The translations under genes and the position numbers were made by a program. Positions 1 to 37,408 of a stretch of 37,408 nucleotides of DNA are shown here, piece by piece. This DNA is from an uncultured Saprospiraceae bacterium (GTDB lineage: Bacteria; Bacteroidota; Bacteroidia; Chitinophagales; Saprospiraceae), in assembly GCA_905480595.1 (NCBI GenBank), contig CAJQQY010000035.1, positions 1 to 37,408 of the forward strand. The letters run 5' to 3'. How positions within the stretch are numbered: the first letter of the stretch is position 1; the number at the start of each line of letters is the position of its first letter. The notes under the pieces were generated by a model. The model was not told where the DNA came from. It was given only the letters and a program-made list of their open reading frames with translations, and made no database searches.

Positions 1-1
1 T

Positions 2-1453
2 TGGTGGGGATATGATAATATGTGGAAGATCAATTATTCGCTTGAGAACATTGAAGGGCTAGGGACAGATGTACTAACACAAGAAGAACGAGATAATAGA
101 TTGGGAGAACTTCATTTCATGAGAGCATTTAGCTATTTCACAATGGCAAGAAGGTATGGAGGAGTTCCAATTATTTTGGTTCCGCAAGATCCGGAGACAA
201 CACCTGAAGCCGAATACTTTCCAGCTAGAAATACCGAAAAAGAAGTGTATGATCAAGTTTTGGAAGATTTGCAAAAGGCATTTGATTTACTTCCAGATCG
301 ATGGACTGGTCAGAAAGGAAGAGCTGGAAAATGGGCTGCAAAAGCACTAGAGTCTAGAGCTGCTTTATATGCAGGAAGTATCGCGAAATATGGTACCGTT
401 GAATTAAATGGTTTAGTAGGAATACCTTCAAGTGATGCAAATGATTACTATCAAATATCATTGGATGCTTCTAATAAAATCATCAATGAAAGTGGACATA
501 GTTTATTTAATCAATATCCTGATCCATCGACAAATTACTACCGACTGTTTATTGATGAAACAGAGGACGAAACCATCTTTATGAAAGTATGGCTTCCATT
601 CGAAAAAGGGCATTCTTATGATTTGAGAAATACACCTTATAGTTATCGAGTTGATTGGGGATCAAGTATGTCTCCATCAAAGCAATTGATGGATAGTTAT
701 GAAATGGTGAGCACCGGTATGTTGCCTTCAGAAGCAGGTTCAGATTATGATCCTGAAAATCCTTTTGAAGGAAGAGACCCAAGATTTAAAGGGACGCTAT
801 TAACTAATAATGATATATTCCAAGGTTCAGGAATTGAGACTTGGTATGCTACAGAAAGAGATGGAGAGATTGATACAAATACTGGAACTGGAATTGGAAA
901 AGATGGAATGGGAATTCACCCTGATGCTACTAAAACAGGTACCTATGTTAGAAAATATTTAGCAGACGGACCAAGTCCTCTTTTGGTTCAGCAGTACTAT
1001 TCAGGTCAAGATTGTATTCTTTTTAGATTAGGAGAAACATATTTGAATGCAGCAGAAGCAGCTTATGAATTAGGTATGGAAGATAGTGCAAGAGACTACA
1101 TTGAACCTATTCGAACGAGAGCTGGGTTGACTGAAAATCTCCGCCTAGAATCTTACTCTGGAACTGAACTTCGAGATCGATTAAGAAATGAAAGAAAAAT
1201 TGAAATGGCTTTCGAAGATCAACGCTACTGGGATGTAAGAAGATGGCGAATCGCAGAGGATGCATTGAGTGTTCAAATTGAGGGAATCAGATCTCTTCGT
1301 CATATTGACAACGCTGGAGCAGAAACTTTTACTTACGAAGTGATTCAGGCGGAATCTCAAAAAATGAATTTTTATCCGAGACATTATTATCTACCAATCG
1401 GTCAAGATAGAGTTAATAATAACCCAAAACTAGTTGAGAATCCTGGATATTAA
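2..1453 (+). CDS. SusD/RagB-family glycan-binding outer membrane lipoprotein (5' partial)
   Basis: This is the C-terminal part of a SusD-like protein. The frame is open to the left edge, so the first in-frame ATG at 20 is internal and the signal peptide and lipobox lie outside the window. The SusD signature is clear near the left edge: a helix with GELHFMRAFSYF followed by RRYGGVPII, which is the TPR-like region of the family. Near the C-terminus come RNERKIEMAFEDQRYWDVRRW and a closing YYLPIGQDRVNNNP, both typical SusD endings. SusD proteins cap a SusC TonB-dependent transporter and capture oligosaccharides at the cell surface. The glucanase genes that follow suggest a beta-glucan (laminarin-type) ligand; that is inference from context. 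The matching susC gene should lie immediately upstream. Confidence 0.95.
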   Translation, partial: WWGYDNMWKINYSLENIEGLGTDVLTQEERDNRLGELHFMRAFSYFTMARRYGGVPIILVPQDPETTPEAEYFPARNTEKEVYDQVLEDLQKAFDLLPDRWTGQKGRAGKWAAKALESRAALYAGSIAKYGTVELNGLVGIPSSDANDYYQISLDASNKIINESGHSLFNQYPDPSTNYYRLFIDETEDETIFMKVWLPFEKGHSYDLRNTPYSYRVDWGSSMSPSKQLMDSYEMVSTGMLPSEAGSDYDPENPFEGRDPRFKGTLLTNNDIFQGSGIETWYATERDGEIDTNTGTGIGKDGMGIHPDATKTGTYVRKYLADGPSPLLVQQYYSGQDCILFRLGETYLNAAEAAYELGMEDSARDYIEPIRTRAGLTENLRLESYSGTELRDRLRNERKIEMAFEDQRYWDVRRWRIAEDALSVQIEGIRSLRHIDNAGAETFTYEVIQAESQKMNFYPRHYYLPIGQDRVNNNPKLVENPGY

Positions 1454-1462
1454 ATTTGAATT

Positions 1463-1495
1463 AAGTATCGGATACCTTCAAGGTATCCGATACTT
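1463..1495 (+). terminator. Perfect 14-bp hairpin after the SusD gene
   Basis: AAGTATCGGATACC, a five-base loop TTCAA and GGTATCCGATACTT form a perfect inverted repeat 10 bases after the SusD stop codon. No T-tract follows, so it may be a leaky terminator or an mRNA 3'-stabilising hairpin that sets SusC/SusD expression above that of the downstream genes. The structure is seen directly; the role is inferred. Confidence 0.6.
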
Positions 1496-1542
1496 GGACT
1501 CTCGAAAAACCTAATTATAAAATTTTCAAAAAGAAAAATATC

Positions 1543-2373
1543 ATGAAAAATATAAAATTTCCTATTCAATTATTGATGTGTTTTTTTCTTCTAAGCCTAG
1601 TCGCTTGTAACGAAGAAGAAGAAACTCCTTTAGCCCCGACTGCAGCAGATGTGAAATTTTCTTATACGGTTGATCCAGATAATGCAAACAATATAATTTT
1701 TACTGGAGAATCAAATTTGGATACATGGTTCACCCATTGGAATTTCGGAGACAATACTTCCGCTGAAGGTTTTCAAGCCGAGAAATTATTTTATCAAAAA
1801 GGAGATTACGAAGTAACCTTTAAAATATTTACTGAAGGGGGAACTGCGGAAGCGACTCAAATTATATCAATTGCTGAAGATATTGCAGGTGGTAATTTAG
1901 TAGAAAACGGAGAACTTGATGATGATTCTTCTTGGACAGTTTTATCTATTGCAGGAGGAGTCGATCTTACCTTTCAAGCTGGAACAGCTATCTGGACAGG
2001 AGGAAGCTGGGGACAGATGGGAATTTATCAAGCGATGGAGGTAGAGGCAAACACCACTTATCAAATTCAAATGGATGTTGCAGGAAGCGGAATGTCAGAT
2101 TGTTGGTTTGAAGTTTATGTTGGAACCGTTGTCCCAATGGATGGTGTAGATTACACAGACGGAGGAATAAAATTAGGATTAAATACATGGGATGGATGTG
2201 GAAGTGACCCTTTTAATGGGCCATTAACAGCGCTTACTTGTAGCAATGGAGGAGGAGATGGAACATTCGAATTTTCAACAGACGTAACTGCCTATTTAGT
2301 TATTCGAAGTGGAGGAAACAACTTAGGAGATGATGGGGTAACTGTAGACAATATTACAGTACGAGAGCTTTAG
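1543..2373 (+). CDS. PKD-domain lipoprotein, probable surface glycan-binding protein
   Basis: This is a 276-residue lipoprotein with a lipobox ending LVAC (Cys22) followed by an acidic EEEE stretch, which in Bacteroidota is compatible with surface export. Residues about 33-110 form a PKD-type beta-sandwich with the hallmark WNFGD motif. Residues about 115-276 begin NLVENGELDDDSSW and look like a CBM4/9-type jelly roll, a pattern found in carbohydrate-binding modules. It lies between a SusD-like gene and the glucanases, the usual place for a SusE/SusF-like surface glycan-binding protein. No catalytic motif is seen. Binding to beta-glucan is inferred from position only. It is separated from SusD by a hairpin and from the next gene by 44 bases, so it probably shares a transcript with the gene after it. 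Confidence 0.8.
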   Translation: MKNIKFPIQLLMCFFLLSLVACNEEEETPLAPTAADVKFSYTVDPDNANNIIFTGESNLDTWFTHWNFGDNTSAEGFQAEKLFYQKGDYEVTFKIFTEGGTAEATQIISIAEDIAGGNLVENGELDDDSSWTVLSIAGGVDLTFQAGTAIWTGGSWGQMGIYQAMEVEANTTYQIQMDVAGSGMSDCWFEVYVGTVVPMDGVDYTDGGIKLGLNTWDGCGSDPFNGPLTALTCSNGGGDGTFEFSTDVTAYLVIRSGGNNLGDDGVTVDNITVREL

Positions 2374-2417
2374 ATCTTTTTAATAGAAATATTTATTAAT
2401 CAATTTAAAATTATATT

Positions 2418-3812
2418 ATGAAACAGAAAATTTTACCTCTTTTAATTTTTGTATTTACTATTTCTAGTGTTATTGCACAAGTCAATATTACTTTCGAAGT
2501 GAATACAGCAACAATTCCTAGTGTAGATGCGGCTGGTTTATTTTTAGCTGGAGGAACAGGTTTTGGGGTTCCAGGAGATAATCCAATGGTTGATTCAGAT
2601 GGTGATGGTATTTATACTGTAACGCTTCAAAGAGATCAGGGCTTTTCGAGCCATTATACTTTCTTAAATGGAAATTGTGCTGATTGGACTTGCAAAGAAA
2701 ATTTAGGAAATCTTCCATGTGGTGACCCTAATAATTTTGACGATCGGTTTTTACCTGCGGTAATGTCAGACACTACAATTCTAGCTTGCTTTGGAACTTG
2801 TGATGACGATGGTAGTTGTACCATCGTGACTGATTCAGTTGACATTACTTTTGAATTAAATACAGCAACTATTCCCACTATTGATCCAGCAGGAATTTTT
2901 ATAGCAGGAGGAAGTGGTTTTGGAAACCCAGGAGACAATCCTCTAGTTGATCCAGATGGAGACGGAATTTACACAACTACAATTTCAAAACCTATGGGCT
3001 TTACGAGTAACTATATTTTTTTAAATGGTAATTGTTCTGATTATAACTGTAAAGAAAACTTGGCTGGTCTACCATGTGCTGATCCGAATAATTTCAATGA
3101 TAGATTATTACCTCCGGTTATGTCAGACACCACAATTTTAGCTTGTTTTGGAACATGTGATGATGATGGCTCTTGTACTATCGTAACTGATTCTATAGAG
3201 ATTACTTTTCAACTAAATACCTCATCTATTACGGTAGATCCAGCTGGAGTTTTTATCGCAGGTGGAGGAAATTTTGGAGCTCCTGGTGATAATCCAATGG
3301 TTGATCCAGATGGAGACGGGATTTACACATTTACAACAAAAAGACCTGTCGGGTTTGTTAGCTTTTATACTTTTGCCAATGGAAACTGTCCTGACTTTAG
3401 TTGTAAGGAAGACATTTCTGGGCAAGCTTGCGCTGACCCTAATAATTTTGATGATCGTTTTTTCCCTGGTGCAATTGCGGATACTACTATTTTGGCTTGT
3501 TTCGGAAATTGTGTGGATGATGGTTCATGTGATGAGGTAAGTATTAGTGGATTAGAAATTGATAAAAATTTATTTTCCATTAGACCAACGATAGTTAATG
3601 ATTATATAAATTTAACTTTTGGCGAAAATAATCTTTACCAAGAGAAACAAATGGTCATTATGAATTCAGTAGGACAAATTTTCCAAATTACTGAATTTCA
3701 GAATAATGATAGCTACCGAATTAATACTGAGCAATACCCAAGTGGTATTTACTTCATGACAATTAAAACGAATAACAAAATGTTGACAAAGAGATTTGTG
3801 GTACAGAAATAA
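2418..3812 (+). CDS. Secreted three-repeat binding protein with T9SS sorting domain
   Basis: This is a 464-residue protein with a Sec signal peptide ending SSVIAQ. Three tandem repeats of 119 residues follow, beginning near residues 22, 141 and 260. Each starts V(N/D)ITFxxNT-like, contains AGxFxAGGxxFGxPGDNPxVDxDGDGIYT and ends with a conserved Cys-rich tail (LACFGTCDDDGSC). The VTFxVD...AGxFxAG...DxDGDGIY pattern resembles beta-sandwich starch-binding-like or CBM20/48-like modules; DxDGDG may bind calcium. From about residue 378 there is a type A T9SS C-terminal domain with PSGIYFMTI and a basic end, so export should be through the type IX system. The position inside a glucanase locus points to a polysaccharide-binding role. 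No enzyme motif is visible. Confidence 0.8.
   Translation: MKQKILPLLIFVFTISSVIAQVNITFEVNTATIPSVDAAGLFLAGGTGFGVPGDNPMVDSDGDGIYTVTLQRDQGFSSHYTFLNGNCADWTCKENLGNLPCGDPNNFDDRFLPAVMSDTTILACFGTCDDDGSCTIVTDSVDITFELNTATIPTIDPAGIFIAGGSGFGNPGDNPLVDPDGDGIYTTTISKPMGFTSNYIFLNGNCSDYNCKENLAGLPCADPNNFNDRLLPPVMSDTTILACFGTCDDDGSCTIVTDSIEITFQLNTSSITVDPAGVFIAGGGNFGAPGDNPMVDPDGDGIYTFTTKRPVGFVSFYTFANGNCPDFSCKEDISGQACADPNNFDDRFFPGAIADTTILACFGNCVDDGSCDEVSISGLEIDKNLFSIRPTIVNDYINLTFGENNLYQEKQMVIMNSVGQIFQITEFQNNDSYRINTEQYPSGIYFMTIKTNNKMLTKRFVVQK
2481..3537 (+). repeat. Three tandem 357-nt intragenic repeats
   Basis: Units start at 2481, 2838 and 3195. The spacing is exactly 357 nt (119 codons) both times, with no length drift. 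Protein similarity between units is high, including GDNPMVD-type and DPNNFDDRF-type blocks and the six-or-more Cys pattern. This suggests fairly recent duplication or gene conversion within the binding protein. Confidence 0.9.
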
Positions 3813-3819
3813 TTAGTTG

Positions 3820-3858
3820 AAACCTGAATCATCAATCTTTGGTTGATGATTCAGGTTT
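3820..3858 (+). terminator. 18-bp hairpin after the three-repeat protein
   Basis: AAACCTGAATCATCAATC, loop TTT and GGTTGATGATTCAGGTTT form a near-perfect stem with one G-T pair. It lies eight bases after the stop codon. The following sequence is only weakly T-rich, so it could terminate, attenuate or stabilise. The gap of about 220 bases before the GH16 gene fits a new transcription start there, but I found no match to the TAnnTTTG consensus in that gap. Confidence 0.7.
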
Positions 3859-4034
3859 AAGTATTATGAGTATACATTGAAAATACCTATTTGAAAAGTT
3901 CAAGTTTTACCTAATCAAATTTATAGAGAACTTTCTCAATTTCGGTTTGTCTTAATAAGGATGACATGTAATTCATCTTTTTATAAATATCAATATTATA
4001 GATTCTATTAAATCACTATCACAAACAAAACAAA

Positions 4035-6434
4035 ATGTATATTCAAAAAATTAACATGAGTTTAAAGGCAATTATCTTAATAGTAATATTAAGCTTAATT
4101 CAAACTTCTTCTTTCGGACAAATCTTTATTGAGGCTGAAGATTATGACAACATGTTTGGTGTCGAAATTGAAAATACACTTGATATTGGAGGAGGATTAA
4201 ATTTGGGATACATAAATAGTAATGATTGGTTGGAGTATGAAATTGATATTCCAATGGCTGGGGATTATATTTTTAGTTTTCGAACGGCAAGTTTAAATGG
4301 GGGAGGAGATGTAAATATTTCTAGCCAAGGAACTGAAGTAGGAACGGTAAGTATTCCAGCTACCGGCGACTGGCAAAATTGGGAAACTATGGAAGGAACA
4401 GGAATACCTCTTAGCGAAGGTTTACAAACGATCAGATTAACCGCAGTAAGCGGAGGTTTTAATATCAATTGGATTGAAATAAAATTGTCCAACCCTGTCG
4501 ACTCTGACCTACCAACAATGCCAAATATCCTTTCAAGTGAAGCGGATGTTCATTCGATAAAATTAACTTGGAATGAATCAACTGATGCTACTTCAACAAT
4601 CACCGGCTATAAAATTTACAATGGTAATGATTTATTGGCTTATGCTCAGGATACGAGTTTTAGTTTGACAAAATTAGCTCCTGAAACTGAATTTAATCTA
4701 AATATCAGAGCTGCTGATTTAGCAGGCAATCAATCTGATCCTGGAACATTGACCATTTCAACTACTCCCATTGAATGGGATATAGTTTGGTCTGATGAAT
4801 TCGATGGAACGGAAGTAGATTTAAGTAAATGGAATTTTCAAGTTGGAGGTCATGGATGGGGAAATGGGGAATCTCAATTTTATACGGATGGAGATAATTC
4901 TTTTATTGAAAATGGTTGTTTAGTCATTGAAGCACGACAGGAATCGGTAGGAAGTAATCCGTACACTTCATCTCGAATGAACAATGCCAACAAAGGAGAT
5001 TTTTTATACGGAAGAATCGAAGTAAGAGCGAAGTTGCCAAGTACCGGTGGAACATGGCCAGCTATCTGGACATTACCAACAGATTGGATTTATGGTAACT
5101 GGCCAGCTGCTGGTGAAATGGATATCATGGAGCATACTGGTAATAACTTGAATTATGTTTTTGGAACGATACATACCGGAGCGTATAATCATCAAGATGG
5201 AACACAATTAGGTGGTGGTGTACTATTGGATGATGTTGTTAATACATTTCATACTTACACTTTAGAGTGGTACCCTGATCATTTGGATTGGTATTATGAT
5301 GATCAAATTATTTTCACTTATGAAAATGAATATAAATCATTTGAAGAGTGGCCATTTGATACACCTCATCACCTTTTGTTAAATATTGCAGTTGGAGGTG
5401 GCCTTGGTGGAACCATCGATCAAAATGGAGTTTGGCCACAACAGATGAAAGTTGATTATGTAAGAATTTATGATTTTGAATTAGGAGTAGGAGATACGAT
5501 TGCTCCAAGTACTCCAACTAATTTAGCAGCAGCAGTTTCAGGAGTTGTGGTTGACCTTTCATGGCAAACTTCGATTGATGATCAGTATGTAGAGAAATAT
5601 TTTATTTATCAAGACAATGAGTTGATTGACTCTGTTTCAGGAACCATTCATACAGTCAATTTTTTAAGTCCATTGACTGAATATACTTTCGGAGTTCAAG
5701 CAAGAGATTTTGGAGGGAATTATTCTGATACAGTAACTACGACTGCAATAACAGAAGATATTGAACCAATTCTGATCCCAGGCAGATTTGAGGCTGAAGA
5801 TTATTTAAATATGCAAGGTATGGAATCCGAAACTTGTACAGACATTGGAGGAGGATTAAATATGGGATTCATAGACGCAGGTGATTGGTTGGAATATTAC
5901 GTTGATGTAGCTAGTGACGGAGAATATTTTTTAACGACTCGAGCTGCCTCTGACTCACAAGTTGGAAATTTTGAATTATTAGACGAAGACGGAAATGTTT
6001 TAGTTACTGAACAAACACCTTTTACCGGTGGATGGCAAAATTGGGAGTCAATAGTTTCAAATGGATTTAATTTAAATGCTGGCGTTCAACGGATTCAAAT
6101 TAGAGCGCTTTCAAAAGAATTTAATTTGAATTGGTTTGCCATATCCACAGATCCAAATGAATACATTACCTCAACAAAATATTTAGAAAAAAAAGCTGAA
6201 GTAATTTATCCCAATCCTTTCGATGGGGAAGAATTATTTGTCAAGCTAAATGAAAATATTTCATCGGTGGAAATTCGAATCCACACTATTGATGGTAAAG
6301 TTTCCTTTCAAAAAGAGTATCAAAATGTCAATGATCAGATTGTTATTGATGATTTAAACTTAAAAGCTGGGTTATACATTTTGACCATAACAGGGGAAGG
6401 ATTTTCTTCTCATCATAAATTACTCTCTAAATAA
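4035..6434 (+). CDS. GH16 endo-beta-1,3-glucanase (laminarinase), CBM6-FnIII-GH16-FnIII-CBM6-T9SS
   Basis: This is a 799-residue secreted multi-domain enzyme. After a signal peptide ending near SSFGQ come a CBM6 module (about 30-152, IFIEAEDYDN and GDWQNWE), a fibronectin type III domain (about 160-245), the GH16 catalytic domain (about 248-485), a second FnIII (about 490-575), a second CBM6 (about 580-715) and a T9SS sorting domain (about 720-799). The GH16 motif GEMDIMEHTG gives E361 as nucleophile, D363, and E366 as acid/base. The ExDxxE spacing is the laminarinase-type one, cutting internal beta-1,3-glucan bonds. A second start at 4056 (MSLKAII) would give a more typical signal peptide. 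The GH5 gene follows after 28 bases, so the two are probably cotranscribed. Substrate is inferred from family and neighbours. Confidence 0.92.
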   Translation: MYIQKINMSLKAIILIVILSLIQTSSFGQIFIEAEDYDNMFGVEIENTLDIGGGLNLGYINSNDWLEYEIDIPMAGDYIFSFRTASLNGGGDVNISSQGTEVGTVSIPATGDWQNWETMEGTGIPLSEGLQTIRLTAVSGGFNINWIEIKLSNPVDSDLPTMPNILSSEADVHSIKLTWNESTDATSTITGYKIYNGNDLLAYAQDTSFSLTKLAPETEFNLNIRAADLAGNQSDPGTLTISTTPIEWDIVWSDEFDGTEVDLSKWNFQVGGHGWGNGESQFYTDGDNSFIENGCLVIEARQESVGSNPYTSSRMNNANKGDFLYGRIEVRAKLPSTGGTWPAIWTLPTDWIYGNWPAAGEMDIMEHTGNNLNYVFGTIHTGAYNHQDGTQLGGGVLLDDVVNTFHTYTLEWYPDHLDWYYDDQIIFTYENEYKSFEEWPFDTPHHLLLNIAVGGGLGGTIDQNGVWPQQMKVDYVRIYDFELGVGDTIAPSTPTNLAAAVSGVVVDLSWQTSIDDQYVEKYFIYQDNELIDSVSGTIHTVNFLSPLTEYTFGVQARDFGGNYSDTVTTTAITEDIEPILIPGRFEAEDYLNMQGMESETCTDIGGGLNMGFIDAGDWLEYYVDVASDGEYFLTTRAASDSQVGNFELLDEDGNVLVTEQTPFTGGWQNWESIVSNGFNLNAGVQRIQIRALSKEFNLNWFAISTDPNEYITSTKYLEKKAEVIYPNPFDGEELFVKLNENISSVEIRIHTIDGKVSFQKEYQNVNDQIVIDDLNLKAGLYILTITGEGFSSHHKLLSK

Positions 6435-6462
6435 TTTTTTGACTAAATAAAATATTAAATTA

Positions 6463-9201
6463 ATGTGGGTTAAAAATAATAAGATATACCTATGCCAAAT
6501 TTTAATTTTTATGACTTTCCATTTCAATGCTCATGCGCAGCATTTTTTAAGCACAAATGGAAAAGCAATTGTTAATGAAAACCAAGATACCATTTTGTTA
6601 AGAGGAATGGGATTAGGAGGTTGGATGGTGCAAGAAGGTTATATGTTGCAAACTGCAGGATTCGCAAATCCGCAACATCAAATCAGAGCTACTATTCAAG
6701 AACTTATAGGAGAGGCAGATACTGAATTATTTTATGAAGCTTGGTTGGCCAATCATATGAGAGAGGCAGATATTGATTCTTTAAAAGCATGGGGGTTTAA
6801 TTCAGTTCGTTTGCCGATGCACTATAACTTGTTCACTTTACCTATTGAAGAAGAACCTGTTCAGGGTGAGCAAACTTGGTTGACCAAAGGATTTGAATTG
6901 ACAGATAGTTTGATTTCTTGGTGTAAGAAAAACGAAATGTATGTGGTTCTAGATTTACATGCAGCTCCTGGAGGTCAAGGAATGGATGCAGCAATTTCGG
7001 ATTATGACCCAACTAAACCTTCACTTTGGGAAAGTGAAGATAATCGAGATAAAATGGTGGCGCTTTGGAAAAGAATAGCCGAAAGGTATGCCGATGAACA
7101 ATGGGTAGCAGGTTATGATTTACTCAATGAAGTAAATTGGGATTTACCAGGTGGAGTAGCATTAAGAAATTTATATGAAGAAGCAACCGATAGTATTCGG
7201 AGTGTTGATCCGGACCACATTATTTTTATTGAGGGCAACTGGTTTGCTAATGACTTCACAGGATTAACGCCACCTTGGGATGACAATTTGGTATATTCTC
7301 CTCATAAGTATTGGTCGGTAAATGATCAAGCATCTATACAATGGGTTTTAGATTTAAGAAATACTTACAATGTACCATTGTATTTAGGAGAAACTGGAGA
7401 AAATTCCAATGTTTGGTTTAGAGATGCCGTTCGATTATATGAAGATAATGATATGGGCTGGGCTTGGTGGCCTTTGAAAAAAGTGGAGGCTGTAGCTGGG
7501 CCTTTATCTATTACAAAAAATGATGGCTATGAGACCTTACTAGATTATTGGAGTAATGGTGGAACTACTCCTGATACTCTTTTCTCGAAAACAGCCTTAA
7601 TGCAGTTGACAGAGGATTTAAAAGTTGAAAATTGTCGCTACCAAAAAGATGTGATTGATGCATTGTTCAGACAAGTCTATTCTGACGAAACTATACCTTA
7701 TGCTACTAACAATATTCCAGGGGTAGTCTTTGCTGCTGATTATGATATGGGCGTTGTGGGTGAAGCTTATCATGATAATGATCTAGCCAATTATTCGGTA
7801 ACAACAGGAGATTATACCGCTTGGAACAATGGATGGGCGTATCGAAATGATGGAGTTGATATTGAACGATGTTCTGACAATGTTAATTCTAACGGTTTTA
7901 ATGTTGGATTCTTAGATAATGGTGAATGGATGCAATATGAAGTGAACGTTGTGACCAGCGGAGTTTATGATATTCACGTAAGAGCAGCTTCAGGAGGTTC
8001 AGGAGGAAGAATGCATTTCGCTATGGGAGATGCTGATATTACACCAACTTCTTTTACTCCACCTACGGGTGATTGGCAAAATTGGGAAACTACCATTATC
8101 TCAAATGTTATCATAGATGAAAATGATACTAAACTAAAGTTCTTTGTAGATCAACCAGGATTTAATATTAGCAGCTTTGAATTTGTTGAAACAGGAGTTG
8201 ATATCACTTCCTTAGCTACCGATTTTGTGGCTGCAATTACCGTCGATGAATATAATATTCAAATGAACGCTAATAAATTTATCGCGAATCCATTGCCAGC
8301 GTCTCCTAGTGATTTTGAGATTTTTGTAGATGGAAATAGTATTCCAATTACGGCAGTTACCGTTGATGCAGACAATCCAAGGATCATCAAATTCACAGTT
8401 GATTATATTTTAAAATCTACCGAAACCATAAAAATTTCCTATTCAGGAAATCAAGTATCGGCAACTGATGGAACTGCATTAAATACTTTTACTCTTGAAG
8501 ATGTTATAAATAACTTGGAGTTTGTTCATCAAATTCCCGGAAGAATTGAAGCAGAAGATTTTGATTTCCAATCTGGAGTAGTATTGGAAACTACAACCGA
8601 TGACGGTGGAGGGCAAAACATTGGTTTCCTTGACCCAGGGGATTATTTAGATTATGAAGTAAATGTAACTGTTGCAGGAACTTACGATGTTGATTACCGA
8701 ACCGCTGCAGAATTTGGCGGTGGACAAATAGAATTACAACTTATCGATAATGCTGGCAACGAAACTATTGTGGGCAACCCTAATTTCCCTGTGACAGGAG
8801 GTTGGCAAACATGGACCACAACTAGCGAACAAATACAATTACCGGTTGGTAGATATATTATGCGTATTCTGATTACTCAATCTCCATTTAATATGAACTG
8901 GGTTGAGTTTTCAATTCCTACGTCAACTAAAGATTTGCATAACAATTCATTTACGGAAGTAAAAATATATCCAAATCCTAGTGAAGACTTATTTAATATT
9001 CAAGCAAAATTAAATGAAACACAACAAGTTCAGCTAGACATTTTTAATGTGAATGGTGAATTAATTAATTCGAAAGATTTAGGAGAAAGATCAAATATTC
9101 AAGAGGAAATTTCTTTGGAAAATTACCTAAATGGATTCTATTTTTTATTGTTACGATTGGAAGATGGAACGACCTATTCGACTAAGTTAGTCAAGATTTA
9201 A
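6463..9201 (+). CDS. GH5-type beta-glucanase with two CBM6-like modules and T9SS domain
   Basis: This is a 912-residue secreted enzyme. A signal peptide ending NAHAQ is followed by a TIM-barrel GH5 domain (about 40-375). Visible motifs are LRGMGLGGWM, FNSVRLPMHY, VVLDLHAAPGGQ, the acid/base pair N222-E223 in YDLLNEVNW, and the probable nucleophile E310 in LYLGETGE. The LDLHAAPG motif recalls exo- and endo-beta-1,3- or 1,6-glucanases of GH5, but I do not assign a subfamily. A CBM6-like domain (about 425-575), an Ig-like domain resembling SwmB modules (about 577-680), a clear CBM6 (about 690-825, PGRIEAEDF) and a T9SS sorting domain (about 835-912) follow. It lies between the GH16 and GH3 genes with gaps under 30 bases, so it is probably in one operon with them. 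Confidence 0.88.
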   Translation: MWVKNNKIYLCQILIFMTFHFNAHAQHFLSTNGKAIVNENQDTILLRGMGLGGWMVQEGYMLQTAGFANPQHQIRATIQELIGEADTELFYEAWLANHMREADIDSLKAWGFNSVRLPMHYNLFTLPIEEEPVQGEQTWLTKGFELTDSLISWCKKNEMYVVLDLHAAPGGQGMDAAISDYDPTKPSLWESEDNRDKMVALWKRIAERYADEQWVAGYDLLNEVNWDLPGGVALRNLYEEATDSIRSVDPDHIIFIEGNWFANDFTGLTPPWDDNLVYSPHKYWSVNDQASIQWVLDLRNTYNVPLYLGETGENSNVWFRDAVRLYEDNDMGWAWWPLKKVEAVAGPLSITKNDGYETLLDYWSNGGTTPDTLFSKTALMQLTEDLKVENCRYQKDVIDALFRQVYSDETIPYATNNIPGVVFAADYDMGVVGEAYHDNDLANYSVTTGDYTAWNNGWAYRNDGVDIERCSDNVNSNGFNVGFLDNGEWMQYEVNVVTSGVYDIHVRAASGGSGGRMHFAMGDADITPTSFTPPTGDWQNWETTIISNVIIDENDTKLKFFVDQPGFNISSFEFVETGVDITSLATDFVAAITVDEYNIQMNANKFIANPLPASPSDFEIFVDGNSIPITAVTVDADNPRIIKFTVDYILKSTETIKISYSGNQVSATDGTALNTFTLEDVINNLEFVHQIPGRIEAEDFDFQSGVVLETTTDDGGGQNIGFLDPGDYLDYEVNVTVAGTYDVDYRTAAEFGGGQIELQLIDNAGNETIVGNPNFPVTGGWQTWTTTSEQIQLPVGRYIMRILITQSPFNMNWVEFSIPTSTKDLHNNSFTEVKIYPNPSEDLFNIQAKLNETQQVQLDIFNVNGELINSKDLGERSNIQEEISLENYLNGFYFLLLRLEDGTTYSTKLVKI

Positions 9202-9228
9202 AATTAGATTTAGGAAAGCAAAAGTAGA

Positions 9229-11082
9229 ATGTTTAAAGATGTAAATATATTGTTATTTTTTTTACGGTGTCACCTTTTGGGGATTGCAATCTTACTATCT
9301 TTTCAGGTGAAAGGACAAAGTAAATTGAGTATTCCAATTTATGATAAATTTGGAATAGACTCTTTATTCTCTATTGAAGACAAGGTAAATGCTCTTGTTG
9401 ATATGATGACCTTGGAAGAAAAGATCGGTCAAATGACTCAAGTGAGGCACTTTGATGACATAACAGATGGAGATATTGATAAAAAGTTTATCGGCTCAGT
9501 TATCCATACTCAAGGGCCTTCTCCAGGAGAAGGAGCAGCTGGTTGGCAAGCAAAATTTAGAATACTTCAAAACCAAGCTTTATCAACAAGGTTGGGTATT
9601 CCTTTGATGTTTGCGGTAGATGCTATTCATGGTCAAAATACTTATAACGGAGCTACTATTTTTCCACATAATATTGGAATGGGGGCAACCCATAATCCTT
9701 CCGTAGTTGAAGCTGCAGCTGCAATTACTGCGACGGAAGTTCAGGCTACAGGTTTTAATTGGACATTCTCTCCTTGCATCGCAATTCCTTATAATGAAAA
9801 ATGGGGACGAGTTTATGAAGCCTATTCTGAAAGTACAGACTTAACTTGTGAATTAGTTAAAGCTTCTGTCCGAGGTCATCAGGGAGACTTATCAAAAAAT
9901 AATACAGTCGTTGCTACCGCTAAACATTTCATTGGAGATGGCTCTACTGATTATGGAAGGGAAGGAGGTTTTACTTCTTTGAATATGAAAGAAGTGAGCG
10001 AAAGATTATTGCCTCCATATCGAGATGCAGTAAATGAAAAAATAGGAGCGATCATGGTCTCTTTTAATTCTTTATCAGGAACTGCCATGCATGCCCACAA
10101 AGAATTAATAATGGATACTTTGAAAAACGCTATGGGTTTTGATGGAATGGTAGTGACTGATTGGAAGGGATATTCAAGGTTTGGAAAAAATGATATTATC
10201 AATGCAGGAGTTGATGTGGTGATGGCAGTTGATGGTGACTTAGATATTTTTCAAAAAGAGTTAAAAGTTGCAGTTATTAGACAAGAAGTTTCAGAGGAAA
10301 GAGTTGATGATGCAGTCAAAAGAATTTTAAGACAAAAATTTCGTTTAGGTCTATTTGAAAATCCATTTCCAGATTCCAGTCTTGTTGCCCATATTGGTAG
10401 TCAAGATCATAGAGACATCGCAAGACAGGCTGTTAGAGAATCTTTGGTTTTACTCAAGCATGAGAATAATGTTTTACCCATAAAAAAGGAAACTAAAAAA
10501 ATTGTGGTGGTTGGGGAACATGCTGATAATGCCGGTCTCCAATCGGGCGGATGGACTGTAGCATGGCAAGGAGTTCAAGAGAATTATTCTGGAGCGACAA
10601 CAATATTAGATGGTATAAAAGCTAAAGCCAAAGGTGAAGTGATTTATGATATCAATGCCCATGAAATTCATACTGATGCAGATGTTGTCATCATTGTGGT
10701 CGGTGAAACTCCATATGCAGAATTTATGGGTGATGTAGGAGAGGGAAGAGGGGCACCAAAACTGACACTCAGTTCAAAGCATCAAAAGTACATTGATACT
10801 TATAAAAATAATAATGCAAAAATTATTACTATTTTGATATCAGGAAGACCTCTGGTTACGACAAAACAAATCAATCAATCAGATGCATTTATTGCGGCGT
10901 GGTTGCCTGGTTCGGAAGGAGATGGAATTGCTGAAGTCCTTTTTGGTGAATATAATTTTACTGGAAAATTGCCTCACTCTTGGCCAAAATCTGTAGATTG
11001 CTTTAAGGATAAATTTGGTCCTAATTTTTGGGACGATTCCATAAAGCCTTTATTTGAATTTGGGTTTAGATTGAAATATTAA
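9229..11082 (+). CDS. GH3 beta-glucosidase, periplasmic
   Basis: This is a 617-residue glycoside hydrolase family 3 enzyme. The N-terminal hydrophobic segment ending VKGQ acts as a Sec signal peptide; there is no lipobox or T9SS domain, so it should be periplasmic. The (beta/alpha)8 domain shows MTLEEKIGQMTQ, KHFIGDGST and the nucleophile motif DGMVVTDW with D311. The second domain has GDVGEGRGAP, where E505 is the likely acid/base by analogy with plant exo-glucan hydrolases. It lacks the C-terminal FnIII domain seen in many bacterial GH3 enzymes, and the length fits the ExoI-like class active on beta-1,3 and mixed glucans. In this locus it would release glucose from imported laminari-oligosaccharides. 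It is the last gene of the tight GH16-GH5-GH3 unit. Confidence 0.92.
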   Translation: MFKDVNILLFFLRCHLLGIAILLSFQVKGQSKLSIPIYDKFGIDSLFSIEDKVNALVDMMTLEEKIGQMTQVRHFDDITDGDIDKKFIGSVIHTQGPSPGEGAAGWQAKFRILQNQALSTRLGIPLMFAVDAIHGQNTYNGATIFPHNIGMGATHNPSVVEAAAAITATEVQATGFNWTFSPCIAIPYNEKWGRVYEAYSESTDLTCELVKASVRGHQGDLSKNNTVVATAKHFIGDGSTDYGREGGFTSLNMKEVSERLLPPYRDAVNEKIGAIMVSFNSLSGTAMHAHKELIMDTLKNAMGFDGMVVTDWKGYSRFGKNDIINAGVDVVMAVDGDLDIFQKELKVAVIRQEVSEERVDDAVKRILRQKFRLGLFENPFPDSSLVAHIGSQDHRDIARQAVRESLVLLKHENNVLPIKKETKKIVVVGEHADNAGLQSGGWTVAWQGVQENYSGATTILDGIKAKAKGEVIYDINAHEIHTDADVVIIVVGETPYAEFMGDVGEGRGAPKLTLSSKHQKYIDTYKNNNAKIITILISGRPLVTTKQINQSDAFIAAWLPGSEGDGIAEVLFGEYNFTGKLPHSWPKSVDCFKDKFGPNFWDDSIKPLFEFGFRLKY

Positions 11083-11119
11083 TTCAGTAAATAATGGGAG
11101 CCAATATTTTAATTGAAAC

Positions 11120-11150
11120 AAAATGGGGACGTAATTCCGACCCCGTTTTT
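11120..11150 (+). terminator. Intrinsic terminator after the GH3 gene
   Basis: AAAATGGGGACG, loop TAATTC and CGACCCCGTTTT pair with one G-T and one A-A mismatch, and the stem runs into a short T-run. It lies 38 bases after the GH3 stop and separates the GH16-GH5-GH3 unit from the GH30 gene. Confidence 0.6.
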
Positions 11151-11219
11151 AAGTATTTGAATCCTAGAGTAATATAAGGACCTAATTCCTATTTTTTTAA
11201 TTTTAAATCAAAACATAGA

Positions 11220-12716
11220 ATGAAAATCCTCTACACCATTTTAATTTTTAGCTTGTCTTTCCTTGCTTGTAAAACAGCTAATGAATCAGAAAAAACTTCT
11301 ACACCGACTCCAACACCAACACCAACAGAAACAAAACAAGCATTTTCTGTTGACGGTAAAACTGTTCAAGTTTTTAATACCGCTGAAAATACGGAGTTAA
11401 GGTTAACAGCATCAGCAAATAAAAATTTTAAAGATGCCAAACAACCTTTAGAAACGGAAATTTCCATTTTTGTAAATCCTAATAAAACCTTTCAGACTTT
11501 AATGGGAATAGGAGGAGCAATTACGGATGCGTCCTCTATCGTATTTGCCACCTTGCCGAAAGAGAAACAAGAAGAGTTTTTAAAAGCCTACTACAGTCTG
11601 GAAGATGGTATTGGTTATTCTTTAGCTCGTACACATATTCATAGTTGTGATTTTAGTAAAGGAAGTTATACGTATGTTTCGGATGAAGACAAGGAGTTGA
11701 AAACTTTTAATATCGCACCTGATAAAGAACTTCGTATTCCTATGATAAAAAGAGCGACTGAAATGGCTGGAGGTAAATTACCGCTTTATGTGAGTCCTTG
11801 GAGTCCTCCTGCATTTATGAAGAGTAATAAAAATATGCTTCAAGGAGGCAAGCTGTTACCAGAGTTTAATGATGCATGGGCGTTGTACTATGCTAAGTTT
11901 ATCAAAGCCTATGAGAAGGAAGGTATGCCGATTTGGGGGTTGACGATTCAAAACGAACCAATGGCAACTCAACGTTGGGAGTCTTGTATTTATACAGCGG
12001 AAGAGGAGAGAGATTTTTTAAAAAATCACTTAGGACCAACTCTAGAAAAAGAAGGACTTGGAGATAAAAAAATTATCGTTTGGGATCACAATCGAGATTT
12101 AATTGTCAATAGAGCCAATACAATCTTTGATGATCCAGAGGCTTCCAAATATGCTTGGGGTATTGGTTTCCATTGGTATGAAACATGGACAGGTGGAGAA
12201 CCGATGTTTACAAGCTTGGGAAATATTAAAGAATCTTATCCAGATAAAAATTTAGTTTTTACAGAAGGTTGTAACGAGAGCTTTGATGCTGCAAAATATG
12301 AATACTGGCCAAATGCAGAACGTTACGGTCGATCGATGATTAATGATTTTAATCAAGGTACCGTTGCTTGGACGGATTGGAATATTTTATTGGATGAAAC
12401 TGGAGGGCCTAATCATGTGATGAATTTGTGTTTTGCACCAATCCATGCTGAAACCCAAAAAGGAGAGTTGGTTTACACTCCTACCTATTATTATATTGGG
12501 CATTTTTCAAAATTTATCAGACCTAATGCAAAAAGAGTTAGTACTGTTTCTAGTCGAAGTCATTTAGAAGCCACTTCTTTCTTGAATGAAAATGGAAAAA
12601 TGGCGACTGTGATTATGAATCCAACGGATGAAAAAATTAGTTATAAATTATACATTGGAACGAAGGCGGTGACGGAAGAAATTTTACCACATGCGATGCA
12701 GACTTTAGTTTATTAA
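11220..12716 (+). CDS. GH30 glucan hydrolase lipoprotein (probable beta-1,6-glucanase or beta-glucosidase)
   Basis: This is a 498-residue lipoprotein with lipobox FLAC (Cys17), then a Thr-Pro linker (TPTPTPTPTE) and a GH30 catalytic domain. Family motifs include MGIGGAITDASS, PLYVSPWSPPAFMKSN, the acid/base in WGLTIQNEP (E246) and the nucleophile in LVFTEGCNES (E349). GAITDA and SPWSPP are classic for GH30 members of the glucosylceramidase and endo-beta-1,6-glucanase type. Beside GH16, GH5 and GH3, removal of beta-1,6 glucosyl branches of laminarin is the natural role; that is inferred, not shown. It has its own upstream gap of 137 bases with a terminator in it and a strong terminator after it, so it is probably transcribed separately. 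Confidence 0.9.
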   Translation: MKILYTILIFSLSFLACKTANESEKTSTPTPTPTPTETKQAFSVDGKTVQVFNTAENTELRLTASANKNFKDAKQPLETEISIFVNPNKTFQTLMGIGGAITDASSIVFATLPKEKQEEFLKAYYSLEDGIGYSLARTHIHSCDFSKGSYTYVSDEDKELKTFNIAPDKELRIPMIKRATEMAGGKLPLYVSPWSPPAFMKSNKNMLQGGKLLPEFNDAWALYYAKFIKAYEKEGMPIWGLTIQNEPMATQRWESCIYTAEEERDFLKNHLGPTLEKEGLGDKKIIVWDHNRDLIVNRANTIFDDPEASKYAWGIGFHWYETWTGGEPMFTSLGNIKESYPDKNLVFTEGCNESFDAAKYEYWPNAERYGRSMINDFNQGTVAWTDWNILLDETGGPNHVMNLCFAPIHAETQKGELVYTPTYYYIGHFSKFIRPNAKRVSTVSSRSHLEATSFLNENGKMATVIMNPTDEKISYKLYIGTKAVTEEILPHAMQTLVY

Positions 12717-12734
12717 AATTTCCTAGTAAAAAAT

Positions 12735-12773
12735 AAAAAAAAAGAGACACTTTTAAAGCGTCTCTTTTTTTTT
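12735..12773. terminator. Bidirectional terminator between GH30 and the SGNH gene
   Basis: An A-run, GAGAC, an inner CTT...AAG pairing, GTCTC and a T-run form a symmetric stem-loop between two convergent genes. It has T-rich tails in both directions. Confidence 0.85.
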
Positions 12774-12816
12774 GTACTAAAGAATGAGAATCAGTTATTA
12801 TCGAAAACTCCGAAAA

Positions 12817-14067
12817 TTAGTTTTTGATAATTTTTTCAACAAAAAGTAATTCACCGTTTCTATTTTGGATTTTTATAAAATAAATTCCTTGATTTAACTT
12901 TGATAAACTAAACCGGACACTTTCAGTTTGGTTGTTGATTCGGTTCCATTCTTTTCCTGCTGCATTAACAATCATGATTGTTGAATTTTCAGGAATACCA
13001 TTTATAGTGATTAAATTTTCAATTGGATTTGGAAAAATTTTTATTTCAGTTTTTGAAATGTTATTGGAAGCAACTACATCAATAGCAACTTCTGCAGTAG
13101 TTGTATCAGTAATGCCACATTTGGAGGCAATTAATTGAATTGTAAATGTATTGTTATTTTGAAAGTTGTGAATAGGATTTGCATCAGTAGAAATATCCCC
13201 ATCTCCAAAAAGCCATTGGAAAGAATCAGCAAAAGTTGAGTTGTTGTTAAACGTTATTTCTGTTCCATTTTGGGTGAATGAAAAATCAGCAACTGGGTCA
13301 AATGTTCCAACATTCCATTCAGACAAATTATCAAAAGTAACTATTTTAGCAGCTTCTTTTATTGTACTTGCATCAGATTCAGACAACGAAGAATTAAAAG
13401 AAATTAACGTTGGATTTTTTTGAAATAAAATAGAATAAAAAGTACAAGCTGCAGCATAAGAACCAGACAACGATGGATGAGAACCATCAGAACTGTATAA
13501 GTCAATATCTGGATGGTTGTCTCGGATATAATGCCAAACTGCTCCCACAGGTGAGACATATGCCTCATTGTCATCTCCCATGATTCGATATCGAAGATTT
13601 AATAAACTATCCATTCCTTCATAAGTACATACTGGAGGCCAATTAGAACAGTTGGAAGCATCTCCATTTTCACGACCCCAAGTCATATAAAATATGGGAC
13701 GAGTACATGCATCATTAGCTCGAATCGAATCACATAACATTGTAGCAAATGGATAAACTTCCGTTTCCACTTGTGTATCCGGGAAGGAAGGCTCTTGACT
13801 TTGTCCTTGCAATACAACATGATCCCAATCATTAGAATTAATCTTAGCAAGAGCTGTAGGATTAGTAGCATGATTCATAAGTCGATTCCCGCCAGGAGTA
13901 TGTTTATCAAATATCAAGGTGTCTCCAACTGAAATAGCTACATCATAAACTAATTGAGGAAGGTTGTTCACTCCTGTATAACTATTCCCAATAAAGAGTA
14001 CTTTTTTGGATTGAGAATAGAGATTGAATGAAATAAAAATGGCTAAGATGAGTGAGAAATTTTTCAT
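12817..14067 (-). CDS. Secreted SGNH/GDSL-like hydrolase with PKD and T9SS domains
   Basis: This is a 416-residue secreted protein. After a signal peptide ending NLYSQ, the mature protein begins VLFIGNSYTG, an SGNH block I with Ser29 as the candidate nucleophile. GGNR follows near residue 59, and block V DGSHPS supplies D194 and H197. VVLQGQSQEP near residue 84 resembles the DUF4886-type branch of SGNH hydrolases. A PKD domain (about 254-335, FQWLFGDGD) and a T9SS sorting domain (from about 338, IFPNPIENLITI) follow. Esterase or deacylase activity is inferred from the triad; the substrate is unknown. It is convergent to the GH30 gene and lies 88 bases downstream of the oxidoreductase gene, past a terminator, so it is probably its own unit. 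Confidence 0.8.
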   Translation of the reverse strand: MKNFSLILAIFISFNLYSQSKKVLFIGNSYTGVNNLPQLVYDVAISVGDTLIFDKHTPGGNRLMNHATNPTALAKINSNDWDHVVLQGQSQEPSFPDTQVETEVYPFATMLCDSIRANDACTRPIFYMTWGRENGDASNCSNWPPVCTYEGMDSLLNLRYRIMGDDNEAYVSPVGAVWHYIRDNHPDIDLYSSDGSHPSLSGSYAAACTFYSILFQKNPTLISFNSSLSESDASTIKEAAKIVTFDNLSEWNVGTFDPVADFSFTQNGTEITFNNNSTFADSFQWLFGDGDISTDANPIHNFQNNNTFTIQLIASKCGITDTTTAEVAIDVVASNNISKTEIKIFPNPIENLITINGIPENSTIMIVNAAGKEWNRINNQTESVRFSLSKLNQGIYFIKIQNRNGELLFVEKIIKN

Positions 14068-14103
14068 AAGACAATCCTTAATTATAAATTAAAATCAATG
14101 GGA

Positions 14104-14143
14104 GAAAAAAAGAGAGGTGCAAGTTTAGCTAAACTTACACCTC
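14104..14143 (-). terminator. Terminator of the oxidoreductase/DUF1080 operon
   Basis: On the minus strand GAGGTGTAAGTTTA, loop GC and TAAACTTGCACCTC form a long stem with one mismatch, followed by CTCTTTTTTTCTC. It lies just after the Gfo/Idh stop codon. Confidence 0.8.
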
Positions 14144-14155
14144 ATATCTTTATGT

Positions 14156-15520
14156 TTAAAAAACCCGATATTTCGAATCTAAATATTGATTGGCTTCTTT
14201 CTCCTCAAACTGAGCAGTTTTACTATCCCAATGTAAAGTTTGATTAGGGAAACGTCCTGCAATGACTCCAAGCAAAATAGTTTCTGTTAATCGTGATGCA
14301 TAGGAAAATGGAGCAGTACATTCATCTTTCCCTAAACATGCATCAATGAATTGATGATAGTGCTTAGGAGCTTCCGCTTCGTAGTCTCTAACTGGTTCGT
14401 CCAATTTGAATTTTGCAATATCCATCTCTTGATATTCTCCATCGACAATTAATTTTGGCATCAATTGAAAATGAGGCAAATACAATCTTCCTTTTTCTCC
14501 AATAAACATGGCACCTTGGTCATGTAATGCCTCGTCGCCTGGCAATTTCAAATCTTCATGTGGAGTAGGAGCGCCTTCTCCATCAGTCCAAATCCAAGTT
14601 AATTTATCGGTAGTATATTTTGTTCCAGGGAACTCATATGTTACTTCATTCTTCTCTGGAAATCCAAAACCATTTGTTGGTCTACATTTATTGATAATCG
14701 TTTTTGGAACATCCAATTCTAATGCATTATAAGGTGTGTCAAAAATATGAACGCCCATGTCGCCAAGTGTTCCGCAACCAAAGTCCATCAATTTTCTCCA
14801 ATTCCCAGGATGATAAAAATCTTTTTTGTAAGGTCTCTTCGGAGCGGTTCCCAACCATAAATCCCAAATTAAAGTGTCAGGCACTTTGTCTTCTCCTTCA
14901 GGCTCTTTTCCATCGTAGCCCCAGTTTTTTGGAGACCATGCTCTTACTCTTTCAACTTTTCCAATGATACCATCTTGGATTAAAAGTGTAGCTAATTTAT
15001 AATCATAAAATGAGTGAACTTGAATTCCCATTTGAGTAATCAAGTTTTTTTCCTTAGCTAATTTTTGCATTGCTCTAGCTTCAGAAACATGATGTGTTAA
15101 TGGTTTTTGGCAGTAAACTGCTTTGCCCATACCCATTGCCATCATCGAGGCAGGAGCATGAGTATGGTCAGGTGTAGATACGATTACAGCATCAATTCCG
15201 TCACCTAATATTTTTAACATTTCCCTATAGTCTGTATAGACTTGAGCTTTAGGATGTAATTTTTGAGCAGCCGTTAATGCTACAAAGTCAACATCACAAA
15301 GAGCAACTACATCAACAAATTCATGCGAAGAAATTGCTTTTAAATCTTCGGCTCCCATATTACCAACTCCAATATGTGCAGTTCTTATTCGTTCAACTTT
15401 GCTAACTGTTTTATCATCTGTTCCTTCCTTTTCCTTTGAATCACCTACCCCGCAGGAAGGTAAAATTGTAACGCCTGTAGAAAGTACAGCTATCTTTTTT
15501 AGGAAATCTCTTTTTTTCAT
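14156..15520 (-). CDS. Gfo/Idh/MocA-family oxidoreductase lipoprotein
   Basis: This is a 454-residue NAD(P)-dependent oxidoreductase. The N-terminus MKKRDFLKK plus a hydrophobic stretch ending LPSC (Cys23) looks like a lipoprotein signal with a degenerate twin-arginine motif (only one Arg). The Rossmann motif HIGVGNMG lies near residue 50, CDVD ends the second strand, STPDHTHA follows, and the catalytic-loop motif CQKPLTHH carries the family Lys. The C-terminal half has the Gfo/Idh alpha/beta domain with the GCGTLGDMGVHIFD signature. Members exported like this, next to DUF1080 genes, are associated in Bacteroidota with 3-keto-glycoside metabolism, where the oxidoreductase changes the C3 oxidation state. 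That role is inferred here. It follows the DUF1080 gene by 46 bases, so they are probably cotranscribed. Confidence 0.85.
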   Translation of the reverse strand: MKKRDFLKKIAVLSTGVTILPSCGVGDSKEKEGTDDKTVSKVERIRTAHIGVGNMGAEDLKAISSHEFVDVVALCDVDFVALTAAQKLHPKAQVYTDYREMLKILGDGIDAVIVSTPDHTHAPASMMAMGMGKAVYCQKPLTHHVSEARAMQKLAKEKNLITQMGIQVHSFYDYKLATLLIQDGIIGKVERVRAWSPKNWGYDGKEPEGEDKVPDTLIWDLWLGTAPKRPYKKDFYHPGNWRKLMDFGCGTLGDMGVHIFDTPYNALELDVPKTIINKCRPTNGFGFPEKNEVTYEFPGTKYTTDKLTWIWTDGEGAPTPHEDLKLPGDEALHDQGAMFIGEKGRLYLPHFQLMPKLIVDGEYQEMDIAKFKLDEPVRDYEAEAPKHYHQFIDACLGKDECTAPFSYASRLTETILLGVIAGRFPNQTLHWDSKTAQFEEKEANQYLDSKYRVF

Positions 15521-15566
15521 ATTGTTTTGATTTTTATGAAGGACGAATCTGGAGAATCGTCTTGTA

Positions 15567-16373
15567 TTAAGGTAATTTTTTGATTTTTATATTTCGAAAC
15601 CATATTGGACTTGAGTGATCTTGAAGTCCAATGTAGCCCGTTTTGTACTTTCCATAGTCTGGACTATTTTTCCATTTGTCAGAATTCTTTTTCTCAATCC
15701 AAGCTTCATCCCAAGGGACAAAGGATAATAACTTTTTGCCATTTAGCCAATGTTCAACATTCTGAGGTGTAAAGATGATTTTTGAGGAATTCCATTCACC
15801 TATCGGATTCAATACTTTCTGTGATTGATCTGCAGGATGCATGGCATAGTCAGAACCTGTTTTTTGTAATGGCTTTAATTCTTCAGGGTTTTCAGTATAA
15901 CCCAAACTTAAGTTATATTCTGTAATATCATGTATTTCAGTATAACCTAAATCATCTATCAGTTGATATTCTGGCGAAACAATAGGAGGACTTTCGTGCC
16001 CTTCTTTTAAATGATAAAAAATACCACTATTGCCACCTTTTGGAAGTTTCCATTCTAAGTAGAGTTCAAAATTTTCAAATTCTTCAGCTCCATAAATAAT
16101 ATCTTTTCCTCCTTTGTAATCTTGTTCCAAACCTAATTCAGTATTGAAGCTTAGTGCACCATCTTCTATTGTCCAGCCAGGAGGTAAAGTTTTTTCATTG
16201 TAGGCTCGCCAACCCTCTGTACTTGTTCCATCAAAAAGAGAAATCCACTCATCGCTTTTCGTTTCGGTTATTTCTGTTTTTGTTTCAGGAGGTGCTTCCT
16301 CTTTCGGTTTAGAATCAGTTTGACAAGAGTAAATAAATGTGGTAAATAAGAGTATGGATACGATTTGCTTCAT
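15567..16373 (-). CDS. DUF1080 (PF06439) lipoprotein, probable 3-keto-glycoside hydrolase/lyase
   Basis: This is a 268-residue lipoprotein with lipobox YSC (Cys17) and a long charged linker. The PF06439 jelly-roll domain covers about residues 42-268, with WISLFDGTSTEGWR at its start, GNSGIFYHL in the middle and HSSPIWFRNIKIKKL at its end. These are family signatures of the concanavalin-like fold annotated as 3-keto-disaccharide hydrolase. It is longer than its neighbour at 16436-17065 because of an inserted EYQLIDDLGYTEIHD-type region that fits the larger DUF1080 subgroup. It is the middle gene of a three-gene minus-strand unit with the Gfo/Idh oxidoreductase. The exact substrate cannot be read from the sequence. 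Confidence 0.85.
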   Translation of the reverse strand: MKQIVSILLFTTFIYSCQTDSKPKEEAPPETKTEITETKSDEWISLFDGTSTEGWRAYNEKTLPPGWTIEDGALSFNTELGLEQDYKGGKDIIYGAEEFENFELYLEWKLPKGGNSGIFYHLKEGHESPPIVSPEYQLIDDLGYTEIHDITEYNLSLGYTENPEELKPLQKTGSDYAMHPADQSQKVLNPIGEWNSSKIIFTPQNVEHWLNGKKLLSFVPWDEAWIEKKNSDKWKNSPDYGKYKTGYIGLQDHSSPIWFRNIKIKKLP

Positions 16374-16435
16374 GAATGTTTTTTTGAGAAGTTAATAAAT
16401 AGGTGAATTCATTTAGGGATAAAAATAATAATTTA

Positions 16436-17065
16436 TTATTCAATCAGTTTGATTTTAATATTTCTCCATCGAACTTTTATTCCGCCGCCATCATGGATTT
16501 GAAGAGCGACAGCACCTTTACCTTTTCCAATTTTCTCATCTTCGATTTGAATCATTTCTTCACCATTTAACCAAGTGGTAATTTTTGGGCCTTCCGCTTT
16601 TATTTTCATGGTATTCCAATCTCCCATTTTTAATGCTGCATCTTTTTTAGGGTCAGGTTTGATTAACCAACCTCGACCGTAGGATTCATAAATCCCACCT
16701 GTATGTTTATTTGGTGGGGCAACTTCAGCCTGCCAACCTGTAATTTTTGTTCCTTCTAAAGTAGATCGAAAAAAGACTCCGCTGTTGCCGTTGGCCTCTT
16801 GCTTGAATTCTAGACTCAGTTCAAAGTCATCATAAAAATTAACAGTAGATAAATATCCATATTCCGCTTTTGGGCCGCTCTCACAAATTATTTCTCCATC
16901 ATTAACGTACCATTTTTCACTTCCATGATTAATCCAACCGTCTAAATTTTTTCCATTAAAAAGAGAAATCCATTCGTCATTTTTCGATTCTGTTTTTGAT
17001 TTGAAAGCAGTCTGACAGGAGCAAAAAGTAAAGACAATTAAAAGTATGGTTACGATTTGTTTCAT
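16436..17065 (-). CDS. DUF1080 (PF06439) lipoprotein, second tandem copy
   Basis: This is a 209-residue lipoprotein with lipobox CSC (Cys17). The PF06439 domain (about 29-209) shows WISLFNGKNLDGW, GNSGVFFRSTLEG and KVRWRNIKIKLIE. The signal peptide start MKQIV(S/T)ILL is shared with the downstream copy, and so is the A/T-rich leader before each start codon, so the pair arose by tandem duplication that included upstream DNA. The catalytic domains have since diverged strongly. It is the first gene of the unit DUF1080-DUF1080-Gfo/Idh. The two copies may have different anomer or linkage preferences; that is a guess. Confidence 0.85.
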   Translation of the reverse strand: MKQIVTILLIVFTFCSCQTAFKSKTESKNDEWISLFNGKNLDGWINHGSEKWYVNDGEIICESGPKAEYGYLSTVNFYDDFELSLEFKQEANGNSGVFFRSTLEGTKITGWQAEVAPPNKHTGGIYESYGRGWLIKPDPKKDAALKMGDWNTMKIKAEGPKITTWLNGEEMIQIEDEKIGKGKGAVALQIHDGGGIKVRWRNIKIKLIE

Positions 17066-17554
17066 AAATAAATTTTTGAAAAGTTTAATAATTAGGTTCT
17101 AAGCGATTTCATTTGAGTTTAGGGAGAAGGAAATAAATAATCTTTTCATCTGGAATTCTTTTTCAAGATGATTTTATGAGAAAATGAGTATGTACCGAAG
17201 CATGCTGACCGAGAATTCTTAAGCGGTAAGCGATATATCCATCAATAAAAATAAAAGAATAATGTTTGATTTTCCATAGATTGGTTTTACGAATTATTTT
17301 ATGAAAATAAAGAATCGTTCAGAGTTTACCAATTTCAAATGGAAAAGAATTTCAGATGTTATTTTTTTGTAGTCAACAAATGACGAATTGAAATGTTTCA
17401 ATGAAAAATGGTATAAAAGGTATCATAAAAAATAAGATTCTAATTGATAGTGCGTTTCCTCGCTTGATTATTTTTTTTAATTAGAAAAAAAATACTATTT
17501 TTCACAATTAGAATTAGAAACCAAAATCAATTTACAATACAAACTCTAAAAGAA
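17066..17554. other. 489-bp divergent intergenic region
   Basis: This region separates the minus-strand DUF1080 operon from the plus-strand acyl-CoA synthetase, so it should hold both promoters. I found no convincing TAnnTTTG element. It contains the palindrome at 17387-17402 and no ORF with coding character. Confidence 0.6.
17387..17402. promoter_or_regulatory. Operator-like palindrome upstream of the acyl-CoA synthetase
   Basis: ATTGAAA-TG-TTTCAAT is a perfect inverted repeat with 7-base arms, about 150 bases before the start codon. A smaller one (GTCA-acaaa-TGAC) lies just upstream. It could bind a dimeric regulator, but in AT-rich DNA a chance match is possible. Confidence 0.3.
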
Positions 17555-19369
17555 ATGGCAGTTACAAGATTATTCGATTTTATTTATTATCAAAAAGAAA
17601 ATTGTCCGCAGGAGAAAGCCTTTGGTCATAAAATAAATGGCGAGTGGAAATATTATTCTACGGATCAGATTATAGTAATGGCAAACCAAGCAAGTCGAGG
17701 TTTGATTAAGATGGGAGTTCATCCAGGGGACAAGGTTGCTTTAATCGTTTATAAAAATAGACCTGAGTGGGTGATAATGGATATCGCAATTCAACAAGTG
17801 GGAGCAATTAATGTACCTGTTTACCCTACAATTAGTCCAGGAGAATATGAATATATTTTCAATGATGCAGGAGTGAAAGTTGCATTTGTAGGACAAGGAG
17901 ATTTGTTTGAAAAAGTGAATAGTAAAATTGATGCTATTCCAACTTTAACAGATATTTATACATTTGACAAAGCTGATGGGAGAAAATATTGGGAAGATAT
18001 TTTTACAGAGGAAGGACAAGACATAGTAGAAGATCGTAAAGCTGGAGTAAAACCTGAAGAATTGGCCACCTTGATTTATACATCTGGTACGACAGGTAAT
18101 CCAAAAGGAGTAATGCTTTCACACAACAATATTGTTTCGAATGTAAGATGTGTGAATGATTTATTGCCTCTTGATTCGGGAGATATTGCGTTGAGCTTTT
18201 TACCGATCTGTCATATTTTTGAAAGATCAGCAGCCTATTCTTATGCGTATTCAGGAATCAATGTTGTCTTTACAGGTACTGATAATTTAGGAGGAGAGAA
18301 TGGTGATTTAAGAGCAGTTCAACCTCATTTCTTTACAACTGTACCAAGATTGTTAGAAAAAGTTTACGAAAAAATATATAACAAAGGGTTGGAGTTAACT
18401 GGCATGAAAAAGAAATTGTTCTTTTGGGCGTTGAGCTTGACGGACAATTATGACTTTGATAAAAGTCCAGGTTTGAAGGATAAAATTGCAGATAAATTAA
18501 TTTTTAGTAAATGGCGAGAAGCACTTGGTGGAAATGTCAAAGGTATTTTGACAGGTGCCGCAGCTTGTCCGATGAAAATGGTAAAAGTATTTTCTGCAGC
18601 AGGAATTCCAATTCGAGAGGGATACGGTTTGACAGAAACCTCACCAGGATTAACAATTAATACTTTTGAAAAACATGGTGCAATGCTTGGAACAGTTGGT
18701 CCAGCGATTGATATCATTACCGTAAAAATTGATGCCTCAGATGGAAATTATCGAGAAGGCGAAGGAGAGATTTTGGCAAAAGGACCGAACATTATGATGG
18801 GGTATTATAATAAACCAGATGCGACTGCCGATGTATTTAAGGAGATTGATGGCGAGCGATGGTTTATGACTGGAGATATTGGAAAGCTAATCAAAGGGCC
18901 AGGAGGAAATGAGTTTTTGAAAATTACTGATCGTAAAAAAGAGTTACTTAAAACTTCTGGTGGAAAATATGTGGCACCTGCTCCGATTGAAAATAAATTC
19001 AAAGAGGATTTCTTAATCGAACAAATGATGGTGGTAGGCGAGAAGCAAAAATTTGTTTCGGCATTGATTGTTCCTGCTCCTGAAGCACTTCAAAATTGGT
19101 GTGAAAATAATGGAGTGAAATGGACTTCAATGGAAGATGCCATTAAAAACCCGGCAGTAATTTCTCAGTATCAAAAATGTATTGATGGTTTCAATCCTGG
19201 ATTTAGTCATATTGAACAAATCAAAAAGTTCGCTTTGTTGAATACAACTTGGGATGCCGTAAAAGAAGATGGATCGAAAGCAGAATTAACGCCTACGATG
19301 AAATTAAAACGTAGAGTTATTTTAGAAAAATACCAAGGCGCGATTGATGATATTTATGCTAATACATAG
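17555..19369 (+). CDS. Long-chain acyl-CoA synthetase (AMP-binding)
   Basis: This is a 604-residue member of the ANL superfamily. The P-loop-like motif LIYTSGTTGNPKGVMLSH spans residues 173-190. GYGLTETSPG, FMTGDIGKL and the hinge motif ITDRKKELLKTSGGKYVAP follow in the expected order. The length and the late insertion are typical of bacterial FadD15-type long-chain fatty acid:CoA ligases. It would activate fatty acids with ATP and CoA for beta-oxidation or lipid synthesis in the cytoplasm. The gene stands alone, with a strong terminator after it and a 489-base gap before it, so it is monocistronic. Fatty-acid chain length cannot be read from sequence alone. Confidence 0.93.
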   Translation: MAVTRLFDFIYYQKENCPQEKAFGHKINGEWKYYSTDQIIVMANQASRGLIKMGVHPGDKVALIVYKNRPEWVIMDIAIQQVGAINVPVYPTISPGEYEYIFNDAGVKVAFVGQGDLFEKVNSKIDAIPTLTDIYTFDKADGRKYWEDIFTEEGQDIVEDRKAGVKPEELATLIYTSGTTGNPKGVMLSHNNIVSNVRCVNDLLPLDSGDIALSFLPICHIFERSAAYSYAYSGINVVFTGTDNLGGENGDLRAVQPHFFTTVPRLLEKVYEKIYNKGLELTGMKKKLFFWALSLTDNYDFDKSPGLKDKIADKLIFSKWREALGGNVKGILTGAAACPMKMVKVFSAAGIPIREGYGLTETSPGLTINTFEKHGAMLGTVGPAIDIITVKIDASDGNYREGEGEILAKGPNIMMGYYNKPDATADVFKEIDGERWFMTGDIGKLIKGPGGNEFLKITDRKKELLKTSGGKYVAPAPIENKFKEDFLIEQMMVVGEKQKFVSALIVPAPEALQNWCENNGVKWTSMEDAIKNPAVISQYQKCIDGFNPGFSHIEQIKKFALLNTTWDAVKEDGSKAELTPTMKLKRRVILEKYQGAIDDIYANT

Positions 19370-19400
19370 TTAGCACTTTTAGATTTTATTTTAAAAAAGT

Positions 19401-19443
19401 AAAAGCGATGTCGGTACGGAAAGTGCCGGCATCGCTTTTTTTA
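19401..19443 (+). terminator. Intrinsic terminator of the acyl-CoA synthetase gene
   Basis: AAAAGCGATGTCGGTAC, loop GGAAA and GTGCCGGCATCGCTTTT form a 17-bp stem with wobble pairs, followed by a T-run. This is a strong intrinsic terminator 31 bases after the stop codon. Confidence 0.92.
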
Positions 19444-19485
19444 TTCTTGAAAACTAGTATTTAGTGAAAGTTTTTACTAAATTAA

Positions 19486-19515
19486 TTTTTAGATGAGTCT
19501 AAAAATGTATATTTG
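19486..19515 (+). promoter_or_regulatory. Promoter with overlapping palindromic operator for the TonB receptor
   Basis: TATATTTG at 19508-19515 matches the Bacteroidota -7 consensus TAnnTTTG. Directly before it, TTTTTAGA-TGAG-TCTAAAAA (19486-19505) is a perfect inverted repeat with 8-base arms, filling the space between the -33 and -7 positions. A looser pair TTTAGT...ACTAAA lies just upstream. A repressor bound there would block RNA polymerase. The TTTTAGA half-site resembles DtxR/MntR-type metal-regulator sites, but that assignment is speculative. Confidence 0.6.
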
Positions 19516-19541
19516 TGACTCTAAAAACAAAATTTAGTGTA

Positions 19542-21851
19542 ATGAAAAATAATTTAATCTGTTTGCTAGCGATAAGTTGTAGCTTTTTTGCGACAGCTCA
19601 AGTCGGAAATTTATCGGGTGAAATATATTCAAAAACGACTCCCCTTGAATTTGCCAATATTCAAATAGAAGGTACAGAATGGGGAACAACTACCAGAGCA
19701 GATGGAAAATATTCTATCAAAGACATTCCTGCGGGGGAATGGATTGTGGTTATTTCGTTTACTGGTTACATTTCTCAAAAACGAACAATTAAAATAAGTG
19801 CTTCACAGCCAGAAGTGAAATTGGATTTTGATTTAGAGGAATCTCAATTTTATTTGGATCAAGTTGTCGTTACTGGAACTAAAACTTTTAAACGACAAAC
19901 TCAATCGCCAGTCATTGTTAATGTGATAGATAGTAAATCTTTGGGAGATGTTCAGGCTTGTAGTCTGTCCGAAGGATTGAGATTTCAGCCAGGACTTAGA
20001 GTTGAAACTGATTGTCAAACTTGTAATTATACTCAATTGAGAATGAATGGATTGGGTGGTGGCTATGCTCAAATTTTGATAAATGGTCGCCCGATTTTTA
20101 GTCCATTGACGGGACTTTATGGGATGGAGCAAATTCCAACGAACATGATTGACCGGATTGAAGTTGTGCGTGGCGGAGGTTCTTCTTTGTATGGTTCGAG
20201 CGCGATTGGAGGAACAGTAAATGTGATTACAAAGGTTCCAGATCAAAATTCATTTGATCTAAATTATACTTATCAAAGTATTAATGGAGAAGCTGCTGAA
20301 AATATTTTGAGTGGAAATGCTACGGTTTTGAGTCATCAAGGAAATGCAGGTATTTCATTTTTTATCAATCGTCGAGAACGAGAAATGTATGATCATAATG
20401 GAGACAATTTTTCTGAAATTCCTGAATTGAAAAATAGCTCATTGGGAGCAAATTTATTTTTTCAACCAACTAAAAATCAGAAAATAGAAATGAGTATTAG
20501 TAATCTTTCTGAATATCGATATGGAGGAGAGCTAGTTGATGATCCAGCACATTTAGCTTTGCAATCTGAGGAAAGAACACATAATGTTTGGATGGGAAAT
20601 ATTGATTATCAAATCAATTTCAATGATGATAATAGTTCATTTATTTCTTACATCGCAGCGCAAAATACAGAACGAGATCACTACACCGGAATTTTCCCAG
20701 ATGACAGTTTAGCGATTGCAAATCATTTGGTTGCACCACCTTATAGTATATCTGATAATACTACTTTTCAGGCAGGAGTTCAATTGAATCATCGTTTGCG
20801 AAATTTCTTTGGCGGGACAAATGTCTTGACAGTTGGGGGTGAATATGTGGTGGATGATGTATTTGATGAAATTCCAGCTTACCGATATAAAGTGGATCAG
20901 TTGACTAAAACAGCAGGTGGATTTTTTCAAAGTGATTGGGAAGTTACCCCTTCAGTAAATTTGTTGACAGGTGTTAGATTTGACAAACACAATTTAGTGG
21001 ATAAAATTATTGCAAGTCCACGAACTTCACTTTTATATAAATTAAAAAATACCACTCAATTTAGATTAACATGGAGTACAGGTTTTCGAGCACCACAAGC
21101 CTTTGATGCTGACTTGCATATTGCCTTTGCAGGAGGAGGAATTTCGAGAATTGGTTTATCGCCTGATTTGAAAGAGGAGCGATCAAATAGTTGGAGTGGA
21201 TCAGTTAATTATGATTTACCGAAGGAAAAATTTATTGTAGGATTTACTGCGGAAGGATTTTATACTTATTTGAAAAATGCGTTTTACCAAGAGTCGTTGG
21301 GAGAAGATTCATTTGGTGAATTATTTGAAAAAAGAAATGGAGATGGCGCAACTGTGCAAGGAGCAACGCTAGAAGTGCGAGCAAACTATGATCAAAAAAT
21401 TCAATTAGAAGGTGGCTTCACTTTGCAAACTAGCGAGTATGATGAGTCTGTTGTAAATATAGAAGGGGTTGAAGGTCGCCGAGAATTTTTACGAACACCT
21501 AATCAATATGGTTATGCTATGTTGACGATAATGCCGAATAAAAAATTTAATGCATCTGCTAATTTGGTATATACAGGGAATATGGAAATAGCTCATTTTG
21601 CTGGAGCGCCTGAGCAGTTGACTGATGAATATTTAACTACTCCAACTTTTACAGAATTGAGTTTGAAAGCAGGTTATACTTTTGATTTGAAAAAAATGGA
21701 TTCAGGATTAGAAGTTTTTGGAGGTGTAAAAAATGTAACGAATGCTTATCAAAATGATTTTGATTCAGGAAAAAATAGAGATAGTAATTATGTTTATGGT
21801 CCATCTTTACCAAGGACGTTCTTTGTGGGAGTTAGGTTGAAGTCATTTTAA
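19542..21851 (+). CDS. TonB-dependent outer membrane receptor
   Basis: This is a 769-residue receptor with a signal peptide (MKNNLICLLAIS... to ATAQ), a carboxypeptidase-regulatory-like domain (about 21-105), a plug domain (about 115-230) and a 22-strand barrel. The plug shows NGLGGGYAQILINGRPIFS and EVVRGGGSSLYGSSAIGG. The barrel has a STGFRAPQAFD motif resembling the FRAP box, then LSPDLKEE. DCQTCN in the plug is a distinctive Cys pair. I start it at ATG 19542: an in-frame GTG at 19515 lies inside the -7 box, so it cannot be the start if that promoter is real. It is a small-ligand type (metal complex, heme or cobalamin) rather than SusC-like; substrate unknown. It has no gene partners. Confidence 0.88.
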   Translation: MKNNLICLLAISCSFFATAQVGNLSGEIYSKTTPLEFANIQIEGTEWGTTTRADGKYSIKDIPAGEWIVVISFTGYISQKRTIKISASQPEVKLDFDLEESQFYLDQVVVTGTKTFKRQTQSPVIVNVIDSKSLGDVQACSLSEGLRFQPGLRVETDCQTCNYTQLRMNGLGGGYAQILINGRPIFSPLTGLYGMEQIPTNMIDRIEVVRGGGSSLYGSSAIGGTVNVITKVPDQNSFDLNYTYQSINGEAAENILSGNATVLSHQGNAGISFFINRREREMYDHNGDNFSEIPELKNSSLGANLFFQPTKNQKIEMSISNLSEYRYGGELVDDPAHLALQSEERTHNVWMGNIDYQINFNDDNSSFISYIAAQNTERDHYTGIFPDDSLAIANHLVAPPYSISDNTTFQAGVQLNHRLRNFFGGTNVLTVGGEYVVDDVFDEIPAYRYKVDQLTKTAGGFFQSDWEVTPSVNLLTGVRFDKHNLVDKIIASPRTSLLYKLKNTTQFRLTWSTGFRAPQAFDADLHIAFAGGGISRIGLSPDLKEERSNSWSGSVNYDLPKEKFIVGFTAEGFYTYLKNAFYQESLGEDSFGELFEKRNGDGATVQGATLEVRANYDQKIQLEGGFTLQTSEYDESVVNIEGVEGRREFLRTPNQYGYAMLTIMPNKKFNASANLVYTGNMEIAHFAGAPEQLTDEYLTTPTFTELSLKAGYTFDLKKMDSGLEVFGGVKNVTNAYQNDFDSGKNRDSNYVYGPSLPRTFFVGVRLKSF

Positions 21852-21882
21852 ATAATGATAAATCTATGGAATAAATAGAAAA

Positions 21883-21910
21883 TGGCGATGCTCCCTTCGA
21901 AACATCGCCA
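21883..21910. terminator. Terminator between the TonB receptor and nfu
   Basis: TGGCGATG, a 12-base loop and CATCGCCA form an 8-bp GC-rich stem between convergent genes. A short T-run follows 5 bases downstream on the plus strand. Confidence 0.6.
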
Positions 21911-21955
21911 ATATCATTTTTGTGGAAAATGATAGGTTGATTCTTTATGATAAAA

Positions 21956-22573
21956 TTATCCCATTTCTGAAACAACTTCTTTTACTTCTGGAACCATTCT
22001 TTTTAGCATTCCCTCTATTCCTGATTTCAACGTTACGGTTGATGAAGGACATCCACTACATGCACCTTGCAAAATTACAGTTACTATTCCATCGCTATCA
22101 AATGATTTAAATTCAATATTTCCACCATCCATTTCTACTGCTGGCTTCACATATGTATCAATTAAGTCTTTAATTTTTTGAACAATGACAGTTTCATCTT
22201 CTGAATATTCATAACTCGCTCCTCGCTCTTCTTCGAGTTTTGCCATTGCTGCCTCAAAACCTTCCGCAACAATTTCTCCACCATTCTCAACATACTTCTT
22301 GATGAAGTCTTTCAATTTCAACATGATGTCTTCCCATGAATAATTGAATTCCTTAGTTACCGAAACAAAGTTATTACAAATATAAACACCTTTTACATAA
22401 GGCAATTCAAATAATGCAGTTCCTAATGGAGACCATTCTTTCGCTAAATCTTCCTCTCTAAAATCAGCTGTCCCTTTGAATAACATTCTATTAGTAACAA
22501 ATTTCAACGATTCCGGGTTTGGAGTTTGCTCTGTGTAAAGCATTACCGGACTTTTAGTTGCTGTATTTTCCAT
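21956..22573 (-). CDS. Nfu-family iron-sulfur cluster carrier protein
   Basis: This is a 205-residue protein with an N-terminal Nfu_N domain (about 8-95, YTEQTPNPESLKFV) and a C-terminal NifU-like domain (about 125-205). The cluster-binding motif is GACSGCPSST with C172 and C175. The two-domain layout matches NFU1/NfuA-type carriers that deliver [4Fe-4S] clusters to target enzymes in the cytoplasm. A TATCTTTG -7 box lies 52 bases upstream of the start codon on the minus strand, so it is probably expressed from its own promoter and not with the mevalonate genes. A long inverted repeat separates it from them. Confidence 0.92.
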   Translation of the reverse strand: MENTATKSPVMLYTEQTPNPESLKFVTNRMLFKGTADFREEDLAKEWSPLGTALFELPYVKGVYICNNFVSVTKEFNYSWEDIMLKLKDFIKKYVENGGEIVAEGFEAAMAKLEEERGASYEYSEDETVIVQKIKDLIDTYVKPAVEMDGGNIEFKSFDSDGIVTVILQGACSGCPSSTVTLKSGIEGMLKRMVPEVKEVVSEMG

Positions 22574-22625
22574 GATTTATTTTATCGATTTAATTTTTCT
22601 AAAAAGGTTATTTAGATTGATTCTA

Positions 22626-22633
22626 CAAAGATA
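22626..22633 (-). promoter_or_regulatory. -7 element for nfu
   Basis: CAAAGATA on the plus strand reads TATCTTTG on the minus strand, an exact match to TAnnTTTG. It lies 52-60 bases before the nfu start. No -33 element at the expected spacing is evident. Confidence 0.45.
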
Positions 22634-22665
22634 ACGCTTTTCCTTCAATTTGGTTGATTGCTTTT

Positions 22666-22766
22666 GTGATTTTTTTTGCCACAGACTTGGACTGACTCTC
22701 TCATTGCCTGTATGAATAGAGGGAAAGTCAGTTAAGTCAGTCCAAGTCTACGGCAAAAAAAATCAC
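22666..22766. repeat. Long inverted repeat (32-bp arms) overlapping the reductase stop codon
   Basis: The left arm is 22666-22697 and the right arm 22735-22766. They match at 30 of 32 positions when one is reverse-complemented, from GTGATTTTTTTTGCC through CTTGGACTGACT. The 37-base centre contains a further AGTCAGTT repeat and a weak CTCT/AGAG pairing. The right arm includes the TGA stop (22763-22765) of the reductase on the minus strand. It may act as a terminator of the mevalonate unit or be a small mobile or palindromic element. No target-site duplication is evident. Confidence 0.85.
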
Positions 22767-23503
22767 CCATATAGTTCATAATGAATCTGTCCCTTTTCAT
22801 AACCCATTTCCAACATCAATTTAGCCACCGCCTCATCAATCATATTACTCCAACCACAAATCCAAAAATCTACCTCACTTCGAACTTCTGAGAAATGTTT
22901 TTGATAAATCGAATGAACATATCCTTTCGCTAATTCATATTTTTTTTCAGGCAAAACTTCCTCTCGCGACAATGCGACTGAATATTTAAATTCAGGCATT
23001 TTCTCCATCAATTCTTCAAACTCTTTTTCATATAAAATACCATCAACCGTCCGAGTTCCAAAAATCAGATGAATGTTTTTATGGGGGATTTCATTGTTAT
23101 AAATATCCCAAAGCATACTTCGGAAAGGTGCAACGCCAGTTCCCGTACAAATAAAAACTAAATCCGTTTCTATTTTTTCAGGTAAATAAAAACCACCAGC
23201 GGGTTTCTTAAATTTAATCGAAGTTCCAATTTTTACCTCTTCAAAAAAGTAAGTTGTTCCTGCTCCACCTTTAAGTAAGACAATACAAAATTCTAAAATA
23301 TTTGATTGGTCAGGCGCATTAGCGATAGAGTAGGAGCGCCACCGTTTTGTTCGCTTATCAGAAATAGGTAAATCTAACGTAACAAATTGTCCAGCCTTGA
23401 AATCGACAATTTCATCGCCTTCCACTTGTACCCAGAATCGCTTGGTTGTTGAAGACTCATCTTCAATTTTAATGACCTTGCTATCAAACCATTTTTTTGT
23501 CAT
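22763..23503 (-). CDS. FNR-like flavin NAD(P)H oxidoreductase
   Basis: This is a 246-residue protein of the ferredoxin-NADP reductase superfamily. The FAD-binding motif RSYSIAN is at residues 56-62, the nucleotide-binding GTGVAP is at 121-126, and an ICGWSNMIDEA motif near the C-terminus replaces the usual CGP-type loop. It lacks a fused 2Fe-2S domain, so it needs a separate electron partner or acts on a small substrate. It is the last gene of a minus-strand run with the GHMP kinase (20-base gap), HMG-CoA reductase and IPP isomerase. Because type 2 IPP isomerase needs reduced FMN, a flavin-linked reductase beside it is suggestive, though unproven. The C-terminal end is built from the arm of a long inverted repeat. 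Confidence 0.85.
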   Translation of the reverse strand: MTKKWFDSKVIKIEDESSTTKRFWVQVEGDEIVDFKAGQFVTLDLPISDKRTKRWRSYSIANAPDQSNILEFCIVLLKGGAGTTYFFEEVKIGTSIKFKKPAGGFYLPEKIETDLVFICTGTGVAPFRSMLWDIYNNEIPHKNIHLIFGTRTVDGILYEKEFEELMEKMPEFKYSVALSREEVLPEKKYELAKGYVHSIYQKHFSEVRSEVDFWICGWSNMIDEAVAKLMLEMGYEKGQIHYELYG

Positions 23504-23523
23504 AAATTATTTTTATTGTCCCG

Positions 23524-24456
23524 CTACGGTAAAATTATATTATCATATTTTAAAAACACCTCAAATCCCTTTTCGTTGAAATATCGTTTTGTTTCTTCCT
23601 CCGAACGATCACTCGTCGCCAAAACAAAATCTCCACCCCAAGCTCCCAACGATTTCACACTTCCCCAATAATCTTTAAAATGTAGATCTTTTACTTTTTG
23701 TAAATGTAATGTTGTAGAAACTAAATCTTCGTGTTTGTTTATTAGTTTTTCGAATTCAGAAAAATCTTTACAGACAAGTATTTTTTTTGTCAAATGAGAA
23801 AACTCCGAAATGAGATTCTCCTTTTTATCCATCTTTCGATAATGAGAAATTCCCTCCCGACTATTTTGTTTTTTTCCTAAAAAAATAAAATACAATTGAT
23901 TTTTAAATGGTGGATCAAACTCACAATTAGACCATTCAGCTTCTCCATTTATTTTTGAATATAAAATATTTTTATCTGCACCAGCGCAAGCGATATCATA
24001 ACCTGAACCTCCAAAAGTTTTTTCTAACAATACAAATACATCTACCTCTGCCCATTTCGCAATACTATAAATTAAAGTCGAACTTGTTCCCAATCCCCAG
24101 TTTTTTGGAAAGGTCAAATGTGATTCAACCATCATTCCATTTCCATTTTTTAAAAAAGAATTATTCAACGCTCGACATACATTTAAGATTTGTGTCAAAC
24201 GATTGGAGACCTCTAAATCACTCGTTTCAGTCGCTTCAAAATTTTTCGTAGAAAAAATTCCTTCGAACCAAAGTTCTTTTTTCTCATCAAAACTTTTCCA
24301 TGAAATCATATCCGAATCAGGCATGCTTTCAAAAGAAAATGTTTGCCCTTTTGACGTAGGTAAAGCTAAAGCAAGAGCACCATCAAGTACAAAGTATTCA
24401 GAAGAAAGAAGTAATTTTCCGTTGGCGTGAATGTATTGTTTTTTACTTTTTAACAA
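23524..24456 (-). CDS. GHMP-family kinase, mevalonate/phosphomevalonate kinase-like
   Basis: This is a 310-residue GHMP kinase. The ATP-binding motif PKNWGLGTSST (GLGTSS at 121-126), the GYDIA motif (152-156) and the C-terminal SLGAWGGDFVLAT are all present. The GYDIA-type GHMP subgroup is common in Bacteroidota, next to mevalonate genes. Here it follows HMG-CoA reductase and precedes the reductase gene, so phosphorylation of mevalonate or phosphomevalonate is likely; which step is not clear. The start codon is TTG at 24454-24456. No in-frame ATG occurs before residue 45, and the conserved ANGKLLLSSEYFVL region must be included, so the TTG start is favoured. A hairpin lies between it and HMG-CoA reductase. 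Confidence 0.85.
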   Translation of the reverse strand: MLKSKKQYIHANGKLLLSSEYFVLDGALALALPTSKGQTFSFESMPDSDMISWKSFDEKKELWFEGIFSTKNFEATETSDLEVSNRLTQILNVCRALNNSFLKNGNGMMVESHLTFPKNWGLGTSSTLIYSIAKWAEVDVFVLLEKTFGGSGYDIACAGADKNILYSKINGEAEWSNCEFDPPFKNQLYFIFLGKKQNSREGISHYRKMDKKENLISEFSHLTKKILVCKDFSEFEKLINKHEDLVSTTLHLQKVKDLHFKDYWGSVKSLGAWGGDFVLATSDRSEEETKRYFNEKGFEVFLKYDNIILP

Positions 24457-24508
24457 TGTATTTACGTTGTTGAAATAATGTGATTTAAAATATCTCTTTT
24501 ATTGAACA

Positions 24509-24541
24509 AAACCTTCCAAGACTAATAGTTTTGGAAGGTTT
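24509..24541. terminator. Hairpin between HMG-CoA reductase and GHMP kinase genes
   Basis: AAACCTTCCAA, an 11-base loop and TTGGAAGGTTT form a perfect 11-bp stem in the 112-base gap. A weak T-tail is present, so it may partly terminate HMG-CoA reductase transcripts. Confidence 0.65.
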
Positions 24542-24568
24542 ATATTTTAAAATAGAATGAAAGTTATT

Positions 24569-25933
24569 TTATGAACTCGCCTTTTGATCTGTCAAAAGGC
24601 TAATGTCCTTTTTTTTCTCACCTCGCATTAAATCTAAAAAATCTCGAACTGCAGAAAATGAAACTACTTTATCTTTAAAGTAATTGACAGTTTCTTTGAC
24701 CTCTTTTTCATTTGCTCCAAGATGATTTAAAATATTAAGTAAGTGCATTTTCATATGTCCTTTTTGAATACCGGTAGTGACCAAAGATTTGACTGCTGCA
24801 AAATTTTGAGCCAACCCTGCGACAGCAATGATTTCCATTAATTCACTCGCTGAAGGATTACCTAATAGTTCCAAAGAACGTCGTGCAACAGGATGTAATT
24901 TTGTCAAGCCACCTACTGTTCCCAAGGCAATCGGCAAGTCCATCCAGAATTTAAAAACACCATCTTCTACGCTACAATAACTCAAACTTCGATACTGTCC
25001 ATCCCTTGCAGCATAAGTATGTCCGCAAGATTCAACTGCTCTGAAATCATTGGCAGTTGCTAAAACTACCGCATCTATTCCATTGAAAATTCCTTTGTTA
25101 TGAGTCGTTGCTCGATGAGGATCGATGTGAGCAATTCTAATTGCTTTGCAAAATTTTTGAGCAAAAGTTGATGCATCTAAATCTCCATTTATTCCCAAAT
25201 CTTCCACAGGGCATTCGACCCAAGCTCGTACTAAACATTCAGGTGTATAATTTGAAAGAATTGCCATAATGATGGTCAGTTCTTTTTCCTTTCCTTCGAA
25301 AGTTTCGTGCGTAGCAACAAAGCTTTTCAGAGATCTTCCGAATTCTTCTAATACTGAATTGATGAAATTTGCCCCCATCGAATCACAAGTCTCAAAATTA
25401 ACTTTGAGTTGGAAATAATCATCTTCCAAGTGCGTCATGTCGAGCAATGAAATGTCTAAAATTCCACCACCACGATTTTCCATATTTGCAGTAATATGAG
25501 AAACGTCGATTCGTAATTGTGCTTCTAATTCTTCGAAGACTGAATTTAATTTTTCAGCACTTCCGCTCCAACTAAAATGTACCTGACCTACTTTTTTAGT
25601 AGCAATTACTTTCGCTTTAAACCCTCCTCGCTCCATCCAAAATTTAGCTGCACTTGAAGCTGCAGCTACAACTGAGCTTTCCTCAATAACCATTGGAAGC
25701 ACATAAGTTTTATCATTGATTACAAAGTTAGGAGCCACACCATATGGTAAAACATAATTACTAATAGTGTTTTCACTAAAGCCATCTAGCACTCTTTGTT
25801 GCTCCTCATTTTGATGCCAATGACTCATGAGTTCGCGCATCACATTTTCAGGGTCTTTGAAAAAATTCTCAACGATCCAACGTAATTTTTTTCGTTTGGA
25901 CATTTTTGAGAATCCTGAAATTGATTTCTTCAT
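24569..25933 (-). CDS. mvaA: Hydroxymethylglutaryl-CoA reductase, class II
   Basis: This is a 454-residue soluble HMG-CoA reductase that makes mevalonate from HMG-CoA. Catalytic residues are in place: Glu in MVIEESSVV (84/85), Lys280 in THNKGIFNGI, Asp296 in ATANDFRAV and His393 in QKGHMKMH. The 16-residue Lys-Asp and 113-residue Lys-His spacings match the class II (Pseudomonas mevalonii-like) enzyme. It has no membrane segment. It is transcribed with the IPP isomerase gene upstream (80-base gap with a hairpin) and followed by the GHMP kinase, so the window holds three mevalonate-route genes. HMG-CoA synthase and the remaining steps are not present here. Confidence 0.95.
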   Translation of the reverse strand: MKKSISGFSKMSKRKKLRWIVENFFKDPENVMRELMSHWHQNEEQQRVLDGFSENTISNYVLPYGVAPNFVINDKTYVLPMVIEESSVVAAASSAAKFWMERGGFKAKVIATKKVGQVHFSWSGSAEKLNSVFEELEAQLRIDVSHITANMENRGGGILDISLLDMTHLEDDYFQLKVNFETCDSMGANFINSVLEEFGRSLKSFVATHETFEGKEKELTIIMAILSNYTPECLVRAWVECPVEDLGINGDLDASTFAQKFCKAIRIAHIDPHRATTHNKGIFNGIDAVVLATANDFRAVESCGHTYAARDGQYRSLSYCSVEDGVFKFWMDLPIALGTVGGLTKLHPVARRSLELLGNPSASELMEIIAVAGLAQNFAAVKSLVTTGIQKGHMKMHLLNILNHLGANEKEVKETVNYFKDKVVSFSAVRDFLDLMRGEKKKDISLLTDQKASS

Positions 25934-25966
25934 CGATTAAATAATTTAGTCAGAAGTAATTGTGTT

Positions 25967-26003
25967 TTACTTACAAGGTGACTGTAAGTCAGCTCGTAAG
26001 TAA
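25967..26003. other. Two-level hairpin between fni and HMG-CoA reductase genes
   Basis: An outer stem TTACTTAC/GTAAGTAA (25967-25974, 25996-26003) encloses an inner stem TGACT-gta-AGTCA (25979-25991). No T-tract follows on either strand, so an mRNA processing or attenuation role is more likely than termination. Confidence 0.55.
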
Positions 26004-26014
26004 GCATATTAAGT

Positions 26015-27079
26015 TCAATCTTTTATTTTTAAAAAGGCGTTGGCTAACTCTAATCCCTGCACCTGTGCATCCACATAATCAAACAATTGTTGATAGTCTC
26101 CTCTTGCGTGTTTTAAGAAACTTGACGCCTGTCCGTAGATACTTGGAAGGTCTAATTTATTAATTAAATAATACCCATCCAAAAAGTTTTTCACTCCACC
26201 GGAAATGATCACTTCTTTACAACGCATTTTATCCCCTAAATCTTCTATGATTTGATTGGTCATCATTGTCATTTCTTCAGCGCTATGACCAACGTATGCT
26301 AATTTTTGATAGATACTTTGCTTTTGCTCGTCGCTTCTAAGAAGTTCAACTTTTGCAAAGTTAGTACCTCCATTTGCTGCAAAATCTACTGCTGCTAAAG
26401 GCAATTGAAAAAGTCGTTTTAGACTTTCATACCCCATTCCTTGTCCTACTTCTTTGACGATGATTTTTGCATTTGTTTTTTCCAAAACAGTTTCAATTGT
26501 CTCAATTGGAGGTCTTCGAAAACGATCACCTTCAGGTTGCAACCACTCTTGAAATGGATTCACATGAATGATCAAACCATCCGCTCGAAGTTTTTGCAAC
26601 AATGTATTTACAAGATCGATTTTATTGTCGTCAATTAATTCTTCCAACTGCGCAATTCCTAAGTTTGCATAAAAAGGCAAATCATCCCCGATCAAGATTC
26701 TTACATCAAAATCCTTTAAATGCTCATCACTAAATAACAAAGATCGACATGATCCTAAACCCATACCCATCCCAAAATCTTTGCAAGCTCGAGCTAAATT
26801 ATGATTGATGATTCCAGCAAAACCAGTTCCTCCAGTCATACTCGAAACCCAAATTGGTGCGTGCATTTTTTTTCCTAAAAAATCAAATTCAGGGAGTGAG
26901 CTTTTCTTAGGATGAGCAGCAAGAAGAGGTTCGTAATAAAAACGATTATCCAATTTCCCCTCCTCAATTTGTGATTGGAAAGCGAGTTCAATATGGTCAC
27001 GTTTGCGAGATTCCGCGGTGGGATCATTATCCTCCATTTGTGAAATTTGCGTAGCGGTTAAAATTTTATTTTGGTTCAT
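26015..27079 (-). CDS. fni: Isopentenyl-diphosphate delta-isomerase, type 2
   Basis: This is a 354-residue FMN-dependent isomerase interconverting IPP and DMAPP. The family motif RKRDHIEL lies at residues 25-32. MTGGTGFAG, GLGSCR, HVNPFQEW and the FMN-phosphate loop SGGVKNFLDGY follow. I start at ATG 27079 (MNQNKILTAT). A longer TTG start at 27118 overlaps the -7 box TACCTTTG at 27116-27123, so it is unlikely. It is the first gene of the minus-strand run fni, HMG-CoA reductase, GHMP kinase and FNR-like reductase. The enzyme needs reduced FMN and NAD(P)H, which gives a possible reason for the reductase being nearby. Confidence 0.95.
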   Translation of the reverse strand: MNQNKILTATQISQMEDNDPTAESRKRDHIELAFQSQIEEGKLDNRFYYEPLLAAHPKKSSLPEFDFLGKKMHAPIWVSSMTGGTGFAGIINHNLARACKDFGMGMGLGSCRSLLFSDEHLKDFDVRILIGDDLPFYANLGIAQLEELIDDNKIDLVNTLLQKLRADGLIIHVNPFQEWLQPEGDRFRRPPIETIETVLEKTNAKIIVKEVGQGMGYESLKRLFQLPLAAVDFAANGGTNFAKVELLRSDEQKQSIYQKLAYVGHSAEEMTMMTNQIIEDLGDKMRCKEVIISGGVKNFLDGYYLINKLDLPSIYGQASSFLKHARGDYQQLFDYVDAQVQGLELANAFLKIKD

Positions 27080-27115
27080 TCCTTTTTGATAAAATGCCTG
27101 CTGAAGAATGCCATA

Positions 27116-27123
27116 CAAAGGTA
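27116..27123 (-). promoter_or_regulatory. -7 element for fni
   Basis: CAAAGGTA on the plus strand reads TACCTTTG on the minus strand, an exact match to TAnnTTTG. It lies about 37 bases upstream of the chosen ATG and overlaps the alternative TTG codon. A CAA triplet further out does not have consensus spacing. Confidence 0.45.
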
Positions 27124-27260
27124 TGTCTTTGTCGTGACAATTTAGTTACGGAAGGTATAACAAAAATGGGACGTGAAGGTTTGAAAATAATTTTTTTGAT
27201 AAAAAAAGGATTGATTCTAAAATAGAAAAAACGTTTTATCTTTATTGAAAATATATTAAA

Positions 27261-27681
27261 ATGAATGCTAAGATTACTCCATTTCCTATTTCCTAACTAT
27301 TCCACTTCCAAACGTTGCTTATACTTCAGATAAGAATTATTTTATCCTTAATAATAGTACTCTTCATAATACTGAAGGTGAGATTATTAATTCAATTTAT
27401 GATCCACTTGATGATAAAGGGATAGATTCTGATTTTGTTTTTTTAGAAAATGAATCTGCGTTGATGAACATAACTAATCCTTTTTTTACCAATGATTTTG
27501 CTATTCTGGCTATTAATAAGTGTTCTTTTCCTAATAATTGATTGATAGTTGGAAACTAGGTGATATCGCTAGACTTCTAGCTGATTATCAATTATTCTAA
27601 GATGGAGAATCATTTCTTTTGAGTTATAAATTTTTATATGGAGGAGATCGTCGAGTAGTAGTTACACCAATTAATTTATAG
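27261..27681 (+). pseudogene. Decayed coding remnant of unknown family
   Basis: The 575-base gap between fni and the next gene holds a broken plus-strand gene. One frame reads NVAYTSDKNYFILNN... from 27311 to a TGA at 27539-27541. A second frame continues from 27541 as IDSWKLGDIARLLADY and QLF, stops at 27598-27600 (TAA), and then reads on in the same frame as DGESFLLSYKFLYGG... to a TAG at 27679-27681. At least one frameshift and one nonsense change are therefore needed. The start near 27261 (ATG) is tentative and itself in a third frame. Amino-acid composition in these stretches looks protein-like. I do not recognise the family; a similarity search with the joined frames would settle it. 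Confidence 0.6.
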
Positions 27682-27693
27682 AAAAATTAAATT

Positions 27694-28461
27694 TTACCGA
27701 TCCGAAACAGCTCCGCCCACCTCATCAAAACCAGGACGCACAAAACCTTCCGTCTGCGGAAATTCTTTTTTTATTCCACGTTTCAATCTCGACAGCAATA
27801 CTAGAATGTCCAAAACATCATCTTCTGCATCAGGCAATCGTTGGAGGACAATTTCCCATGCTGCGATACTTTTCTCGATCGTGATTAATGTAATTTTGGC
27901 TGTCCCATTTGCATCATGTTGAATTGGATTTTCTTTGATCCATTCATCATGAAGTCCTTCTAACGCACGATCAATTTTAGTATTAATAAAATAGATATAG
28001 TGATATATCGAATTTAAAGCATGATTAAGTTCATTCACTTCTTGTTCTATGTTAATCCCCAAATCATTTTTTCGTTGAATTTCTTCTTCTTTAGCAGAAA
28101 TCAAATGCTCATTGGAATCGAGCCAAAGGCTGGCTTTTTGATAATAATGGTGGCTATTTTCTTTTAAATCTAACTGAGATGAAGTGAAATCAGGTTCTAC
28201 TTCCTCAAAATTTTCAGCTGCTTCCTGGATTTCATCCCAGTCTAAACCTCGCTCTTCCGCAGCTTGTTCAAGTAGTAGAACTGCATCATGCAAACTATCT
28301 TGGAGAGAATCTAAGAAGTATTCTGCTTCAAAATCTTGGCTATGTTCGCCTTTGACTGGTTGAGATTGGAAATTTCGACATTGGCTAGAGAATGGACATT
28401 TTTCGCACCAGCGGTCGCAATAATTATAAATTCCAGGGATGAAATTCTCTTCGTTCTTCAT
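27694..28461 (-). CDS. Conserved-looking hypothetical protein with N-terminal Cys4 cluster
   Basis: This is a 255-residue acidic cytoplasmic protein without a signal peptide or membrane segment. The N-terminus has YCDRWCEKCPFSSQC, with cysteines at 15, 19, 22 and 28 (C-x3-C-x2-C-x5-C), a likely zinc or iron-sulfur site. The remainder is mostly helical, with a Glu-rich region (about 70-100) and a HALNSIYHYIYFINTKIDRAL helix region near 150. I recall similar Cys-cluster proteins as uncharacterised in Bacteroidota, but I cannot assign a function. It is divergent from the rplM operon and follows the decayed gene, so it appears to be monocistronic. Confidence 0.75.
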   Translation of the reverse strand: MKNEENFIPGIYNYCDRWCEKCPFSSQCRNFQSQPVKGEHSQDFEAEYFLDSLQDSLHDAVLLLEQAAEERGLDWDEIQEAAENFEEVEPDFTSSQLDLKENSHHYYQKASLWLDSNEHLISAKEEEIQRKNDLGINIEQEVNELNHALNSIYHYIYFINTKIDRALEGLHDEWIKENPIQHDANGTAKITLITIEKSIAAWEIVLQRLPDAEDDVLDILVLLSRLKRGIKKEFPQTEGFVRPGFDEVGGAVSDR

Positions 28462-28799
28462 GGCATGTGATTGTAAAGTATATGTTTGTTGTGGTGCTAG
28501 GCAAGATGTTATTTAAAGATAAAACAAAGAATCCTCTTTTTTCTAAAAAAGACTGAAATACTTGAAATAAATATTTTGAACAGTTTTTCGACTCAAAATT
28601 TAGAAAAAAACTTCAGAAATCGCTTCTCTTGAAATTTTCTGTGCGAAATTTTAACTGATTATCAGTTAGTTATGTATTTAAAAAATAAAAATTAGAATCA
28701 AAAGCTTTGTTTTTAACAAACAAAAGAATTACTTTTGCACTCGCTTTTAAACAAGGCGATTTCTAATAGAAATTTTTATCATTTTAAAATAATTATAGA
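28462..28799. other. Divergent regulatory region upstream of rplM
   Basis: This 338-base stretch separates the Cys4 protein gene (minus strand) from rplM (plus strand). It holds the rplM promoter at 28706-28737 and a leader of roughly 55 bases, in which TCGC...GCGA can pair. I see no ORF or other motif in the remaining 240 bases. Confidence 0.7.
28706..28737 (+). promoter_or_regulatory. rplM-rpsI promoter (-33 TTTG, -7 TACTTTTG)
   Basis: TTTG at 28706-28709 and TACTTTTG at 28730-28737 are separated by 20 bases, the spacing and sequence of the Bacteroidota vegetative promoter. The transcript would start near 28744, about 56 bases before the GTG start codon. Confidence 0.8.
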
Positions 28800-29237
28800 G
28801 TGAATACTTTAAGTTACAAAACTCAATCAGCGAATAAAGATACTGTAGACCGAAAATGGTTTGTAGTAGATGCTGAAGGGCAAACTTTGGGACGTATGTG
28901 TACCAAGATTGCAACAGTATTAAAAGGTAAACATAAGCCTTCTTATACTCCACACGTAGATACTGGTGACAATGTTATCGTTATCAATGCTGACAAAATC
29001 CGATTGACAGGAAGCAAGATGGAACAAAAAGTTTACTTGTCTTACTCATTGTATCCTGGTGGACAGAAAAGCATTACGGCCAAAGAATTAATGACAAAGA
29101 AACCTTACTCAGTTGTTGAAAGAGCTGTAAAAGGAATGTTACCAAAAAATAAATTGGGACGAGCAATGTTTAAAAAATTATATGTGTACGCAGGAGCAGA
29201 GCATCCACATGCTGCACAAAAACCTGAAAATCTTTAA
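28800..29237 (+). CDS. rplM: 50S ribosomal protein L13
   Basis: This is a 145-residue L13 of full length. The start is a GTG codon; the N-terminus MNTLSYKT and the following [18 protein letters not shown] match Bacteroidota L13. [20 protein letters not shown] and the C-terminal [31 protein letters not shown] region are also standard. It is part of the large ribosomal subunit. rpsI follows after 11 bases in the classic L13-S9 pairing, transcribed from the promoter at 28706-28737. Confidence 0.98.
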
Positions 29238-29248
29238 AATAGTTTAAT

Positions 29249-29638
29249 ATGGAAATGATAAATGCTATAGGCAGAAGAAAAGCATCTGTTGCTCGAGTTT
29301 ACTTAACTAAAGGTGAAGGTAAAATCACAATAAACGGAAAAGATTATAAAGAGTATTTCACAATACCTCATATTCAATCTGACATTACTGATCCATTTCA
29401 AACTGTTGAGATTGATGGTAATATTTACGATGTGAAAGTAAACGTGAACGGTGGTGGATTCAAGGGTCAAGCTCAAGCTATCAGAATGGCAATTTCAAGA
29501 GCATTGGTTAAAATGAATGAAGAGTTCAGAAGTCCATTGAAATCAAGAAAATTCTTGATGCGAGATGCACGTGTAGTTGAACGTAAAAAATACGGTAAAC
29601 CAAAAGCACGTAAGAGCTTCCAGTTCTCAAAACGTTAA
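29249..29638 (+). CDS. rpsI: 30S ribosomal protein S9
   Basis: This is a 129-residue S9 ending in KKYGKPKARKSFQFSKR, the conserved basic tail that reaches the ribosomal P site. IGRRKASVARVYL near the N-terminus and the GGGFKGQAQAIRMAISRAL block are diagnostic. A second ATG two codons in (MINAIGRRKA) is an alternative start. It is cotranscribed with rplM. Confidence 0.98.
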   Translation: MEMINAIGRRKASVARVYLTKGEGKITINGKDYKEYFTIPHIQSDITDPFQTVEIDGNIYDVKVNVNGGGFKGQAQAIRMAISRALVKMNEEFRSPLKSRKFLMRDARVVERKKYGKPKARKSFQFSKR

Positions 29639-29669
29639 TCGTTGGAGAATTGCTTTTACCGACTTATTT

Positions 29670-29700
29670 GCCCCTTTTTTATGCGGGCGTTTTAATTTTT
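29670..29700 (+). terminator. Possible terminator after rpsI
   Basis: GCCC...GGGC (29670-29673, 29685-29688) is a short stem followed by GTTTTAATTTTTTTT. It lies in the 153-base gap between rpsI and rpsB and may separate the two transcripts. The stem is only four bases, so confidence is limited. A further AAAATCG/CGATTTT hairpin lies at 29738-29755. Confidence 0.4.
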
Positions 29701-29791
29701 TTTAAAATCTGTTTGAAAAATATTTTTTGTAAAAAAGAAAATCGAAAACGATTTTTTCAAAACAAAAAATAACAAACTAAAAAATAGTAAA

Positions 29792-30517
29792 ATGGCTAAA
29801 CCTACTTATCAAGAGTTAATGGATGCAGGCGTTCACTTCGGCCACATGAAGAGAAAGTGGAACCCTAAAATGCAACCAAATATTTTTATGGAGCGAAAAG
29901 GCATCCATATTATCGATTTGAATAGAACAGGTGCTGAACTTGACCGAGCTGCTAAAGCATTAAAGCAAATTGCTGCATCAGGTAAAAAAGTACTTTTTGT
30001 TGCTACTAAAAAGCAAGCACGAGACATCGTTTCTAAAGGAGCGTTGAGTGTTGGAATGCCTTATGTAGTGGACAGATGGTTAGGAGGTATGATGACTAAC
30101 TTTTCAACTATCCGTAAGTCTGTGAAAAAAATGCAGACTATTGATACAATGTTAGCAGATACTACTTTAACTAGTGTAACAAAGAAAGAGCGGTTAACGT
30201 TAACTCGTGAAAGAAATAAATTGGAAAGAGTTTTGGGAGGTATCGCAAACTTGAACCGATTACCTGGAGCAATTTTTATAGTTGACATAGGACACGAGCA
30301 TATTGCTTTGGCTGAAGCTACAAAATTAGGAATGAGAACTTTCGGTATGGTAGATACGAATAGTGATCCTAACGTAGTAGATTATGCAATTCCTGCAAAT
30401 GATGATGCTTCTAAATCAATTTCTATCATTATGAACTATATGGTAGAGTCAATTCAAGAAGGATTGAAGGAAGGAGCAAAAGCTAAGCAAGATAGAGCAG
30501 CTGCGAAAAAATCATAA
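29792..30517 (+). CDS. rpsB: 30S ribosomal protein S2
   Basis: This is a 241-residue S2. MDAGVHFGHMKRKWNPKM at the N-terminus, YVVDRWLGGMMTNF in the middle and TNSDPNVVDYAIPANDDA near the end are family signatures. It is followed by tsf after 86 bases in the usual rpsB-tsf order. Confidence 0.98.
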   Translation: MAKPTYQELMDAGVHFGHMKRKWNPKMQPNIFMERKGIHIIDLNRTGAELDRAAKALKQIAASGKKVLFVATKKQARDIVSKGALSVGMPYVVDRWLGGMMTNFSTIRKSVKKMQTIDTMLADTTLTSVTKKERLTLTRERNKLERVLGGIANLNRLPGAIFIVDIGHEHIALAEATKLGMRTFGMVDTNSDPNVVDYAIPANDDASKSISIIMNYMVESIQEGLKEGAKAKQDRAAAKKS

Positions 30518-30603
30518 TTGACTTTTTTGTTTGTTAAAATTTAAATTAAATCACTTAATCATACTGTCGATGAGAATCGGCAAGTCTAAAATTTTTATAA
30601 AAA

Positions 30604-31452
30604 ATGGACGTAAAAATCTCAGCTAAGGACGTAAAAGAATTACGTGACATCACAGGTGCTGGTATGATGGATTGTAAAAAAGCGTTGACTGAAGCAGGTG
30701 GAAACATTGAAGAGGCAATCGCAATCCTTCGTAAAAAAGGACAAAAATTATCTGCTAAAAGAGCAGACCGTGATGCAAAAGAAGGTGCGGTTATCGCAAA
30801 GACTTCTGCAAATAGAAATAACGGAATCATTGTTCGATTGAGTTGCGAGACTGACTTCGTAGCTAAGGGAGAAGGATTCGTTAACTTCGCAAACGAGATT
30901 GCTGATATCGCTCTTGCAAATCTTCCTGAAAACTTGGAAGCATTATTAGCTCTACCATATAACGATGAGTTATCTATTGGTGAAAAAGTAATTGAGCAAG
31001 TAGGTGTGATTGGTGAAAAAGTAGAAGTGAAAACTTACGAAAAGATAGAAACTGCTGCTGGTGAAGGTCAAGTTTTACCATACATCCATATGGGTAACCG
31101 TGCTGCTGTTTTGGTTGCTTTGAACTTAGAAGGACCAGATTACATAGAATCAGGTAAAAATGTTGCAATGCAAGTTGCTGCAATGAAGCCTTTAGGTTTG
31201 AACAAAGATGGAATCGATCCTGCTGTAATTGAAAAAGAGATGGAAATCAATATGGACCAAGCTCGTCAATTAGGAAAACCAGAAGAGATGTTGCAAAGAA
31301 TTGCAATGGGTAAAATGAATAAATTTTACAAAGAAAACACTTTGATGGCTCAAACTTATGTAAAAGATGGCTCAATGACTGTTGAATCATACTTACAAAG
31401 TGCTAACAAAGATTTAACTGTAACTGAATTCAAACATGTTGCATTAGGTTAA
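30604..31452 (+). CDS. tsf: Elongation factor Ts
   Basis: This is a 282-residue EF-Ts, the nucleotide exchange factor for EF-Tu. The N-terminal UBA-like domain carries KELRDITGAGMMDCKKAL, and the core has the SCETDFVA motif whose Asp-Phe contacts EF-Tu. The C-terminus includes TVESYLQSANKDLTVTEF. A strong terminator follows within 65 bases, ending the rpsB-tsf unit. Confidence 0.98.
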   Translation: MDVKISAKDVKELRDITGAGMMDCKKALTEAGGNIEEAIAILRKKGQKLSAKRADRDAKEGAVIAKTSANRNNGIIVRLSCETDFVAKGEGFVNFANEIADIALANLPENLEALLALPYNDELSIGEKVIEQVGVIGEKVEVKTYEKIETAAGEGQVLPYIHMGNRAAVLVALNLEGPDYIESGKNVAMQVAAMKPLGLNKDGIDPAVIEKEMEINMDQARQLGKPEEMLQRIAMGKMNKFYKENTLMAQTYVKDGSMTVESYLQSANKDLTVTEFKHVALG

Positions 31453-31482
31453 TTTTCAAGTATGAAAAATTAATAAAAATAT

Positions 31483-31517
31483 AAAAGCGAATTATTTATT
31501 TAATTCGCTTTTTTTTT
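31483..31517 (+). terminator. Intrinsic terminator of rpsB-tsf
   Basis: AAAAGCGAATTA, loop TTTATT and TAATTCGCTTTT form a perfect 12-bp stem running into a T-tract. It means pyrH needs its own promoter in the 50 bases that follow, or readthrough. Confidence 0.93.
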
Positions 31518-31567
31518 GACCAAATTTGAGAGATTTTTTTTCCTAAAAAAAGCAAATATAATTTAAT

Positions 31568-32281
31568 ATGGCAATTAAATATAAAAGAGTCCTTCTTAAA
31601 CTTAGTGGTGAATCGTTGATGGGAGATCAAGAATTTGGAATCCAACCATTAATGTTGAGACATTATGCTGAGCAAATTAAAGACTTAGTAGATGCAGGAG
31701 TTCAAGTGGCAGTTGTGATTGGAGGTGGAAATATTTTTAGAGGATTGCAGGCCAAAGAAACTGGAATTGAAAGAGTGCAAGGTGACTATATGGGAATGCT
31801 TGCAACGGTTATCAACGGAATGGCTTTGCAGGGTGCATTGGAAGCTATCGATGTTTTCACTCGGTTAGTTACAGCTATCGAAATGCGAGAAATTGCAGAA
31901 CCATATATTCGAAGAAAAGCGATTAGTCATTTACGAAAAGGACGAGTAGTTATTTTTTCTGCAGGAACAGGAAGTCCTTATTTTACGACTGATTCTGCTG
32001 CGGCACTTCGAGCAAATGAAATTGGTGCCGATGTAATTTTGAAAGGTACACGTGTGGATGGAGTTTATACCGCTGACCCTGAGAAAGATCCAACTGCAAC
32101 TAGATATGAAAAAATTACTTTTAAAGAAGTATTGACAAAAGGATTAAAAGTGATGGATACAACTGCCTTTACACTTTGTCAAGAAAATAATTTACCAATT
32201 ATCGTTTTTGACATAGGGAGAAAAGAAAACTTGATGAGAATTATTCAAGGAGAATCTGTGGGGACATTGGTGGAAGGATAA
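31568..32281 (+). CDS. pyrH: Uridylate kinase (UMP kinase)
   Basis: This is a 237-residue UMP kinase of the amino-acid-kinase fold, which makes UDP from UMP with [12 protein letters not shown] at the N-terminus, [27 protein letters not shown] and [17 protein letters not shown] are hallmark motifs. The position after rpsB-tsf is conserved in bacteria, but frr, the usual next gene, is absent here. The gene is bounded by terminators on both sides, so it is likely monocistronic. Confidence 0.98.
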
Positions 32282-32305
32282 TTTTTTTAAAAAAATAAAC
32301 TATAT

Positions 32306-32340
32306 AAAAGCGTTGTTAGGAAAAAACTAATAACGCTTTT
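32306..32340. terminator. Bidirectional terminator after pyrH
   Basis: AAAAGCGTTGTTAG, loop GAAAAAA and CTAATAACGCTTTT form a 14-bp stem with one G-T pair between convergent genes. A/T-rich flanks would serve both directions. Confidence 0.88.
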
Positions 32341-32341
32341 A

Positions 32342-32893
32342 TTATTTTGGGAAACTATGAAAAATCCCAACAAAGGCAACCGCCATTTTAAACGGCAAAC
32401 TAATTTCCTCATTTAACTCATCTATTATTGTCCAATTTCGAGGATCATCTTCCCACTCCATATACATCTCAAAAACACCATTTTTATCACCATCAATTTT
32501 CCAATCATTGAGATTATTATTGTAGGGAGCTTTTAATGTTAATTTTTTTGAACCATCCGAGATAGTCCATTCATTCACATCGTTATTCCACTTCATTCGC
32601 ATCGTAATAATTTCATTATCGCCTCTAACCTCCCAAATGGATGGATCATTCTTAAATTTTAATTTGATTGAGCCAGTTGATTCTCCAATTCGATAATCCC
32701 ACTCCGACCAATCCATTTGTTGTTGCCATCTCATGGCAAGATTACCTTCTTCCTCTTCCTCTCCATTATCTGTAAAAATAGTCCATTCTCGAAAATCATC
32801 GCTCCAACTAGTTTCAAAACCTGTCAGGATTTGAGCGTTAGAAATCGAGAAAGAAAATATAGATAATGTTAAAAGTAAAAAATTCTGTTTCAT
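32342..32893 (-). CDS. Secreted Trp-repeat protein of unknown function
   Basis: This is a 183-residue protein with a signal peptide ending SISNAQ. The mature part is built from about six tandem units of 20-25 residues with the pattern (F/W)xNDxxxWxIxDGxxxhxh. Examples are KNDPSIWEVRGDNE, WNNDVNEWTISDGS, YNNNLNDWKIDGD and WEDDPRNWTIIDE. Regular aromatic and Asp/Asn positions suggest a repetitive beta-hairpin fold. I do not recognise a named family. It has no lipobox or T9SS domain, so it is periplasmic or surface-associated by another route. It is divergent from the cytochrome P450 gene, with 179 bases between them. Confidence 0.75.
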   Translation of the reverse strand: MKQNFLLLTLSIFSFSISNAQILTGFETSWSDDFREWTIFTDNGEEEEEGNLAMRWQQQMDWSEWDYRIGESTGSIKLKFKNDPSIWEVRGDNEIITMRMKWNNDVNEWTISDGSKKLTLKAPYNNNLNDWKIDGDKNGVFEMYMEWEDDPRNWTIIDELNEEISLPFKMAVAFVGIFHSFPK

Positions 32894-32951
32894 ATTGTTT
32901 AAAATAACAAAAATGTAGAAGTTATTGTTTGACTTTAGGAAAAAATAACCG

Positions 32952-32966
32952 AGTGTAATTTACACT
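32952..32966. promoter_or_regulatory. Operator-like palindrome between the Trp-repeat and P450 genes
   Basis: AGTGTAA-T-TTACACT is a perfect 15-base inverted repeat in the divergent intergenic region. Its position about 60 bases from one gene and 106 from the other suits a shared regulator site. No regulator gene is adjacent. Confidence 0.4.
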
Positions 32967-33072
32967 AAATTCATCTATCTATTTTAAAACAACTTCAATT
33001 ATATATTTTTACATAATTAAGTTTTTCTTTGCAATATCTTTTAAAATCGAAAGAATAAATTTCACTTAACTA

Positions 33073-34437
33073 ATGTCAGAGACTAAAAATATTATACCTC
33101 AAGGACCAGTAGGTTATCCGATAATTGGAAGTCTTTTAAATCTTGCAAGTCCTCAGCGATTAGATTGGTTACAGGCTTTATCCGATAAATATGGAGATGT
33201 TGCCAAGTTTCGATTACTCAAGCGAGAAGTTTATTTAGTTAATCATCCAGATTTGGTAAGAGAACTTTTGGTTCAAAAAGTAGATAACTACACTAAAAGA
33301 GCCGTTGCTTTTAGTATTGTAAAAAAAGTTCTAGGAGAAAGTACGTTTACTGCAACAGGAGATGTATGGAAACGAAAAAGAAAATTAGTGCAGCCGTCTT
33401 TTCATAAAAATCGGATTTCTAATTTAGGAGAAATCATGACGGATGCGATAGAAGATATGTTGAATGAGTGGGAATTGATTTGCGATAAAAATGAGACAGT
33501 AGAAGTAACTGATGCAATGATGCGACTAACCTTGACGGTAGTGGTAAAAGCCCTTTTCAGTACAGCTTTGTCCAAAAAAGAGGTACAAACGGTAGCAGAT
33601 GTTTTTACTCCACTATTGGATGAAACGAATTTTAGAGCAAGTTTTCCTATCCAGATTTTACATCAACTTAGAGTAAAGAAAAATACTGCCTATCAAAAGA
33701 ATATAGATGAACTCAATTCGATTATTTTTCGGATTATCCGAGAAAGAAGATCTTCTGCTAAGAAGCATAATGATCTATTACAAATGCTCATGGAAGCTGA
33801 AGATGAAGAAACAGGCGAATTGTTAACTGATGAAGAATTGAGAGATGAGGTGATGACGGTTTTTATTGCAGGACATGAGACGACTGCCAATGCAATGTCT
33901 TGGTTGTGGGCGATACTTTCTCAACAGCCTAATTTTCGTAAAAAAGTAGAAGAGGAAGTTGACCAAGTTTTGGGTAAGAGAAAACCTACAGCTGCAGATT
34001 TTTCGAATCTTTCGTACACTTTAAAAGTGTTTAAGGAGACTTTGCGATTGTACCCTCCTGTTCCGATTTTGCCAAGGGCAATTAAAGAAGATGATACTTT
34101 GGGAAAGTATTTAATTAAGAAAGGAGGAGAAGTTTTTTTTAGTGCATACCTTTTACATCGTCATCCTGATTTTTGGGAAAATCCAGAAGTATTTGACCCC
34201 AATCGTTTTGTAAGAGAAACGGAAAGAAAGCAACATCCTTTTGCCTATTTGCCTTTTGGCGGTGGTCCAAGAATCTGTTTGGGAAACAGTTTTGCGATGA
34301 TGGAAGCGGTTTTTATTATTGCGATGACTACTCAACGATTTCGATTGAACCTAGTTTCTGATCAACCAATTGAACCTTTGATTTCATTAACTACTCGACC
34401 GAAAGGTGGAGTAGAGGTTAAGTTGGAAAGGCGGTAA
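33073..34437 (+). CDS. Cytochrome P450
   Basis: This is a 454-residue soluble P450 monooxygenase. The heme-binding loop FGGGPRICLG supplies the axial thiolate Cys402. The K-helix ExxR is E322-R325 (KETLRLYP), and the oxygen-activation I-helix motif is AGHETT (266-271). The length and the HETTAN and PFAYLPFGGGPR features fit the CYP102/CYP4-like branch that often hydroxylates fatty acids or terpenoids. There is no fused reductase and no ferredoxin gene next to it, so its redox partner is elsewhere; the FNR-like gene at 22763 is too distant to assume. It stands alone on its transcript. Substrate cannot be deduced. Confidence 0.95.
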   Translation: MSETKNIIPQGPVGYPIIGSLLNLASPQRLDWLQALSDKYGDVAKFRLLKREVYLVNHPDLVRELLVQKVDNYTKRAVAFSIVKKVLGESTFTATGDVWKRKRKLVQPSFHKNRISNLGEIMTDAIEDMLNEWELICDKNETVEVTDAMMRLTLTVVVKALFSTALSKKEVQTVADVFTPLLDETNFRASFPIQILHQLRVKKNTAYQKNIDELNSIIFRIIRERRSSAKKHNDLLQMLMEAEDEETGELLTDEELRDEVMTVFIAGHETTANAMSWLWAILSQQPNFRKKVEEEVDQVLGKRKPTAADFSNLSYTLKVFKETLRLYPPVPILPRAIKEDDTLGKYLIKKGGEVFFSAYLLHRHPDFWENPEVFDPNRFVRETERKQHPFAYLPFGGGPRICLGNSFAMMEAVFIIAMTTQRFRLNLVSDQPIEPLISLTTRPKGGVEVKLERR

Positions 34438-35057
34438 TTCTTCATGTAATTCAATTTTCGAATCACAATGTTGTTTTTCTTTCTTAACGGAATATCTATT
34501 TAGTCTGATCAGGATCCTAAGAAATCATCCCCGTCAAGACACAACAAGTTTTGTCTTTCCTTATTAACTGATATCAAGATCAAATCAAGTTGCATGCTAC
34601 GATTCATCCTCAAAAAATGAGATTTCAACGAAAAAAAATTCTATTCCTCCCTTTTTTCATCAATCTTGCAATCGAAAATGATAGCCACTTACTAATGGGT
34701 AAACTCTTTTGTCATAAATGAACAAAGACATAAATATACTGCGTAATTTTTTTTTAAATACGACATATATGGATATACTCAAAAGGTGATAAGTAGCAAT
34801 AAAATACTTAACGATTGGAGTAGAGGAAAGACCGTAAGAAAAAATAGAAGGAAGGTTTCTTGAAATATATTCAGTTTTCTGCGAAATGTGTTAGTCTTAG
34901 TAATTCAAAAAAATGAGATTTGTATTACAATAGTATTCACAATGCCCAACCGAATGTGAGTAGGTTTCGTCTTTCATCATAATCTAATGATAAATAAAAT
35001 TGAATACTTCAAGAAGGAAGGTTTAACAAAGTCAGCATATTAGTTAACACACTTGCT
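34438..35057. other. 620-bp stretch without a recognisable gene
   Basis: I found no ORF with coding character on either strand. A weak stem AAGACA...TTGTCTT at 34536-34557 could end the P450 transcript. The phrase TCAAAAAATGAGATTT occurs twice (near 34610 and 34906), and so does AGAAGGAAGGTTT (near 34847 and 35012). These small repeats suggest either decayed sequence or an untranslated RNA or leader, but nothing decisive. Confidence 0.6.
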
Positions 35058-35642
35058 ATGAAAAAAATATACCTCTTACTTTTTTTATTTTTTATAACAT
35101 CGGATGTCGAAGCCCAACCTCGACGTTCTATTTTTTTGAATACGGGTTATTCTTTTAATAATTCTCTTCAAATTAATAATGGAAAAGTAAAAAACTCTAG
35201 AGGTTATGTCATCACCTTTGGTGGGGCATTGAGATTATTCTCATTTAAGAAAAATTACGTATCGCTTGGAATCGCTGGCAAAACTATTTTTTCTTCGGGT
35301 AGTAGAAACGGTGAAAAATTTAATGCTTCTACGGTACGATTTGTATTTCCATTAAGAATAACCTTACCTCTAACAGAACAATGGAGAGTCTCTACAGGTT
35401 TTAATTTTCAAAATAACTTAGATTTCCTTGATCCTGATTTTAGATTAGGGTATAGGTATTTATGGAGAGTTGACTATTCGGCAGGGATGAAATATTTATT
35501 AACCAATCAATGGTCTCTGACTGCAAATGCAGATTTTAATATACGAAATATGTCAGATGCATTTTTTTTAAACGACCCAAAATTTTCAGTTTTAATTGGT
35601 ATAGAAAAGCGATTTCATAAAAGAAGAAAAACAAAAAAATAA
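35058..35642 (+). CDS. Small outer membrane beta-barrel-like protein
   Basis: This is a 194-residue protein with a signal peptide ending DVEAQ. The mature region is a series of alternating-pattern strands (for example GYVITFGGALRLFSF, NYVSLGIAGKTIFSSG, RVSTGFNFQNNLDF), consistent with an 8-stranded outer membrane barrel. The C-terminal stretch SVLIGIEKRF is a plausible last strand but is followed by a basic tail, HKRRKTKK. The CotH gene begins three bases after its stop, so the two are translationally linked. Function unknown. Confidence 0.7.
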   Translation: MKKIYLLLFLFFITSDVEAQPRRSIFLNTGYSFNNSLQINNGKVKNSRGYVITFGGALRLFSFKKNYVSLGIAGKTIFSSGSRNGEKFNASTVRFVFPLRITLPLTEQWRVSTGFNFQNNLDFLDPDFRLGYRYLWRVDYSAGMKYLLTNQWSLTANADFNIRNMSDAFFLNDPKFSVLIGIEKRFHKRRKTKK

Positions 35643-35645
35643 GCT

Positions 35646-36836
35646 ATGAAGAATTTACTATTTTTTTTAATGTTGACATTAATTTTTAGTTGTACCAAGT
35701 TCAACGAGGATTTTGAATTATTAGATATTTCGGAAGTAGATACGGAGTTACCTGTGGTCAATATCGAGGTAGATCGCGATGAATTTAACAAAATGAACGA
35801 AGCGTATGAAGAAGAAATTGAAATTGAAGGGCGATTTAATATGTTTCGAAATGGTGTTTTAGTAATAGAAAATGAGGAGGTTGAATTGGAAGTTAAAGGT
35901 GGTTTTTCTACTAGATTTCCATTGAAAACTTTAGGTGTTAAGTTTGAAGATAAGTATGATAATAGCGATCGCTCACTAATTAATCCAAGTAAAATTCTCC
36001 CTCATCATAATATAGATAAAATTAAAGCTATTCGATTGAGAAACTCTGGGAATGATTTCGTGAAAACGATGATGAAAGATTTGAGTCTGACTCAATTGGC
36101 CATTAATGCTGATTTAAATTTGGATCTTACTTACGGAGAGCCAGTCCTTGTTTATATTAACAATGATTTTCATGGGGTATTGAATTTAAGAACAGAAGCT
36201 AATTCTCATGGGATGGCAGGACTTCATGGTGTTAAAAAAAGTGCGGTTACTTTAGCTAAAATTACGACTCATGAACTCATCAAGAAGGACGGTGATTTTG
36301 ATCGAATTGATGCGTTCGTTCAAGCAATAGAAGAAGGGAATCTAAACTACTTAAAAGATGAACTTGATATCGAAAATTTTATCGACTACATGATATATCA
36401 ATCCTACATAGCAAACGTAGATTGGCCACATAATAATGCTCAGTTTTACGCGATTGATCAGGGGAAATTTAGGTTTGTATTATTTGATTTAGATGGAGCA
36501 TTGAGACTTAGAGTAAATAAAGAACCACTCAATATTATTGAAGATAAACGGTTTCCAAATATACTTACCGATTTGTTTTTTATTTTTTACAAAGAGGAGA
36601 GTTTCCAACAAGCTTTTTGGAATAGGTATCGCTCATTGTTAAACAACGGAATTATTTCATATGATAATTTTAAACCAATAGTTGATGAAAATATGAATAA
36701 AATATATTCAGAAATTCAAATCCAAATTAATAAATACCAAGCTCCTGGTACGATGATCGAATGGAATATTGAAATAGATAAATTGCTCAACTTATTTCAA
36801 GAACGCGAACAAGTTGTTTCTGATTTAGTGAAATAA
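35646..36836 (+). CDS. CotH-family kinase-like lipoprotein
   Basis: This is a 396-residue lipoprotein with lipobox FSC (Cys16). From about residue 30 it matches CotH proteins, which have an atypical protein-kinase fold. Seen motifs are KGGFSTRFPLKTLGVKF, IRLRNSGNDFVKTMMKD, the EPVLVYINNDFHGVLNL strand pair, NVDWPHNNAQFY and FRFVLFDLDGALRL, where the DLDG region would hold the metal-binding Asp. In spore formers CotH phosphorylates coat proteins; Bacteroidota homologues are exported and their substrates are unknown. Here the partner could be the barrel protein encoded three bases upstream. It ends four bases before the stop codon of the convergent transporter gene. Confidence 0.85.
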   Translation: MKNLLFFLMLTLIFSCTKFNEDFELLDISEVDTELPVVNIEVDRDEFNKMNEAYEEEIEIEGRFNMFRNGVLVIENEEVELEVKGGFSTRFPLKTLGVKFEDKYDNSDRSLINPSKILPHHNIDKIKAIRLRNSGNDFVKTMMKDLSLTQLAINADLNLDLTYGEPVLVYINNDFHGVLNLRTEANSHGMAGLHGVKKSAVTLAKITTHELIKKDGDFDRIDAFVQAIEEGNLNYLKDELDIENFIDYMIYQSYIANVDWPHNNAQFYAIDQGKFRFVLFDLDGALRLRVNKEPLNIIEDKRFPNILTDLFFIFYKEESFQQAFWNRYRSLLNNGIISYDNFKPIVDENMNKIYSEIQIQINKYQAPGTMIEWNIEIDKLLNLFQEREQVVSDLVK

Positions 36837-36840
36837 TAAT

Positions 36841-37408
36841 TTAATTCTTTGTTGGTTTGATGTGGAGAAATGAAAGTAATAATAGAAAACTCGAAATGAC
36901 AATAAATGAAACGCCCATTCCAAAGTAATCTACTAAAACACCTAAAGCGACTGCGATAAGTGATGTCAGAATAGTTTGGTAAAAAGATTGACCTGAAAGA
37001 ACTGATGTCAAAATTTCATTGGGAACGTTATCTGCAATTTCACCTGTAAGTAGAGGTTTCCGAATGTTTTCTAAAATATAAATAAAAATAAAAGCAATTA
37101 AGGATAAAATCCAAAGTTCATAATTATATAAAACTCCACAAATCATCCCTGCACAAAGACCCAAAAGTAAAGTCAGTTTTGAAATATTTTTGAAAGGTAA
37201 TTGAGCAACTTTAAATGAATTTTTAGACGCATAAGAAGTCAAAAGAAAAATAATAAAGTAAATGATTCCAATGACTAAACCACTTTTTCTTTTTTCATCC
37301 AAATCCATCATTAAAGGAATAATCAAAATTACATTCAACATCAAAGGTTGAATGTAATCTTTGATAGCTTTTAAATAAGAAGAATGAAGCGCGGTAGAAT
37401 TAATAATT
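36841..37408 (-). CDS. MFS transporter, C-terminal part (5' partial)
   Basis: This minus-strand frame runs past the right edge of the window; the coding frame is open to 37408, so only the last 189 residues are seen. There are about five hydrophobic segments, with ENIRKPLLTGEIADNVP and LTSVLSGQSFYQTILT between them, a motif order seen in the C-terminal half of drug-type MFS permeases. The apparent start at 37344 (TTG) is internal. The substrate is unknown. The gene is convergent with the CotH gene with a four-base gap, so the two transcripts may overlap. Confidence 0.8.
   Translation of the reverse strand, partial: IINSTALHSSYLKAIKDYIQPLMLNVILIIPLMMDLDEKRKSGLVIGIIYFIIFLLTSYASKNSFKVAQLPFKNISKLTLLLGLCAGMICGVLYNYELWILSLIAFIFIYILENIRKPLLTGEIADNVPNEILTSVLSGQSFYQTILTSLIAVALGVLVDYFGMGVSFIVISSFLLLLSFLHIKPTKN

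Follow-up and report, generated by a model that had tools for sequence, protein, structure and literature searches.

Cleavage of glycosides by C3 oxidation and elimination is a recently recognised alternative to their hydrolysis and is known mainly from gut Bacteroides and Alistipes and from Agrobacterium. A four-step 3-keto pathway, and with it the BT2158/BT2157 cluster (BT2156-BT2160) of Bacteroides thetaiotaomicron, was reportedly described by Nasseri et al. (Nature 2024). In its PDB titles BT2157 is called a 3-keto-glycoside eliminase/hydratase, and the bound ligands given there are 2-hydroxy-3-keto-glucal or 3-keto-glucose. The H275N variant of this enzyme has lost hydration activity (PMC13273386). 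Deletions of BT2157 and BT2158 did not impair growth on raffinose-family oligosaccharides (PMC11501099), suggesting that their role is substrate-dependent. The GlycDH/AtOGE/AtHYD/Gfo operon of Agrobacterium tumefaciens encodes a flavin dehydrogenase and a TIM-barrel Mn2+ eliminase (PMC10628242), while in Caulobacter and Pedobacter periplasmic C3 oxidation by LacABC is followed by DUF1080 action (PMC9007349). Export of the Gfo-family glucose-fructose oxidoreductase of Zymomonas mobilis requires a twin-arginine motif and cofactor binding, according to the work of Halbig 1999 as cited in PMC7317946.

We have analysed a 37,408-nucleotide stretch of DNA from an uncultured Saprospiraceae bacterium (the window). 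As in the BT2156-BT2160 cluster, an exported Gfo-type 3-dehydrogenase relative and a DUF1080 protein are clustered together, but the window unit combines two DUF1080 subclasses and lacks any additional oxidoreductase or isomerase-like gene. The order of steps would equal that of the A. tumefaciens operon, whose hydratase-type isomerase and Gfo reductase have counterparts on contig C114 of this genome; however, an NAD dehydrogenase and DUF1080 proteins would take the place of the flavin dehydrogenase and the TIM-barrel Mn2+ eliminase. C3 oxidation would precede DUF1080 action outside the cytoplasm, as in Caulobacter and Pedobacter, although the dehydrogenase there is the membrane-bound LacABC and here is of the Gfo type. 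The unit is a variant of the known pathway, with two DUF1080 subclasses and no adjoining TIM-barrel eliminase, and we consider it probable that it forms an exported 3-keto-glycoside cleavage module.

Results

Organisation and conservation of the unit

Three intact ORFs lie on the minus strand in the order DUF1080-B (16436..17065, 209 aa), DUF1080-A (15567..16373, 268 aa) and a Gfo/Idh/MocA dehydrogenase (14156..15520, 454 aa), separated by gaps of 62 and 46 bp. An intrinsic terminator follows on the same strand (14114..14143), consisting of a 13-bp stem, read from 14143 to 14114, and a T run, TCTTTTTTT. Its hairpin energy is -18.6 kcal/mol (z = -5.0), a stability equalled in none of 200 shuffles, and neither gap between the three genes contains a terminator-like site. 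The divergent intergenic region upstream (17066..17554) is the presumed promoter region, as judged from the ORF map and synteny; promoter-like matches within it are no more frequent than in shuffles. An acyl-CoA synthetase gene adjoins the unit here and in two relatives (G002 and G004). The gene behind the terminator (12817..14067, minus strand), which by Pfam encodes an SGNH/DUF4886-like T9SS-sorted protein, was considered as a further member and rejected, because the terminator intervenes and the gene does not lie beside the unit in relatives.

The same arrangement recurs widely. After removal of one duplicate from 68 rows, 67 distinct orthologous loci remained, and in 56 of them the nearest upstream gene on the strand of the dehydrogenase encodes a DUF1080 protein (median gap 14 bp); no other neighbouring family recurs in more than 10 of the ortholog loci. 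DUF1080-B is present in 10/11 dehydrogenase-positive genomes versus 4/48 dehydrogenase-negative ones (Fisher p = 1.6e-7). The unit occurs in many Bacteroidota, mostly marine or environmental Flavobacteriia, Saprospiria and Cyclobacteriaceae, and the verrucomicrobial and planctomycetal dehydrogenase homologues (38-55% identity) have no adjoining DUF1080 gene. The unit contains no TIM-barrel eliminase, and the scanned ortholog loci yielded a single weak AP_endonuc_2 match, about 6.7 kb away, in one locus. ORFs, Pfam assignments, hairpin energy and ortholog loci all agree with the sequence-only reading in which the oxidoreductase and the two DUF1080 proteins form one unit with a shared terminator.

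The dehydrogenase is a relative of AL3

The dehydrogenase matches Pfam GFO_IDH_MocA (PF01408) with 71 bits (cut-off 24). Its match to the NCBIfam model of the BT_2158_fam glycoside 3-dehydrogenase is nearly full length but scores 310 bits, below the equivalog cut-off of 750, and we therefore term it a relative and not an equivalog member; with a score so far under the cut-off, substrate or regiochemistry may differ. In structural alignment with VIA-align the closest structure is the Alistipes sp. glucoside 3-dehydrogenase AL3 (8tdf; Z 47.1, rmsd 2.1 over 394 residues, 32% identity), followed by its trehalose complex (8tdh, Z 47.0), while the best non-AL3 entry among the matches listed reaches 32.3. 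Asp76, Lys139, Asp254 and His258 are invariant in the orthologs and common to AL3, and the catalytic-type Lys (in QKP/EKP) and His (in GDMxxHI) and the NAD-type Asp are all present. AL3 shares 60 of the 95 invariant ortholog columns and the genome's own GH109 shares 36, the overall identity being 34%. What is more, the native numbering of AL3 begins near residue 39, implying an N-terminal leader similar to that of the window dehydrogenase. AL3 is a glucoside 3-dehydrogenase, whereas the NAD-dependent glycoside 3-dehydrogenase activity of the window enzyme is predicted; Asp76, which closes beta-2, points to NAD as the likely preferred cofactor. Assignment of the enzyme to GH109 was rejected, since it does not contain the Glyco_hydro_109_C domain that the genome's own GH109 carries.

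Export and cofactor retention

Nearly all dehydrogenase orthologs whose N-terminus is readable carry a signal motif [KR]RxF[LIV], compared with 0/98 control proteins. In the aligned orthologs Arg4 occurs in 85/85 and Phe6 in 86/86, and among 71 Bacteroidota-type sequences the motif pair is RR in 26 and KR in 42. The window enzyme (KRDFLKK) has KR and so departs from a strict twin arginine, and Tat signals are reviewed as tolerating even the conservative lysine substitution poorly (PMC7317946). We nevertheless retain the Tat-like reading because Arg4 and Phe6 are invariant and tatC is present in the genome. The conserved signal suggests that the dehydrogenase is exported already folded around NAD, as published for the Zymomonas enzyme (1h6d, 1ofg). 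That enzyme is likewise an exported Gfo-family protein that holds its nucleotide tightly, but it aligns with the window dehydrogenase with Z of only about 29-30, uses NADP and acts at another sugar position. How NAD could be held outside the cytoplasm, a question raised when the unit was first noticed, would thus likely be answered by Tat export with bound cofactor. One homologue (L126) has a Sec-lipoprotein-like N-terminus in place of the Tat-like signal.

All three proteins had also been credited with lipoboxes. Here each has a Cys in a lipobox-like context (Cys17 in DUF1080-B, which has a signal peptide; LPSC in the dehydrogenase). Across orthologs such a Cys occurs in 38/43 DUF1080-A, 10/20 DUF1080-B and 23/71 dehydrogenase sequences, so that lipoprotein anchoring is not supported as a general feature of the dehydrogenase.

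Two DUF1080 subclasses

Both proteins belong to PF06439 (cut-off 26.8), with 161 bits for DUF1080-A and 145 bits for DUF1080-B. DUF1080-A, a lipoprotein predicted to be a BT2157-type 3-keto-glycoside eliminase/hydratase, shares 41% identity with BT2157 (3osd, 8rr2, 9fbe, 8tda) over 211 aligned residues, together with the catalytic-type His and the EYQ..D segment (BT2157 164-169); its PEYQ..DD segment and His253 are invariant in 43 orthologs. DUF1080-B, on the other hand, is 29% identical to BT2157, and the EYQ..D segment falls in a gap in the automatic alignment. It bears a signature of its own, NSGVFFRST...GWQxEVAP...TGGIYESYGRGW...LQIHDGG, which marks a distinct DUF1080 subclass, and the GWQxEV element may be the counterpart of the EYQ..D segment. 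The equivalents of BT2157 His275, His253 in DUF1080-A and His191 in DUF1080-B, show 100% conservation across the 43 orthologs of A and the 20 of B. The AlphaFold model of DUF1080-B (pLDDT 87) is nearer to BT3469 domain 1 (4jqt, Z 25.7) than to the BT2157 complexes, which are the second-best matches (Z about 20-22); further matches to its fold are CBM66, with Z about 20, and GH16 enzymes, with Z about 16. The two subclasses are fused in three relatives, as B-A in L063 and G014 and as part of a triple fusion in L126. We know of no characterised member of the DUF1080-B subclass.

Discussion

Sequence and structure comparison shows the families, the operon and its conservation, the catalytic-type residues and downstream candidates, and from these we infer activities, Tat export, step order, division of labour between DUF1080-A and DUF1080-B, the route of NADH re-oxidation and the substrate as follows. 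The dehydrogenase would be synthesised in the cytoplasm, fold there around NAD and then be exported, probably through Tat, after which it may become lipid-anchored in this lineage. It would oxidise C3 of a glucosyl-type residue, and DUF1080-A, partnered by DUF1080-B, would remove the aglycone by beta-elimination to give 2-hydroxy-3-keto-glucal and hydrate this to 3-keto-glucose. Reduction to glucose could be carried out in the envelope by the same dehydrogenase-NADH, a redox-neutral cycle amounting to net hydrolysis; alternatively, the sugar would be taken up and handled in the cytoplasm by the hydratase/Gfo pair of the C114 operon. The AL3 match, the BT2157 homology, the conserved operon and the downstream candidates support the original proposal of C3 oxidation and elimination-type cleavage in the envelope. 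The result would be a compact C3-oxidation unit in environmental Bacteroidota, with a second DUF1080 subclass naturally fused to the known one, and a simple system in which to study the role of that subclass and an NAD enzyme working outside the cytoplasm.

The substrate range of Gfo/Idh/MocA enzymes varies widely, and this, with the 32% identity to AL3 and a score of 310 bits where the equivalog cut-off is 750, leaves room for the same chemistry on another sugar or position (e.g., a uronide, amino sugar or cyclitol glycoside) in place of glucoside 3-oxidation. We think this unlikely in view of the lead of 15 Z units that AL3 has over all other solved Gfo structures among the matches listed, the coupling to a BT2157-like DUF1080 and the enrichment of invariant residues shared with AL3. 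A function of the DUF1080 proteins in carbohydrate binding or ordinary hydrolysis, with an unrelated oxidation by the dehydrogenase, would fit the CBM66 and GH16 matches of DUF1080-B and the endo-xanthanase/lichenase reported within DUF1080 (PMC9007349); but the His and Asn/Trp set is that of BT2157, the operon with a 3-dehydrogenase relative is conserved and the closest solved relatives are 3-keto eliminase/hydratases, making this explanation very improbable. One could also assign the unit to the neighbouring plus-strand beta-glucan locus (20..12716; SusD, GH16, GH5, GH3 and GH30 by Pfam), where it might finish laminarin or gentio-oligosaccharides. It does lie within 1.5 kb of these genes, yet the two converge from opposite strands, the unit has its own terminator and the unrelated SGNH-like gene stands between them. 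No relative checked has glucan genes beside the unit, and three congeners carrying the dehydrogenase gave no GH30 match at E <= 1e-40. We judge the two not functionally tied, a shared function being quite improbable, and laminaribiose and gentiobiose as substrates are consequently guesses.

The alternatives for the last step are compatible with oxidation and cleavage as proposed. The C114 operon encodes a hydratase 69% identical to the 2-hydroxy-3-keto-glucal hydratase 8ro4, a Gfo protein that is a candidate reductase, and a DUF1080 lipoprotein; with it every step of the pathway has a candidate gene. The unit might then only oxidise and cleave in the envelope, the 3-keto-sugar being imported for cytoplasmic hydration and reduction and the electrons passing to some acceptor in the envelope. 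The hydratase and Gfo contain no signal peptides, as this division would have it, the Gfo is present in 10/11 dehydrogenase-positive relatives and in 5 loci a cytochrome-c/DUF7133 gene occurs no more than four genes away. However, the Gfo is also found in 21/48 genomes without the dehydrogenase (p = 0.21 within the family, not significant), and as a rule the unit is linked to neither an acceptor nor a transporter, no electron-acceptor gene recurring in the ortholog loci. We place this version somewhat short of even. It seems rather doubtful that the envelope houses a redox-neutral 'oxidative glycosidase' complete in itself, in which the two DUF1080 subclasses split the work as eliminase and hydratase and the NAD-carrying dehydrogenase is also responsible for the final reduction. 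If it existed, it would need no free NAD, electron acceptor or TIM-barrel eliminase, and DUF1080-B would represent a new enzyme type.

A single operon with dehydrogenase, eliminase, hydratase and reductase was not found in this genome; the isomerase-type hydratase and the cytoplasmic Gfo lie apart from the unit, on C114. An exported AP_endonuc_2 protein, for which we found no solved relative, is encoded on contig C15, where it adjoins a chondroitinase-B-family gene.

A conserved unit, probably for 3-keto-glycoside cleavage

Three minus-strand genes form a real, conserved unit that very probably functions in 3-keto-glycoside cleavage, a predicted activity. In order of transcription they encode DUF1080-B (16436-17065), DUF1080-A (15567-16373) and a Gfo/Idh/MocA oxidoreductase (14156-15520; the dehydrogenase), with intergenic gaps of 62 bp and 46 bp, and are followed on that strand by a 13-bp hairpin and T run at 14143-14114 (-18.6 kcal/mol, z -5.0). 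Gaps and hairpin bear out the sequence-only reading, which had the three genes as one unit with a shared terminator. The cleavage chemistry is already known; the unit is a variant of it, distinguished by two DUF1080 subclasses and by having no linked TIM-barrel eliminase.

Beyond the terminator, the next minus-strand gene encodes an SGNH/DUF4886-like T9SS protein. A strong A/T-flanked hairpin between this gene and the convergent GH30 gene (12735-12773) is likely a terminator and could serve both strands. HMG-CoA reductase (24569-25933) and cytochrome P450 (33073-34437) genes lie on the same contig, C35 of a 6.27-Mb source genome in 508 contigs (94% complete, 3% contamination).

Scanned once, a set of 84,980 species genomes yielded 80 loci of relatives. 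The Bacteroidota-type set has 68 locus rows, 67 of them distinct (L060 and L072 are one contig). In 56 of the 67, a count that includes kin (several Flagellimonas, Spirosoma and Algoriphagus) and hence not all independent loci, the next same-strand gene upstream encodes a DUF1080 protein, at a median gap of 14 bp; no other neighbour family recurs in more than 10 of these loci. Both DUF1080 types accompany the dehydrogenase in 16 loci, the window counted. No adjacent DUF1080 was found at about 20 verrucomicrobial or planctomycetal homologues (38-55% identity).

When orthologs were sought in 60 relatives, 11 genomes had the dehydrogenase at ≥60% identity. A DUF1080-B ortholog was present in 10 of these 11 versus 4 of 48 negative genomes (Fisher p = 1.6e-7; p = 4e-5 inside the family alone), and the co-occurrence extends to cases with the genes on separate contigs. 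The two DUF1080 proteins are fused into one B-A protein of 440 aa in G021 (L063) and again in G014 (L165), there interrupted by the contig end; being joined in relatives, they would, the fusions say, act together. A 634-aa protein with three DUF1080 domains is encoded two genes upstream of the dehydrogenase in Lentisphaerae bacterium WC36 (L126, 4739-9308), with a Gfo-type gene between.

Another relative, G002, keeps an intact DUF1080-B/dehydrogenase copy and, on a different contig, a decayed second one with several stop codons (C59:3968-5328, L048). A GH109-domain protein gene adjoins the unit in 7 loci, including L063 (3639-5024) and L165, which suggests that two NAD-dependent ways of cleaving glycosides neighbour each other there. 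In 5 loci a DUF7133/cytochrome-c protein, a possible envelope electron acceptor, is encoded within four genes of the dehydrogenase (e.g. L091, 14152-16419).

Structural assignment of the proteins

The AlphaFold model of the dehydrogenase (pLDDT 89) aligns with the Alistipes glucoside 3-dehydrogenase AL3 (8tdf) across 394 residues, with 32% identity and a Z of 47.1; for the trehalose complex (8tdh) Z is 47.0. The second-ranked solved Gfo enzyme reaches Z 32.3 and the Zymomonas glucose-fructose oxidoreductase only about 29-30. At the 95 columns at least 97% conserved in 90 orthologs, AL3 shares 60 residues versus 36 for the genome's own GH109; conserved residues include Gly51/Gly56, Asp76 (NAD-type), Lys139, Asp254 and His258. 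The best NCBIfam model, BT_2158_fam (glycoside 3-dehydrogenase), aligns nearly full-length at 310 bits, well under its curated cut-off of 750, and the protein was therefore not filed as an equivalog of that family.

DUF1080-A is 41% identical over 211 aligned residues to B. thetaiotaomicron BT2157. The BT2157 structures carry the titles 3-keto-glycoside eliminase/hydratase, for the entries with 2-hydroxy-3-keto-glucal (9fbe) or 3-keto-glucose (8rr2) bound, and 3-keto-2-hydroxy-glucal hydratase (8tda). According to a 2026 paper (PMC13273386), the eliminating lyase of B. theta becomes deficient in hydration as the H275N variant. His275, the QDH-motif histidine by numbering along the deposited chain, corresponds to His253 of DUF1080-A, invariant in 43/43 orthologs, and to His191 of DUF1080-B, invariant in 20/20. 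DUF1080-B (29% identical to BT2157) falls into a separate subclass, marked by a signature of its own, and its model has its best match in domain 1 of BT3469, a protein of two domains (4jqt, Z 25.7).

Probable export route of the dehydrogenase

The dehydrogenase begins MKKRDFLKK, and aligned orthologs conserve Arg4 (85/85) and Phe6 (86/86). Among 71 Bacteroidota-type dehydrogenases the signal pair is KR in 42 and RR in 26, with no recognisable motif in 3. From the same loci, 43 DUF1080-A proteins, 20 DUF1080-B proteins and 35 further lipobox proteins all lack the motif. Tat signals export proteins in the folded state, which could answer the question, raised in the sequence-only reading, of how NAD is held outside the cytoplasm. 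As reported through PMC7317946 and PMC6708511, export of glucose-fructose oxidoreductase needs the twin-arginine motif and cofactor binding (Halbig 1999). This N-terminus, together with a tatC gene in the source genome, agrees with what a Tat signal should show, and Tat dependence is predicted. Two points count against this: model Tat signals accept a KR pair poorly (PMC7317946), and the Lentisphaerae homologue (L126) has a Sec-lipoprotein-like start in place of a Tat-type one. Lipobox anchoring, previously proposed, does not hold as a general feature of the dehydrogenase: a lipobox-like Cys follows the motif in only 23 of the 71, so membrane anchoring is, on this distribution, a lineage trait.

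Substrate and remaining steps

The unit had been noted next to a glucan locus. The SusD, GH16, GH5, GH3 and GH30 genes of that locus lie on the opposite strand, no glucan genes adjoin the unit in the relatives searched, and GH30 had no match at 1e-40 in the dehydrogenase-carrying G001, G002 and G003 (the last only 66% complete); nothing in these comparisons ties the unit to beta-glucan. In B. theta, trehalose, leucrose and palatinose are the sugars for which BT2158 is used (PMC11300592), so our best guess by analogy is a broad disaccharide/glucoside range.

A second operon of the genome (L026, C114:786-3944) encodes a DUF1080 lipoprotein, a cytoplasmic Gfo candidate reductase and an isomerase-like protein 69% identical over 348 residues to 2-hydroxy-3-keto-glucal hydratase (PDB 8ro4). 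In Agrobacterium, AtHYD (on preliminary evidence) and a Gfo oxidoreductase complete oxidation, elimination, hydration and reduction to glucose (PMC10628242). The C114 isomerase-like protein and Gfo are the equivalents of this pair, so each pathway step has a candidate gene in the source genome. The C114 Gfo occurs in 10/11 dehydrogenase-positive relatives yet also in 21/48 others, which marks it as a putative general, not dedicated, partner.

Elsewhere in the genome, an exported AP_endonuc_2 protein (TRRDFLKK; L028, C15:2011-5345), for which a sequence search found no solved relative, adjoins a chondroitinase-B-family lyase. In L030 (C145:28-1407, cut at the contig start), a protein ends in DUF1080; its first 250 residues have no Pfam match and by eye resemble a sugar-dehydrogenase-type propeller.
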